Below, piece after piece: positions 1-64,000 of a stretch of 64,000 nt of DNA. This DNA is from Bordetella parapertussis (GTDB lineage: Bacteria; Pseudomonadota; Gammaproteobacteria; Burkholderiales; Thiobacillaceae): assembly GCA_945890495.1 (NCBI GenBank), contig CAMDCO010000005.1, positions 20,528 to 84,527 of the forward strand. The letters are read 5' to 3'. Position numbers and translations under genes: made by a program. The notes beneath the pieces were generated by a model. It did no database searches, was not told where the DNA came from, and saw nothing but the letters and a program-made list of their open reading frames with translations. How positions within the stretch are numbered: position 1 is the first letter of the stretch; every line of letters starts with the position of its first letter.

Positions 1-1584
1 ACGCCCGACGCCGCTGTCAGCACACCCGCGACCGCGCGCGCTGCCACGCCTGAGCCGAGCAGCGAGACCTCCGCGTCCGAACAGGCCACCACGCCGCTGC
101 AACCCGCTCCGGTAGCCGCAATCGCCCCTACACCAACGGCAGCGAAGCTGAAGACGGCCGAGACCACGGCACGGAACGAGGCCAGTACCCAAACCGGCGA
201 AGGCGGTGAGTTGTCCCTGCCCAGCAGTGCCTCCAGCCAAACCAGCCGTAGCGGAAGTACCGGCCTTGACATGGCCGCGGCTGAACGCCCGGGTGCTCTG
301 GCTCATCAACCCAACAGCGGCTCCGCCACCCTGTCGCAAAGCGCCCAGCGCGCCAGTGCTGCTGATGTTGAGCCGGGCCGGCAACTCCGCGCCGCCGACA
401 CCGCAAGCACCGTTCAACCCGCCGACCAACGCGCCAGCACGGGCGGAGGCGGGGCCGCCCTTAGCGGACAGAACCGACGCGCCTCGGCCGCCGGACAGGA
501 ACCCACCGACCCCCGTCCGCTCCGCGTCGCCGGCTCCGGAAGCCGCAGCGCAACCCAAAAAAACCTTGCCGACAGCCAAAAGGTTGGGCACGGGGCTCAA
601 CTCGCGGCCACACCCCAGACAGCGCGCGGCGGAGCCTCTGCCGGTACGGCAGCAGGCCCAGCGTCCACGGCCGCCCACACCACACCATCGGGGTTGGGCC
701 TAACCGAGGCCCCTCCGGGGACGCGCACCCTCGCCGAGGAGCCTGCCTCACTACCCGGCATGGTTATGTCCTGGGCTCGGGGCCGGTCGCCGGGTGGCTA
801 TAGCGTCACCCCGCCCGTCCCGACCGGCGTCGACCAGATGAAGATGGCCACCGCCCTCGCGCCGCGCACCACCACAGGAGAATCCACCGGCACCAGCGCA
901 CCCGCTTGGCAGACCACCGCACAGCGGGCCGGATCACCCCTGCCCGGCGAGGGCAAAACGATCCGCATGGCCCCGCTTGAGATCGGCCCGGCCCGCATCG
1001 GTCTAGACACCGGACGCTTCGCCCCAACCCCAGGCCCTGCCGCAGGATCGACGGCCGCAAAACCAACCCCCTCCGGGGGCACCGGGGGCACCGGCAGCGA
1101 GGCCGAATCAAGCCAAGCCGGCTTGCGTGCATCGGCCAACCCGATCGCGAGCCAAACCAGCGGTCTGGCGCGGGCCAGCGGCGGTCAACGCACCCAGGCC
1201 GCCGCACAGGATAGTGCCATGACCGGGCTGGAGACCACGGCCGCCAATACCTTCTGCAAACTCCCGGAGGCCAACGATACCAATCTCCTCAAAGCGGCCA
1301 AGGGCGCGCCTCGCCTGATCAAAGGTACCCCGATGTTCAACCCCGTCTGGGTGCCACCAGGCAAGCTGATCCTGCGCGTCCATGTCCTCGCCAATGGCGA
1401 GCCCGATCAGGTGCTAATCAAGGAATCCAGTGGCAGCAACATCCTTGATGACGAGGCCGTCAGCCAGATCCGTTCCGCCCGATTCCAGCCGGGCGAGCGC
1501 GACGGCCACATCACTGACTACTGGGTCGATTTGCCGATTACCTACAACAAACCGGGCTTCTTTGGCTTCGGTGCCGCACCCTAA
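1..1584 (+). CDS. Pro/Ala/Thr-rich protein with TonB-like C-terminal domain (5' end outside window)
   Basis: Frame 1 is open from base 1 to the stop at 1584; C-terminus PVWVPPGKLILRVHVLANGEPDQVLIKESSGSNILDDEAVSQIRSARFQPG resembles TonB C-terminal domains. Confidence 0.75.
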   Translation, partial: TPDAAVSTPATARAATPEPSSETSASEQATTPLQPAPVAAIAPTPTAAKLKTAETTARNEASTQTGEGGELSLPSSASSQTSRSGSTGLDMAAAERPGALAHQPNSGSATLSQSAQRASAADVEPGRQLRAADTASTVQPADQRASTGGGGAALSGQNRRASAAGQEPTDPRPLRVAGSGSRSATQKNLADSQKVGHGAQLAATPQTARGGASAGTAAGPASTAAHTTPSGLGLTEAPPGTRTLAEEPASLPGMVMSWARGRSPGGYSVTPPVPTGVDQMKMATALAPRTTTGESTGTSAPAWQTTAQRAGSPLPGEGKTIRMAPLEIGPARIGLDTGRFAPTPGPAAGSTAAKPTPSGGTGGTGSEAESSQAGLRASANPIASQTSGLARASGGQRTQAAAQDSAMTGLETTAANTFCKLPEANDTNLLKAAKGAPRLIKGTPMFNPVWVPPGKLILRVHVLANGEPDQVLIKESSGSNILDDEAVSQIRSARFQPGERDGHITDYWVDLPITYNKPGFFGFGAAP

Positions 1585-1616
1585 TAATTCCGACAGCACA
1601 CCCTAATGAGTTCCCG

Positions 1617-3224
1617 ATGAAATCGCTGCGCACCCCCCTTCTGATCTCCGCCGCAATCGCCACCTGGGCGGCCAGCTCACCCGCAATGGCAAGCCAGACC
1701 GTATCCCTGGCCAACCTGGTCCTGCGTTACTACAACCAAGCCGCCCAGCAGGGCGACCCGGAGGCGCAAAACCGCCTCGGTGTCTTGAGCGACCAGGGGC
1801 AACTGATGCCGCAGAATTCCACCCAAGCCTTGGCGTGGTTCCGGCGCGCGGCCGAGCAGGGCTACCCTCTGGCGCAATACAACCTCGGCCTCCTGCTCTT
1901 GCAGGGGCGCGGTACAGCCGCCGATCCATCCCAAGCCGCCACCTGGTTCCTGAAGGCCGCCGAGCAGGGTTACCCGGCGGCGCAAGAACAAATAGCCGCC
2001 CTCTACGATCAAGGAATCGGCATCAAGGCCGACCCCACACAAGCCGTGGCCTGGCTGCAGAAGGCCGCTCAGAACGGTGACCCCACGGCGCAAAACGCCC
2101 TCGCCTTGCGCCTTTTGGAAGGTCGCGGCATCGCCAAAGATGCCACCGCGGCCGTGCGCTGGATGGGCCAGGCCGCCGAGGCCGGTTTCGTGGTGGCGCA
2201 ACACAACCTAGGCGTGATCTATCGCGAAGGTCAGGCCCCCGTCGCCCGCGACCCGGCCCTCGCTCTCAAATGGCTGGGAGCGGCCGCCAACCAAGGTTAT
2301 GTCGCCGCCCAAAGCAAACTCGGCTGGCTGCTGGAAAAGGGTGAGGCCGGGCCCGCCGATCCGGTGGCCGCCCGCGCCTGGTTCCTGAAGGCCGCCGAGG
2401 CCAACGATATAGACAGCCAATTGCACTTGGCCCAGTCGGCCGAGCAGGCCCACGCCTGGCCCGAGGCCCTGCACTGGTTCCAGCGCGCCGCCGCTCAAAA
2501 CAACGCCGTCGCCCAGAATCAGCTTGGCCTGATCTTCCTGGATGGCAACTCGGCCCTATCCATCGCACCCGATTTTGCCACCGCACAGGCCTGGTTCCAG
2601 AAGGCCGCCAGCCAAAGCAACGCCGATGCCCTGGCCAATCTCGGCATCATGGCGGAAACGGGGCAAGGCTCGCCCATCGACCTCGCCGCGGCCCGCGCCT
2701 GGTTCCAAAAGGCCGCCGATCTTGGCCACACGCTCGCTCAAACCCGTTTAGGCGCGCTCTACCTGCAACAGAATCAGGTAAATGAGGCCACGCTCTGGAT
2801 CACCCGGGCGGCCGAGGCCGGCTATGCCCCGGCGCAGAACAACCTCGGGACGCTGCTCGAAAAGGGGCAGGGCGTGGCCAAGGATGCCGTGCAAGCCGCC
2901 GTGTGGTATCGCAAGGCCGCAAACCAGGGCGATCGCATCGCCCAATTCAACCTCGGCCTGCTCTACCGTGACGGGGTTGGCGTGACGCGCAATGAAGAGT
3001 CCGCGCTCGACTGGTTCCAGAAATCGGCCGAACAAGGCCACGCCAAGGCCCAGTTCAACCTTGCCCAGATGTACGAACGGCTGCTGGAAAAGGCCAAGAC
3101 ACCCGCCCAAGTACCGGCAGCCCCCGTGACTGCCCCGGCGGCCACGCCGACAGCCGCCCCTGTGGTCACACCAACAGCCGCCGCCGTAGCCACACCGGCG
3201 ACTATGCCGGCACCGACACCTTGA
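1617..3224 (+). CDS. Sel1-repeat (SLR/TPR-like) secreted protein
   Basis: N-terminal signal peptide; many ~36-aa repeats of the type A.AWFRRAAEQGYPLAQYNLGLLLLQGRG. Confidence 0.9.
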   Translation: MKSLRTPLLISAAIATWAASSPAMASQTVSLANLVLRYYNQAAQQGDPEAQNRLGVLSDQGQLMPQNSTQALAWFRRAAEQGYPLAQYNLGLLLLQGRGTAADPSQAATWFLKAAEQGYPAAQEQIAALYDQGIGIKADPTQAVAWLQKAAQNGDPTAQNALALRLLEGRGIAKDATAAVRWMGQAAEAGFVVAQHNLGVIYREGQAPVARDPALALKWLGAAANQGYVAAQSKLGWLLEKGEAGPADPVAARAWFLKAAEANDIDSQLHLAQSAEQAHAWPEALHWFQRAAAQNNAVAQNQLGLIFLDGNSALSIAPDFATAQAWFQKAASQSNADALANLGIMAETGQGSPIDLAAARAWFQKAADLGHTLAQTRLGALYLQQNQVNEATLWITRAAEAGYAPAQNNLGTLLEKGQGVAKDAVQAAVWYRKAANQGDRIAQFNLGLLYRDGVGVTRNEESALDWFQKSAEQGHAKAQFNLAQMYERLLEKAKTPAQVPAAPVTAPAATPTAAPVVTPTAAAVATPATMPAPTP

Positions 3225-3234
3225 ATTTCCCACC

Positions 3235-3317
3235 GTAGGGGCAACCCCCCGTGGTTGCCCTGCGCCCCCCGTGGCTGCCCATTCACCGCCAGGGCAGGCA
3301 CAGGGGCCTGCCCCTAC
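3235..3317. repeat. Dispersed palindromic repeat, copy A (GTAGGGGCAACCCCC...GGGGCCTGCCCCTAC)
   Basis: GTAGGGG...CCCCTAC ends; matches reverse complement of copy B at 10712-10774 apart from ~20 extra bp internally. Confidence 0.85.
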
Positions 3318-3393
3318 GATCAGGCCATGGTTAACGGATATTTCCTTGCCGCCGACACCCTAAATTTCCCACCGTTGGGGCAAGCCCCTGTGC

Positions 3394-3537
3394 TTAGCCC
3401 GGCGCCGACACCACCTGCATCGCCTGCTGGTCCGCGTGATAGCTTGAGCGCACCAGCGGCCCACACGCCGCGTTAACAAAACCCAACGCGGTCGCCAGAC
3501 GGCCAAGCTGTTCAAACGCCTCTGGTGGGGCGAAGCC
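3394..3537 (-). pseudogene. Duplicated diverged 3' end of lipA (47 codons + stop)
   Basis: Reverse strand reads [47 protein letters not shown], near-identical to the LipA C-terminus encoded at 4138-4281. Confidence 0.9.
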
Positions 3538-3540
3538 ATC

Positions 3541-3556
3541 TACCACATTTGTGGTA
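3541..3556. promoter_or_regulatory. Inverted repeat TACCACA-tt-TGTGGTA, putative TA operator
   Basis: Perfect 7-bp arms 45 bp upstream of the antitoxin ATG. Confidence 0.5.
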
Positions 3557-3600
3557 ATGTACAAGCCTTCGTGACCCAGACGCCTTGCAGGAGTGCCTCC

Positions 3601-3834
3601 ATGACGACATCAACCTCCATCCGTATCGGACAGAAGCTCTACGACCAGGCACGCAGCGAAGCCCTGGCCGAGCATCGGACCATTGTTGGCCAAGTCGAGT
3701 ATTGGGCCACGGTGGGTCGCGCCGCGCTGGACAATCCCGATCTACCGGTCAGTTTCATTGCTGAAGCCCTGGCCGCGATGGCCGAGTCGCGTGAAGACGC
3801 CACACCCTTCGAGCCCAAACACCGTCGCCAATGA
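3601..3834 (+). CDS. ParD-like antitoxin
   Basis: [48 protein letters not shown]; overlaps the downstream toxin ORF by ATGA. Confidence 0.8.
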
Positions 3835-4112
3835 GCTACGCGCTCAAGCAAACCCGCCGCTTCGCCCGTGCCTACAAGAAACTCTACGATCCTGTTGCGG
3901 CCGATGTCGATACAGCGACAAAGGTCGTCGCGCAGGATCCCGCCATCGGAGAACGCAAGAAGGGGGACCTTGCCGACCTGTTTGTCTACAAGTTCCGCAG
4001 CCAGAACCAGCTCTACCTACTCGGCTACACGGTCGATGACGCCGTGCGACTGGTCTATCTCGAAGCGGTAGGCCCCCACGAAAACTTCTATCGGGACATC
4101 AAGCGTTCATAA
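3831..4112 (+). CDS. RelE/ParE-superfamily toxin
   Basis: YALKQTRRFARAYKKLYD...GERKKGDLADLFVYKFRSQNQLYLLGYTVDD; coupled to antitoxin. Confidence 0.8.
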   Translation: MSYALKQTRRFARAYKKLYDPVAADVDTATKVVAQDPAIGERKKGDLADLFVYKFRSQNQLYLLGYTVDDAVRLVYLEAVGPHENFYRDIKRS

Positions 4113-4137
4113 CATCCGATGGCCGTCCCGCCCGCAG

Positions 4138-5079
4138 CTATGCCGGCGCCGACACCACCTGCATCGCCTGCTGGTCTGCGTGATAGCTTGAGCGCACCAG
4201 CGGCCCACACGCCGCGTTAACAAAACCCAGCGCCGTCGCCAAACGACCGAGCTGCTCAAACTCCTCGGGGGGTGCAAAGCGCTCCACCGCGAGGTGATGC
4301 GGCGAGGGTTGCAGATACTGCCCGACAGTCAGCATATCCACCCCGTGGGCGCGCAAATCGCGTAACACCTGCTCCACCTCGTCCGCCGCCTCGCCGAGGC
4401 CCAGCATGATGCCGGACTTGGTCGGTACGGTCGGCACGCGGGCCTTGAACGCGGCCAGTAATTGCAAGGAATGGGCGTAATCGGCACCGGGACGCACGGC
4501 CTTGTATAAACGCGGCGCGGTTTCCAGATTGTGATTCAGCACATCGGGCGGATCCGCCGCCAAGATATCCAACGCAATCTCCAGGCGGCCGCGAAAATCC
4601 GGCACCAGGATTTCAATCCGCGTCGCGGGCGATTGGGCACGCACGGCGCGAATACAAGCGGCGAACTGGCCGGCACCGCCGTCGCGCAGGTCGTCGCGGT
4701 CCACACTGGTAATCACCACATAACGCAGGCCCATCAGCGCCACCGCCTCGGCCAGCTTTTCGGGTTCGTCCGCAGCGGGCGGCAGGGGCGTGCCGTGGCC
4801 AACATCGCAAAACGGACAACGCCGCGTGCACAGGTCGCCCAGGATCATGAAGGTCGCCGTGCCATGGCTGAAACACTCGCCCAGATTGGGGCAGGCCGCC
4901 TCTTCGCAGACGGTGTGCAGATTGCGCTCACGCAACAAGGTCTTGATGCGGCTGACCTCGGGCGTGGCCGGGGCCTTGATACGGATCCACGGCGGCAGAC
5001 GCAGGCGCGGCTTGGCCTCGACCTTGACCGGGATGCGCGAGACCTTGGCCGCGCCTTTATGCAATACGGGATCGGCCAT
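4138..5079 (-). CDS. lipA: Lipoyl synthase
   Basis: Radical [11 protein letters not shown] motif, [13 protein letters not shown] cluster motif; start chosen at internal Met (ORF open to 5133). Confidence 0.96.
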
Positions 5080-5123
5080 CGCAGCCCTTGTCACCACACA
5101 CGAAAGCCGGCATTGTAGCCGAC

Positions 5124-6215
5124 ATGACCCCACCCCCTTCCTCCATTCCCGTCACGCTGTTGACCGGCTTTCTGGGCAGCGGCAAGACCACCTTGCTCAA
5201 CACCCTGCTGCGCGCTCAGCCCCTCACGGCCGTGGTCATGAACGAGTTCGGCGCCGTCGCCCTCGACCACCAACTCCTGGAAGAGCAACGCGGCCCGCTC
5301 GCCCTGCTATCCGGCGGCTGCGTCTGCTGCCAGATTCAGGGCACGCTGGCACCGACCCTGAAAAACCTGTGGATGGAACGGGCCAGCGGCCGCTTGCCAC
5401 CCTACGAGCGACTGATCATCGAGACCACAGGCATCGCCGACCCCGCGCCCATTATCGACACCTTGGTCTCCGAGCGCTGGATCGCGGCGCGTCACCGTCT
5501 CGATGCCGTCATCACCCTGGTCGATGCGCAACTGGGCGCCGGGCAACTGACTGACCATTTCGAGGCCGAACGACAGGTCGCTGCCGCCGATCGACTGCTG
5601 CTGACCAAGACCGACCTCGCCAGCCACGCCGAAATAGAGGCCACCCGCGAACGACTGAACCACCTTAACCCGGGCGCGGCACAGATCGTGGTCACGGGCG
5701 GACAGATCAACCCGGACGAGATCCTCAATCTGGACGCCTGGCGACCGCAGGCGCGTCCGGAACAACTATCACGCTGGTTGGCCATGCCCCGCTTTGCCGC
5801 CGTCAAAAGCGGGCGCCTGGTCGCTCCCGCCGCGCCCATTTCCTCCGGCGCGGCGCATGGCGAACGCATCCGCAGCTTCAGCCTCCACTTCGACGCCCCG
5901 CTTGACGAGACCGCACTGGGGGCCGCCCTGAACATGCTGCATCATTTCCGCGCCGAAAACCTGCTGCGCATGAAGGCCATCGTCAACCTCAAGGGTCACG
6001 ACCGTCCCGTGGTCCTGCACGGCGTGCAACATGTGCTCTACCCACCGGCCGAGCTGGCGGCCTGGCCCGATGCCGACCGACGCAGCCGCTTCGTCTTTAT
6101 CACCGCCGACCTTGAGCCCGAGTTTGTCGCCCGGCTGCTCGACGATTTCACCACCGAATGCACGACCGAATTCACCCCTGAGGCGGCCAACCCCGCGCAA
6201 AGCGTCACAAACTAG
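5124..6215 (+). CDS. CobW/ZNG1-family GTP-binding protein
   Basis: [12 protein letters not shown] Walker A, GGCVCCQ CxCC motif; start chosen at internal Met. Confidence 0.9.
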
Positions 6216-6231
6216 GCTAATCTTCTGCACC

Positions 6232-7092
6232 ATGAAATTTACTGTCGATTCCTTCCGCGCCTGTACCAACCGCCGCGTCACCCTGCTGGGCATGTCCGGC
6301 GTGGGCAAGACCTACCTCTCGTCCCTGTTGCGCCGCAACGACTGGTTTCACTATTCCGGCGACTACCGCATCGGTACACGCTACCTCGACGAGCCGATTC
6401 TCGACCTGATCAAGCAGCAGGCGATGCAGGTGCCCTTCCTGCGCGATCTATTGCGCAATGACTGGATTGGCATCAACAACCACATCCGCATCGACGACCT
6501 GGGGCCGGTGATGTCCTTCGTCGGCAAGCTCGGCAGCCCGGATCTAGGCGGCCTCTCGCTGGAGGAGTTCTCGCGCCGCCAAGCCCTCTACCGCGAGGCC
6601 GAGATCGCGGCGATGTTCGATGTCCCGGCGTTCGTTCGCAAGGGCCAGGAGATCTACGGCTACCACCACTTCGTCAACGATGTCGGCGGCAGCCTATGCG
6701 AGCTCTTTGATGCGGCTGATGACAACCGCGTCATCGACCTTCTGGCCGAGAACTCACTGATCCTGTACATCAAGGTCACCACGGCCGAGGAAGAAGAAAC
6801 CCTCATCCGCCGTGCGGTATCCGACCCCAAGCCGCTCTACTTCCGTCCCGCCTTTTTGGCCGAACATCTACCGGTGTACATGGCCGAGAAGGGCGTGAGT
6901 TATGTCGCCGAGATCGACCCCAACGACTGGGGCCGCTGGATATTTCCGCGCCTGTTCCACTCGCGCGTGCCGCGTTACGAGGCCATTGCCCGGCGCGGTT
7001 ACACCGTCACCTCACAAGAAGTGTCGCAGGTGCGCGATGAGCAGGACTTTCTGAACCTGCTGGAAACAGCCATCGCGCGGACCCCTAACTAA
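6232..7092 (+). CDS. P-loop ATPase/kinase-like protein of unknown function
   Basis: GMSGVGKTYLSSLL Walker A; rest not assigned to a known family by me. Confidence 0.7.
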   Translation: MKFTVDSFRACTNRRVTLLGMSGVGKTYLSSLLRRNDWFHYSGDYRIGTRYLDEPILDLIKQQAMQVPFLRDLLRNDWIGINNHIRIDDLGPVMSFVGKLGSPDLGGLSLEEFSRRQALYREAEIAAMFDVPAFVRKGQEIYGYHHFVNDVGGSLCELFDAADDNRVIDLLAENSLILYIKVTTAEEEETLIRRAVSDPKPLYFRPAFLAEHLPVYMAEKGVSYVAEIDPNDWGRWIFPRLFHSRVPRYEAIARRGYTVTSQEVSQVRDEQDFLNLLETAIARTPN

Positions 7093-7099
7093 CATGAAA

Positions 7100-7165
7100 C
7101 GACCCCCTTACTCGCTACGCTCGTTTCCCCCCGTGGGGGAGGTCCGTTCCTTCGGTACGGCCGTG
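7100..7165. repeat. REP-like imperfect palindromic sequence
   Basis: CCCCCGTGGGGG and CCGTTCCTTCGGTACGG hairpins; shares TCGCTACGCTC in inverse orientation with 56672-56682. Confidence 0.45.
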
Positions 7166-7175
7166 CGGAACTAAC

Positions 7176-8249
7176 ATGCCCCTCGTCGCCCATTCCGAAC
7201 TGCCCACCTTCGATCGCCTGCGCGAGGCCGGCGTCACCGTGCTGTCCACCGATCGCGCCGGCACCCAGGTGATTCGCGAACTGCATGTGGGCCTGCTCAA
7301 CATGATGCCGGACGCGGCGCTGGAGGCCACCGAGCGGCAGTTCATGCGCCTCGTCGGCGAATCCAACCCGATCGCGCAGTTTTATGTCCATCCCTTCACA
7401 CTCGATGCCCTGCCGCGCGGCGAGAAGGGGCGAGCGCATATTGACGCCTATTACGAGACCTTCGACCAGATTCGCGCCGCCGGACTGGACGCGCTGATCA
7501 TCACCGGCGCCAATGTCACCGGCGAAGACCTCACCCTCGAACCGTTCTGGAACCCGTTGATCGAGGTCATCGACTGGGCCATGGAAAATGTCACCTCCAC
7601 GCTCTGTTCTTGTCTAGCCACCCACGCGGTGATGCACTTCCGCTACGGCCAGCCGCGCGTGCGCCAATCGCAAAAGCGCTGGGGCGTGTTTGAACACCGC
7701 GTGGTCGAGCCGCGCCACCCGCTGGTCGCCGATGTGAACACCCGCTTCGATGTGCCGCATTCACGCTGGAACGACATCTCCACCGCACAGTTTTCCGCTG
7801 CGGGTGTGCGCGTCCTGGTAGAAAGTCCGGAGGTCGGCGTTCATCTGGCGGTCAGTGGCGACGGCCTGCGCGCCGTGTTTTTTCAAGGCCATCCCGAATA
7901 CGACACCATCTCACTGCTCAAGGAATACAAACGCGACGCGCTGCTGGTGGCACGCGGAAAATTCCCGGCCTACCCCCCCTTTCCGTCACGCTATTTCAAT
8001 CGCCACGCTCAGGCCGTGCTGGATGAATACCGTCTGCGACTGCAAACCGCGATCGCGGCCGGTGCGCCCGAGCCCGCGTTTCCAGAGGCCTTGCTGCTGC
8101 CGCATCTGGACAACACCTGGCACGACACCGCCGAGGCCATCATGGGCAACTGGATGGGCTGCGTCTATCAAGTCACCCACGGCGAGCGCGCCAAACCCTT
8201 CATGGAAGGCGTTGATCCCAACGATCCGCTCAATCTGGGGTGGGGTTAA
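7176..8249 (+). CDS. metA: Homoserine O-acyltransferase, MetA family
   Basis: LHVGLLNMMPDAALEATERQFMRLVG and FQGHPEYDTISLLKEYKRD are MetA signatures; candidate nucleophile Cys in CSCLATHA. Confidence 0.88.
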   Translation: MPLVAHSELPTFDRLREAGVTVLSTDRAGTQVIRELHVGLLNMMPDAALEATERQFMRLVGESNPIAQFYVHPFTLDALPRGEKGRAHIDAYYETFDQIRAAGLDALIITGANVTGEDLTLEPFWNPLIEVIDWAMENVTSTLCSCLATHAVMHFRYGQPRVRQSQKRWGVFEHRVVEPRHPLVADVNTRFDVPHSRWNDISTAQFSAAGVRVLVESPEVGVHLAVSGDGLRAVFFQGHPEYDTISLLKEYKRDALLVARGKFPAYPPFPSRYFNRHAQAVLDEYRLRLQTAIAAGAPEPAFPEALLLPHLDNTWHDTAEAIMGNWMGCVYQVTHGERAKPFMEGVDPNDPLNLGWG

Positions 8250-8331
8250 CTCAAAACGGTGTTAGTTTTTAAAGCACTCGTGGCATAATCGCGCGGATTT
8301 TTCCTAACCCCCTTACTGTCCGGAGGCAATT

Positions 8332-9597
8332 GTGGCAAAAACTACAGCAGCAAAAACGGTCGCCAAGAAAGCCACCCCAGCCGAGGGAATCCCCAAGCCT
8401 GCCGCCGATAAAGCGGCTGTGAAGAAGCCAGCACCCAAGGCCGCCGCCAAGGTGACGGCCAAATCCGTAACCAAGGTCGTAAAACCCGCTGTTAAGGCCG
8501 TTGTTAAAGCCGTTGCAAAACCAACACCCAAGCCGAACACAAAGGCGGCTGCAAAACCTGTAACCGCCAAAGCAGCGGCCAAACCGGCGGCGAAGGCCGT
8601 CATCAAAGTCGCGGCTAAAACTCCGCCTAAGGCCGTTGCCAAGGTCACCGCAAAGAAACCCGCTACAGCAAAGGCTATAGCAAAACCGGTCGCCAAAGCC
8701 GTTGCAAAACCAACAGCCAAGCCGATCACAAAGGCGGCCGCAAAACCTGTAACCGCCAAAGCGGTGGCGAAGGTCGCCGTCAAAGTCGCGGCCAAGCCCG
8801 TTGCAAAGAAACCGACAACCGCAAAGGCGGTGGTAAAGGCTGTAGCCAAACCGGTAGCCAAACCCGTTGCAAAAAAATCAGCGCCCAAGGTCGCCGCCAA
8901 GCCCATCAGCAAAGTTGCAACGAAACCTTTGGCCAAACCGGCTGCAAAAACAGCCGCAAAACCAACCATTAAGCCGGCCGTGAAAAAAGCGGCCACCCCA
9001 TCGGCAACCCAGGCCCCCGCCAAAGTTCCGGCTAAAACTCCGACTAAGGCCCCGACGAAAGCCGTTGCCAAAGTCGCCGCAAAGAAACCCGCTCCCGCCG
9101 CGCCCAAGCGCGTGGAACCCCCTCGTAACACACCGACTGCGCCGGCTGCCCCCAAACGCGCAGCCACGCGCATCAAACCGCTGGATGGATCTGTTTTGAC
9201 TGAAGCACAATTACTGAAGATGTCCGATAAGGACTACATGAACGCCAAGCAACTCGGTTTTTTCAAGGCCTTGTTGATCACCATGAAGGACGAGATTCTC
9301 GTCAATGCCCGTGAGACCGGCGAACACCTCAAAGACAACGAGACCTTTGCTGACCCCAATGATCGCGCCACCGTGGAAGAAGAAAACATGCTGGAACAGC
9401 GGGTGCGCGACCGCGAGCGCAAGCTGCTGAAAAAGATCGAGCAATCGCTCACACGGCTCGAAGAGGGTGAATATGGCTATTGCCTGGAAACGGGCGATCC
9501 GATTGGCCTGCCACGCCTCTTGGCCCGTCCCACCGCCGATTTGTCCATCGAGGCGCAAGAAAAACACGAGCGTCGCGAGAAGCTGTTCGCCGACTGA
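8332..9597 (+). CDS. dksA: Histone H1-like Lys/Ala/Pro-rich N-terminus fused to DksA/TraR-family domain
   Basis: ~280 aa of [14 protein letters not shown] repeats, then [11 protein letters not shown] coiled-coil tip motif and [23 protein letters not shown]. Confidence 0.88.
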
Positions 9598-9640
9598 TCT
9601 CGTCCATCGTTTTCCCCGCGCTGTCCGCACACACCCACGC

Positions 9641-9859
9641 ATGAACCTGCCACAACGGTTTCTCGTGGGCCTTGTGCGCGTCTATCAGATCGCCCTGTCG
9701 CCCTACTTCGGCAGCCAATGCCGCTTCACGCCGACCTGTTCGCAATACACGCGCGAGGCTATCGAAAAACACGGCGCGATCAAGGGCACCTGGCTGGGCA
9801 TCAAGCGCATCGGTCACTGCCACCCGCGCCACCCTGGCGGCTACGACCCGGTGCCGTAA
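9641..9859 (+). CDS. yidD: Membrane protein insertion efficiency factor YidD
   Basis: [72 protein letters not shown]. Confidence 0.95.
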
Positions 9860-9949
9860 CTCACCGACACCCCTCACCGACACCCCGTTCGCCCTTCTCA
9901 AGGTCGCCGCCGCCCGCCCCAATGGCAACCCCTTTCGCTTGAGCGCGAC

Positions 9950-10279
9950 TCAGAGGGTGTCGGGCCCCTGCATCCACGCCGGGATGTCGCGTTGACCGTG
10001 CAGCACGCGCCAGACATCAATGTGCTCTGGACGCTCGATGTAAAACACAAGGTAGGGATAGCGAGCCAGCGGCCAGAAGCGCAGGCCGGGCAGGTTCAAT
10101 TCGTGGGCGTAGCGTGGTGATCCGGTTGCTGGATGGCGACTGATATGCGCATAGGCCCGCTCCAAGGCGTCAATGAAGCCGAGCGCCGCAGGTGAGGTGC
10201 CTTCGCTGAGATAGTAGGCAAGCGCATCATCAATGTCCCGGTTGGCCAGATCACGCGGAACAACGGGCTTGACCGTCAC
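9950..10279 (-). CDS. parE: ParE-type toxin
   Basis: DIDDALAYYLSEGTSPAALGFIDALERAYAHISRHPATGSPRYAHELNLPGLRFWPLARYPYLVFY; downstream of parD. Confidence 0.88.
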   Translation of the reverse strand: MTVKPVVPRDLANRDIDDALAYYLSEGTSPAALGFIDALERAYAHISRHPATGSPRYAHELNLPGLRFWPLARYPYLVFYIERPEHIDVWRVLHGQRDIPAWMQGPDTL

Positions 10280-10527
10280 CCGTGAGCGCCAACCTTGGCC
10301 ACCTGGCGCACCCGATCGCGTAGCCCTTCAAAATAGGCTGGATCGGCCGGGGCTACGGCTACTGACGCCGCGCCCGCAAGTAAGAGGCTGCGCAGGTGCA
10401 GGCGATCCTGATCTTTGCGGATCAGCTCACGCACATATTCGCTGCTGGTTCCGTAGCTGCCTTGGTTGACCTGCTCATCCACAAAGGACTTGAGCGTGTC
10501 GGGCAGGGAGATGTTCATTGTGCTCAT
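10276..10527 (-). CDS. parD: ParD-type RHH antitoxin
   Basis: MNISLPDTLKSFVDEQVNQGSYGTSSEYVRELIRKDQDR. Confidence 0.92.
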   Translation of the reverse strand: MSTMNISLPDTLKSFVDEQVNQGSYGTSSEYVRELIRKDQDRLHLRSLLLAGAASVAVAPADPAYFEGLRDRVRQVAKVGAHG

Positions 10528-10542
10528 GGCTCAAGATTAGCC

Positions 10543-10563
10543 AATTTGGCAAAATTTGGCAAG
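10543..10563. promoter_or_regulatory. Iterated AATTTGGCAAAATTTGGCAAG motif upstream of parD, putative operator
   Basis: Two tandem ATTTGGCAA copies 16 bp upstream of the parD start. Confidence 0.4.
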
Positions 10564-10711
10564 ATTCATGTTTTGTGTTCCTGTTTTTGTGACTGACCAG
10601 TCTTTTGACATGACTCCCCTGCCTGAAGGCAGAAAAAAAATGGGCTCTTGGTGATGGGTAGTAGATCTGGCCACATGACACATTTTGACGACCACGACGG
10701 CCATGGCCCAT

Positions 10712-10774
10712 GTAGGGGCAGGCCCCCGTGCCTGCCCTAACGGTGAATGGGCAACCACAGGGGGTTGCCCCTAC
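10712..10774. repeat. Dispersed palindromic repeat, copy B
   Basis: GTAGGGGCAGGCCCCCGTGCCTGCCC...GGGCAACCACAGGGGGTTGCCCCTAC. Confidence 0.85.
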
Positions 10775-10901
10775 GAAAATCAGGCCGGCACGGGTTTTTC
10801 CCCTCCCCTCCGCAATTCCTCCTCGCGGGTCCGTACGATGAATTGCACTACCCACTCGATTTCATATGGAGCCAAAAAATGTCAAAAATCTCAGCGCGCG
10901 T

Positions 10902-11678
10902 CTAGCGCGTGATCTGCGCCAAGACCTGCGCGGCCGCGGCACAGCCAAACGCCGCCGTGACGCACATCGAAGAGCCGTAACCCGCGCAGTTCAAAGCCCC
11001 GCCCGCCTCTTCCGTACAAACCGCCGTCACCGGTTGCACCATCGGCTCATCGGAATACACGCAGAGACAGCCAAAGTCGCCCTCACCGCCGCGTGGAAAC
11101 CCATATTCACGCCGCAACCGGGTGCGTAGGCTCGCCGCCAGCGGATCACGATTCACCGCCGCCAGATCCGCCACGCGGATCCGGGTCGGATCGCGTCGGC
11201 CACCCGCGCCGCCGGTTGTCACCACAAACTGCTCACGCGCCCGACACTGCGCGATCAACGCCGCCTTGGGGCCCATCTGATCAATCGCGTCCAGCACCAG
11301 CGCATCGGCCGGGACGCGCTCGGCGAGATTCGCCACCGTGATGAAATCGTCCACGCAAACCACCTGACAGGCCGGATTGATCTGCGCAATCCGCTCGGCC
11401 ATCGCCCCCACCTTGGCCTGACCCAGCGTGGACTCCAACGCGTGGATCTGCCGATTCAGGTTCGACTCAGCGATGTGATCCATGTCGATCAGGGTCAGCC
11501 GGCCCACGCCCGAACGCGCCAGCGCCTCGGCCGCCCACGACCCAACGCCGCCAATCCCGATCACGCAGACATGCGCAGCGGCCAGACGATCCAACGCCGT
11601 CTCGCCATACAAGCGATTCAAGCCGCCAAAGCGGCGTGCATAAGGGTTTTGCGGGGCAATGAGGTCTTCGGTTTCCAT
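10902..11678 (-). CDS. tcdA: tRNA threonylcarbamoyladenosine dehydratase
   Basis: E1-like VIGIGGVGSWAAEALARSGVGRLTLIDMDHIAESNLNRQIHALESTLGQAK. Confidence 0.93.
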   Translation of the reverse strand: METEDLIAPQNPYARRFGGLNRLYGETALDRLAAAHVCVIGIGGVGSWAAEALARSGVGRLTLIDMDHIAESNLNRQIHALESTLGQAKVGAMAERIAQINPACQVVCVDDFITVANLAERVPADALVLDAIDQMGPKAALIAQCRAREQFVVTTGGAGGRRDPTRIRVADLAAVNRDPLAASLRTRLRREYGFPRGGEGDFGCLCVYSDEPMVQPVTAVCTEEAGGALNCAGYGSSMCVTAAFGCAAAAQVLAQITR

Positions 11679-11781
11679 GGAGGCCGATCATAACGCGACC
11701 CCGCGCTGTAGGTCGCCCTCCGGCTAACTCAAGGTAACTCCGGGTAACAAGCTCAGGGCGGCCACTTATCAAGCACCGCCG

Positions 11782-11816
11782 CGTCAGCGGCTCGCCAAGG
11801 TCGCGCTCAAGTCCAG
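11782..11816 (-). repeat. Short duplicate of the 3' end of the XRE regulator gene
   Basis: Near match (3 mismatches by eye in 35 bp) to 12499-12533; encodes LDLSATLASR* versus LDLSATLAGR*. Confidence 0.75.
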
Positions 11817-11856
11817 CAGGAACAGCACCACTGAGCCCATCCGGGCAAACAAATGG

Positions 11857-12142
11857 CTACCCCACAACCGGTGGCCACTGTCTTGCCGTGTGCACCAAAG
11901 CCAAAATCCACACGGCGTTCTGTTCGATCTCATAAACCAGGCAGTAGCTTTGGTGCGGGATGAGTTCTCGCGTGCCAGCAACCGGGCCTGTGCGCCCAAG
12001 ACCCGGATTTGTCCGAAAGGCGAGCGGCGGCCTCGCTGAACAGGCTGTCCATATGAACTGCCGCACTGGGGTTTTGGGTGGCGATGAAATCAAAAATGTG
12101 GGCGCGGTCGGCTTCTGCCTCAAGCGACCAGACAACCCTCAC
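11857..12142 (-). pseudogene. RelE/ParE-family toxin gene disrupted by a frameshift
   Basis: N-terminal half (MRVVWSLEAEADRAHIFDFIATQNPSAAVHMDSLFSEAAARLS) and C-terminal half (LGRTGPVAGTRELIPHQSYCLVYEIEQNAVWILALVHTARQWPP) lie in different frames. Confidence 0.8.
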
Positions 12143-12411
12143 GGGCTGACAGCCAGACGCCGTGCCGCAAAGTCAGCCTCGACATCCTCATTGGAGCGTC
12201 CACGGCCCGCACGCAGGGAAGCGCGCCCGGCCTCTACTTTGTTGAGAAAGTACGCATCATATTCACGCACTTCATGCTGGCGTTGAACATAGTCACGCAT
12301 CAGCTCACGCAGTAATTGTGAGGCCGGCCGATGGGCTGCGTGAGCCGCCGCCATAAAATCTGCGCGCAGCTCCGGTTCCAGCTTCATGGTAAATACCGCT
12401 TCCTTGGACAT
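12139..12411 (-). CDS. Antitoxin, RHH/YacA-like
   Basis: MSKEAVFTMKLEPELRADFMAAAHAAHRPASQLLRELMRDYVQRQ; overlaps toxin start. Confidence 0.8.
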   Translation of the reverse strand: MSKEAVFTMKLEPELRADFMAAAHAAHRPASQLLRELMRDYVQRQHEVREYDAYFLNKVEAGRASLRAGRGRSNEDVEADFAARRLAVSP

Positions 12412-12498
12412 GAATGGCCTCTTGCTGAAGTACTGACGAAGTATAGATCCGGATTAAAGCGCCAACAACGGCGTGCAGGCCGGCCCACAGAGGCCATC

Positions 12499-12830
12499 CG
12501 TCAGCGCCCCGCCAAGGTCGCGCTCAAATCCAGTATCAGGCGGCGGCGTTCCTCCGTCATGGCGCGAAAGCGCTCCACCAGCAGCGCCTCGGCCTGCTCG
12601 GGGAGGCGCGCCATCAGCGGCAACGGTTCGCCTTCCGCCAGCGCATACAGCTCATGCACCTTGATCCCGAACTCGCGCGCCAAGTCCTGCATTACCTCCG
12701 GGCCAGGGCGGTGCTTGTTGTTCTCGATGCGGGAGATGTTGGCGGCCGTCACGCCCACACGAAAGCCAATCTCCTCTTGAGACCAGCCTTTTTGCTCACG
12801 AAGAGTGCGTATCGCCATGCCTAGATTCAT
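12499..12830 (-). CDS. XRE-family helix-turn-helix regulator
   Basis: IRTLREQKGWSQEEIGFRVGVTAANISRIENNKHRPGPEVMQDLAREFGI; start chosen at internal Met (ORF open to 12857). Confidence 0.88.
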
Positions 12831-12909
12831 GCAGCAAATATGCGACGCACTTACCAATTTCGCAAAAACAATGCCGTTAATTGATCATTAGTTGTAACTT
12901 ATTGTTAAG

Positions 12910-12924
12910 ATATGGTCGCCATAT
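12910..12924. promoter_or_regulatory. Palindrome ATATGG-TCG-CCATAT
   Basis: Perfect 6-bp arms in the XRE/OMP divergent intergenic region. Confidence 0.35.
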
Positions 12925-12963
12925 GACTAAATTGGCAACCTTAAACCTTTTGGGAGAATCACA

Positions 12964-13587
12964 ATGAAGATGACGAAAATCGCGCTGGCCGCTGTGCTGG
13001 CAATGGGTGCTACGGCAGCGAATGCAGCGGGTTATGTAGGCTTTGATGCTGGTTGGGCATCTGCCGACCAAAAACCCTTGGTGGATGCGCTTGGCCAAAG
13101 CCTAGCAAACGCTTCCGGCCATACTGTTAATGTTGTTTATGACACAGCCACCTCAGCCGGGCGCATATTTGCTGGCTGGAATGTTGCTCAGGGCGTGGAC
13201 ATCGAAGTTGGATACCTGAAATCCGGGGATTTGGCAGCCACTTACACAGGCACTACAGCAGGTAATGCCGCCTATAGCCTCAAAACGGATATGAGTGTGA
13301 GCGGCTTTGATGTGGCTGCTGTTTGGTGGCCCACCGAAAACATCTTCATCAAGGGCGGCGCTCATTCAACGGAAGCAGAGCTGTCATTGAGTGCCAATGT
13401 ATCAGGTACCTCTGCAACCTATACAGCAACCGAGTCCGGCACGGGACTGTTGGTGGGTGTTGGCTATGAAGCTGCCCTAAGCAAGAATATCAACTGGCGC
13501 GCTGCTTATACCTACTACAACAGCCTAGGCGGGATGAGCGATACAAATTCGCAGATCTCCACCGTCGGCTTGAAAATGAAGTTCTAA
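12964..13587 (+). CDS. Outer membrane beta-barrel protein
   Basis: Signal peptide ..ATAANAAGYVGFDAGW, amphipathic strands, C-terminal VGLKMKF with terminal Phe. Confidence 0.8.
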   Translation: MKMTKIALAAVLAMGATAANAAGYVGFDAGWASADQKPLVDALGQSLANASGHTVNVVYDTATSAGRIFAGWNVAQGVDIEVGYLKSGDLAATYTGTTAGNAAYSLKTDMSVSGFDVAAVWWPTENIFIKGGAHSTEAELSLSANVSGTSATYTATESGTGLLVGVGYEAALSKNINWRAAYTYYNSLGGMSDTNSQISTVGLKMKF

Positions 13588-13593
13588 CCATTC

Positions 13594-13619
13594 CCGGCGG
13601 CTTCGGCCGCCGTTTTTAG
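13594..13619 (+). terminator. Rho-independent terminator
   Basis: GGCGGC-TTCG-GCCGCC followed by GTTTTTA, just after the OMP stop. Confidence 0.85.
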
Positions 13620-13659
13620 TAGCGGCTGCGCCAGCCGCCCAGAATCCATCCGTGCGTCC

Positions 13660-13914
13660 CATGTCTCATACGAAAAATACGCCCACCTCGACTGCGTCCA
13701 GCTTGCCACCCGGATGGGTGACATGCGCGCCGAGTTGGAAAAATACTCCAAGCTCCAAGACAGCAAAGCCAATGGCGATGCCGTCGGTGTGTTCCTGGTC
13801 TTGATCCCCGTCAGCAAGTTGACCGGCGATCACGAAGGCGATGTGGCTCGGTATAAGGGCGAGGTCGAGGCCGTCGAAACCGCGCAGATCAAACTGAAAT
13901 GCAAGAGCATTTGA
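13660..13914 (+). pseudogene. 5'-truncated gene fragment, small lipoprotein-like
   Basis: Reading frame SYEKYAHLDCVQLATRMGDMRAELEKYSKLQDSKANGD..ARYKGEVEAVETAQIKLKC lacks the expected start and lipobox. Confidence 0.5.
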
Positions 13915-14016
13915 GGGTGTTCAAGAAAACCCTAGCACTTGTCGCTATATCAAACATCAAAATATTGGCCTTGGGAACGATCCTAAAAACTGGCATGTAA
14001 GGCAGCCATTCACACT

Positions 14017-14098
14017 CCGGCGGCCTCGGCCGCCGTTTTTATTTCCGCTACCCGTGCGTTTTAACCGGAAAGTCGGCGAACGCGGTGTCCACTGTTAG
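14017..14098. repeat. Left copy of direct repeat flanking VapBC-like module (terminator plus 3' coding remnant)
   Basis: CCGGCGGCCTCGGCCGCCGTTTTTATTTCCGCTACCCGTGCGTTT; reverse strand LTVDTAFADFPVKTHG*. Confidence 0.75.
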
Positions 14099-14136
14099 CA
14101 GTGCTACCCCGTCCGTCCCTTCAGGCGAGCCGGTTG

Positions 14137-14556
14137 TCAACGCGTCGGCTCGGGTGTCAACGGAAGCAGGCGCGCCTCCTGCCCTTGTGCTGTAAGCAAC
14201 GCGACCGCGGCCTTGTCGAACGAGACGAAGGTGCTTCCGCCAAGCCAGCGGCCTTCGTAGGCAATGACGCCATCGGCGAAGTCACCCCCGGCATCCAGCA
14301 GGGCCAGTCCTGCCTCGACCGCAGGCCTGTTCATTTCCACATTGGCGGCCGCCAGTAGTGCGCGAATCGCACGCGCAGCATCGACAGAATGGAAGCCATA
14401 AACCCTGAGGAGGACCCACACGAACTCGCACAAACAAGGCAACGCGACCGCAATCAATTCGGCCTCTGTCAACACCTTGACGGCAAGGTCTGCCTGTACC
14501 GGGTCATCGCGCACGACGGCACGGACAAGAACATTGGTGTCGGCGGTGAGCTTCAT
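14137..14556 (-). CDS. vapC: PIN-domain toxin (VapC-type)
   Basis: MKLTADTNVLVRAVVRDDPVQAD acidic PIN start; ...DGVIAYEGRWLGGSTFVSFDKAAVALL. Confidence 0.9.
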   Translation of the reverse strand: MKLTADTNVLVRAVVRDDPVQADLAVKVLTEAELIAVALPCLCEFVWVLLRVYGFHSVDAARAIRALLAAANVEMNRPAVEAGLALLDAGGDFADGVIAYEGRWLGGSTFVSFDKAAVALLTAQGQEARLLPLTPEPTR

Positions 14557-14804
14557 GTCCTATCGGCCCAAGCTTGCGAAATCGCTTGGTTGATTTCCTC
14601 GATGCTGGCCACTTTCTGGGTCTTCCCCGCCAGCAACCCGACAAAATTCTCGATCGTCCCCGTCGTGCGCGCCGCCCGGAGCACGCTCCGACCGTCCGGC
14701 AGCAGGTCTAGCTCAATCTTCTCGCCTGGCTTAACACCGAGGTGTTGCAGCACATCCTTCCGGAAAGTGACTTGCCCGCGGGCCGTAACGGTCAGTGTGG
14801 TCAT
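14553..14804 (-). CDS. AbrB/SpoVT-type antitoxin
   Basis: MTTLTVTARGQVTFRKDVLQHLGVKPGEKIELDLLPDGR; overlaps vapC; start chosen at internal Met (ORF open to 14846). Confidence 0.85.
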   Translation of the reverse strand: MTTLTVTARGQVTFRKDVLQHLGVKPGEKIELDLLPDGRSVLRAARTTGTIENFVGLLAGKTQKVASIEEINQAISQAWADRT

Positions 14805-14872
14805 GGCATCGCCTCGAATGAATAATGAAACCGCATTGTAAGGCACATCTGCATTATTTTGCGCGACCCGCC

Positions 14873-14955
14873 CCGGCGGCCTCGGCCGCCGTTTTTATTT
14901 CCGCTACCCGCGCGTTTGGATAGGAAAAGCAGCGAGCGCTGCGCCCACCGTCAGC
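14873..14955. repeat. Right copy of direct repeat flanking VapBC-like module
   Basis: CCGGCGGCCTCGGCCGCCGTTTTTATTTCCGCTACCCGCGCGTTT; reverse strand LTVGAALAAFPIQTRG*. Confidence 0.75.
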
Positions 14956-14979
14956 CGCATCGACGGCTTGTTACGAGCC

Positions 14980-15525
14980 TCACCCTGGTGAGGGCCGCTT
15001 GCCGAGTTTGCGTTGCAGGGTGCGGCGGTGCATCTTGAGGGCGCGGGCGGCGGCGGAGACATTGCCGCCCTGTTCGGCAAGGACGCGCTGGATGTGTTCC
15101 CACTCGACACGATCAATGCTCATCGGGGCCTCCTCAATCACGATGTCCGGCACTCCACTCAGGCGCCCGAGGGCCGCGAGGATTTCATCGGCACTGCTGG
15201 GTTTGGCCAAGTAGTGCGTAGCGCCGAGTTTGATGGCCTCGATGGCCGTGGCAATGCTGGCATAACCGGTCAGCAACAGGATACGGATCTCGGGATGTCG
15301 CTCGCGTAGCGGCGCGATCAGGCTGAGGCCGTTTCCTGGCGCGGCCTCATTGGCCAGACGCAGATCCAGCACGGCATCATCAAAGGGCTGTTGCGCGGCC
15401 AGCGCCAGGGCATCGGCCAGCGTATGGGCGGAAGTCACGCAACACCCCCGCCGGGTCAGTGCCTCGGCAAGGATCTCGGCGTATTCCTCATCATCGTCCA
15501 CCAACAACAGGCGTTGCTTCGTCAT
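14980..15525 (-). CDS. regA: RegA/PrrA/ActR-family response regulator
   Basis: Receiver domain LLLVDDDEEYAEIL..AVLDLRL; Fis-type HTH GGNVSAAARALKMHRRTLQRKLGKRP; ATGA overlap with upstream kinase. Confidence 0.88.
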   Translation of the reverse strand: MTKQRLLLVDDDEEYAEILAEALTRRGCCVTSAHTLADALALAAQQPFDDAVLDLRLANEAAPGNGLSLIAPLRERHPEIRILLLTGYASIATAIEAIKLGATHYLAKPSSADEILAALGRLSGVPDIVIEEAPMSIDRVEWEHIQRVLAEQGGNVSAAARALKMHRRTLQRKLGKRPSPG

Positions 15526-16772
15526 CGGACCTCCGGCAGAAACAGGCTGACACAACTACCACCGTCCGGATGGCGCGGGGCCATTTCTAGTCGGCCACCC
15601 AAGCGTTCAAGGCTGGCTTGCGCCAGTCTCAGGCCGACGCCCCAGCCACCCAACTTGGGGCCCGCCAGCTCAAAGCCGGGGCCGCGATCGAGGACCCGAA
15701 TCTCCCAGCCGTCCGCACGGGCCTCGGCCTCCAGGATGACCTCACCGGGCGAGGCGTCAGCCGCATTGTTAAGCACGGTGGTGAGGATCGACACCCACGC
15801 GGCCGGCGCCACCAGGGCACGCTCCGCCAGCGCCGTATCGCGAAGGGCGCCGAGGCGTGCCTGAACCTGCGGGCGCATCAATTGCCAGTGCTCAAAGGTC
15901 TGCCGCAGCCACGCCTCGAAGGTCTCGGCGGGCGCCGCTTCACCGGCACGGCCAGCACCGGCGGCCACGGCAAGTCGGGCCAGGGTGTGTTGCATCCGCT
16001 CGGCCTGGCGTTTCAATCGGTTGAGTGGCGGGGTCAGTTCTTCGTCACCCTCGTATTCGTAGCCCAGTTCATCCAACCCCAGTTTGAGCGCGGCCAAGGG
16101 CGTGGCCAGGTCGTGCGCCGCCGAGGCCGCCTGCATGCCCAGCAGGAAGATTTGTTCATCGCGCAGGGCGCGTTCGCGCGCCTCGGCCAGGGTCTGGTCA
16201 CGCTGACGCAGGGCGGCCGACAATTTCACCAGCGCCAATGTCACAAACAACACCGTAAAGATGAAGTTCAGCCACATGCCGGTGAGGTGCAGGTCGATCG
16301 CGTTGGCTGTGCTGACGGTCAGGATCAAGGGCTGATACCAGAACGCCAAGAGCGAATACAGGATGACGGTCCAAATGGCCATGATCCAGGTAGCCCTCGG
16401 TGGCAACAGGGTCGCGGCCAGCAACAGCGGTACCAGCAACAACGAGATGAAGGGGTTGGCGTAACCACCGGTGAAGTAGATCAAGGCCGCCAACAAGGCG
16501 GCGTCGGTGGCGAGTTCGATCTGGATCTCGCCCTCCGTGGGATCGCGCCGGGTACGCAGCCGCCAAAGCGCTGCGCCAATCAGACCGGCATGAAGACCCA
16601 TCAGCCACCAGACAATCGACCCCTGAAGCCGGGCCTCCAGCCAAAAGACCAGCAACCCCACACCGCCGAGTTCAAGGCCCAGTAAGGCCGCACGCACCCA
16701 TAACAGGCCACGCTGCGGATCGGGCGTAACGAGTGAATTCTCAGTTAAAATTATTGCCGTCATGGGCTCCAT
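15522..16772 (-). CDS. regB: RegB/PrrB-family sensor histidine kinase
   Basis: GGYANPF motif (RegB-type quinone heptapeptide), H-box SAAHDLATPLAALKLGLDELG, multiple TM segments; start uncertain (ORF open to 16817). Confidence 0.85.
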   Translation of the reverse strand: MEPMTAIILTENSLVTPDPQRGLLWVRAALLGLELGGVGLLVFWLEARLQGSIVWWLMGLHAGLIGAALWRLRTRRDPTEGEIQIELATDAALLAALIYFTGGYANPFISLLLVPLLLAATLLPPRATWIMAIWTVILYSLLAFWYQPLILTVSTANAIDLHLTGMWLNFIFTVLFVTLALVKLSAALRQRDQTLAEARERALRDEQIFLLGMQAASAAHDLATPLAALKLGLDELGYEYEGDEELTPPLNRLKRQAERMQHTLARLAVAAGAGRAGEAAPAETFEAWLRQTFEHWQLMRPQVQARLGALRDTALAERALVAPAAWVSILTTVLNNAADASPGEVILEAEARADGWEIRVLDRGPGFELAGPKLGGWGVGLRLAQASLERLGGRLEMAPRHPDGGSCVSLFLPEVR

Positions 16773-16889
16773 TTTAACGGCCCCGGCCCGCATTACGGCT
16801 GCGACAATTTGCCGCACGACGAACAGCGCGTCTTGGGCTATTGTTGGCCCACCTCTTATCTAATTCTCTCAAACCCTTTCGGAGCCTCT

Positions 16890-17372
16890 ATGAAACGCCT
16901 TGCCTTTTCCGTCCTCACCACCGCCCTCCTGACCGCCACTCTCAGCATCACCGCGCAGGCTGACACGGTCAAGATCAGCGACCCTTGGGCGCGGGCCACC
17001 GCCCCCGGCGCCCCGGCTGGCGGCGCCTTCATGGGCCTGACGGCCGATGCCAACATGACCTTGATTGCGGCCGAAAGCCAAGCCTCCAAGGCAGTTGAAC
17101 TGCACACCATGAAGATGGAGAACGGGGTGATGATCATGCGCGCAGTGCCCCAGATCGATCTGCCCAAGGGCCAGACCGTCAGCCTCAAGCCGGGCGGCCT
17201 GCATGTCATGCTGATCGGCCTCCATGCCCCCCTCAAGGCCGGTGAAAAGGTGGACATGACCCTGCGCGTGAAGGACAGCCAGGGCAAGGAGCAACGCATT
17301 CCGGTGACTGCCGAGATCCGCACCATGAAGCCCATGGCCATGCCGGCGGCCCCTATGCATCAGCATCACTAA
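16890..17372 (+). CDS. PCu(A)C-type periplasmic copper chaperone
   Basis: DPWARATAPGAPAGGAFMGL, VELHTMKMENGVMIMRAV, GGLHVMLIGLHAPLKAG; Met/His-rich tail. Confidence 0.93.
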   Translation: MKRLAFSVLTTALLTATLSITAQADTVKISDPWARATAPGAPAGGAFMGLTADANMTLIAAESQASKAVELHTMKMENGVMIMRAVPQIDLPKGQTVSLKPGGLHVMLIGLHAPLKAGEKVDMTLRVKDSQGKEQRIPVTAEIRTMKPMAMPAAPMHQHH

Positions 17373-17404
17373 GAGCCCCACAGAAACAACCTCTCTCCCA
17401 CGAA

Positions 17405-17432
17405 AAAGGGCGCCAAGGCGCCCTTTTTCTTT
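17405..17432 (+). terminator. Rho-independent terminator
   Basis: AAAAAGGGCGCC-AA-GGCGCCCTTTTTCTT. Confidence 0.85.
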
Positions 17433-17469
17433 GGCATCGTCCGCCGCTCGCGGGCGGACGGTTTATACC

Positions 17470-18177
17470 TCAGCCTTTTTGAACCTCGTGCTCCAGTTGT
17501 TCCAGCGTGACATGGCGCACATTGGCACCGGTCACCATATAGACCACATTCTCGGCAATGTTCTTGGCGTGATCGCCCACGCGCTCAATGGCCTTGGCCA
17601 CAAACAACAGTTCGATACAGGTCGAAATGGTGCGCGGGTCTTCCATCATGTAGGTAATGAGATGACGGACGATGAGGTGATACTCCTCGTCAACCTGGAT
17701 GTCCTGCCGCGCCAGATCGGGAATCCCCGCCACCTCAATTCGCGCAAAGGCGTTCAACGACTGGCGCAACATGCGCATCGCCAGTTCGGACAGATAACGA
17801 ATTTCCGCATGGCGCGGCACGAGGATGCGACCTCCGGTCTGCATCTTCAGGGCAAAGCGGGCAATCTTTACCGCCTCGTCGCCGATGCGCTCCAGGTCAG
17901 AAATGCTGCGCAGAATGGACAGCACCATGCGCAAATCGATGGCGGTCGGACAGCGCAGGGCAATAATGTTGGTGCAGGCCTCATCGGACAAAGACTCTAG
18001 GAGGTTGACATCGACCTCTTTCTCGATAACCTGCTGCGCCAACGCCAGATTGCCCTCCATCAGGGCCAACACGGCATTGTTCAATTGCTCTTCGACCAGC
18101 CCGCCCATCTCCAGCACGCGCGCGCGCATGGATTCAAGTTCTTCATCAAAGGGTTTGTAGGTATGTTCCGTCAGCAT
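17470..18177 (-). CDS. phoU: Phosphate transport system regulator PhoU
   Basis: HTYKPFDEELESMRARVLEMGGLVEEQLNNAVLALMEG; ERIGDEAVKIA; VGDHAKNIAENVVYM. Confidence 0.95.
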   Translation of the reverse strand: MLTEHTYKPFDEELESMRARVLEMGGLVEEQLNNAVLALMEGNLALAQQVIEKEVDVNLLESLSDEACTNIIALRCPTAIDLRMVLSILRSISDLERIGDEAVKIARFALKMQTGGRILVPRHAEIRYLSELAMRMLRQSLNAFARIEVAGIPDLARQDIQVDEEYHLIVRHLITYMMEDPRTISTCIELLFVAKAIERVGDHAKNIAENVVYMVTGANVRHVTLEQLEHEVQKG

Positions 18178-18313
18178 TCCGTTATCTCCAAAGGCCTTCC
18201 AACAGGCTGGATTTGATTATAGGACCCCTTCACCCGCATTTGGTTACATCTTTGTGACAGCGACGCGTCTATAAGCGAAAACTGATATTGTCGCAATAGA
18301 GGACATCCGAATC

Positions 18314-18327
18314 TTGACATCGGTCAA
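18314..18327 (+). promoter_or_regulatory. FNR/DNR-like box TTGAC-ATCG-GTCAA
   Basis: Perfect 5-4-5 palindrome 80 bp upstream of nosZ ATG. Confidence 0.6.
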
Positions 18328-18406
18328 CTCGGGACCTACCTTGCACGCCATCGTTGTGCGACATTTTGCCGCACCTATCCGTTACTTTTACCTTTGGAGA
18401 CACACC

Positions 18407-20707
18407 ATGAGTATACGCATCAAGCAACTTGCACTGCTGATTGCCCTTGGAGCCGGTGCAACCAGCCCCGCGTGGGCCAGCGAAGACCTGAAAGATGTCA
18501 TGAAGCGACGCGGCCTGTCGCAACAAGACTTGCTCTCGGCGGCGAAGACCTATGTGCCGACTGGCAAGCGCGATGAATTCCTCGCCTTCAGCTCCGGCGG
18601 CCACTCCGGCCAAGTCATGGTCTACGGCATTCCTTCGATGCGCATCCTCAAATACATCGGTGTGTTCACGCCAGAGCCTTGGCAAGGCTTTGGCTTTGAC
18701 GAGGAATCCAAAAAGATTCTGCGTGATGGTCAGCCGCCCAACGCCAAGGAACCCATCCTGTGGGGCGACTCGCACCACCCGGCCATCTCTGAAACCAATG
18801 GCAAATATGACGGTCAGTTCCTGTTCATCAACGACAAGGCCAACCCACGCATCGCCGTGATTGACCTGCGCGACTTCGAGACCAAGCAGATCGTCGCCAA
18901 CCCGATTTTCAAATCCGAGCATGGCGGCGCCTTCGTCACCCCGAACACCGAGTATGTGATTGAGGCCACGCAATACGCCGCACCGCTGGAACCCAACAAA
19001 TATGTGCCGTTGGAAAGGTTCAACGACGAGTACCGCGGCGGCATGACCTTCTGGAAGTTCGACCGCAAGGCCGGTCGCATCGACAAGAAGGCCTCGTTCT
19101 CCTTCGAGCTGCCGCCGTATAGCCAGGACTTGTCTGACGCCGGCAAGGGCCCGTCCGATGGCTGGGCCTTCACCAACTCGTTCTGCTCCGAGCGTTATGT
19201 CGGCGGCATCGAACGCGGCCGCCCGCCCTTTGAGGCCGGTTGCTCCGCCCGCGATACCGACTACATGCATGTCATGAACTGGAAGAAGGCCGAGCAGGTC
19301 GTCGCCGCTGGCAAGACCAAGACCATCAATGGCCACAGAGTCATCCCGATGGATGTCGCGGTCAAAGAAGGCATCTTGTTCCTGATCCCCGAACCGAAGA
19401 GCCCGCACGGCGTCGATGTGACCCCGGACGGCAGCAAGATCATCGTCGCCGGCAAACTGGACACCCATGTGTCCGTGTATAGCTTCGACAAGATCCAGGC
19501 CGCCATCAAGGCCGGCAAGTTTGAGGGCAAAGACCCGTATGGCATCCCAATCATCGCCATGAAGGATGCGCTCGACAAGCAGGTACAACTCGGCCTAGGC
19601 CCGTTGCACACCCAGTTCGACAGCAAGAAATGCGTGGCCTACACCTCCCTGTATGTCGATTCACAAGTCGCCAAATGGGACTTCTGCGCCGGCAAGGTGC
19701 TGGACAAGATCAGCGTGCACTACAACATTGGTCACCTGATGACGATGGAAGGCGACTCCACCTCACCCGAAGGCAAGTATCTGGTGGCGCTGAACAAACT
19801 GGCCATCGACCGCTTCAACCCGGTTGGCCCGCTGCATCCGCAAAACCACCAGCTCATCGACATCAGCAACGACAAGATGCATCTGATCTACGACATGCCG
19901 GTGCCACTGGGTGAGCCGCACTACGCCGTGGCCATCGATGCCAATAGCCTGAAGCCGGGTATCCGCTACAAACTGGGCACCGACAGCCGTACCGATTCTC
20001 CGCACCCGGGCGCTGTGAAGGCCGGCTCTGAAAAGACCGTGAAGAAGGGCAACAAGGTCGAGGTGTTCGGCACCCTGATCCGTTCGCATATCGTTCCCGA
20101 GATCATCGACAATGTTGAGGTCGGCGACGAGGTCACGATCCACCTGACCAACCTCGAGCGCGCCCAGGACGAGACGCACGGCTTCACCATCGGTGGCTAC
20201 AACCTCCACGCCTCGGTTGAGCCAGGCAAGACGGTCACGGTCAAGTTCAAGGCCGAGCGTCCTGGCGTGTATCCGTACTACTGCACCGAGTTCTGCTCCG
20301 CGCTGCACTTGGAAATGCAGGGCTACCTACTGGTCAAGCCGAAGGGCTACAAAGACAGCGGCGTTGCTGGCAAGGCAGGCACGAACTACACCAAGGCAGA
20401 CTACGACAAGCAGTACAAGACCAACATCGAAACCCAAGCAGTGATCGATTCTGTGGTCGGCTACATCACCAGCGTTAACTACAAGGACTTCCCGGAAGCG
20501 GTGGCCATGGTGGAAGACGCCTTTGACCAAGCCGGTAAGATCACCGATGTGAAGGTCAAGATGGATGCCGCCGTGAAGACCGGTGACTGGAACAACGCCA
20601 CCTTGTGGGCAGGCCAGTGGTGGCAGTATCAGGTCAAGACCGCAGACCTCGGCCTGCGCGCCAAGACCTACCTAGAGCAAAACGGTGCCAAGAAAGTGAA
20701 GAAGTAA
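18407..20707 (+). CDS. nosZ: Nitrous-oxide reductase, Sec-type (clade II-like)
   Basis: Sec-like signal without twin Arg; CuA motif YPYYCTEFCSALHLEMQGYLL; DSHHPAISETNGKYDGQFLFINDKANPRIAVIDLR. Confidence 0.97.
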   Translation: MSIRIKQLALLIALGAGATSPAWASEDLKDVMKRRGLSQQDLLSAAKTYVPTGKRDEFLAFSSGGHSGQVMVYGIPSMRILKYIGVFTPEPWQGFGFDEESKKILRDGQPPNAKEPILWGDSHHPAISETNGKYDGQFLFINDKANPRIAVIDLRDFETKQIVANPIFKSEHGGAFVTPNTEYVIEATQYAAPLEPNKYVPLERFNDEYRGGMTFWKFDRKAGRIDKKASFSFELPPYSQDLSDAGKGPSDGWAFTNSFCSERYVGGIERGRPPFEAGCSARDTDYMHVMNWKKAEQVVAAGKTKTINGHRVIPMDVAVKEGILFLIPEPKSPHGVDVTPDGSKIIVAGKLDTHVSVYSFDKIQAAIKAGKFEGKDPYGIPIIAMKDALDKQVQLGLGPLHTQFDSKKCVAYTSLYVDSQVAKWDFCAGKVLDKISVHYNIGHLMTMEGDSTSPEGKYLVALNKLAIDRFNPVGPLHPQNHQLIDISNDKMHLIYDMPVPLGEPHYAVAIDANSLKPGIRYKLGTDSRTDSPHPGAVKAGSEKTVKKGNKVEVFGTLIRSHIVPEIIDNVEVGDEVTIHLTNLERAQDETHGFTIGGYNLHASVEPGKTVTVKFKAERPGVYPYYCTEFCSALHLEMQGYLLVKPKGYKDSGVAGKAGTNYTKADYDKQYKTNIETQAVIDSVVGYITSVNYKDFPEAVAMVEDAFDQAGKITDVKVKMDAAVKTGDWNNATLWAGQWWQYQVKTADLGLRAKTYLEQNGAKKVKK

Positions 20708-20726
20708 TCGCCGCTCGCCAAAAGCC

Positions 20727-20754
20727 AAGGAGGGGGGCTTATGCCCCCCTCCTT
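20727..20754. other. Perfect 12-bp hairpin between nosZ and cytochrome gene
   Basis: AAGGAGGGGGGC-TTAT-GCCCCCCTCCTT, no clear T-tract. Confidence 0.7.
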
Positions 20755-20756
20755 GA

Positions 20757-20770
20757 TTGATACGGGTCAA
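20757..20770 (+). promoter_or_regulatory. FNR/DNR-like box TTGAT-ACGG-GTCAA
   Basis: 5-4-5 FNR-type half-sites upstream of the cytochrome gene. Confidence 0.55.
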
Positions 20771-20857
20771 TATTGATTGTTGCCCAATGAATATTAGTAT
20801 TGTCTAATGTGCACGCATTCACGCGCACCGCCATTTCTTATTTACAGGAGCTTCACC

Positions 20858-21496
20858 ATGAAATTACGCCCCAGCCTATTTCTGATCCTCACCCTTGCAG
20901 CGGGTTCAGCCTTTGCCGCTCGCCCGGGCGCCTCTGCCTCTACCGATGAAATCCTCAAGCTCAAGGGCGACGCCAAGAATGGCGAAGAGGTCTATGAAGT
21001 CTGCTCCGCCTGTCACCTGCCCGATGGCATGGGCCGCTCGGACGGCACCCTGCCGGTCGTCGCCGGCCAGCATGAGAAGGTGTTGGTCAAGCAGATGATC
21101 GACATTCGCACCGGTCATCGCGACAACCCCACCATGTACCCCTTCGCCCAAGGCATGGAACCGCAGGACATCGCCGACAGCGCCGCCTACATGGCAAAAC
21201 TCAAACTCAAGACCACCAACGGCAAGGGCTCGGGCAAAGACCTGAGCCGGGGTGCCGATCTGTACAAGAAGGACTGCCTCTCCTGTCACAAGGACAATGG
21301 CGTGGGCGACCAAGCCAAATTTGTGCCCTTGCTGACGGCGCAGCATTACGAATACACCATGCGTCAGTTGGATGAGATGAAGGCAGGCAAGCGCAAGAAC
21401 GCCGACAAGGAGATGATGAAGGTCGTCAAGGCCTACTCCAAGGCCGACATGCAGGCCGTGGCCGACTACATGTCACGCCTTAAGCCTAAAAAGTAA
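20858..21496 (+). CDS. Diheme c-type cytochrome (c4/NosC-like)
   Basis: Signal peptide; CSACH and CLSCH heme motifs; between nosZ and nosB. Confidence 0.9.
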   Translation: MKLRPSLFLILTLAAGSAFAARPGASASTDEILKLKGDAKNGEEVYEVCSACHLPDGMGRSDGTLPVVAGQHEKVLVKQMIDIRTGHRDNPTMYPFAQGMEPQDIADSAAYMAKLKLKTTNGKGSGKDLSRGADLYKKDCLSCHKDNGVGDQAKFVPLLTAQHYEYTMRQLDEMKAGKRKNADKEMMKVVKAYSKADMQAVADYMSRLKPKK

Positions 21497-21628
21497 GACC
21501 CAGTGAACGGTAGGCCGCCTCGTGCGGCCTATTCGAACCCCCAACTTTCGGATCCCAATTCCCTGAGCGGGTGTCGCTCTGCACTATGATGGCGCCCTCA
21601 GAGAATTGGCATTCAACAGGAGTTTCCC

Positions 21629-22591
21629 ATGTCCAGCTTTGTTCAGGACTTTACCGGTAACAAATCCAGCCGCTTTGCCCTGATGGCACTGCTGTTACTG
21701 GCCGTCGCGTATTTCACGCCCATCTGGTGGGTCTCGCTCACCGCCCCCAACTACCCGCCCGACGCCTTCCCAGACGGGATTCGCATCCACTTCCACTTTG
21801 ACGGGGTCAAAAACGGCTGCACCCAAGCCATCATCAAAAAGAGTGAGATCTATCAGGGCGACCTAGGTAGCGAAAACGAGGCCACCGAGCGCTATCAGAA
21901 GGATCAGGCCCAACAGCTCGACTGTGTGCACGAGATGAATACCATCAACCACTATGTCGGCATGTATCCGATCGCCTCGGGCGGCCCGGTGGAAAAGGAG
22001 TTATCCAAGTACATCATGGCCTTCCTCGGCGTCATGCTGCTGGCCTTTGCCGCCAACAACCGCAAGCGCGAACTGCAAATCCTAGGCGTGGGCTTTGCGG
22101 CCGTCGCTGTCTGGATGTACGGTCAAATGCTGGGACTCGGCGCGCTTGATGCCTATGTCCAGACCTATGAAGAGGCCACGGCCACCTTCTTCAACGAGCC
22201 CGAGGTGATCACCCGCTGGAGCGCCAACCTGCGCTTGGCGATGCATGTCGTCATGGGCGGGATGCTTGCCGCCATGCTGATCGTCCTCGCCGGTTGCTGG
22301 AAGTGGCGCAAGTTTTCACTGCTACTGGCCTTTGTACCCGCCTTGCTGCCGGTCTTTTTCGTCCTCGAATACGCCGGCTGGCTGTGGTTCTTCGGCCATA
22401 ACCTGCACCCCTGGGGCGCATTCACGGTGAAGCCCTTCATGCCGACCGTGTTTGGCGAGGGGATGGTGGCGCAGTTCTCCACCTTCTCCTACCCGGATAT
22501 TGGTTACGCCCTGTTGCTGGCCCTCTCTGGTCTGCTGATCGTGGCTACCCTGCTGCGCCGCAAGCAACTGGCCCAAGACACCGCCCCCTGA
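21629..22591 (+). CDS. nosB: NosB-like membrane protein of clade II nos clusters
   Basis: Multi-TM protein; position between nosZ/cyt and nosD; IHFHFDGVKNGC loop. Confidence 0.75.
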   Translation: MSSFVQDFTGNKSSRFALMALLLLAVAYFTPIWWVSLTAPNYPPDAFPDGIRIHFHFDGVKNGCTQAIIKKSEIYQGDLGSENEATERYQKDQAQQLDCVHEMNTINHYVGMYPIASGGPVEKELSKYIMAFLGVMLLAFAANNRKRELQILGVGFAAVAVWMYGQMLGLGALDAYVQTYEEATATFFNEPEVITRWSANLRLAMHVVMGGMLAAMLIVLAGCWKWRKFSLLLAFVPALLPVFFVLEYAGWLWFFGHNLHPWGAFTVKPFMPTVFGEGMVAQFSTFSYPDIGYALLLALSGLLIVATLLRRKQLAQDTAP

Positions 22592-22602
22592 AACGGCCCG
22601 CC

Positions 22603-23949
22603 ATGCGTCGCACTCGACTCCTCGCCCTGCTCGCCATCGCCCTGATCTTGCCGGCCGGACAATCCGCGGGCTACATTGCCGCTGAGGACGCCGTACAAGA
22701 CTTCAGCGCCATGGGCGCGGTGCGCAACACCGTTGATGCCGAGCGCCCCGTGTACCCGCTCTATCTGCGCGACAAGCGCATCCATGGCCTGCAACCGTTT
22801 CAGGCGCTGGTCGATGCCGCGCCCGCCGGTTCGGTGCTGCGCCCTCCGCCGGGAATCTACGCCGGGCCGGTACTGCTAACCAAACCGCTGACCATCGAGG
22901 GCGATGGCAAGGTCACCATCGACGCCGGTGACAAGGGCGTGGTGTTCCGCATCGAGACCGAAGATGCCGTGCTGCGCGGCGTGCGCTTGACCGGCTCGGG
23001 CGAGTCGCACGACATGGAAGATGCCGCACTGGAGATTCGTGGCCATCGCAACACCGTCGAAAACCTGATCATCGACAATAGCCTGTTCGGCATCGACCTG
23101 CGCCAGGCCAACGACAACATCGTACGCAACAACCGCATCACCTCCAAGATCGCCGATCTGGGCATGCGCGGCGATGCCATCCGCCTCTGGTACAGCCTGC
23201 GCAACCGCATCGAAGGCAACCAGATCAAAGATTCACGCGATATCGTGATCTGGTATTCAAACAACAATGCCTTGATCAACAACACCAGCAGCGGCAGCCG
23301 CTACTCCATCCACTTCATGTTCGCGCAACATAATCTGGTCGAAGGCAATCGCTTCACCAACAACGCCGTCGGCATCTATGTGATGTACACGGAAGGCGTC
23401 ATCATCCGCAACAATCTGGTCTCCCACGCCACTGGAGCCACCGGGATGGGCATTGGCTTCAAGGAGGCCAGCGACTCCATTCTTGAAAACAATCAAATCA
23501 TCTATTGCGCGACGGGTATCGCCTCCGATCTATCGCCCTTCCAGCCTGACACTCAGATATGGATGCGCAACAACCGGTTAGCGTACAACGGCATCGGCCT
23601 GTTGTTTAACAGTGAACGCGAAGGCAATGTCGTCACCAACAACCGTTTTGTCGGCAACCTGACCGATGTCGCCGTCAACGGCGGCGGCACCGCCCGGCAA
23701 AACACTTGGTCGGGTAATGTGTGGGATGTGTACGAAGGCTTCGACCGCAACGGCGATGGGCGCGGCGACCTGCCCCATCGTCAATACGCCTATGCCGATC
23801 GCATCTGGATGGATACGCCCATCACCCAGTTCTTTCGTGCCTCGCCCGCACTGGAACTGCTCGACTTTCTAGAACGGCTGGCCCCGTTCTCCGAGCCCGA
23901 CTTGCTGTTTGAAGACACGCGCCCCCGCATGAGGCCCGCCCATGGCTAG
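22603..23949 (+). CDS. nosD: NosD periplasmic beta-helix copper-insertion protein
   Basis: Right-handed beta-helix repeats; YEGFDRNGDGRGDLPHRQYAYADRIWM; overlaps nosG. Confidence 0.94.
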   Translation: MRRTRLLALLAIALILPAGQSAGYIAAEDAVQDFSAMGAVRNTVDAERPVYPLYLRDKRIHGLQPFQALVDAAPAGSVLRPPPGIYAGPVLLTKPLTIEGDGKVTIDAGDKGVVFRIETEDAVLRGVRLTGSGESHDMEDAALEIRGHRNTVENLIIDNSLFGIDLRQANDNIVRNNRITSKIADLGMRGDAIRLWYSLRNRIEGNQIKDSRDIVIWYSNNNALINNTSSGSRYSIHFMFAQHNLVEGNRFTNNAVGIYVMYTEGVIIRNNLVSHATGATGMGIGFKEASDSILENNQIIYCATGIASDLSPFQPDTQIWMRNNRLAYNGIGLLFNSEREGNVVTNNRFVGNLTDVAVNGGGTARQNTWSGNVWDVYEGFDRNGDGRGDLPHRQYAYADRIWMDTPITQFFRASPALELLDFLERLAPFSEPDLLFEDTRPRMRPAHG

Positions 23950-24733
23950 AGAACCCGAACGCCGCCGCTTTCTGCGTACCGGATTAGGCCTGGCGGCCCT
24001 CTTGGGTGCCAGCGGCATCGCCTGGTTGCCCACACCCGCCGCATCCGCCAACCGCCTGCGCCCCCCCGGCGCGCTGGAAGAACAAGACTACCTGTCGGCC
24101 TGCATCAAATGTGGCCAATGCGTCCAAGTCTGCCCGGTCTCGGCCCTCAAACTCGCCGATCTCGGCGACGGCTACGGCATCGGCGCACCCTATATCGATG
24201 CCCGCGCCCAGGCCTGTGATTTTTCCTGTGACGCGGTGCAATGCATCCTCGCCTGCCCGACCGGGGCACTGACCTATCACAAGCCGACTGACCTTTCCAT
24301 CCGCACCGGCATGCCCGTCGCCCAAGCCCCGGTGCTTCTGGCCAAGAAAAAAGACCCTGAACCAACGCTGAACCTGAAGGAGCGCATGGGCGTTGCCGTG
24401 CTGACCCGACCCGATGCCTGCCTTGCCCGTCAGGGCAAAGGCCATAAAGGGCCGGCGCGGGCCGCAGGGTTCGCCGGGCACCTGCGCTTCATGGAGGTGG
24501 ATCGCTGGAAACCGATCCCGCTCAACGATCACCCGTTTGCGGTGGAGATCTGCGACCTGTGCGTACAAACCTGTCCGATCGAGGGCGCGATCCGCCTGGT
24601 TCCCATGGCTAACGGAGGCATGACCCCGGAAGTGCTGGAACCCTGTCTGGGCTGCGGCGTGTGCGAGATGGCCTGCCCCACCGAGCCGGCCTCTATTGAA
24701 ATCAAGCCGCGCCAAGGGTGGCCACATGCATAA
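23942..24733 (+). CDS. nosG: NosG (NapG-like) Tat-exported 4x[4Fe-4S] ferredoxin
   Basis: RRRFLRTGLG twin-Arg signal; CIKCGQCVQVCP, CDLCVQTCP, CLGCGVCEMACP. Confidence 0.9.
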   Translation: MAREPERRRFLRTGLGLAALLGASGIAWLPTPAASANRLRPPGALEEQDYLSACIKCGQCVQVCPVSALKLADLGDGYGIGAPYIDARAQACDFSCDAVQCILACPTGALTYHKPTDLSIRTGMPVAQAPVLLAKKKDPEPTLNLKERMGVAVLTRPDACLARQGKGHKGPARAAGFAGHLRFMEVDRWKPIPLNDHPFAVEICDLCVQTCPIEGAIRLVPMANGGMTPEVLEPCLGCGVCEMACPTEPASIEIKPRQGWPHA

Positions 24734-25697
24734 CCGCTTCAGCGAATCTTGGCGGCAGTTGCTGGGCTACGCGCCGCGCAGGCCCGTGGCCGGACAGCAA
24801 AGGCCCGAGGCACAGGTCATTCACCGCACGAAGCGAGAAGATGTCAATCGCGTCGCAGAACTAAAGGCGCACCGCGCCACGCTCGTGCACTCGAACACAT
24901 GGCGCAACCGCCGTTGGGTCGTTCTGATCCTCACCAACCTGCTGTTCGTGGCCTCCTTCTGGCTCGACATCCAGTTGCTGGAAGGCTCGCTCACCGCCTC
25001 GCGCTTCCTCGGCTTTCACATGATCGACCTCAACGCCGCCCTGCAAGTGGCGTTGGCGCACAAACACATCCCCATCAACCTGATCATCGGCACCGTCACC
25101 ATTCTCCTGTTCTGGGCCTTGCTGGGGGGGCGAGCGTTTTGTTCCTGGGTGTGTCCGTACCACCTGCTCGCCGAATGGACCGAACGGCTGCATCTCGCGC
25201 TGGCCGAGCGCAAGGTCGTCTCTGACCACAGCTTCCACCGTGGCCTGCGTACCGTATTGTGGCTGCTGTTTGCCATCCTGGCCTTCATCAGCGGCTATAC
25301 CGTGTTCGAAACCCTGTCGCCCACAGGCATCCTGTCGCGCGCCCTGATCTACGGGCCTGGCCTAGGGTTGGCCTGGGTCTTATTGCTACTGCTGTTCGAA
25401 GTCGCCTACTCACGCCGCGCCTGGTGCCGCTATTTCTGCCCCATCGGCCTCACCTATGGCGCGGTGGGCAGCGTCTCCCCGCTACAGATCGGCTATCACC
25501 TCGACAGTTGTTTCCACGAAGGCGATTGCCGCAAGGTCTGTCTGGTGCCGCATGTGCTCGATTGCGTCATCAAAGGCCGCGCCAGCGACACCCATGTCAA
25601 CCTCGGCGCCGACTGCACCCGCTGCGGTCTATGCGTCGATACCTGTCCCACCGGCTCGTTGCGCTTTGAAATACGCGGCCTGCAAAACCTGTTGTAG
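24726..25697 (+). CDS. nosH: NosH (NapH-like) membrane ferredoxin
   Basis: TM helices; SWVCPYHLLAEW, CRYFCPIGL, CTRCGLCVDTCP; start chosen at internal Met. Confidence 0.88.
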   Translation: MHNRFSESWRQLLGYAPRRPVAGQQRPEAQVIHRTKREDVNRVAELKAHRATLVHSNTWRNRRWVVLILTNLLFVASFWLDIQLLEGSLTASRFLGFHMIDLNAALQVALAHKHIPINLIIGTVTILLFWALLGGRAFCSWVCPYHLLAEWTERLHLALAERKVVSDHSFHRGLRTVLWLLFAILAFISGYTVFETLSPTGILSRALIYGPGLGLAWVLLLLLFEVAYSRRAWCRYFCPIGLTYGAVGSVSPLQIGYHLDSCFHEGDCRKVCLVPHVLDCVIKGRASDTHVNLGADCTRCGLCVDTCPTGSLRFEIRGLQNLL

Positions 25698-25719
25698 GCC
25701 TGTAGTAAAGTCACCCCCC

Positions 25720-26577
25720 ATGATCGAACTCAAACAACTCTCCAAACACTTCCGCAAAAGCCGCGTCCTCGATGGCATCGACCTCACGGTGGCCGATGGC
25801 GAACGCATCGCCCTGATCGGTTCCAACGGGGCCGGAAAGACCACCCTGATCCGCTGCCTGCTGGGGGAATATATCCACGAAGGCACGGTGCTCATTAGGG
25901 GCATCGATCCGCGCCAAGATCGTGCCCGCGTCCTGCGCGAGATTGGCTTCGTGCCACAGTTGCCGCCGCCGCTGCGCATGTCGGTACACGAGCTGCTGCG
26001 CTTTACCAGCGAGCTGACCGATACCCCCGTTTCCGCCATGACCGCCATTGCCGCCCGTTTAGGGCTAGATCTCGCTCGCGCCGAACACCTGCCTTTCGCC
26101 AAGTTATCGGGCGGTCAAAAACAAAAGGTGCTGATTGCCCTGGCGCTAGGCCGTCCTTGCTCGCTCTTGATTCTGGACGAGCCGGCCGCCAACCTCGACC
26201 CTGAAGCGCGGCACGCCTTTTTTGACCTGCTGGCCGAACAGGTCGCCGCGCGCCCCATCACCCTGCTCATCTCCAGCCATCGCCTCGACGAAGTGGCGCC
26301 GCTGGTTAACCGCGTAGTGGAAATGGACATGGGTCGCATCGTCCTCGACGACAGCGTAGCCGACAGCGTGGCCCTGGACGGCAAACTCAGCGCGCGCCTT
26401 GTCCTGTCCCGCGCCGAACCGGCCATCGCCCGTGCGCTGGGCCAATGGGGACTGACCGCAGACGCGGCGGGCCTCGCTTGGGAGGGCGTCATCGCCAGCC
26501 CCGACCGTCTGCGCTTCATCGGCATGCTATCGCGCTATGTCGGCCTGATCCACAGCGTCTCCATCGAGGAGCTGTGA
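25720..26577 (+). CDS. nosF: NosF copper-processing ABC transporter ATPase
   Basis: GSNGAGKTTLIRCLLG, LSGGQKQKVLIALAL, LLILDEPAANLDPEA. Confidence 0.92.
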   Translation: MIELKQLSKHFRKSRVLDGIDLTVADGERIALIGSNGAGKTTLIRCLLGEYIHEGTVLIRGIDPRQDRARVLREIGFVPQLPPPLRMSVHELLRFTSELTDTPVSAMTAIAARLGLDLARAEHLPFAKLSGGQKQKVLIALALGRPCSLLILDEPAANLDPEARHAFFDLLAEQVAARPITLLISSHRLDEVAPLVNRVVEMDMGRIVLDDSVADSVALDGKLSARLVLSRAEPAIARALGQWGLTADAAGLAWEGVIASPDRLRFIGMLSRYVGLIHSVSIEEL

Positions 26578-26582
26578 GCCCC

Positions 26583-27086
26583 ATGAACCGCCGCGAACTA
26601 TTGCTGGGTTGCGCCGCCATCCCCGTGCTCTGGCTGACCGGCTGTGGCGAGAAGGATGCCGGGCACGGCCCTGGCAAGATTCATTGGGATCGCGACACCT
26701 GCGTGCGCTGCAACATGATTATCAGCGACCGCCGCTTTGCCGCGCAGATTCGTGGCGGCGAGATGGGCGGCGAGATGGGCGGCGAGATGGGCGGCAAGAA
26801 GGGCGGCAAGACGGGAGTTGGCAAACGCAAGCTCTACAAGTTCGACGATATCGGCTGCGCGCTGTTCTGGCTCAAGGAACAAAAAATCCCTTGGGCGGAC
26901 GCGCCTGACACCGAGATCTGGGTGACCGACGCCAAAACCGGGGAGTGGCTGGAGGCCCGCACGGCACATTACATCGCCGGGAAGACCACGCCCATGCTCT
27001 ACGGCTACGGTGCGCTGCGTGAGCCGGTGGCCGGCAGTGTCGATTTTAAAACCATGAAGGCGGCCATTCTGGCCAAGGGACGCTAA
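26583..27086 (+). CDS. nosL: NosL copper chaperone lipoprotein with Gly/Met repeat insertion
   Basis: Lipobox LTGCG; CVRCNMIISDRRFAAQI...KLYKFDDIGCALFWL. Confidence 0.93.
   Translation: MNRRELLLGCAAIPVLWLTGCGEKDAGHGPGKIHWDRDTCVRCNMIISDRRFAAQIRGGEMGGEMGGEMGGKKGGKTGVGKRKLYKFDDIGCALFWLKEQKIPWADAPDTEIWVTDAKTGEWLEARTAHYIAGKTTPMLYGYGALREPVAGSVDFKTMKAAILAKGR
26754..26813. repeat. 5 x 12-bp tandem repeat inside nosL
   Basis: (GGCGGCGAGATG)x3, GGCGGCAAGAAG, GGCGGCAAGACG. Confidence 0.95.
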
Positions 27087-27928
27087 TGTTTAATGACCTT
27101 AAAACCAGCCTCAAACCCGCACTGCGCCTAGAGATGACCGAATCCCTGCGGGCGCGCTGGTTCATGCTCTACGCCTTGGTATTCGGCGGCATCGTCGCCT
27201 TGCTGTTCGCCTTCGGTCTGACCGAATCGCGCATCCTGGGCTTCATCGGCCTGTCGCGCCTCCTGGTCACCTATATCCAATTGGTGATGGCCATCCTGCC
27301 GGTGTTTGTGCTGATCTCCACCGTACGATCCATCGCCGGTGACCGCGAGGCGGGCGTGTTCGAATACCTGCTGTCACTACCGGTTTCGCTGGCCGGCTGG
27401 TTCTGGGGCAAGTTTATCGGCCGTTACCTGATGGTCTTCGCGCCCGTGTTTGCCGCCATGCTGGGCGCCGTGCTGTGGGCGCTGATTACTGCGATCGAAG
27501 TGCCGTGGGACATCTTCCTGTATTACACCGCCCTTCTGGCCAGCCTGTCGCTCTGCTTCCTCGGCATCGCCATGCTGATCTCGGTACTGGCCCGTTCGTC
27601 CGACATCGCCCAGGGCGTCGCCTTTCTGGTCTGGCTGTTCCTGCTCCTGTTCCTCGACCTCATCCTGCTCGGCGTGCTGATCCAGGAACAAATCCCGTCC
27701 GAGATCGCCATCACCATCGCCCTCTTCAACCCCCTGCAAACCTTCCGCACCGCCGCCCTGATGCTGTTCGACCCGCAACTCATCGTTCTGGGCCCGGCCG
27801 CCTTCGTACTGTTCGACCTGTTCGGCACCCTCGGCTACAAGATCTTCGCGCTGCTCTACCCGGCGACCATCGGACTTGTGTGCGCCTTCTTGGCCTATCG
27901 CAGCTTTAAACGCGGAGACCTGCTATGA
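27086..27928 (+). CDS. nosY: NosY ABC transporter permease
   Basis: Six TM-type segments; GDREAGVFEYLLSLPVS; follows nosL. Confidence 0.9.
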   Translation: MFNDLKTSLKPALRLEMTESLRARWFMLYALVFGGIVALLFAFGLTESRILGFIGLSRLLVTYIQLVMAILPVFVLISTVRSIAGDREAGVFEYLLSLPVSLAGWFWGKFIGRYLMVFAPVFAAMLGAVLWALITAIEVPWDIFLYYTALLASLSLCFLGIAMLISVLARSSDIAQGVAFLVWLFLLLFLDLILLGVLIQEQIPSEIAITIALFNPLQTFRTAALMLFDPQLIVLGPAAFVLFDLFGTLGYKIFALLYPATIGLVCAFLAYRSFKRGDLL

Positions 27929-28422
27929 AATTAACCCTGAAACGCGGCCTGGCCCTCTTGGGTCTGTGCCTATTCCCCAGTCTGTTCCCCAGCCTGGCGC
28001 TCGCCCTGAATCTGTATGAACAACCGGGCCTGCAATTCGCCCGCCCCGATGCCGCGCCGCTCGATCTAACCAGCCTGCGCGGCAAGCCCGCCGTCATCAA
28101 CTTCTGGGCCACCTGGTGCCCGCCTTGTCGCGACGAACTACCCGAACTGGCGGCCCTGCATAGCAAAACCGGTGCGACCTTCGTTGGCATCGCGGTAGAA
28201 GACAACCTGAAATTCGCCGCCGAATTCGCCCGCGTTGAAGATGTCGTCTATCCCATCGCCGGCGGAAGAGACACGGCCATTGCCTTGATGAAAACCTTGG
28301 GCAACACCTATGCAGTAATGCCCTTCACCGTGTTGATCGACGCTAACGGCGAGGTGCTCTGGGCGCGCAAGGGACGCATCCCCATGGACGAACTCGAGCA
28401 GCGCCTGCGGGATCTGCGTTGA
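27925..28422 (+). CDS. TlpA-like periplasmic thioredoxin
   Basis: Signal peptide; INFWATWCPPCRDELPEL. Confidence 0.9.
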   Translation: MKLTLKRGLALLGLCLFPSLFPSLALALNLYEQPGLQFARPDAAPLDLTSLRGKPAVINFWATWCPPCRDELPELAALHSKTGATFVGIAVEDNLKFAAEFARVEDVVYPIAGGRDTAIALMKTLGNTYAVMPFTVLIDANGEVLWARKGRIPMDELEQRLRDLR

Positions 28423-28443
28423 GACCGTGTTGAGCCACAGGCC

Positions 28444-29658
28444 ATGCCCGTCTGGCCGCTCCTGCTCTGCCTGCTGATCGCGCCTGCCGCAGCGAGTCCG
28501 TTACCCCCCCTGCAACCCTTGCTCGATGCCGCCCCGCCGCACGCCATTCTCAAACTCGGCCCCGGCTGCTACGCCGGCCCCGCCGTCATTCGCAAGCCGC
28601 TGACCCTGGACGGCGGCGGCCGAGCCTGCATCGACAACAACGGGCGCGGCACCATACTAACCGTGCTGGCCGCCGACACCGTCATCCGTGGCCTGCGCCT
28701 GACCGGATCGGGAGAGAGCTTCGACGCCATGGACGCCGGTATCTTGGTCGAGGCCGACCGCGTGCGCATCGAGGACAACCGCATCGAGGCTGTGTTGTTC
28801 GGCATCCACCTCAAGGCGGCCAATGACGCGCGGATCCTGCGCAACACCGTGCGCGGCCAACCCGCGCCGCTCAACCTGCGCGGCGACGCAGTGCGTATCT
28901 GGTACGGCCATGGCAATCGCATCGAGGCCAACGATTTCGCCGGCCTGCGCGACATCACCCTGGCCAACGCCCCGGGCAACCAGATTCGTAAAAACCGTAT
29001 CCGCGCGGGGCGCTACGCCATCCATCTAATCTTCTCGCCTAACAACGCCATCCTCGACAACGACATCGCCCACACCACCACGGGCATCGCCGTGCTGTAT
29101 TCAGACAACGCCCGCATTGAGGGCAACCGCATCCACCATGTCCGCTCCGAGGCCGGGGCCGCGCTGGCCCTCAAAGAAACGAACGGCACGCAGATTCGCC
29201 GCAACGAGATCCTGCATTGCGCCGTGGGTCTGCAAGCCAACTCACCGCTCTACGGCCACGACACCCTCCAGATTGAAGGCAACCGCTTTGCCCACAACGA
29301 CACCGCGCTGTACTTTTATGGCGACAATGGCGGCCATGTGCTGCGTCACAACCGCTTCGAAAAGAATCTCACCCCCTTGATGGTCAGCCATGCCAACGCC
29401 ACGCGCGGCCATGTCTGGGAAGACAACGCTTGGGACGACTACGAAGGTTTCGACCGCAACGGCGACGGTATCGGCGACACCCCGCATGAACTCTGGCTGT
29501 ACGCCGACCGCATCTGGATGGAAACCCCCAGCACCCGTTTCTTTCGCAACAGCCCTGGCATGGAACTGCTCGACTTCCTTGAACGACTCGCCCCTTTTTC
29601 CGCCCCTGAGCGCCTGCTTCAGGACCCCCGCCCCCGGATAACACGGCAGGCACCATGA
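28444..29658 (+). CDS. Second NosD-like beta-helix protein
   Basis: Same architecture as 22603-23949; YEGFDRNGDGIGDTPHELWLYADRIWMETP, GMELLDFLERLAPFSAPERLL. Confidence 0.9.
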   Translation: MPVWPLLLCLLIAPAAASPLPPLQPLLDAAPPHAILKLGPGCYAGPAVIRKPLTLDGGGRACIDNNGRGTILTVLAADTVIRGLRLTGSGESFDAMDAGILVEADRVRIEDNRIEAVLFGIHLKAANDARILRNTVRGQPAPLNLRGDAVRIWYGHGNRIEANDFAGLRDITLANAPGNQIRKNRIRAGRYAIHLIFSPNNAILDNDIAHTTTGIAVLYSDNARIEGNRIHHVRSEAGAALALKETNGTQIRRNEILHCAVGLQANSPLYGHDTLQIEGNRFAHNDTALYFYGDNGGHVLRHNRFEKNLTPLMVSHANATRGHVWEDNAWDDYEGFDRNGDGIGDTPHELWLYADRIWMETPSTRFFRNSPGMELLDFLERLAPFSAPERLLQDPRPRITRQAP

Positions 29659-30563
29659 GCGTCCACACCCCGCCGACGCGCTGGCAAATCGTCCAGGCTG
29701 CTATCCGTCCCCAGACCCTGTCACTGACCGCAACGCCGATCCTGGTCGGGATCAGCCTGGCCTGGGCTGAGGGCGCCACACCCCACGGCGGGATTGCGCT
29801 GGCGACCTTGCTAACCGCTGGGCTCATCCAGATCGGCGTCAACCTGCACAACGATGCGACCGATCACCTGCGCGGCAACGACACCGCCGCACGCATCGGC
29901 CCGTTACGCGTCACCGCCGCAGGTTGGGCCAGCGCAAAGGCGGTGTTGCGCGCGGCCTATCTCAGCCTCGGTCTGGCCTTTATGCTGGGCATCAGCTTGG
30001 CCCTAGCTGGCGGCCCGGTCATCGTCGCCATCGGAATCGCCTCCCTGCTGGCGGCGCTGGCCTATTCCGGCGGACCCCGACCGCTGTCCCATAGCGCCCT
30101 CGGCGAGTTATTCGTCTGGGCCTTCTTCGGCCTTGCCGCTGTCGCAGGGAGTCACTGGCTGCAAGCCGGACAGTTTTCCGCCGCCGCGTTAATCGCCGGG
30201 GCTGCGCTCGGCCTACCCGCCGCTGCCGTCCTCTTGGTCAACAACCTGCGCGACATCGACACCGACGCCATCGCCGGTCGCCGCACCCTCGCCGCCCGAC
30301 TCGGCGAGGCACACAGCCGTCGCCTGCATACCGTGCTGATGCTCACCCCCTTTCTATCTCTACCCTTCCTGGCCGCCCACCTCCATGCGCTGTGGCCCGG
30401 GTTGGCCCTGCTGGCGCTACCCGCCTGCCTGCGAGTCAGCGCCCGTATGCAGCACACCACGGGCCCGGCCCTGAACGCAGTTCTTGCCGACACCGCACGC
30501 GCCCAATTACAGTTCGGCTGTCTGCTATCCATAGCGTATCTGCTCATCCTTCTCCTGCCATGA
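29655..30563 (+). CDS. menA: 1,4-dihydroxy-2-naphthoate polyprenyltransferase
   Basis: UbiA-family [14 protein letters not shown] and [22 protein letters not shown]. Confidence 0.92.
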
Positions 30564-31390
30564 CCTCCTTCGCCTGGATCCCCGCCGCCGAGTTCACCGA
30601 CATTCGCTACGAGTTGTCCGGTGACGGCATCGCCAAGATTTCCATCAACCGCCCCGAACGACGCAACGCCTTCCGGCCCGAAACCGTAAACGAGCTGATG
30701 GACGCCTTTTCGCGGGCTCATCGCGACCCCGCCGTCGGTGTGATCATCTTCACCGGCGTCGGCGATCAGGCCTTCTGTTCCGGGGGCGACCAAACGGTGC
30801 GTGGCGACGATGGTGGCTATCACGATGCCGCGACCGACACACCGCACCTCAATGTGCTCGACCTGCAAATGCAGATTCGCCGCTTACCCAAACCCGTCGT
30901 GGCGATGGTCGCGGGCTATGCCATCGGCGGTGGCCATGTACTACACCTCGTTTGCGACCTGACCCTCGCCGCCGACAACGCCCGTTTCGGCCAGACCGGC
31001 CCGCGCGTCGGCAGTTTTGATGCGGGCCTCGGTGCCGGCCTGATGGCGCGCGCCATTGGCCTTAAACGGGCCAAAGAAATTTGGCTGCTGTGCCGCCAGT
31101 ACGATGCACAAACGGCCCTGGACTGGGGCCTGGTCAACGCCGTCGTGCCACTTGCCCAATTAGAAGAAGAAACGGTGGCTTGGTGCCGCGAGATGTTGCA
31201 ACTCTCGCCCACCGCACTGCGCCTGATCAAGGCCGGTTTCAACGCCGATAGCGACGGACTGGCCGGCATTCAGGAGTTGGCCGGCAATGCCACAGGGCTC
31301 TTTTACATGACCGCCGAGGGGCGGGAAGGGCGCGATGCCTGGCTAGAAAAACGCCCGCCAGACTTCACAAAATACCGTCGCCGCCCCTAG
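30560..31390 (+). CDS. menB: 1,4-dihydroxy-2-naphthoyl-CoA synthase
   Basis: Crotonase fold; [54 protein letters not shown]. Confidence 0.95.
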
Positions 31391-31397
31391 CAGCCCC

Positions 31398-32399
31398 ATG
31401 TCGGCGCGCGTCCTTCCCTACTGCCTACCCCTCGTGCGCCCTTGGGTCGCGGCCTCCGTGACCCTCACCGAGCGGCGCGGCTGGCTGATTGCGCTCGATG
31501 AAGACGGGCTCACCGGATGGGGCGATTGCGCACCGCTCCCCTCCGCCCACAGCGAGATGCCCTGCCGCACCGCGCTGGCGCACCTGGCGGCCACCGGCAC
31601 ACTTCCGCCAGATGCGCCGCCAGAGACCCTCTGGGCACTAGATACCGCACGGCATGACCTTGACGCGCAACGACAAGGGATTCCGCTCGCACGCGCCCTT
31701 GCCCCGGATGCAGCGTCAGAGATCGCCGTCAATGCCGCGCTCGGGACGCTGGATGCGGGTTGTGTGGAACGCGCCCATACCGCCCGAATGCAAGGGTTCC
31801 GCATCGCCAAGATCAAGGTCGGCCTCGCCCCCATCGCGGAAGAGTTGGCCCATTTGGGCGAAATTGCCGCCGTCTTTGGTGGGCGGCTAAGGCTCGACGC
31901 CAACCGCGCATGGCCCGAGGCCGCAGCGCGACGCTTCCTGACGGCCATCGCCGATCTACCCATCGATGCCGTTGAAGAGCCCTTGGCACACCCCTCTCCC
32001 CATACGCTTGCTGCATTGCAGGCGGCCTTACCCTACGCCCTCGCCGTTGATGAATCCCTGCCCAGCCTCGGTATCCGTGCGCTGATCGACACCCGTGCCG
32101 TCCGCCGTCTCGTGCTCAAGCCGGCGCGTCTGGGCCGCTTCGCGGCAACACACGCCATCGCCCGACAGGCTCAAGCCGCCGGCATCGAGATCGTCCTCAC
32201 CTCGGTCATCGATTCGGCCATCGGCGTCGCCGCTGCCGCGCATCTGGCCGCCGCACTCGCGCCCAACGAAACCCACGGGCTGGGCACCTGTGCGTGGCTG
32301 GCGGCCGATGTCGCCACCGCACCGCCCATCGTAGACGGCAGAATGGCCTTGCCGCAGTGCCCCGGGCTGTGTATCCAGCCCCACAAAGACCCCGCCTAA
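31398..32399 (+). CDS. menC: o-Succinylbenzoate synthase
   Basis: Enolase-superfamily: FRIAKIKVG, LRLDANRAW, VEEPLAHP, AVDES, LKPARLGR. Confidence 0.93.
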   Translation: MSARVLPYCLPLVRPWVAASVTLTERRGWLIALDEDGLTGWGDCAPLPSAHSEMPCRTALAHLAATGTLPPDAPPETLWALDTARHDLDAQRQGIPLARALAPDAASEIAVNAALGTLDAGCVERAHTARMQGFRIAKIKVGLAPIAEELAHLGEIAAVFGGRLRLDANRAWPEAAARRFLTAIADLPIDAVEEPLAHPSPHTLAALQAALPYALAVDESLPSLGIRALIDTRAVRRLVLKPARLGRFAATHAIARQAQAAGIEIVLTSVIDSAIGVAAAAHLAAALAPNETHGLGTCAWLAADVATAPPIVDGRMALPQCPGLCIQPHKDPA

Positions 32400-32400
32400 G

Positions 32401-34959
32401 ATGCCAACCTTACCGATCGTCCAAGCCTGGGTTCGCCGCATGCCTGCAAACGCCACCGCCCTGATCCTGCCCAATGGCGAAACGCGGCGTTTTGGCGACT
32501 GGGCCCCACAGCAAGACGGCCTGCGCCTACTCCATGGCGATACGACAAGCCTTGCGTGCGGCCTCATTGACGCCGCCCTCAGCGGCGACACGGCCTTTCC
32601 TTTGCCGCCCGGCATCCAGCCCGAACAACGGCACTTACTGGTCACCCTGGCCCAGGCCGCTGCGACGCCAAAACTGGCGCTCATCATCGCCACCAGCGGC
32701 TCGAGCGGCCAACCCAAAGGCGTGCGTCTCTCTTGGCGCGCCATCGCCGCCGCCAGCCGCATGAGCGCCCGGGCGCTAAACTTGCAGCGCGGCGATGCCT
32801 GGCTGGTCTGCCTGCCGCTCTATCACATCGGCGGCGCCATGATCCTGTACCGCTGCCTACGCGCCGGGGCCACGGCCGTGGTGCATGACGGCTTTAATGT
32901 TGCGGCCATCGCGCGTGACCTTACCGTGCAACGCATCACTCACCTGTCACTCGTACCCGCGATGCTCGCCAAACTCCTGGAGGCGGGCGTTCAACCGGTA
33001 CCCACATTGAAATGCGTCTTGGTCGGCGGTGCAGCGCTTAATGACACGCTACGAGAACAGGCCCGCGCAGCCGGTTGGCCCATCCGCACAAGCTGGGGCA
33101 TGAGCGAGACCAGCGCGATGATTACGCTCGACGGTCGACCCCTGCCCGGCGTGAGGCTGCGCGTCGCCCAAACAGGCGTGCTCGAGGTCGCCACTCCAGC
33201 CCGCATGACCGGCTATCTGAGTGAAGCGGATATAAACGAATGGGTCACGACACACGACCTAGGGCACCTCGATGCCGAGGGCCGAGTACACATCCTGGGC
33301 CGCGCCGATGCGATGTTGATTTCCGGCGGCGAGAACATCCATCCCCTTGAAGTTGAGGCACTACTGACCGCATGCCCAGGCCTGCGTGAGGTCGGCATCA
33401 CGGGGCTGCATGACCCCGCCTGGGGCGACATCGTCGCCTGTGCCTACCGTGGAGAGATTACGGAAACGGCCCTGGCCGACTGGTGTCGCGCCCATATCCC
33501 CGCTGCCCGTCGTCCCCGCCGTTTTCTGCGCCTCGGTCACTTGCCACACTTGGCCAATGGCAAGCTCGACCGCTGCGCACTGCCAAAACTATGGCCGCTC
33601 CATCATGACGCGGAAAACCTGGTGGACTGGACATGGGTGGCGAACGAGCTAGAACGACTCGCGCGGACGGCCGGAGAGGCCCAACTGTTAAGCGTCACGC
33701 TGCCGCTCTCCCGCTGGCCGGTCGCCGCACGACTCACCCCCACCGACGGCATTTTCTGGCAACGGCCCGATGCGGGCCTACGGATGCTGGGCATGGGTCG
33801 TGCCTGCCACTTCACCAGCACCGGCACTGGCCGCTTTGCGGCGCTACAAGCCGCGCATCGGGGCCTCATGGAATCGTTGCGCTACACCCCAAACACCCCA
33901 CCCCCCCTAGCCTTCACCGGCTTCGCCTTTGCCCCCCACGGCGGTGCGCCGCTGCCTAACACAGCCCTCTGGGTGCCCGAGCTATTGCTGCGCGAACACG
34001 CCGGAAAAATCTGGCTAACCCTATCGTATGCCGTCTCTCATTTCCGCCATGCCATGCACCGCTGGCAAGCGCAATGGCAGGCCTTGCAGGCCAAAGACAC
34101 CTTAGGGAAAAACGAGGCCACCCAGGCGCGCTGCGCAATGCTCGATGCCCAACCCAACCCCATCACAGACGCCCTGTTCCGGGCGCGTGGCCGGGTCGCG
34201 CTGGAGGCCATCACGCAAGGCCTCGTAGACAAGCTGGTGTTGACCCGCACGCTGCATCTCGACAGTGGCATGCCCATCCCCCCTGACGCGATCCTCACCA
34301 CACTCGCTGCACAGCAGCCCAACTGCGCCATCTATGGCGTTAGCCAGGAAGGCCGTGTGTTTCTCGGCGCATCGCCAGAAACCCTGCTGACCTTGCGTGG
34401 CGATCAGGTCAGCGCAGACGCGCTGGCTGGTACGGCTTGGCACGAGGCCGCGCTGCCCTTGAGTGCCCACAAAAATCACCGCGAGCACGACTTTGTCGCC
34501 CACGCCATCGCCCAAGCCTTGGCCCCTCTGTGTCTGGATTTACGCATCCCTGCCACCCCCGAAGTCATGCAACTCCATGGCCTGAGCCATCTACGACGCC
34601 GCGTCACGGCACAACGACAACCGACCACTTCGGCCTTCGATCTCATCGCCCGCTTACATCCCACCTCAGCCGTCGGCGGCGTTCCCCGCGAGGCCGCACT
34701 CGACTGGCTGGCACACCAAGGCGATGTACGCAGCGCGTGGTACACCGGCGGCGTCGGCTGGATTGATGCCCGCGGCGATTGCGACATCGCCGTCGCCCTG
34801 CGTTGTGGTCTATTTGAAGGCAGCGCAATAACCCTGTACGCCGGTGCCGGTTTTGTCGCCGGCTCCGTCGTCGAGCAGGAGTTCGCCGAGACCGAGGCCA
34901 AATTTCATACCCTGCGCGAGGCCATCGCCTGCGCGTGCAAAGAGAGGGCACCCGCATGA
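32401..34959 (+). CDS. MenE-MenF fusion: o-succinylbenzoate-CoA ligase plus isochorismate synthase
   Basis: N-terminal AMP-binding IIATSGSSGQPKGVRLSW and GMSETSAMITLDGRP; C-terminal chorismate-binding GASPETLLTLRGDQVSADALAGTA, LHPTSAVGGVPREAALDWL, YTGGVGWIDARGDCDIAVALRC; single ORF. Confidence 0.93.
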   Translation: MPTLPIVQAWVRRMPANATALILPNGETRRFGDWAPQQDGLRLLHGDTTSLACGLIDAALSGDTAFPLPPGIQPEQRHLLVTLAQAAATPKLALIIATSGSSGQPKGVRLSWRAIAAASRMSARALNLQRGDAWLVCLPLYHIGGAMILYRCLRAGATAVVHDGFNVAAIARDLTVQRITHLSLVPAMLAKLLEAGVQPVPTLKCVLVGGAALNDTLREQARAAGWPIRTSWGMSETSAMITLDGRPLPGVRLRVAQTGVLEVATPARMTGYLSEADINEWVTTHDLGHLDAEGRVHILGRADAMLISGGENIHPLEVEALLTACPGLREVGITGLHDPAWGDIVACAYRGEITETALADWCRAHIPAARRPRRFLRLGHLPHLANGKLDRCALPKLWPLHHDAENLVDWTWVANELERLARTAGEAQLLSVTLPLSRWPVAARLTPTDGIFWQRPDAGLRMLGMGRACHFTSTGTGRFAALQAAHRGLMESLRYTPNTPPPLAFTGFAFAPHGGAPLPNTALWVPELLLREHAGKIWLTLSYAVSHFRHAMHRWQAQWQALQAKDTLGKNEATQARCAMLDAQPNPITDALFRARGRVALEAITQGLVDKLVLTRTLHLDSGMPIPPDAILTTLAAQQPNCAIYGVSQEGRVFLGASPETLLTLRGDQVSADALAGTAWHEAALPLSAHKNHREHDFVAHAIAQALAPLCLDLRIPATPEVMQLHGLSHLRRRVTAQRQPTTSAFDLIARLHPTSAVGGVPREAALDWLAHQGDVRSAWYTGGVGWIDARGDCDIAVALRCGLFEGSAITLYAGAGFVAGSVVEQEFAETEAKFHTLREAIACACKERAPA

Positions 34960-36623
34960 ACACCGCCACACTCAACCTCGCTTGGGCTGATGCCTTCATC
35001 GCCGCCCTAACGGCCGCCGGGTTGCGCCATATTGTGCTCGCCCCCGGCGCCCGTTCGGCCCCCTTGGCGGTTGCCGCCTTGCGTCGCCCGGAGTTGACCT
35101 GCCATGTCATCAGCGACGAACGCGCGGCGGGTTATTTTGGCCTCGGCCTGGCCCGCATCACGCGCACACCGGCCGCCGTGATCTGCACCTCAGGTACCGC
35201 CGCCGCCAACCTGCTGCCCGCCGTCATGGAGGCCACCCTGGCCGCCGTGCCCCTGCTCATCCTCAGCGCCGACCGGCCGCCCGAGGCGCACGGCTGGGGA
35301 AGCAACCAAACCGCCGACCAACTCAAGCTGTATGGCGACCAGGTCCGACGCTTTGTGGCATTACCTGTGCCCTTTGTCCGCGAAGAGGGCAGCCTCGATC
35401 TTCGCTTCCTAAACACCCTCGCCGCTCAACTGATCGAGGCCTGTGTGTCACCGCACCCCGGCCCAGTACACGCCAATCAGCCCTTTCGGGAACCGCTGCT
35501 ACCCATCGACCCCGCCGCCATCCCGCCCGCACCCAACCTGCCCATGTCCGTCACGATTCACGCCCCGGTGCCGCAAGCAGCCTCCGGGATTGAGGCTGTG
35601 GCAGCGCGGTTATCCGGACGACCCGGCGTTATCGTCTGCGGTGAGGGTGACTATCCCGAGACCTTCGCCGCAGCACTCGTCGCATTGGCCGAAAAACTGG
35701 GCGCACCCATCTTGGCCGAACCGCTCTCCAACCTGCGTTTTGGGCCGCATGACCGCCGCCTCGTCCTAGCCCGTGCATCCCGCTTCTTGCGCCGCACCGA
35801 CCTGCCCCAACCCGAATGGGTGCTGCGGCTAGGCCGTTTTCCCGTCTCGCGTACATTGGAACGCTGGCTCAGCGGTCTGGAACACACGCTGCACCTCCTG
35901 ATCGCCCCACCGGGCCCCTGGCCAGACCCGCTCCAGCGCAGCGACATTATCCTGCGCGGCGATGCTTGGGCCACCGTCACAGCCCTGCACGCCGCCCCCA
36001 CAGCAAGCGCCCCCGCAGGTTGGCTTTCCACCTGGCAGGCCCAGGAGATCGACGCCGCCCAGCACGCCGACCTCTGCCATGATGGCCACGCGTTTGCGCA
36101 GGCCGTCAGCACCCTGATTGCGGCGCTACCTGCAAAGGCCGCTCTATTCGTCGGCAATTCATTGTCGATTCGCGCGGTAGATTCATTCTCCGGCACCGAT
36201 GCCAAGCCCATCGCCCTGTACGGCAATCGCGGCGCCTCGGGTATCGACGGCAATATCGCCACCGCCGCCGGGATCGCCGCCGCCAGCGGCGCGCCCATGG
36301 CCGTATTGATAGGCGATCAAACCGCCCTGCACGACTGCGGCAGCTTGGCCTTACTGGCCGGTCGGCCCGTGGTCATCATCGTCGTGGACAATGGCGGCGG
36401 CGGCATCTTCGAACAACTGGCCTTCAGTGCGGCCTTGCCACGCGCGCTTTTGACACGCGGCTTTATTGCGCCGCCCCAAGTTGATTTCGCCGCGCTGGCC
36501 GCCGCGTTTGGGCTGTCGTATGCCGAGACCGGTGATACACAGCGGCTTCAGCCCCTGCTGGATCAGGCCTTTACCAGCGGCCAGCCGTGGCTCATCCGAC
36601 TCGCGCTCAAATCAAGCGCGTAA
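34956..36623 (+). CDS. menD: SEPHCHC synthase (ThDP enzyme)
   Basis: VLAPGARSAPLAVAA, CTSGTAAANLLPAVMEA, LSADRPPEAHGWGSNQTADQ, GNRGASGIDGNIATAAGIA; ATGA overlap with menEF. Confidence 0.95.
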   Translation: MNTATLNLAWADAFIAALTAAGLRHIVLAPGARSAPLAVAALRRPELTCHVISDERAAGYFGLGLARITRTPAAVICTSGTAAANLLPAVMEATLAAVPLLILSADRPPEAHGWGSNQTADQLKLYGDQVRRFVALPVPFVREEGSLDLRFLNTLAAQLIEACVSPHPGPVHANQPFREPLLPIDPAAIPPAPNLPMSVTIHAPVPQAASGIEAVAARLSGRPGVIVCGEGDYPETFAAALVALAEKLGAPILAEPLSNLRFGPHDRRLVLARASRFLRRTDLPQPEWVLRLGRFPVSRTLERWLSGLEHTLHLLIAPPGPWPDPLQRSDIILRGDAWATVTALHAAPTASAPAGWLSTWQAQEIDAAQHADLCHDGHAFAQAVSTLIAALPAKAALFVGNSLSIRAVDSFSGTDAKPIALYGNRGASGIDGNIATAAGIAAASGAPMAVLIGDQTALHDCGSLALLAGRPVVIIVVDNGGGGIFEQLAFSAALPRALLTRGFIAPPQVDFAALAAAFGLSYAETGDTQRLQPLLDQAFTSGQPWLIRLALKSSA

Positions 36624-36653
36624 GCGCAGGCAACCTCGATTCGACTGGCTGGG

Positions 36654-37091
36654 TTACTGCAACGCTTCCGTGGTAAACGGCACCTCCAGCGCCACCTCTT
36701 TCAACCGCAGGGTCAAAACCCAGTCACCGCGCCCTGAAATACAAAAAGGCAGGGTGGCCTTGACGCGATAGGTGCCATCCGGGCCCGGGCGCAAGGTGTA
36801 CAGGTTGTAGCCCATGTTCATGTTGACCATGCTGAAATCGGCCTCGATCTTGCCAGGCCGAGGCGGCTTGACCCAGATCTCAAAGGGTTGCAGGGGGCGA
36901 ATCTTTTCTGAGATACCGAGTGTGACGGGCCCATCCGCCGTTGCGGCCGTGCAGCCTGCCACCAAATCCGCGCAGGCAATGCGTTGCGCCTTGGCCGGCA
37001 GGGGCTGGAACTGTTGCCAAAGAACGACCCCTGCGGCCACGAGCACGACCAGCAAGGCGATTCGGCTGTAGTTTGATTTCAATATCGACAT
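36654..37091 (-). CDS. Membrane-anchored hypothetical protein (FixH/YtkA-like fold possible)
   Basis: Single N-terminal TM; periplasmic beta-rich PFEIWVKPPRPGKIEADFSMVNMNMGYN. Confidence 0.55.
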   Translation of the reverse strand: MSILKSNYSRIALLVVLVAAGVVLWQQFQPLPAKAQRIACADLVAGCTAATADGPVTLGISEKIRPLQPFEIWVKPPRPGKIEADFSMVNMNMGYNLYTLRPGPDGTYRVKATLPFCISGRGDWVLTLRLKEVALEVPFTTEALQ

Positions 37092-37101
37092 AGCGTTTCC
37101 T

Positions 37102-38037
37102 TTATATTTTCCAGGCACTGCCTTTGACGGCAATACCTTGGGCACCCTGTTGGCGAGCCATTTCCAGTGTTTTTGTAGATTGCCCACCCAAGGCATAAAC
37201 CGGGATCGGACTGCCGCGCACGATCTTGGCAAAGACCTCCCAACCCAAGGCCGGTTCGCCTGGGTGCGAGGTCGTCGGCAAGACCGGCGACAGCACGGCG
37301 AGGTCACAACCGATGGCCGCCGCTCGCGCCAGCTCCTCGGCATTATGGCAGGATGCGGCAACCCATGGCAGATCGGGCCGTGTGGAAAGCGTGGCCAGTT
37401 GCTGGCTGTTGAGATGCACGCCAGCGCCGACTTGATCGGCCAGTTCCCGGTTCGCGTTGATCAACAACTTGGCCCCGTGAGCGTGGCAACGCTCGGCCAC
37501 GGCCTTCGCCAGCGCCGCGTAATCCGCCGGTGCAAAGGCCTTTTCGCGCAGTTGCACCAGTCGCAGGCCGTCTTTCAATCGCGTCTCTAGCCGTGCCAGA
37601 AAATCATCGATGCCGTATTTCTCCGCCTCGGAGATCGCATATTCAAAAGGCAGTTGCAGGCCACGCAGGATCGGCCCGTTGGCCGGCAGGATCGGTTCAA
37701 CCGTGGGATTTTCGGCCCGCGTCCAAGCCAATCCGCCTTGGCCTTCGTGCGGGTGCGGCTCGCCCGTCCATGCGGTGACACGGAAAAAGTGGAGGCGCAC
37801 CCGGGCGTGTTCGTAGTCGAACTCACGCACGATCCACGGATAGGCCGTCGTCACCGTAATGCCCAGTTCCTCGTGCAACTCGCGGCTCAAGGCGTGTTCC
37901 AGCGACTCGCCCGCCTCCACCTTGCCGCCGGGAAACTCCCACCAGCCGGCATAGACGCGGCCCTCGGGCCGACTCGCCATCAGGAACGCCCCGTCCGGGC
38001 GCTCGATGACGGCGGCAACGACCTCAACGCGATTCAC
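37102..38037 (-). CDS. Nudix (MutT) hydrolase fused to ThiE-like domain
   Basis: Nudix box GGKVEAGESLEHALSRELHEELGI; C-terminal thiamine-phosphate synthase-like LVQLREKA.. Confidence 0.92.
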   Translation of the reverse strand: MNRVEVVAAVIERPDGAFLMASRPEGRVYAGWWEFPGGKVEAGESLEHALSRELHEELGITVTTAYPWIVREFDYEHARVRLHFFRVTAWTGEPHPHEGQGGLAWTRAENPTVEPILPANGPILRGLQLPFEYAISEAEKYGIDDFLARLETRLKDGLRLVQLREKAFAPADYAALAKAVAERCHAHGAKLLINANRELADQVGAGVHLNSQQLATLSTRPDLPWVAASCHNAEELARAAAIGCDLAVLSPVLPTTSHPGEPALGWEVFAKIVRGSPIPVYALGGQSTKTLEMARQQGAQGIAVKGSAWKI

Positions 38038-38102
38038 TTAGCCCCCCCGTTCCCGCGTAGGCGGCCATGCCACGACAGGCATCGACACCCATCGTCGTTA
38101 GA

Positions 38103-39332
38103 TCAGCTGCGGTATTCGGCATTGATCTTCACATAGTCGTAGGAAAAGTCGCAGGTCCACACGGTGGCGGCAGACGGACCCCGGGCAAGATCGACGCGGA
38201 TGCGGATGTCAGCGTTTTTCATCACGGCCGCCCCCTCGGCCTCGACATAGCGGGCGGCACGACCACCGTGCTCGGCCACTAATACATCCCCTAACCACAT
38301 CCGAACGCCATTTACATCGAGGTCAAGGATGCCAGCATAGCCGATGGCAGCGAGGATGCGGCCCAGGTTGGGGTCGGAGGCAAAGAAGGCGGTCTTGACC
38401 AAGGGCGAACGGCCAATGGCGTAGCCGACCTGTTTGCACTCGGCCTCCGTCGCGCCGCCCTCGACGGCGATCTCCATGAACTTGGTGGCCCCTTCGCCGT
38501 CGCGAACGATGGCCTGCGCCAGTTCGATCATCAGCTCGGTGATGGCGTCGCGCAGGGCCGGGAAGCGGGCATCGCCATCGTCCAGGATGACGGGGGCCGC
38601 CGTAGCGCCGGTGGCGGTGAGGATGCAGGAATCGTTGGTCGAGGTGTCGCCATCGACGGTGATGCAGTTGAAGGACTTGTTGACCGCGTGACGCAGGATG
38701 GCTTCCAGGGCTTCACAGGAGACCGGCGCGTCGGTGGCGAGAAAACTCAGCATGGTGGCCATGTTGGGATGGATCATGCCGGAGCCTTTGGCGATGCCGG
38801 TGATGACGAAATCGACGCCGCCCAGGTTGAGGCGACGGCTGGCCGCCTTGGACACGATGTCGGTCGTCATGATGGCCTCGGCCGCCTGCGCCCAGTTCGC
38901 TGGCTTGAGGTCGGCAATGGCATCCGGCAAGGCGGCGATAATCTTACCGACCGGCAAGGGCTCGAGGATGACGCCGGTGGAGAAGGGCAGGATTTGTTCG
39001 GGTTTGAGGCCGAGTAAATTGGCCGCGGCGATGCAGGTCTCGCGGGCGCGCATCAGGCCATCCTCACCCGTGCCGGCGTTGGCATTGCCGGTATTAACCA
39101 CGAGGGCACGAATGCCAGTCTCGTTATGCAGGTGTTCTTTGCATACCGTCACCGGTGCGGCGCAAAAACGGTTTTGGGTGAACACACCGACGGTCTCTGA
39201 ATCGAGTGCAACACGCATCACCAGCACATCTTTACGGCCGGGCTTTTTGATGCCCGCAGAGGCAATGCCGAGCTCAATGCCAGGCACGGGCAACAGGGCG
39301 GCGGGATCGGGGGCGGTGAGATTAACGGGCAT
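38103..39332 (-). CDS. argJ: Bifunctional glutamate N-acetyltransferase/amino-acid acetyltransferase
   Basis: [22 protein letters not shown] self-cleavage motif; [13 protein letters not shown]. Confidence 0.97.
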
Positions 39333-39367
39333 GAGGCTACCTTACAGAGGATAAGTTCGCGGTAATT

Positions 39368-42300
39368 TTAGCCGTTGCCGCCCGAGTCGGGCATGACAAA
39401 TACTTGGCCGTCGCCATAGAGTAGGGCGGCCTGCACCGGCTGACCCGGATAGATCAGCATGACCGCCGCCCTATAGGCCTCCATCTGCGCTCGGTGCGGT
39501 TCAGAACGACAGGCCAGATCGGCCTCGTTCAATCCGCCCGTCTTGTAGTCAAGGATCCACCAACCATCGGCCTGGCGCACCAGCCGGTCGATACGCCCCA
39601 AGGCCCCGGCTGCATCCACAAAGTCCATTTCATTGCGCACCTCCAAGCACTGCGCCGGATCAAAAAATCGCCGTGCTGCCGGGCTGCTACGCATACGCTC
39701 GCCCGCCTCGGCGACCGCTCGGAAGTCGTCCGCCGACAAGCCCAGGCGTTCGCGCAGGGCAGGCCCCTCAAAATCGTCATGGAGCTCTAGATAACGATGC
39801 ACACGAATACCAAACTCGGTCTCGGCCGCCGGCGGCGCAAGGCGTTCTCCGACGGGCTTCAAGTCTGGCAGGGCCGATAGCCACCGGGGTTCTGTGTATA
39901 GCGTCTCGGATGCGCCATGGCCGGCGGCTTCCCTATCCAGATCCCCGAGGCCCACCTCCAGATCCCCGGGCCCCGCCTCCCGATCTCCCACCAAGGCCAG
40001 CCACGACCCTTCCGGCGGTTGAAGGGCCTTGCCACTCAGCCTGCCGCTGAGCACCAAGACCTGCCGGGCGCGGGTCATGGCCACATAGAGCAGGTTGTAG
40101 CGCTCGCGCTCGGCCAGGGCCGCATCGGCCTCCAGCAAGGCATCTCGGCCATGGCCAAACCACCCCTTCGTACCCATCAAGGAGAAATGGGTCGGGCGCT
40201 CCGAGTCCGGCGGCCAGTCAACGAGGATATCCGGAACGCTACGGTCAGGCTTTTCGTCCGCCTTGATGAGATAAACGATCGGCGCCTCCAGCCCTTTGGC
40301 GGCATGGATGGTCATGATGCGCACCACATCACCCACCGCGACGGGGGCCTCATCCGGCGCCTCGTCGCCCGCCTTGCGGCGCAGGGCGGTCAGCCGATCG
40401 AGAAACTGCGGCAGGCTGGGATAACGGCCACCGCCCTGTTGCAGACCTTGGGCGAGGAGGGCGCGCAGATTGGCCAACGCCGAAGGCGCGCGATCGGGCG
40501 GCAGCGCGGCGGCATAACGCGCCTCCAGATCGGCCTCGTGATAAATCCGGTCGAGCACATCGTGCGGCGGCAGGCGGGTCGCCATCGCTCGCCAAGCCGT
40601 CAACTGGCGGGCCGCGCGCTGCAAGGCATTCGACAGGCCCGGTTGTTCCCGCTGACTTTGTTGCTGACTTTGTTGCAAACGCATCAACCACGGGCCCATC
40701 GGCGCCAACTCCGAGCCATCGCCGTGCGCCAACAGCCACAGATCGGCCTCGCTGCAGCCGTAGATCGGGCTACGCAAGACCTGCACCAAGGCCAGGTCAT
40801 CCTCAGGATTAACCAAAACTCGCAGCAGGGCGAGGACATCCTCAACCTCCAGCGCGTCCAACAGGCCACCCCGCCGACCGGTCAGATAGGGAATATCCGC
40901 CGCGCGAAAAGCGGCCTCAAAGGCCTCCAGACCGCTGCGCTTGGCGCACAACACCAACACATCCGCGTAGCGCGCCGGCCGCCTCCGGATCTGTCCGACC
41001 TCACCAAACTCAACCTCGATTCGGCCTACCACGCCTTGGATATGGACCGCGACGGCGGCGGCCTCATCGGCCCGGTTATCCGGCGTCTCCGCGATGGCCT
41101 CACGCAAGGGATCGCGCAGGCCCTGACGCGGGGGCGTTTCCGGCGCTGGAGCCGTTGGCAAGATTAAACGCTGGCAGGAACCCGGTCGTGACAGCGCATG
41201 GGCCATGTGCGCGGTGAAGCGCGGATAACGTTCGCCCAGCGGCAAGAAGGTCTGGTTAATCCAGTCCACAATAGCGGGCGCGCAGCGGCGGGTGTGGTTT
41301 TCTGCCGCCGTACGCGCCGCAAAGTGGGTCTCAAGAAACTGCCGCGCCGCCTCGAACAAGCGCGCATCCGCCCGCCGAAAACGATAGATCGACTGCTTTG
41401 GATCGCCGACCAGAAAGACCGTCGGGCGATCGCCATCGGCCCCGTAGGCCTCCAGCCAGACACGCAAGATCCCCCATTGCACAGGATTGGCATCCTGAAA
41501 CTCGTCCAACAACAGATGCCGCCAACGCGCATCTAGGCGCGCCAACAGGGCATCGGCATGGTCCGGGCTGTGCAACAGGCGCGCCGCAAACCATTCGGCA
41601 TCCGAGTAATCGAGGCCATCGCGTTGCGCCTTCTGTTGCTGATAATGCGCGGCCAGATCAACCGCCAGCGGCAACCAATGGCCCTGTAGCCAAAGGGCGC
41701 GGACATCGCGCTGGCGGGACAAGGCCTGCTGCAGGGCCTCGGCCAAGAATTCGTAAAGCTCAAAATAGCGCGCCATCCCCGCTGCGCCAAGCCGACCCTC
41801 CATCGCCTTGCTCGGCTTGACGTCCCGATAGGGCTCCTGCTCCGTGCTCAGCAATGCCGCCACGAATGACTCTGGCGCACCGCTATCAATAGCCTGTTGT
41901 AAACGAAGTAATCGCTCACCTCCCCGCACGCCGCCGTTCTTTGCCTGCAAAGGCAAGAACTCCCGGCAGGCCTCCTGAAAGGCCACCGAGTGCACCCGAT
42001 CGGCCAGCGGCTCTTCACCTGCGCGCACCCCCAGCATGGCCGCCAGATCGGCAAGATTCTCTGCCACCGGATCGCCTCGCCCCTCGGCCCAAGCCGACCA
42101 GTCGCTATATACGGGAAGAAACTTGTGCAGGCGCTCCTTCAGGGTTTGCAAGCTGAGATCAGGGGCGGCGAACAGGGCTTGCAGATGCGCATGCAAGGCC
42201 ACCTTGTCCGCGTGGCGCAGGGTCTCCAGCCAGGTCTGCCAAGCCTCATCGATCCGCAGGGCCGTGTCGTCAAGGATCTGACTGGGCACTCGTTCGACCA

Positions 42301-42715
42301 ACGGGGCACGGGCCAGTAAGTGCAGAAACCAGCCGTGAAAGGTCGTGATCATCGGCCCCGGCCGCGCCTGTGCCACCCGCTCCAGCAGGCCACGCGCCCT
42401 CGGCAACGCGGCCTCGGCCTCCGTCAGGGAAAGGCCGCGTTCACGCAGGAATGCCAAGACCTGCTCGTCTGCCTCGCAGGCCAGGTACATAAGCCACTCG
42501 TCCAGCCGCGCCCGCATCTCGCCCGCCGCCTTGCGCGTAAAGGTGATTGCCAACAAGGCGGAGGGCGGTTCGCCCGCCAACAAGAGCCGCAACACGCGCG
42601 ACACTAGAAGCCAGGTCTTACCGCTGCCCGCGCAGGCCTCGACAACAAAACTACCTTCGGGATTGAGGGTCTCGATCGGCGTCACCCTGGACGCTTCTGG
42701 TTGTTCAGTGCGCAT
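39368..42715 (-). CDS. UvrD/AddA-like helicase with C-terminal PD-(D/E)XK nuclease
   Basis: ACAGSGKTWLLVSR Walker A; VFLVGDPKQSIYRFRRAD; C-terminal GRIDRL...ILDYKTG. Confidence 0.92.
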   Translation of the reverse strand: MRTEQPEASRVTPIETLNPEGSFVVEACAGSGKTWLLVSRVLRLLLAGEPPSALLAITFTRKAAGEMRARLDEWLMYLACEADEQVLAFLRERGLSLTEAEAALPRARGLLERVAQARPGPMITTFHGWFLHLLARAPLVERVPSQILDDTALRIDEAWQTWLETLRHADKVALHAHLQALFAAPDLSLQTLKERLHKFLPVYSDWSAWAEGRGDPVAENLADLAAMLGVRAGEEPLADRVHSVAFQEACREFLPLQAKNGGVRGGERLLRLQQAIDSGAPESFVAALLSTEQEPYRDVKPSKAMEGRLGAAGMARYFELYEFLAEALQQALSRQRDVRALWLQGHWLPLAVDLAAHYQQQKAQRDGLDYSDAEWFAARLLHSPDHADALLARLDARWRHLLLDEFQDANPVQWGILRVWLEAYGADGDRPTVFLVGDPKQSIYRFRRADARLFEAARQFLETHFAARTAAENHTRRCAPAIVDWINQTFLPLGERYPRFTAHMAHALSRPGSCQRLILPTAPAPETPPRQGLRDPLREAIAETPDNRADEAAAVAVHIQGVVGRIEVEFGEVGQIRRRPARYADVLVLCAKRSGLEAFEAAFRAADIPYLTGRRGGLLDALEVEDVLALLRVLVNPEDDLALVQVLRSPIYGCSEADLWLLAHGDGSELAPMGPWLMRLQQSQQQSQREQPGLSNALQRAARQLTAWRAMATRLPPHDVLDRIYHEADLEARYAAALPPDRAPSALANLRALLAQGLQQGGGRYPSLPQFLDRLTALRRKAGDEAPDEAPVAVGDVVRIMTIHAAKGLEAPIVYLIKADEKPDRSVPDILVDWPPDSERPTHFSLMGTKGWFGHGRDALLEADAALAERERYNLLYVAMTRARQVLVLSGRLSGKALQPPEGSWLALVGDREAGPGDLEVGLGDLDREAAGHGASETLYTEPRWLSALPDLKPVGERLAPPAAETEFGIRVHRYLELHDDFEGPALRERLGLSADDFRAVAEAGERMRSSPAARRFFDPAQCLEVRNEMDFVDAAGALGRIDRLVRQADGWWILDYKTGGLNEADLACRSEPHRAQMEAYRAAVMLIYPGQPVQAALLYGDGQVFVMPDSGGNG

Positions 42716-43127
42716 GCGCGCCCCATCGACGCAGCCAGACGCGCAGGCGGCGGAAATCATCGCCGGACAGGCTGTCCGGCAGGATCAAAACGCGGCCTTG
42801 CTTGCCCGGCGGTTGTCCGTCCCCTTGCGCCTTAAGGATCAAGGAGCAATACAGCGGGGTGACATGACTGGCCCCATCCACTTGGCAGGCCACCCATGGG
42901 GCGTCGGGCGCAATCCCTGCGCTGTAGTGCAACACCCCATCGGGATCTGCCCGCAAACGATAACCTCGCAAGGGTGGCAACCCGAACAGCGACGCGCCGA
43001 CCAGCATCGCGGCCAAGCCCTGAACGGCCCAAGGCAGTGCCGCCAAGCCGATCGCCAGCCAAGCCAATCCGTGCAGGCCCCACAAGAGGGCGCGCAAGAT
43101 TCGGGAAGGTGCCACTTCAAAGGACAT
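42705..43127 (-). CDS. YgfX/CptA-like membrane protein
   Basis: Two TM segments then basic C-terminus; weak family resemblance only. Confidence 0.5.
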   Translation of the reverse strand: MSFEVAPSRILRALLWGLHGLAWLAIGLAALPWAVQGLAAMLVGASLFGLPPLRGYRLRADPDGVLHYSAGIAPDAPWVACQVDGASHVTPLYCSLILKAQGDGQPPGKQGRVLILPDSLSGDDFRRLRVWLRRWGAHAH

Positions 43128-43152
43128 CCGCTCTCCAGACTCCACCGCTACA

Positions 43153-44640
43153 ATGCCAACACCGCACACCAAGGCCTTTCTGATGCCCACCGCCTTACGA
43201 CGCTCCCCGTGCCTCGCCGCTCTATGCCTCGCCGCTCTATGCCTGGGTCTCCCAGCGCAGGCAGCCTTAACCGCGCCCTTACCCTTACCCATCGCTCAGG
43301 CCCTCGCACGCGCCAACATCCCTGCCGAGGCCGTCGGTCTTTGGGTACAACCGAGCGGCCAGACCGAGCCCAGCCTCATCCATCAAGAACAGCACCTCTT
43401 CAACCCGGCCTCGGTGATGAAACTCGTCACCACCCTAGCCGCCCTAGACCGTTTCGGCCCCGCGCACACCTTCCAGACCGAGGTGTTGGTCGATGGCCCG
43501 ATCCAGAACGGCATCTTGGACGGTTCACTCTATATCCGGGGCGGCGGTGATCCCACCCTGACAACCGAGCGCGCTTCCGCCCTGTTGCGCACCCTGCGCG
43601 CCCGTGGACTGCAAACCGTCCGCGGCGATCTGATCCTAGATGACCAGTATTATGCCCTGAGCCTCCCCAACCCGGCCGAATTCGATGGCGCCGCAGAGCG
43701 CCCCTACAACGCTCCACCAGCCGCCTTGCTATTTAATTACAACACCCTGGCCCTGACCTTTACCCCCCAAAATGGGGGCATCGAGGTCCGCGCCGAACCG
43801 CCTATCTTGACTATCAAGGCGGAGGTACGCCTCGGCAATGGGGCCTGCAACGGGTGGCAGGAACGCCTGAAACCGATCATCCAGGGCCACGAGATTCATC
43901 TGCAGGGTGACTATCCCCTGGCCTGTGGCACACGAACGGCTTGGTTCAATCTACTCCCCCCCGCCGACAACAACCGCCTCCATATCGCCAGCCTGTGGCA
44001 AGAACTCGGTGGCCGCCTCGACGGGCAGATCCGCCACGGGACGACCTCGGAGACCGCGCGAAGCCTCCTCAAGTTTGCCTCGCGCCCCTTGGCCGAGATC
44101 GTGCGCGACATCAATAAACACAGCAACAATGTCATGACCCGCATGCTGTTCCTGAATCTGGGTGCCGCCCAGTTTGGGGCCCCTGCCACCCCCGAAAAGG
44201 CGCAACGGGCCGTCGATGCCTGGCTTGCCCAGCGTGGGCTCACCCTACCGGGACTCGTCATGGATAACGGCGCCGGACTGTCCCGCGAGGCCCGCTTGAC
44301 CCCCGCAGGTCTGGGTCAGCTCCTGCACTGGGCCCGTGCACAGCCTTGGTTTTTCGAATTTGCCGCCTCCTTGCCGGCCTTGGGCATCGACGGAACCCTG
44401 CAAAAACGCGCGTCCCCGCCCCACCTGATCGGCCGCGCCTATCTCAAAACCGGGAGCCTGCGCGGGGTTCGCGCCTGGGCCGGTTATCTACAAGACGGAC
44501 GCCATGCTGGGGCCAACGGATGGCACACCTTGGTTCTGATTCTCAACCACCCCAACGCTCAAGAGGCGGGCCCGATCTTGGACAGCCTGCTGAATACGCT
44601 CTCTCCAGCGGACGAATCTAAACGCCCGTCCGGTGATTAA
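43153..44640 (+). CDS. dacB: D-alanyl-D-alanine carboxypeptidase/endopeptidase (PBP4 family)
   Basis: SVMKLVTTLAAL (SxxK), SNN, KTGSL motifs; signal peptide. Confidence 0.93.
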   Translation: MPTPHTKAFLMPTALRRSPCLAALCLAALCLGLPAQAALTAPLPLPIAQALARANIPAEAVGLWVQPSGQTEPSLIHQEQHLFNPASVMKLVTTLAALDRFGPAHTFQTEVLVDGPIQNGILDGSLYIRGGGDPTLTTERASALLRTLRARGLQTVRGDLILDDQYYALSLPNPAEFDGAAERPYNAPPAALLFNYNTLALTFTPQNGGIEVRAEPPILTIKAEVRLGNGACNGWQERLKPIIQGHEIHLQGDYPLACGTRTAWFNLLPPADNNRLHIASLWQELGGRLDGQIRHGTTSETARSLLKFASRPLAEIVRDINKHSNNVMTRMLFLNLGAAQFGAPATPEKAQRAVDAWLAQRGLTLPGLVMDNGAGLSREARLTPAGLGQLLHWARAQPWFFEFAASLPALGIDGTLQKRASPPHLIGRAYLKTGSLRGVRAWAGYLQDGRHAGANGWHTLVLILNHPNAQEAGPILDSLLNTLSPADESKRPSGD

Positions 44641-44847
44641 TGGCTCTCTAATGCAGCATAACAGCAAACACTTACGCACATTGGGATATACCCTTCGTCC
44701 TCGGCTTCACACAAATACCAAGCCTCTGTCAATTAAATGTAACATATTGTTTTTGCACGATTTAATATTTTGTTCAAATTGTGCGCAAGGGCGTAAGGGC
44801 CTTGATTCGAGAAGGGGTTGAGCGTGTTTAAGTCCTGTTTTGCACAG

Positions 44848-44874
44848 ACTTATCCACAGGATTTGTGGATAAGT
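44848..44874. promoter_or_regulatory. Inverted pair of consensus DnaA boxes (alternatively a weak intrinsic terminator)
   Basis: ACTTATCCACA-ggatt-TGTGGATAAGT, perfect 11-bp arms each holding TTATCCACA; followed by TTTTT. Confidence 0.6.
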
Positions 44875-44952
44875 TTTTCGTACCAGTCGGGTCAAGCAGT
44901 TCGCTCGTCTTCGAAGAATTTACTTTAACTTGGATAGGGTGTTGGCTGGTTT

Positions 44953-47136
44953 ATGACGCAGCGCATTGCACAGGTCGCCATTGACATCCCTCTGGCTCGT
45001 CTTTTTGACTATCGAACGAACGACGCCGAACCCGGCGATGTGGGACGGCGGGTCATCGTACCCTTCGGCAAGGGCCGTGCAGAAAGTTTGCAGGTCGGGA
45101 TTCTGGTCGCCCTCGTGGAACCGGGCGAGCTCGATGATGCTGCCTTAGAGGCGACGCTAAAACCCCTGCACCGCATTGATCGCGACCTCGCTCCCCTGCC
45201 GGTCGATCTGATCGAGATGGCCCGCTTTGCGGCAGACTATTATCAGTTTCCCCTCGGTGCCACCCTGCTAGCGCTCCTGCCTCCCGCCCTGCGCCAGCCG
45301 CGTTTTCGCTTGCCGCCACCGCCCGCCTATCGGCTGACCGAGGCCGGGCGGCAGCACAGCGCGACCCTCAAATCCAACGCCCACGCCCAGCAAGCCTTGG
45401 CGGCCCAACTGGACAGTGGGGCACAACCCCGGGAAGCGCTCAAGCCCTTCAATACACTACTCACCCGCTGGCTCCGGGAAGGCTGGGTGGAGGCCTGCCT
45501 CCCGACGCGCGATAGCACCCCCGCCGTCTCGCCCCCTCTGACCGACGAACAGGCGACAACGCTGGCCTCCCTGCGCCAATCTCATGGCTTCGGGGTCCAT
45601 CTCATCCACGGGATTACCGGCAGCGGCAAGACCGAGATCTACCTGCAACGCAGCGCCGATTTTATGGCCGCAGGTCAACAGGTCCTTATTCTGGTCCCGG
45701 AGATCCATCTCACGCCGCAATTCACCGAGCGGATCCTGCACCGCTTTCCCGATCGGCGCGTCGTCCTGCTACACAGCTTGCTGGCCGATGGCGAACGCTT
45801 GGCGGCCTGGCTGGCCTGCTTGAATGGCGAAGCGGATATTGTCCTCGGCACCCGACTCGCCCTCTTCGCGCCGCTGACCCGCCTGGGCCTGATCGTGGTC
45901 GATGAAGAACACGACACCTCCTATAAACAAGGCGAGGGCCTGCGCTATTCGGCCCGTGATCTGGCCATCTGGCGCGCCCGCCAGTCCCATGCCCAGATCC
46001 TCCTGGGCTCTGCAACCCCCTCGCTAGAAACCTGGCATAACGCCCAACGCGGCCGCTATCAGCGGCACACCCTGGCCACACGAGCCGTACGCGGGGCCGC
46101 CCTGCCCGAAATTCGCCTCGTTGATTCTCGCACCGACCGGCCACGCCAAGGCCTGTCGCGCACCCTCACCGAGGCCCTTGAGGCCGGTCTCAAGCGCGGC
46201 GAACAAAGCCTGGTTTTCATCAATCGGCGCGGCTATGCCCCGGCCCTGATCTGCCAGGCCTGCCAGCATATTGTCGACTGCCCCCGCTGTACCGCGCATC
46301 AAGTCCTCCACCGAGGCCCGCCCGGCGACCGTCTACTCTGCCACCACTGCGGCCATGAGCAGTCGGTCCCGCCGGCCTGTCCGAGCTGTGGCTCGCATGA
46401 TCTGCGTGCGGGTGGACAAGGCACACAACGGGTGGAAGAAACCCTCGCCGAACGCTTTCCCGAGGCACGCATCCTGCGTGTCGATCGCGATAGCACCCGC
46501 CGAAAAGGGGCCTTTGCCGCCATGCGCGAGGCCATCCAGCGCCACGAGGTTGACCTCATCGTCGGCACCCAGATCCTGGCCAAGGGCCACGACTTCCCAG
46601 ACCTCACTCAAGTCGGCGTAATCGGTGTCGACTACGCCTTGCAGGCCCCCGATTTTCGCGCCAGTGAGCGTCTTTTCGCCCAGCTCATGCAAGTCAGCGG
46701 GCGCGCCGGGCGGGCTGAAAAACCCGGCACCGTCTGGATCCAAACCGACTGGCCGCAGCACCCCCTCTTCGTCGCGCTACGCCACCACGACTATGCGGGC
46801 TTTGCCCAGCACACCTTGCGCGAACGACGCGAGTCCGGCCTGCCGCCTTTCATGCATCTGGCCATATTGCGCGCCGAGGCCGCCCACATGACCTCAACAA
46901 TGGCCTTTCTGGAGGCCGCCAAGGCCTGTCTTCCCAGCCCCGACCCCGTCCTTCTGTTCGACCCGGTCCCCGCCCTCATAACGCGCATTGCCCATCACGA
47001 ACGCGCCCAGATGTTAGTGCAATCGACTCACCGCGAGGCCCTGCAGGCCTACCTGCAACGCTGGGTCACGCTGTTAAAAACCCTGCCGACGCGAGGCGTG
47101 CGCTGGTCGCTGGATGTGGATCCGGCCGAATTCTAG
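44953..47136 (+). CDS. priA: Primosomal protein N' (PriA helicase)
   Basis: GITGSGKTEIYL, DEEHDTSYKQ, CQACQHIVDCPRC zinc motifs. Confidence 0.96.
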   Translation: MTQRIAQVAIDIPLARLFDYRTNDAEPGDVGRRVIVPFGKGRAESLQVGILVALVEPGELDDAALEATLKPLHRIDRDLAPLPVDLIEMARFAADYYQFPLGATLLALLPPALRQPRFRLPPPPAYRLTEAGRQHSATLKSNAHAQQALAAQLDSGAQPREALKPFNTLLTRWLREGWVEACLPTRDSTPAVSPPLTDEQATTLASLRQSHGFGVHLIHGITGSGKTEIYLQRSADFMAAGQQVLILVPEIHLTPQFTERILHRFPDRRVVLLHSLLADGERLAAWLACLNGEADIVLGTRLALFAPLTRLGLIVVDEEHDTSYKQGEGLRYSARDLAIWRARQSHAQILLGSATPSLETWHNAQRGRYQRHTLATRAVRGAALPEIRLVDSRTDRPRQGLSRTLTEALEAGLKRGEQSLVFINRRGYAPALICQACQHIVDCPRCTAHQVLHRGPPGDRLLCHHCGHEQSVPPACPSCGSHDLRAGGQGTQRVEETLAERFPEARILRVDRDSTRRKGAFAAMREAIQRHEVDLIVGTQILAKGHDFPDLTQVGVIGVDYALQAPDFRASERLFAQLMQVSGRAGRAEKPGTVWIQTDWPQHPLFVALRHHDYAGFAQHTLRERRESGLPPFMHLAILRAEAAHMTSTMAFLEAAKACLPSPDPVLLFDPVPALITRIAHHERAQMLVQSTHREALQAYLQRWVTLLKTLPTRGVRWSLDVDPAEF

Positions 47137-47190
47137 TAACCCGCGCCAGGGGCTGTCGAGGCTATAATCGCGCAACCTTAAGGCTGCGCC

Positions 47191-48921
47191 ATGACCTATC
47201 TCGATCCCAAACACCAACTTTCCCTTGCCTTTGCCCGCGCCCGTGATCACATTGCGCCCGGCAGCGATGCCGCCATCACCATTGAGCGCCCGCGCCAGGC
47301 CAGCCATGGCGATCACGCCTGCAACCTGGCGATGCAACTGGCCAAGGCCCTGAAACGCAACCCGCGCGAGGTCGCTGCCGAACTGCTTGCCGCGCTCGAT
47401 TCGCCCGTGATCGCACGCGCCGAGATCGCCGGTCCCGGCTTCATCAATCTCTTCCTTCATCCCAGCGCGCGCCAAGCCATCGTCCCGCACATCCTCGCCG
47501 CCGGTGCCAACTTTGGCCGTAGCGCAACCGGTGCCGGACAATCCATCCAAGTCGAATTTGTCTCTGCCAACCCGACGGGCCCGTTGCATGTCGGCCACGG
47601 GCGCGGCGCGGCGTTTGGTGCCAGCCTGGCCAATGTGCTCGACTTTGCCGGCTACACGGTCGCGCGTGAATACTATGTCAACGACGCCGGCCGGCAGATG
47701 GACATCCTGGCGCTGTCCACCTGGCTACGCTATCTGGAATTACAGGGCGAGACGCTGGCCTTCCCACCCAACGCCTATCAGGGCGACTATGTGCGCGACA
47801 TGGCGCGCGGCATTCAGTCGGCCCATGGCGACCGCTACCGCCGCGCCGCTGCCGAGGTTTATGCCAGCGCACCGGATGTGGCAACCGATCCGGATTCGCA
47901 TCTCGATCACCTCATCGCCCGCGCCAAGGCCCTGCTCGGTGCCGATTATGACTTCGTGCACGGCTACGCCCTCACCGAACAACTGGGCGATTGCCGCAAC
48001 GACCTGACCGAATTTGGCGTCACCTTCGATCACTGGTATTCCGAACGCACCCTGCATGACGCCGGGCTGATCGACAAGGCCGTGGCACAACTTCAGCAAC
48101 ACAAGCACATCTACGAACAAGATGGCGCGCTGTGGTTCCGCTCCACCGCCTTTGGCGACGAAAAGGATCGCGTGGTCAAGCGCGACAACGGCATCTACAC
48201 CTATTTCGCCGCTGACATTGCCTATCACCTCAACAAGTTCGAGCGCGGTTTTGATCGTGTCATCGACATCTGGGGTGCCGATCACCACGGCTACATCGCG
48301 CGCGTCAAAGGCGCCCTGACCGCCGCCGGGGCCGATGCCGAACGCCTGACCGTAGCCCTGGTGCAATTCGCCGTGCTCTACCGCGACGGCCAGAAGGTGC
48401 CCATGTCCACCCGTTCGGGCCAGTTCGTCACCCTGCGCGAACTGCGCCACGAAGTGGGCAACGACGCCTGCCGCTTCTTCTATGTGCTGCGTAAATCCGA
48501 GCAACACCTGGACTTTGACCTCGACCTCGCCAAGAGCCAATCGAACGAAAATCCGGTCTATTACATCCAGTACGCCCATGCGCGCATCTGTCGCGTATTG
48601 GCCGCTTGGGACGGCAACCGCAGCGATCTGGCCCAGGCCGATATGAGCCTGCTGTCTGAACCCCAGGCCCTAGCCTTGCTGGAACGGCTGGCCGAGTTCC
48701 CGGCCATGTGCGCCGATGCCGGACGCGATTTCGCACCGCATAGCGTGGCCTACTATCTAAAAGACTTGGCCGCTGACCTGCATGGTTTTTATACGGCCTG
48801 CCAGTTCTTGGTCGATGACGAAGCCCTGAAGAACGCCCGCCTAGCCTTAATTACCGCGACGCAGCAGACCCTGCGCAGCGGCCTCGCGCTGCTCGGCGTT
48901 TCAGCACCGGACTCCATGTAA
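47191..48921 (+). CDS. argS: Arginyl-tRNA synthetase
   Basis: SANPTGPLHVGHGRGA (HIGH-like), MSTRSGQFVTL. Confidence 0.97.
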   Translation: MTYLDPKHQLSLAFARARDHIAPGSDAAITIERPRQASHGDHACNLAMQLAKALKRNPREVAAELLAALDSPVIARAEIAGPGFINLFLHPSARQAIVPHILAAGANFGRSATGAGQSIQVEFVSANPTGPLHVGHGRGAAFGASLANVLDFAGYTVAREYYVNDAGRQMDILALSTWLRYLELQGETLAFPPNAYQGDYVRDMARGIQSAHGDRYRRAAAEVYASAPDVATDPDSHLDHLIARAKALLGADYDFVHGYALTEQLGDCRNDLTEFGVTFDHWYSERTLHDAGLIDKAVAQLQQHKHIYEQDGALWFRSTAFGDEKDRVVKRDNGIYTYFAADIAYHLNKFERGFDRVIDIWGADHHGYIARVKGALTAAGADAERLTVALVQFAVLYRDGQKVPMSTRSGQFVTLRELRHEVGNDACRFFYVLRKSEQHLDFDLDLAKSQSNENPVYYIQYAHARICRVLAAWDGNRSDLAQADMSLLSEPQALALLERLAEFPAMCADAGRDFAPHSVAYYLKDLAADLHGFYTACQFLVDDEALKNARLALITATQQTLRSGLALLGVSAPDSM

Positions 48922-48927
48922 ACCCTC

Positions 48928-49593
48928 ATGGCGCGGCGCGACTTCAAAACCGCTACCCACACCCCCGCCGCCCATGGCCGCAAATCTGGGCGTGGCACCC
49001 TGATCATCTTGGTTGCTGGCATGGCCTTAGGGATTGTCCTCACCCTTGCCATCACCCAGTGGCTGGCCTCAAAACCGGAAGCAGAAACGCCCGCCCCGGC
49101 GCCCAAGATCCCCTCGACCAAGGACCCGGCGCCCAAGCATCGTCCCCCGCCCAAGCCCAACCCCGCGCCGATGGAAAGCATTTCGCCCTCGCCCAAGGCC
49201 CCTGCGGCCCGCGTTGTGCCCCCCGTCACGGCGACCGTCTCCGCTGCGCGTCCGGCCGCGGCCGCCCCGATCAGTAAACCGACCCCAAAGACCGACACTA
49301 TCGAGGACGTCTTTGTCAGAAATAAGACGCCGACCCTCTCCCCTCCGATTAAGCCGCGTGAGATCTGGTGGTTACAGATCGCCGCCCTGCGCAAGGAAGA
49401 GGATGCCCGCCGCCTGCGAGGCCGCCTGTTACTCCTCAATCTGGATGTCGTCATTAGCCCCAGCAACGATGGCACAACCTACCGCGTCCGGGTTGGCCCC
49501 TACAAGACCGAGGCCTTGGCTCGCGAGAGCGAGGGCCTGCTCAACCGCAACAATCTCACCCCCCGTCTTATCAAAGAGCCGGTGTTTCCCTAG
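48928..49593 (+). CDS. SPOR-domain membrane protein
   Basis: Single TM, Pro-rich linker, C-terminal LQIAALRKEEDARRLRGRLLLLNLDVVI..YRVRVGPY. Confidence 0.9.
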   Translation: MARRDFKTATHTPAAHGRKSGRGTLIILVAGMALGIVLTLAITQWLASKPEAETPAPAPKIPSTKDPAPKHRPPPKPNPAPMESISPSPKAPAARVVPPVTATVSAARPAAAAPISKPTPKTDTIEDVFVRNKTPTLSPPIKPREIWWLQIAALRKEEDARRLRGRLLLLNLDVVISPSNDGTTYRVRVGPYKTEALARESEGLLNRNNLTPRLIKEPVFP

Positions 49594-49627
49594 CCCCCTT
49601 GATTCATAGCCACCTGCCGAGGCCCTC

Positions 49628-50269
49628 ATGTCCCACCCCTTTTTGCGCCCCTTGATCACCCTGTTCCTGACGCTCTGCACTGCGTTGAGCCTATCGGCCC
49701 ACGCCGCCCAACTGGGCAAGGACTATATCGAGATCAAGCCCGCCCATGCCACCACCACACCGGGCAAGGTCGAGGTACTCGAATTTTTCTGGTACGGCTG
49801 CCCACACTGCTATCAGTTGGAGCCCGAACTCCTCCTGTGGGCCAAGAAACTGCCGCGCAATGTGACGCTCATCCGTCAACCGGCGGTGCTGGGCGAGAGC
49901 TGGATGACCCTGACCCAGGCGTATTACGCGCTAGATAGCCTGGGCGAGATCCCGCGCCTGCATGGCCCCCTCTTCAACGCCCTCCACAACGAAGGGCGCC
50001 GCTTCAACACACCCGAAAGTGTGATCAGCTGGGCCACCCCCCACGGTGTGAATCCGGACAAACTAAAGGCCGCCTTCCAATCCTTCAGCGTCCATACCAA
50101 GGCCAACCGCGCCAAGCAAATCAGCCAGGAATACCGGCTGGATGGGGTGCCTGCCCTCGTCATTAACGGCAAGTACCTGACCTCTCCGTCCATGGCCGGC
50201 AGCTATGCGGGGGTGCTACGGGTCGCGGATGAATTGATTGCCCAAGAACTCAAAAATCTGGGTAAATAA
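49628..50269 (+). CDS. dsbA: DsbA-type thiol:disulfide interchange protein
   Basis: FFWYGCPHCYQLEP; signal peptide. Confidence 0.92.
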   Translation: MSHPFLRPLITLFLTLCTALSLSAHAAQLGKDYIEIKPAHATTTPGKVEVLEFFWYGCPHCYQLEPELLLWAKKLPRNVTLIRQPAVLGESWMTLTQAYYALDSLGEIPRLHGPLFNALHNEGRRFNTPESVISWATPHGVNPDKLKAAFQSFSVHTKANRAKQISQEYRLDGVPALVINGKYLTSPSMAGSYAGVLRVADELIAQELKNLGK

Positions 50270-50351
50270 CTCCGTGCGCGGAGAGGCCCCCCTTATTGCC
50301 CGCGCATCCGTTATGATCCACATGTACTAATCGAAGTAAGGATCACTGACC

Positions 50352-50987
50352 GTGACAAACATTCGTGTCCTGATCATTGACGACCACCCCTTGCTACGCA
50401 TGGGTATCCGCGGCCTGATCGAAGCGAGCCCCGACTTGGAAGTGGCGGCTGATTGCGCCGACTTGGCCAGCGCACGCGCTTGGCTGGAAACCGCGCGCGC
50501 CGATGTCGCCATCGTCGATCGCAGCCTGCCGGATGGTGACGGTCTCGAACTCCTTCCGACCCTGAAGGCGCAGGGCACCAAGACCATTATCCTGACCGTG
50601 GAAGACGACGATGTCGAGATTCGCGCCGCCGTTGAGGCCGGCGTGGACGGCTACCTGCTCAAGTCCTCCGACAGCGATCAGATCCTCATGGCCATCAGCA
50701 TGGTCCTCAAGGACAGCACCGCATTCCCGTCCCACATCCTGCAAAAACTGACGAATGGGCAGGTCGATGCACCGCTTGCACGCCTGTCGGCACGCGAAAT
50801 CGAGATCGCCGAATCGGTCGCAGAGGGCCTCAGCAACAAGGTCATCGGCGCCCGCCTGCATCTGTCCGACAACACCGTGCGCAACCATCTGGCCCACATC
50901 ATGCAAAAGCTTGGCCTGCATAATCGCGTTCAGGTCGCCACCCTCATGTTGCAGCATATCCGCCGCAAACAAAGCCCGCCTCGGTAA
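50352..50987 (+). CDS. NarL/LuxR-family response regulator
   Basis: Receiver VLIIDDHPLLRMGIRGLIE; HTH LSAREIEIAESVAEGLSNKVIGARLHLSDNTVRNHLAHIMQKLGLHNR. Confidence 0.92.
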   Translation: MTNIRVLIIDDHPLLRMGIRGLIEASPDLEVAADCADLASARAWLETARADVAIVDRSLPDGDGLELLPTLKAQGTKTIILTVEDDDVEIRAAVEAGVDGYLLKSSDSDQILMAISMVLKDSTAFPSHILQKLTNGQVDAPLARLSAREIEIAESVAEGLSNKVIGARLHLSDNTVRNHLAHIMQKLGLHNRVQVATLMLQHIRRKQSPPR

Positions 50988-51760
50988 TGACGGCTCCGAT
51001 TGGCCTCTTTGGAGGTACTTTTGACCCCATACACCTAGGACACCTGCGCTTGGCCGACGAATTGGGTGCGGCACTAGGGTGCAGCGTAGTGCGTTTTTTG
51101 CCCACCGGAACGCCCCCCCATCGCCATCCACCGCAGGCCAGTGCCGCCGCCCGGCGTGACATGGTCGCGCTTGCCATCGCGGACAACCCCCGCTTCAGTC
51201 TCGACGAACAAGAGATCCACCGCACCGACCCCTGCTTCATGGTTGACACATTAACGGCCATGCGAGCAGAAGTGGGCACTCACACACCACTGGTCTTGTT
51301 TTTGGGGAGCGATGCCTTCATGGGCCTGACGACCTGGCACCGTTGGGCCGAACTATTCAATCTGGCCCACCTTGCCATCGCCCATCGCCCGGGTTTTAGC
51401 CCCCAAACCTGGGATGACAGCCTACCCGACGCCCTGCGCCAAGCACTCGACCTGCGTTTTAGCGCAAGCCCTAGCGATCTTGAAATGACGCCGGCTGGCC
51501 ATATTTACCTACACCCCATCACTCAGATGGATATTGCCGCTCGCCGCATTCGCAGCGCCTGTCACAAGGGCGAAAGCGTGCGTTATTTGGTACCCGACAG
51601 CGTACGGGCCTATCTAAACCAACACGACCTCTACCGCCAAAAAACCCCATGGATACCAAAAAACTCACCAAAATCGCCATTGCCGCCCTTGAAGACATCA
51701 AGGGCAAGGACATCACCGTGCTCGATGTCGCCCACCTCACCTCCCTGTGCGAAAAAATGA
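50987..51760 (+). CDS. nadD: Nicotinate-nucleotide adenylyltransferase with out-of-frame C-terminal extension over rsfS
   Basis: IGLFGGTFDPIHLGHLRLADE; no stop until 51760, 112 bp into rsfS. Confidence 0.92.
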   Translation: MTAPIGLFGGTFDPIHLGHLRLADELGAALGCSVVRFLPTGTPPHRHPPQASAAARRDMVALAIADNPRFSLDEQEIHRTDPCFMVDTLTAMRAEVGTHTPLVLFLGSDAFMGLTTWHRWAELFNLAHLAIAHRPGFSPQTWDDSLPDALRQALDLRFSASPSDLEMTPAGHIYLHPITQMDIAARRIRSACHKGESVRYLVPDSVRAYLNQHDLYRQKTPWIPKNSPKSPLPPLKTSRARTSPCSMSPTSPPCAKK

Positions 51761-52008
51761 TCATCGCCAGTGGTGATTCCAACCGTCAGGTCCGCGCGCT
51801 GGCCGATCATGTCCGAGAAAAGATCAAGGAGGCCGGAGGCGACATCATCGGCACGGAAGGCGAAGACGGCGCCGAATGGATCCTGGTCGATGCCGGCGAC
51901 ATTGTTGTGCATGTCATGCATCCGGTCACCCGCCAGCACTACAACCTCGAAGAGTTGTGGGGTGCCACCACCCGGATGCGGGCGCACGACCCCCGTACGA
52001 AGCCCTAA
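51649..52008 (+). CDS. rsfS: Ribosomal silencing factor RsfS
   Basis: DIKGKDITVLDVAHLTSLCEKMIIASGDSNRQVRALADHV..DGAEWILVDAGDIVVHVMHP. Confidence 0.95.
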   Translation: MDTKKLTKIAIAALEDIKGKDITVLDVAHLTSLCEKMIIASGDSNRQVRALADHVREKIKEAGGDIIGTEGEDGAEWILVDAGDIVVHVMHPVTRQHYNLEELWGATTRMRAHDPRTKP

Positions 52009-52033
52009 ATCCCGCCACGGCTCGTGCCACGGC

Positions 52034-52240
52034 ATGGCCAAGAAGATCCCGACCCACCCCAAGTACCCCGAGCGTATCTGCTGGGGCTGTGACAAATATT
52101 GCGCCGTCGATGCCATGCTCTGCGGCAACGGGGCCGTCCGCGCACAACACCCCGTCGAACTATTCGGGGAAGACTGGCTCGATTGGGAACCGGCTTCGCT
52201 CCACCCGCACACGCCACCCCTGAAAAACACCGATCGATGA
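52034..52240 (+). CDS. DUF3079-like small Cys-rich protein
   Basis: MAKKIPTHPKYPERICWGCDKYCAVDAMLCGNGAVRAQHPVELFGEDW. Confidence 0.75.
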   Translation: MAKKIPTHPKYPERICWGCDKYCAVDAMLCGNGAVRAQHPVELFGEDWLDWEPASLHPHTPPLKNTDR

Positions 52241-52311
52241 TCAGGGCAGGGGGCAGGGGGCTGGGCGTCCGTTGATTTAACCCAGACCCTCCATTAGACC
52301 CCTTTCGTAGG

Positions 52312-52331
52312 TCGGCATTCCTATGCCGACA
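52312..52331. repeat. Palindrome GTCGGCAT-TCCT-ATGCCGAC
   Basis: Perfect 8-bp arms in the intergenic region. Confidence 0.6.
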
Positions 52332-52478
52332 ATCCTCCTCCGGCGGGGTTGTCGCCGGTTCGTTCAATGGCGCTCTGAGGCCGAACCAACGGGAAGGGAT
52401 TCCCGCCCTGCTTCGACTCGTTGATGTTTGTGGCATCAACTTCTAATGTAAACACGGGGTTTAATCAGGGCGCGGGAA

Positions 52479-54311
52479 CTACTCCACCGTCACGGACTTC
52501 GCCAGATTACGCGGCTTGTCGACATCGGTGCCCCGCGCACAGGCGGTGTGGTAAGCCAAGAGCTGCAGCGGGACGACATGGAGGATGGGTGACAGATCGC
52601 CGTAATGCTCTGGCAAGCGGATAACATGGATCCCATCACTGCTGGCGATCTGGGTATCGGCATCCGCAAAGACATAAAGCTGACCGCCCCGCGCACGCAC
52701 CTCCTGCATGTTGCTCTTCAGTTTTTCCAGCAGCGCGTCGTTGGGTGCCACCACCACCACCGGCATGGCCTCCGTCACCAGCGCCAGCGGGCCGTGCTTG
52801 AGCTCGCCGGCCGGGTAGGCCTCGGCGTGAATATAGGAGATTTCCTTGAGCTTAAGCGCACCCTCAAGCGCGATCGGATAGTGCAAACCGCGTCCAAGGA
52901 AGAGTGCGTTCTCCTTGCGCGCGAAGGCCGTGGACCAGGCAATGATTTGCGGCTCCAGGGCCAGTACCGCGTTGAGGGCCTGTGGTAGATGACGGAGCTG
53001 ATGGATGGTCTCGGGTTCAGACGCGGCATCCAGTCGGCCGCGCACTTTGGCCAGCGTCAGGGCCAGCAGGTAGAGGGCCACCAGTTGTGTGGTAAAGGCC
53101 TTGGTCGAAGCAACGCCGATTTCGACGCCGGCACGGGTCAGGAAGGAGAGGGCGGTTTCGCGCACCATGGCGCTGCTGGCGACATTACAGACGGCAAGGG
53201 TGTGGCTATGTCCTAGGGCCTTGGCGTGGCGCAGGGCGGCCAGGGTGTCGGCCGTCTCTCCCGATTGCGAGATGACCACGACCAGCGCATTGGGGTTAGG
53301 CACCGTCGTGCGATAGCGATATTCGCTGGCGATTTCGACCTGACAGGGGATGCCAGCCACCGCCTCAAGCCAGTATTTAGCCGTGCAACCAGAGTAATAA
53401 CTGGTCCCGCAGGCGAGGATGAGGACACTGTCAATGGCGGCAAAATGCGCCGCCGCTTCGGCACCAAAGAGATCCGGCTGAATGTGCAGAATATCGTCCA
53501 GGGTATCGGCCACGGCGCGCGGCTGTTCAAAGATCTCCTTTTGCATGTAATGCTGGTAGGGCTCCAGCTCGACCGCGAGGGAAATGGCCTGCACCGCCTG
53601 CATGGGGCGCGTTACAGGCTGTCCGTGCGCGTCTTCAATATGCAGACCCGAGGCGCCCAGCGCGACGATATCGCCCTCTTCAAGGAAGGCCATTTGTGTC
53701 GCGCTGCCGGCGACCGCCAAGGCATCGGAGGCGAGAAAATGCACTCCATCGCCCACCGCAACCACGAGCGGCGAACCGGAACGCGCGCCAATCAGCGTAT
53801 CGGGCTGATCAGCCGCCATGACGGCAATCGCGTAGGCCCCATGAAGCTCGGCCACGGCCGCGCGTACACTGGCCAGAAGATCGCCCGCCGATGCCGTATC
53901 CGGCGTGGTATACGCGAGGTGAACCAAATGGGCGATGACCTCCGTATCGGTCTCCGACTCAAACACATAGCCCATGGCCTGCAGGCGCCGGCGCAGGTCT
54001 TCATAATTTTCGATGATGCCGTTGTGCACGACCGCAATCAGGTCGCGTGAGACATGTGGGTGGGCATTCAGGGTATCCGGCTTGCCATGCGTGGCCCAGC
54101 GCGTGTGGGCGATACCCAGCCCCCCCGTGAGCTGTTCTGTCTGTGTCTTGAGATCCGCTACGCGAGCTGTGGTACGGCTGCACTGCAATCGGCCATCCGC
54201 GACGACGGCAACGCCACACGAGTCGTAACCCCGATATTCCAGCCGACGCAGCCCTTCAACCAGGACCGGAACACAATTACCCGCACCAATGGCACCCACG
54301 ATCCCGCACAT
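52479..54311 (-). CDS. glmS: Glutamine-fructose-6-phosphate aminotransferase (isomerizing)
   Basis: MCGIVGAIG Cys2 amidotransferase; [16 protein letters not shown]-terminal [11 protein letters not shown]. Confidence 0.98.
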
Positions 54312-54383
54312 ACGACTTTCCTATGGATTCAGTGGCCGCAAGTGTACGCGATCACGCGCGCGTCGGGCGGCATTGCATGAGCC

Positions 54384-54923
54384 TTATTGAGCCAAACGCT
54401 TGCGTGCGGCCACCAACTGCTCCGGGGTCAGGCGTTTTTCGACAGAGTCACGCGCCCGGGTGGCTGTCGGAAATTGCTTGGCCTCGGCGCGGCTGAACCA
54501 AACCCAGGCCCATTCCAGATCCTTTTCCACGCCTTCGCCCCGCAGATAGGAGAGGCCGAGATAAAACTGGGCAGCCGCATGGCCCTGGCGTGCGGCCAGT
54601 TTCAGCCAACTGATAGCCACGCCTTGCTCAGGATCAACCAAAAGCCCCCTCGAATAAATCTGGTAGAGGCCATATTGCGCATCCGCGTGACCTTCGGCCG
54701 CCAGAGACTCCCACGCCTGCCGCGCCACGGTGTAATCAAACATGTTGAACGCCGTGCGCGCCGCCGCCACCGGGTCCTTCGGGGTCACCACCGGGTTCAC
54801 CACGGAACTAAAGGTGCTCACGGACTTTATGTCCGTTGCAATGGACAGCGCCTCTTCTGCGGCAACCCCCTGCACAACGCTTGCGCCCGCACACGCCAAC
54901 GACGCACTCAACAACCAATACTT
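54384..54923 (-). CDS. Secreted Sel1-repeat protein
   Basis: Signal peptide; AEGHADAQYGLYQIYSRG, ARQGHAAAQFYLGLSYLRGEGV. Confidence 0.85.
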   Translation of the reverse strand, partial: KYWLLSASLACAGASVVQGVAAEEALSIATDIKSVSTFSSVVNPVVTPKDPVAAARTAFNMFDYTVARQAWESLAAEGHADAQYGLYQIYSRGLLVDPEQGVAISWLKLAARQGHAAAQFYLGLSYLRGEGVEKDLEWAWVWFSRAEAKQFPTATRARDSVEKRLTPEQLVAARKRLAQ

Positions 54924-54937
54924 CATCTTAGAGCCCC

Positions 54938-56308
54938 TTACTTCACATTCTTGACGGGTCTCTTCCATCCGCTCAGGGATATTTGTTTGGCACGCGACAG
55001 GGTCAATTGCCCCGCCGGCGCATCTTTTGTTAGTGTTGTACCCGCCCCCAGCGTAGCGCCCCGACCGACCGTCACCGGCGCGACCAACTGGGTATCCGAG
55101 CCGATGAAGGCCTCGTCTTCAATAACTGTACGATGCTTGTTGGCGCCATCGTAATTACAGGTAATCGTACCCGCACCGATGTTGACCTTACGGCCCACCG
55201 TCGCATCGCCCACATAGGATAAGTGATTGATCTTGGAATTAAACCCCACTTGGGCGTTTTTGATCTCGACGAAATTTCCAATGTGGGTTTCTGCCGACAA
55301 TTCGGTACCCGGGCGTAACCTCGCAAACGGGCCAATGCGACTGGCCTCGCCCACCTGCGCGCCATCGATATGCGTAAAGGGCTGGATCTCAACGGCATCC
55401 GCCAGGGTCGCGTTACGGATCACGCAGTGAGCACCCACTTTCACGCCATTGCCCATGGTTACAGTACCTTCAAACAGGCAATTGATGTCGATGAAGCAGT
55501 CGCGGCCACAGGAAAGATGGCCACGAATATCGATGCGCGCCGGGTCGGCCAAGGTCACACCGGCGGTCAGCAGCGCATGAGCGAGATTGGCTTGGTGACG
55601 CCGCTCCAGCTCGGCCAGTTGGGCGCGACTGTTGACCCCCAGCACCTCCCACTCGGCCGCAGGATGGCAGGGCTCCACACGCACGCCATCGGCCACCGCC
55701 ATGGCAATGATGTCAGTCAGGTAATACTCTCCCTGGGCATTTTGATTGGACACGCGCGCCAGCCAGCCGGAAAGTCGTCCCGGCGGCACGGCGAGGATGC
55801 CCGTGTTGACCTCATCAATCGCCAACTCCTCGGCCGTGGCATCCTTGTGTTCAACAATGCGCAGCACCTGTCCGTCCGCATCGCGCACGATGCGGCCATA
55901 GCCCGCAGGATTAGCCAGACGCACCGTCAACAGCGCCAGCGCGCCCTCGTCGGCGATCAGCCGCATGGCCGCCAGCGTTTCGGCCCGGATCAGGGGCACA
56001 TCGCCATAGAGGATCAGGGTCGCCGCAGCCGGATCAAGATACGGAACGGCTTGCTGCACCGCATGGCCCGTACCCAATTGCGGCTCTTGTTTTGCCCAAG
56101 CCAGATCAGGGCGGGCCATGGCCTGAGGCAGCGCCTCGCCACCGTGACCATAAACTACACAGATCTTGTCGGGTTGGAGGCTATCCGCAGCGGTCAGCGC
56201 ATGGCCCAGAAGGGATTTTCCTGCCAGCGGATGCAGCACCTTGGGCAGATCAGAATGCATCCGCGTGCCACGGCCGGCGGCGAGTATGACAATGTTGAGT
56301 GCGGCCAT
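54938..56308 (-). CDS. glmU: Bifunctional GlmU uridyltransferase/acetyltransferase
   Basis: [26 protein letters not shown]-terminal left-handed beta-helix hexapeptides. Confidence 0.98.
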
Positions 56309-56431
56309 ATCAAGTCTTCAAAGAGAGGCTGCGCTCATTATAAGGGCCGCCCGTTGTAAACGCTTAACCCTCTCAACTTTCATGGCATTCATGCCACCCC
56401 AAATCATGAAACCGATTGCAGTGGCCGTCCT

Positions 56432-56473
56432 CGTGCCTGCCCAACCAGGGCAACCACGGGGGGTTGCCCCTAC
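56432..56473. repeat. Dispersed palindromic repeat, partial copy C
   Basis: CGTGCCTGCCCAACCAGGGCAACCACGGGGGGTTGCCCCTAC; like the right part of copy B. Confidence 0.75.
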
Positions 56474-56544
56474 GCCAATGATCGTGTGTTTCACGCTAAC
56501 GGACATGACTTTGGAAAGACGCCCCAGAGCATGAAAGTCATGCC

Positions 56545-56700
56545 CGTTCCCCTCTCCCCCAACCCCTCTCCCGCAAGGGGAGAGGGGAGCATCGAGAAGT
56601 CGCTTCGCGAGTTTCATATTAGAAACTCGCGGTCCGCCCCAAGCGTTTCTTGCCCCTTGAAGGGGGCGGTCGAGCGTAGCGAAGATTTTCGGGGTGGCTT
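56545..56700. repeat. Cluster of REP-like hairpin repeats
   Basis: CCCCTCTCCC...GCAAGGGGAGAGGGG, GCGAGTTTC..GAAACTCGC, CCCCTTGAAGGGGGCGGTCGAGCGTAGCGA. Confidence 0.6.
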
Positions 56701-57496
56701 ATTTCGGCGTTGGGCAACGCCCTGCGGCATCGAGTTTCATCCAGCGATACAACCAATCCTTGGCCTTTTGCCGAGCATGGCGGGCCGCGATCTTTTCTTC
56801 CGGACCGGCATCTTGGCGAAAATCGAAGGCGCGCCGCGCCAGCGGATACACTTGGTACTCCACCGGCACGCCCCGTTCCCATAGGGCATAAAAGGCCCGG
56901 CCTCCGACAATGCGGCGCAACTCAAAATCGTTTTCGCCAATCAGGAACAGCATGGGGGTATGGAGTTGCATCACCTCCGGCGCAACCCGAAACAACTGAT
57001 CCGGTTCCGGCGCGTTAGGGCTTTGCATATGGCCATAATAGCTAACGATCGCGGCAATGTCCGCGCCGCGCTTGGCGGCCAGACGGATGGCGTAATACGG
57101 CCCGCGCGACTGGCCGACCAGACCCACCGGGATACGGCAGGCCAAGGGATGGCTACGCGCCAGATCCAACCCCGCCTCGACATCCAGCTCAGTCTCCGGG
57201 TTGTGCGCTGACGGCCAGCGCTCGATCATGCGTCCGCTCTGCCAATCGGGCGCCACGGTCAAGAAGCCCTGCGCCGCCAATTCTCGGATGTGGGCCTCTT
57301 CAGCGCTGTCCCAACCGCGTTTGGCATGGATGAACAAGACCGGTGGAAACGGCCCGGGCCCTGCTGGCCGCGCCACGGTGACCGGCACCTCGCCGCCATC
57401 CGCTGCACGGATCGTGCTTTTTTCGACGACGATTTCGGCGGAGTGAGCCATCAAGCTCATCAGCCCCATCAAAGACAGCATCAGAATGCGTTGCAT
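56699..57496 (-). CDS. Secreted dienelactone hydrolase-family protein
   Basis: Signal peptide; alpha/beta-hydrolase nucleophile elbow GQSRGP; start chosen at internal Met. Confidence 0.8.
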   Translation of the reverse strand: MQRILMLSLMGLMSLMAHSAEIVVEKSTIRAADGGEVPVTVARPAGPGPFPPVLFIHAKRGWDSAEEAHIRELAAQGFLTVAPDWQSGRMIERWPSAHNPETELDVEAGLDLARSHPLACRIPVGLVGQSRGPYYAIRLAAKRGADIAAIVSYYGHMQSPNAPEPDQLFRVAPEVMQLHTPMLFLIGENDFELRRIVGGRAFYALWERGVPVEYQVYPLARRAFDFRQDAGPEEKIAARHARQKAKDWLYRWMKLDAAGRCPTPK

Positions 57497-57571
57497 GGTG
57501 TACGCCTCATGTTTAGATCTGGGGATGATAGTGGATGCTGTCCCAGATTTCCTTGGTTCTTCCAAACCATA

Positions 57572-57600
57572 AAAAGGCAGCCGAAGCTGCCTTTTTATGG
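57572..57600. terminator. Bidirectional rho-independent terminator
   Basis: AAAAAGGCAGC-CGAA-GCTGCCTTTTT between atpC and the hydrolase gene. Confidence 0.9.
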
Positions 57601-57614
57601 TTTTTGCGATGCAA

Positions 57615-58040
57615 TCAGTGCCGCGAACCACGCAGTTTGCTCAGGGTTTGCAACTGTGCCACGGCCTCGGCCAGTTCGGCTTGGGCGCGGGCATAGTCCA
57701 TCTCAGACTCACGATTTCGCATCGCTTCCTCAGAGGCGCGCTTGGCCTCCAAGATGCGTGCTTCATCAAGGTCTGCTCCACGGATCGCCGTATCAGAAAG
57801 AACGGTAATCGAGCCGGGCTGCACCTCAAGGATGCCCCCCGAAACATAGATCAGAATCTCTTCGTCTTGGCCCGCCGGCTTCAGACGCAGAGAGCCGGGT
57901 TTGATACGGGTAATCAAGGGCGTGTGAAAAGGATAGATACCCAATTCACCGACTTCCCCCGGCGCGATCAGAAACTCGACCAAGCCGGAATAGATCGACG
58001 CTTCCGCACTGACGACATCCACATGAACAGTCATGACCAT
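57615..58040 (-). CDS. atpC: ATP synthase epsilon subunit
   Basis: [40 protein letters not shown]. Confidence 0.97.
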
Positions 58041-58059
58041 CGGAATACTCCTTTAACCC

Positions 58060-59442
<1,383 letters not shown>

Positions 59443-59475
59443 TCAGTTTCCTGAAAAAGTTCTAAATCAGTCCCG

Positions 59476-60342
59476 TCAAACTGCAGCCGCACCGGCCACA
59501 ATCTCGGAAAGTTCTTTGGTAATGGCCGCCTGGCGAGTCTTGTTATAGACCAGCTTCAGCTCCCCGATCACATCCTTGGCATTGTCTGAGGCAGACTTCA
59601 TGGCCACCATGCGTGCCGATTGCTCGCAAGCCATGTTTTCTGCCACAGCCGAGTAGATCAACGACTCCACATAACGGGCCATCAGGGCGTCCACGACCTT
59701 TTTGGCATCGGGTTCATAGATGTAATCCCAATGCTTCTCAACCTTGTCCAACGCCGCCTCATCCGTCAACGGCAGGACCTGCTGCATGCGCGTCTCCTGC
59801 TTCATGGTGTTCACGAAACGGCTGTAGACCAAATAGAGCGCATCGATCTTGCCGCTTTCAAAGGCCTGCAACATGATCTGTACCGGACCAATGAGACGCT
59901 CCATATGCGGCGCATCACCCAGCCCCGTGACCTGAGACAGGACATCGGCACCCAGGCGCTGCATAAAACCCAGCCCCTTGTTACCAATCGCGCACACATC
60001 CACGCCAATACCCTGAGTATCCCATTCGCGCATGCGACTGACCGTCTTCCGCAAGACATTGGTATTGAGCGCGCCGCACAGACCCTTGTCGGTCGTCACA
60101 ACAATCACACCCACCCGACGAACCGTCTCGCGCTTGGCCAAGAAGGGGTGTTTGTATTCTGAGTGCGCATGTGAGAAGTGAGCGGCCACTTGCGCGATTT
60201 TCTCGGCGTAGGGGCGTGATTGCCGCATGCGCTCCTGCGCCTTGCGCATCTTCGACGCCGCAACCATCTCCATAGCCTTGGTGATCTTGCGCGTGTTTTC
60301 AACGCTCTTAATCTTGGTGCGTATTTCCTTACCGGCTGCCAT
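59476..60342 (-). CDS. atpG: ATP synthase gamma subunit
   Basis: [35 protein letters not shown]. Confidence 0.98.
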
Positions 60343-60368
60343 GGTGTGCCCTTATCTGCTTGCCCGCA

Positions 60369-61910
60369 TCAATACGCGGCGTTGGCCTTGAAATCTTCGA
60401 TCGCAGCGACCAAGTCGTTTTCGGCCTCGGTGTCGATATCCTTAGCCTGCTCGATCTTATCCATCAAGCCCGCATATTTGGACTTGAGGAAGGAGAAAAG
60501 GGCGGCCTCGAAAGCCAGCGCTCGGGGCGTCGGCACATCGTCGAAGTAACCACGGTTCACGGCAAACAGGGTCAACGCCATGGCCGAAACCGTCATCGGG
60601 GCATATTGCGCCTGCTTCATCAGCTCGGTCACCAACTTGCCGCGCTCAAGCTGCTTGCGGGTCACTTCGTCCAAGTCAGAGGCAAACTGGGCAAAGGCCG
60701 CCAGTTCACGATACTGGGCCAGGGCCAGACGGACGCCGCCGCCCAACTTCTTAATGACCTTGGTCTGGGCTGCGCCACCGACACGGGACACGGATAGACC
60801 GGCGTTAATGGCGGGACGAATGCCGGCGTTGAACAGATCGGTTTCCAGGAAGATCTGGCCGTCCGTAATCGAGATCACATTAGTCGGCACGAAGGCTGAC
60901 ACATCACCCGCTTGGGTTTCGATGATCGGCAGCGCGGTCAGCGAACCGGTTTGCCCTTTGACGGCACCCTTAGTCAGTTTCTCTACCTCGGCGGCATTGA
61001 TCCGCGAGGAGCGCTCAAGAAGACGGGAGTGCAGATAGAACACATCGCCAGGATAGGCTTCGCGGCCCGGAGGGCGGCGCAACAAGAGGGATATCTGACG
61101 GTAGGCCCAGGCCTGCTTGGTCAGGTCATCATAAACAATCAGCGCATCTTGGCCGCGATCGCGGAAATATTCGCCCATCGAGCAACCCGCATACGGGGCA
61201 ATAAACTGCATAGCCGCGGGATCGGAGGAGGTGGCTGAGACGATGATGGTATGACCCATGGAATCATGCTCTTCCAGCTTGCGCACCACATTGGCCACCG
61301 AGGAGGCCTTCTGGCCCACAGCGACATAGATACAGATAACGCCCGTACCCTTTTGATTGATGATCGTGTCGATCGCCACGGCCGTCTTGCCGGTCTGGCG
61401 GTCACCAATGATCAGTTCGCGCTGGCCACGGCCTACCGGGACCATCGCGTCTACGGACTTGAGGCCGGTCTGCATCGGTTGCGCCACGGACTGACGCGAA
61501 ATCACGCCCGGGGCCACTTTCTCAACCGGTGCCGTCTCGCTGGCCTCCACCGGGCCCTTGCCATCGATCGGTTGGCCCAAGGCATTCACCACCCGGCCAA
61601 TCAAGGCGGGGCCCACCGGCACCTCCAAAATGCGGCCCGTACACTTGACCGTATCGCCCTCGGAAATGTGCTCATACTCACCCAGCACCACCGCGCCAAC
61701 AGAATCGCGCTCGAGGTTCAATGCCATACCAAAGGTGTTGCCCGGGAACTCGAGCATCTCGCCCTGCATCACCTCGGCTAGACCATGGATACGCACGATG
61801 CCATCCGTCACCGACACCACGGTTCCTTGGGTGCGAAGCTCGGAACCGGTCTCCATATTCTGGATCCGATTCTTGATCAGCGCGCTGATTTCAGAGGGGT
61901 TAAGTTGCAT
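60369..61910 (-). CDS. atpA: ATP synthase alpha subunit
   Basis: [20 protein letters not shown]. Confidence 0.99.
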
Positions 61911-61980
61911 ACTGACTCCGGGTTTTCATCAATCTTTTAAGCCCGTTCGGGACCATCCGCGAACCGGCAAATCTAAAATT

Positions 61981-62517
61981 TCAACTCGACATGGCCACCG
62001 CGAGATCGGCGATTTTGCCCCGCACCGAGGCATCCATCACTTCATCGCCCACGGCGATAATAACGCCACCAATCAAGGCCGCGTCCACCGAACTGGTGAC
62101 CTGAACCTTACGGCCCAAACGCACCTCAAGCCGCTCCTGCAAGCCAGCCAATTGGGCGGCCTCCAACGGATACGCGCTAGTGATATGGGCATCCACCTCA
62201 CCCGCCGCCTTGGCGCGGGCCTCTTCAAAGAGGCTCGCCACCGTGGGCAGCAAAGGCAGGCGTTTGTTCTCGGCCAAGATTCGGACCAGGTTGGCGGCAT
62301 CGGCCGTTAAGCGATCACCGCCCACCGCCAAGAGCAAATCCACCACACGCGCACCGGGAATGGCCGGGTTATGCGCCATATCCAGCACTTGTGGATCAGA
62401 GACAATCCCCGCCAACAAGGCCAGCGTCTCGGACCAAGTTTGCCAAGACTGGCCATCCTGCGCCAACTGGGCCACCGCTTCTGCGTAAGGGCGCGCTACC
62501 GTGGTCAATTCGGCCAT
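61981..62517 (-). CDS. atpH: ATP synthase delta subunit
   Basis: Position in operon; VARPYAEAVAQLA, GGVIIAVGDEVMDASVRGKIADL. Confidence 0.96.
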   Translation of the reverse strand: MAELTTVARPYAEAVAQLAQDGQSWQTWSETLALLAGIVSDPQVLDMAHNPAIPGARVVDLLLAVGGDRLTADAANLVRILAENKRLPLLPTVASLFEEARAKAAGEVDAHITSAYPLEAAQLAGLQERLEVRLGRKVQVTSSVDAALIGGVIIAVGDEVMDASVRGKIADLAVAMSS

Positions 62518-62519
62518 GG

Positions 62520-62990
62520 TTAGATCCCGCTCTTGATCTCTTCGAGCAAGGCGCTATGCGCCTTAGCATCGACCTCGCGACGCAGGATTCGCTCTGCACC
62601 GGCCACAACCAGACCTGCAACCTGCTCACGCAACTGCTCACGCGCGCGGTGCACTTCCTGCTGAATCTCGGCCTGTGCCAAGGCCAGCTGACGCTCACCC
62701 TCGACCCTTGCATCTTGCTTGGACTGATCGACTACCTCAGCGGCGCGTTTTTCGGCCAGCGCAATGATTTCGGAGGCACGCTGCTTGGCATCGTGCAAGG
62801 ACTCGACCGAACGCTTCGAAGCCAACTCCAATTCGTGGCGGCCGCGATCTGCTGCTGCCAAGCCATCGGCAATTTCCTTGCGGCGCGCCTCAAGGGCGGC
62901 CACGATCGGCGGCCACACAAAACGCATGCAGAACCACACGAAAATCGCAAAGGTGATGGACTGGCCAATCAGGGTCATATTAATGTTCAT
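62520..62990 (-). CDS. atpF: ATP synthase b subunit
   Basis: [44 protein letters not shown]. Confidence 0.97.
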
Positions 62991-63026
62991 ACCCCAAGCC
63001 TACCTTTCTGCGTGTCAGGCAATGAC

Positions 63027-63269
<243 letters not shown>

Positions 63270-63303
63270 TTACTCCTGTTTCAACAAGTCAAAGATGAAT
63301 GAA

Positions 63304-64000
<697 letters not shown>

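Follow-up and report, generated by a model that had tools for sequence, protein, structure and literature searches.

The window, as we call the whole 64-kb stretch of DNA analysed, derives from one metagenome-assembled genome of an uncultured betaproteobacterium. On it, a complete men operon follows a clade II nos cluster (18398-36623 together), the two being joined by a 4-nt overlap between the second nosD gene (nosD2) and menA. The operon, menA-menB-menC-(menE-menF)-menD (29655-36623), is compact, with overlaps of 4 nt or gaps of 1-7 nt between neighbours, and its menE and menF parts form one gene. No other 7-kb stretch of the window is as rich in G+C as the men stretch. The features at the locus are as follows:

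18398-29658, + strand: clade II (Sec-dependent) nos cluster (nosZ, cytochrome c, nosB, nosD, nosG, nosH, nosF, nosL, nosY, tlpA, second nosD), directly upstream of the men operon
29655-30563, + strand: menA (DHNA polyprenyltransferase), overlapping nosD2 by 4 nt
30560-31390, + strand: menB (DHNA-CoA synthase)
31398-32399, + strand: menC (o-succinylbenzoate synthase)
32401-34959, + strand: fused menE-menF gene, one open frame of 852 aa with two enzyme families
32401-33594, + strand: MenE half (o-succinylbenzoate--CoA ligase), residues 1-398, best matches to MenE
33595-33621, + strand: linker PLHHDAENL, residues 399-407, of low confidence in the model
33622-33624, + strand: in-frame GTG (V408), candidate internal MenF start, at the position where MenF of relatives begins
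33622-34956, + strand: MenF half (isochorismate synthase), residues 408-852, by profile, fold and catalytic residues
34956-36623, + strand: menD (SEPHCHC synthase), overlapping the fusion by 4 nt

The fused gene runs from an ATG to a TGA with 0 internal stops, which confirms the uninterrupted 852-aa frame described by the initial annotation, and the fused MenE-MenF frame is a real observation. Pfam domains are found in the order AMP-binding (residues 90-251), AMP-binding_C (317-388) and Chorismate_bind (594-834). The split between the two halves had been correctly placed at about residue 400 (~33600) and can now be refined, with MenE ending at about residue 398 (33594) and MenF starting at V408/D409 (33622), where the fusion reads V408-D-W at the position matching the M-(I)-D-W with which separate MenF proteins begin. 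The description of the middle part (~33600-34150) as the variable N-terminus of MenF holds for 33622-34150. An out-of-frame ATGA occurs at 33605-33608, within the linker region of the fusion.

The C-terminal half scores 250.9 bits against the NCBIfam isochorismate synthase model TIGR00543, over the cut-off of 224.75. The residues equivalent to K190, E240, E284, E416 and R387 of E. coli MenF are all present as K611, E660, E695, E830 and R801, and comprise the general base lysine (K611), the general acid glutamate (E660) and the two Mg2+-binding glutamates (E695, E830). Foldseek matched this half to the MenF structure 2eua, separately from the match of the N-terminal half to MenE, and the catalytic and metal-binding roles of the aligned MenE and MenF residues are established enzyme knowledge.

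As for the N-terminal half, the best ligase model by E-value is that of MenE, NCBIfam TIGR01923, but the score of 246.6 bits remains under the cut-off of 330.15, owing to an adenylation domain with a shortened N-terminus and one reduced loop. The MenE of the nearest relative (G056) shows the same shortening. A reduced N-terminal region is likewise found in the short MenE of NCBIfam PRK07824 (362 aa), which matches residues 57-397 of the fusion, although the fusion scores under the cut-off of that model too and MenE proteins of this type are stand-alone. The MenE models falling short of their cut-offs would speak for some other acyl-CoA ligase in place of an o-succinylbenzoate ligase, in which case the protein would not be MenE-MenF at all. 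This reading is nevertheless extremely improbable, since the best profile, the best solved structures and the best folds all belong to MenE (top Foldseek matches of the predicted model, 5x8g and 5x8f, E 1.6e-34), and the gene sits between menC and menF, with 57-60% identity of this half to the ligases at the equivalent place in other genomes. The context is that of a MenE, with menA, menB and menC upstream and menD downstream. The half also contains the motifs of adenylating enzymes, namely the P-loop (98-106, T98-K106) and the A5 motif GMSE (233-236, with E236), together with D286, R301, the catalytic lysine K388 and, in the o-succinylbenzoate site, the arginine R151; T142, R195, D336, R350 and K437 of E. 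coli MenE thus have their equivalents in T98, R151, D286, R301 and K388, the retained R195 equivalent also arguing against another ligase. The assignment of the two halves as acyl-CoA ligase and isochorismate synthase, that is MenE-MenF, which the initial annotation had proposed, is therefore supported by profiles, solved structures and folds.

An AlphaFold2 model of the fusion, run on an alignment of relatives, has a mean pLDDT of 91.3 and a pTM of 0.65, with a disordered stretch of low confidence at residues 400-405. The pTM value and the linker disorder point to two confidently predicted rigid domains whose mutual orientation is undefined. Two predicted domains carrying the catalytic residues of both enzymes are what this structural check of the active sites returned, and the intact residues in both contradict the possibility, raised earlier, of a catalytically dead half. 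Moreover, either half diverges mainly at third codon positions (0.53-0.55, versus 0.24-0.38 at positions 1 and 2), an excess indicating that MenE and MenF are both under constraint. Altogether, from sequence and model, both halves look complete. In the searched genome, which is 80.8% complete, no second isochorismate synthase or recognisable MenE was found: the other chorismate enzymes are PabB and TrpE, and the remaining ligase matches are not MenE. The fused gene would then probably supply both activities, if the organism makes menaquinone. In the same genome, menH was not detected, with only a BioH-like match, and genomes with the Men pathway often lack MenH (PMC6189191).

By catalytic residues, profile and fold, the two enzymes are the same as those of E. 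coli K-12, where they are encoded by separate genes in the order menF-menD-menH-menB-menC-menE; the fusion differs in being one chain with MenE first, in the shorter N-terminal part of MenE and in the undetected menH. A wider survey of the phylogenetic distribution, as had been suggested, found the fusion in one genome, with the pairs of relatives separate at 24 loci. Strong MenE/MenF matches were present in 28 others among 399 genomes of the order, chiefly in families f15 and f21, none of them fused. No second fused copy was found among 60 relatives, the 399 order genomes, 399 genomes of the phylum, GTDB genome contigs and plasmids, all of which yielded genes that were adjacent, separate or single, nor was a MenE-MenF fusion found described in the open-access literature searched. 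Two genomes with long open frames around their MenF matches (G786, G707) were inspected and rejected, these being high-GC open frames and not MenE fusions. All 25 loci examined, including those of Rhodocyclus gracilis, R. purpureus and a Rhodocyclaceae MAG, have menE followed by menF with an intervening stop, and 24 of them are clean cases, menE being only partly matched in the 25th (the Rhodocyclaceae MAG, L086). The pairs in Rhodocyclus, the Rhodocyclaceae MAG and families f15 and f21 share order and strand with the window, are usually followed by menD and often lie beside a clade II nos cluster; unlike the window gene, they are always separated by a stop. In most f15 genomes of genus g26 (not G097) a TAG stands shortly upstream of menF, while the three nearest relatives (G056, G183, G219) have a 4-nt overlap of the ATGA type, with menE and menF in different frames. 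In a tree of MenE plus MenF, the window groups with G056 (92%) and G219 (100%), inside family f21. To judge by the sequences searched so far, the MenE-MenF fusion appears unique and lineage-specific.

A fusion seen in one genome only, whose relatives carry two separate genes, calls for considering an error of assembly. The loss of one base near 33562-33605 could have joined a real menE ending at TGA 33606, which lies in the +2 frame, to a menF starting at GTG 33622, and a single base would restore the split. Against this, the large genes of the window that were examined are open at full length and its nos genes can be aligned with those of congeners over almost their entire length, which shows that indel errors are rare, and the homopolymers at the junction do not exceed 4 bases. 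We infer a rate of one-base artefacts at the junction of a few percent at most, so that this explanation appears very unlikely. Mis-binning of the contig was considered as well and rejected: its ArgS is 84-93% identical to that of four congeners and its NosZ 93-94% to that of two, and synteny with one congener (G004), at ~80% nucleotide identity, extends over the nos cluster and either flank of the men operon.

The reading that we favour, and consider probable, is that of a genuine lineage-specific fusion encoding a bifunctional MenE-MenF protein, which arose from the merging of adjacent genes in a compact operon. The adjacency of menE and menF in the same order, separated by stops in 24 loci, makes the merging of neighbours a sufficient explanation. 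In the proposed course of events, a compact menA-B-C-E-F-D operon was probably acquired beside the nos cluster, in which the ancestral menE and menF would have lain in different frames with a shared ATGA, the arrangement seen in the three nearest relatives; a single recent indel near the end of menE, upstream of the ATGA, would then have merged both frames. The ATGA at 33605-33608 is possibly, judging from its sequence and place, a relic of that ancestral overlap. Ribosomes would run through the linker of eight or nine residues into MenF, and the product would be one chain of ~93 kDa with two independent active sites, each half presumably folding and working alone. The only expected consequences would be 1:1 synthesis and co-localisation, and the fusion may well be near-neutral.

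An internal start yielding separate proteins had been named by the initial annotation as an objection to a fusion protein, and in part this concern stands, as a candidate GTG lies at 33622, exactly at the start of MenF. Free MenF could thus be made from this codon besides the full-length fusion, in line with the alignment of V408-D-W with the starts of separate MenF proteins and with the fact that menE, menC and menA in this operon likewise start without strong ribosome-binding sites. On the other hand, only a weak GGA lies upstream of the GTG and there is no stop codon nearby for coupled re-initiation, and we regard such dual translation as unlikely, one chain from one frame being the preferred product.

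The positions of the two enzymes in the pathway bear on why they might be joined. MenF converts chorismate to isochorismate in the first step of menaquinone synthesis, and MenE converts o-succinylbenzoate to o-succinylbenzoyl-CoA in the fifth, the reactions of MenD, MenH and MenC being the three steps in between. The earlier remark that these steps are non-consecutive, and channelling therefore no obvious explanation, is borne out by this order, since channelling is unsupported where three reactions intervene. The accompanying idea of a role in stoichiometry or flux control fared less well, as no positive evidence for it emerged and the 24 stop-separated adjacent pairs make simple merging sufficient: 1:1 synthesis of MenE and MenF follows automatically from the fusion, and any adaptive benefit of that stoichiometry is hypothetical. 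An adaptive fusion would couple the entry flux through MenF to MenE, or dock the two enzymes, along with MenD and MenC, in a metabolon. The gathering of the men genes in one tight operon could be cited in its favour, as could the plant protein PHYLLO of the phylloquinone pathway, a MenF-MenD-MenC-MenH fusion (PMC6189191) that, like the window gene, joins enzymes of the menaquinone/phylloquinone pathway including MenF. However, PHYLLO is eukaryotic and plastid-targeted, lacks MenE and joins different partners acting at early, nearly consecutive steps, whereas MenE and MenF are non-consecutive and the window protein has MenE and MenF domains only. Neither a second fused lineage that would serve as convergent evidence nor any sign of a fixed domain interface in the model (pTM 0.65) was found, and adaptation is accordingly a most improbable reason for the fusion. 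A functional fusion produced by chance merging of neighbours is the most likely interpretation.

The congener G004 bears on the history of the operon itself: there, the site of 29655-36623 lacks the men operon and holds a single different MenA-like gene instead. This gene (L138:2647-3609) encodes a UbiA prenyltransferase of 320 aa, overlaps the end of nosD2 and is 33% identical to the window MenA; relatives of it, at 60-69% identity, are spread through the family even though searches there found no MenB, MenE/MenF or MqnC. MenE/MenF was found in no other genome of the same genus or family tested, MenB was absent from the same-family genomes tested, and MqnC, marker of the futalosine pathway, was absent from this genome and from the same-genus and same-family genomes searched. 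The simplest reading is a gain of the men operon in this lineage by horizontal transfer, which is consistent with the repeated transfers of the Men pathway within Pseudomonadota (PMC11707229), its loss in sister lineages being the alternative.

Among 22 genomes with a menE-menF pair, about 13 have nos genes within 20 kb, and in about a dozen genomes of families f15 and f21 the nos cluster has men genes at its flanks or within it. In family f15, menE-F-D come after nosY at one end, and menB is found past nosZ at the opposite end, at a distance of a few kb, while the f21 genomes G056, G183 and G219 have menA-B-C and E-F-D after nosY/tlpA, with nosD2 located after menD in G056 and G183. Such a linkage was not found described in the open-access literature searched, and it is not obligatory, since some genomes of the same family (G007, G025) have nos clusters that lack men genes. 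The window NosZ, at 910 bits against 625 for the Sec-dependent model, is of the clade II type. Feeding of N2O reduction by menaquinol is a reasonable hypothesis because NosG and NosH resemble the quinol dehydrogenase subunits of the NapG/NapH type.

Some further observations concern the same DNA. The nos cluster contains two NosD paralogues (22603-23949 and 28444-29658), the second directly before menA, and a NosL-like protein (26577-27086) with an in-frame tandem repeat (GGEMGGEMGGEMGGKKGGKTG) in the middle of the protein. G056 carries two tandem nosZ copies (L142:9051-11333 and 13764-15980), both ~80% identical to the window NosZ. Elsewhere in the window, 8332-9597 encodes a 421-aa protein that begins with a long repeat region rich in Ala, Lys and Pro; the sequence after this region looks, by eye, DksA/TraR-like.

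The fusion offers a clean natural case of adjacent operon genes merging despite the non-consecutive steps that they encode, with channelling an unlikely reason, and a single-gene tool for asking whether a 1:1 ratio of MenE to MenF matters. The broader proposal of an undescribed bifunctional MenE-MenF, fixed in one betaproteobacterial lineage and linking the entry and CoA-activation steps within a mobile men plus clade II nos locus, is in our view rather doubtful. The fusion alone is of modest interest, and its men-nos context may matter more: in two families, as in the window, men genes are joined to clade II nos genes or interleaved with them, which suggests that the supply of menaquinone and the reduction of N2O can travel jointly.
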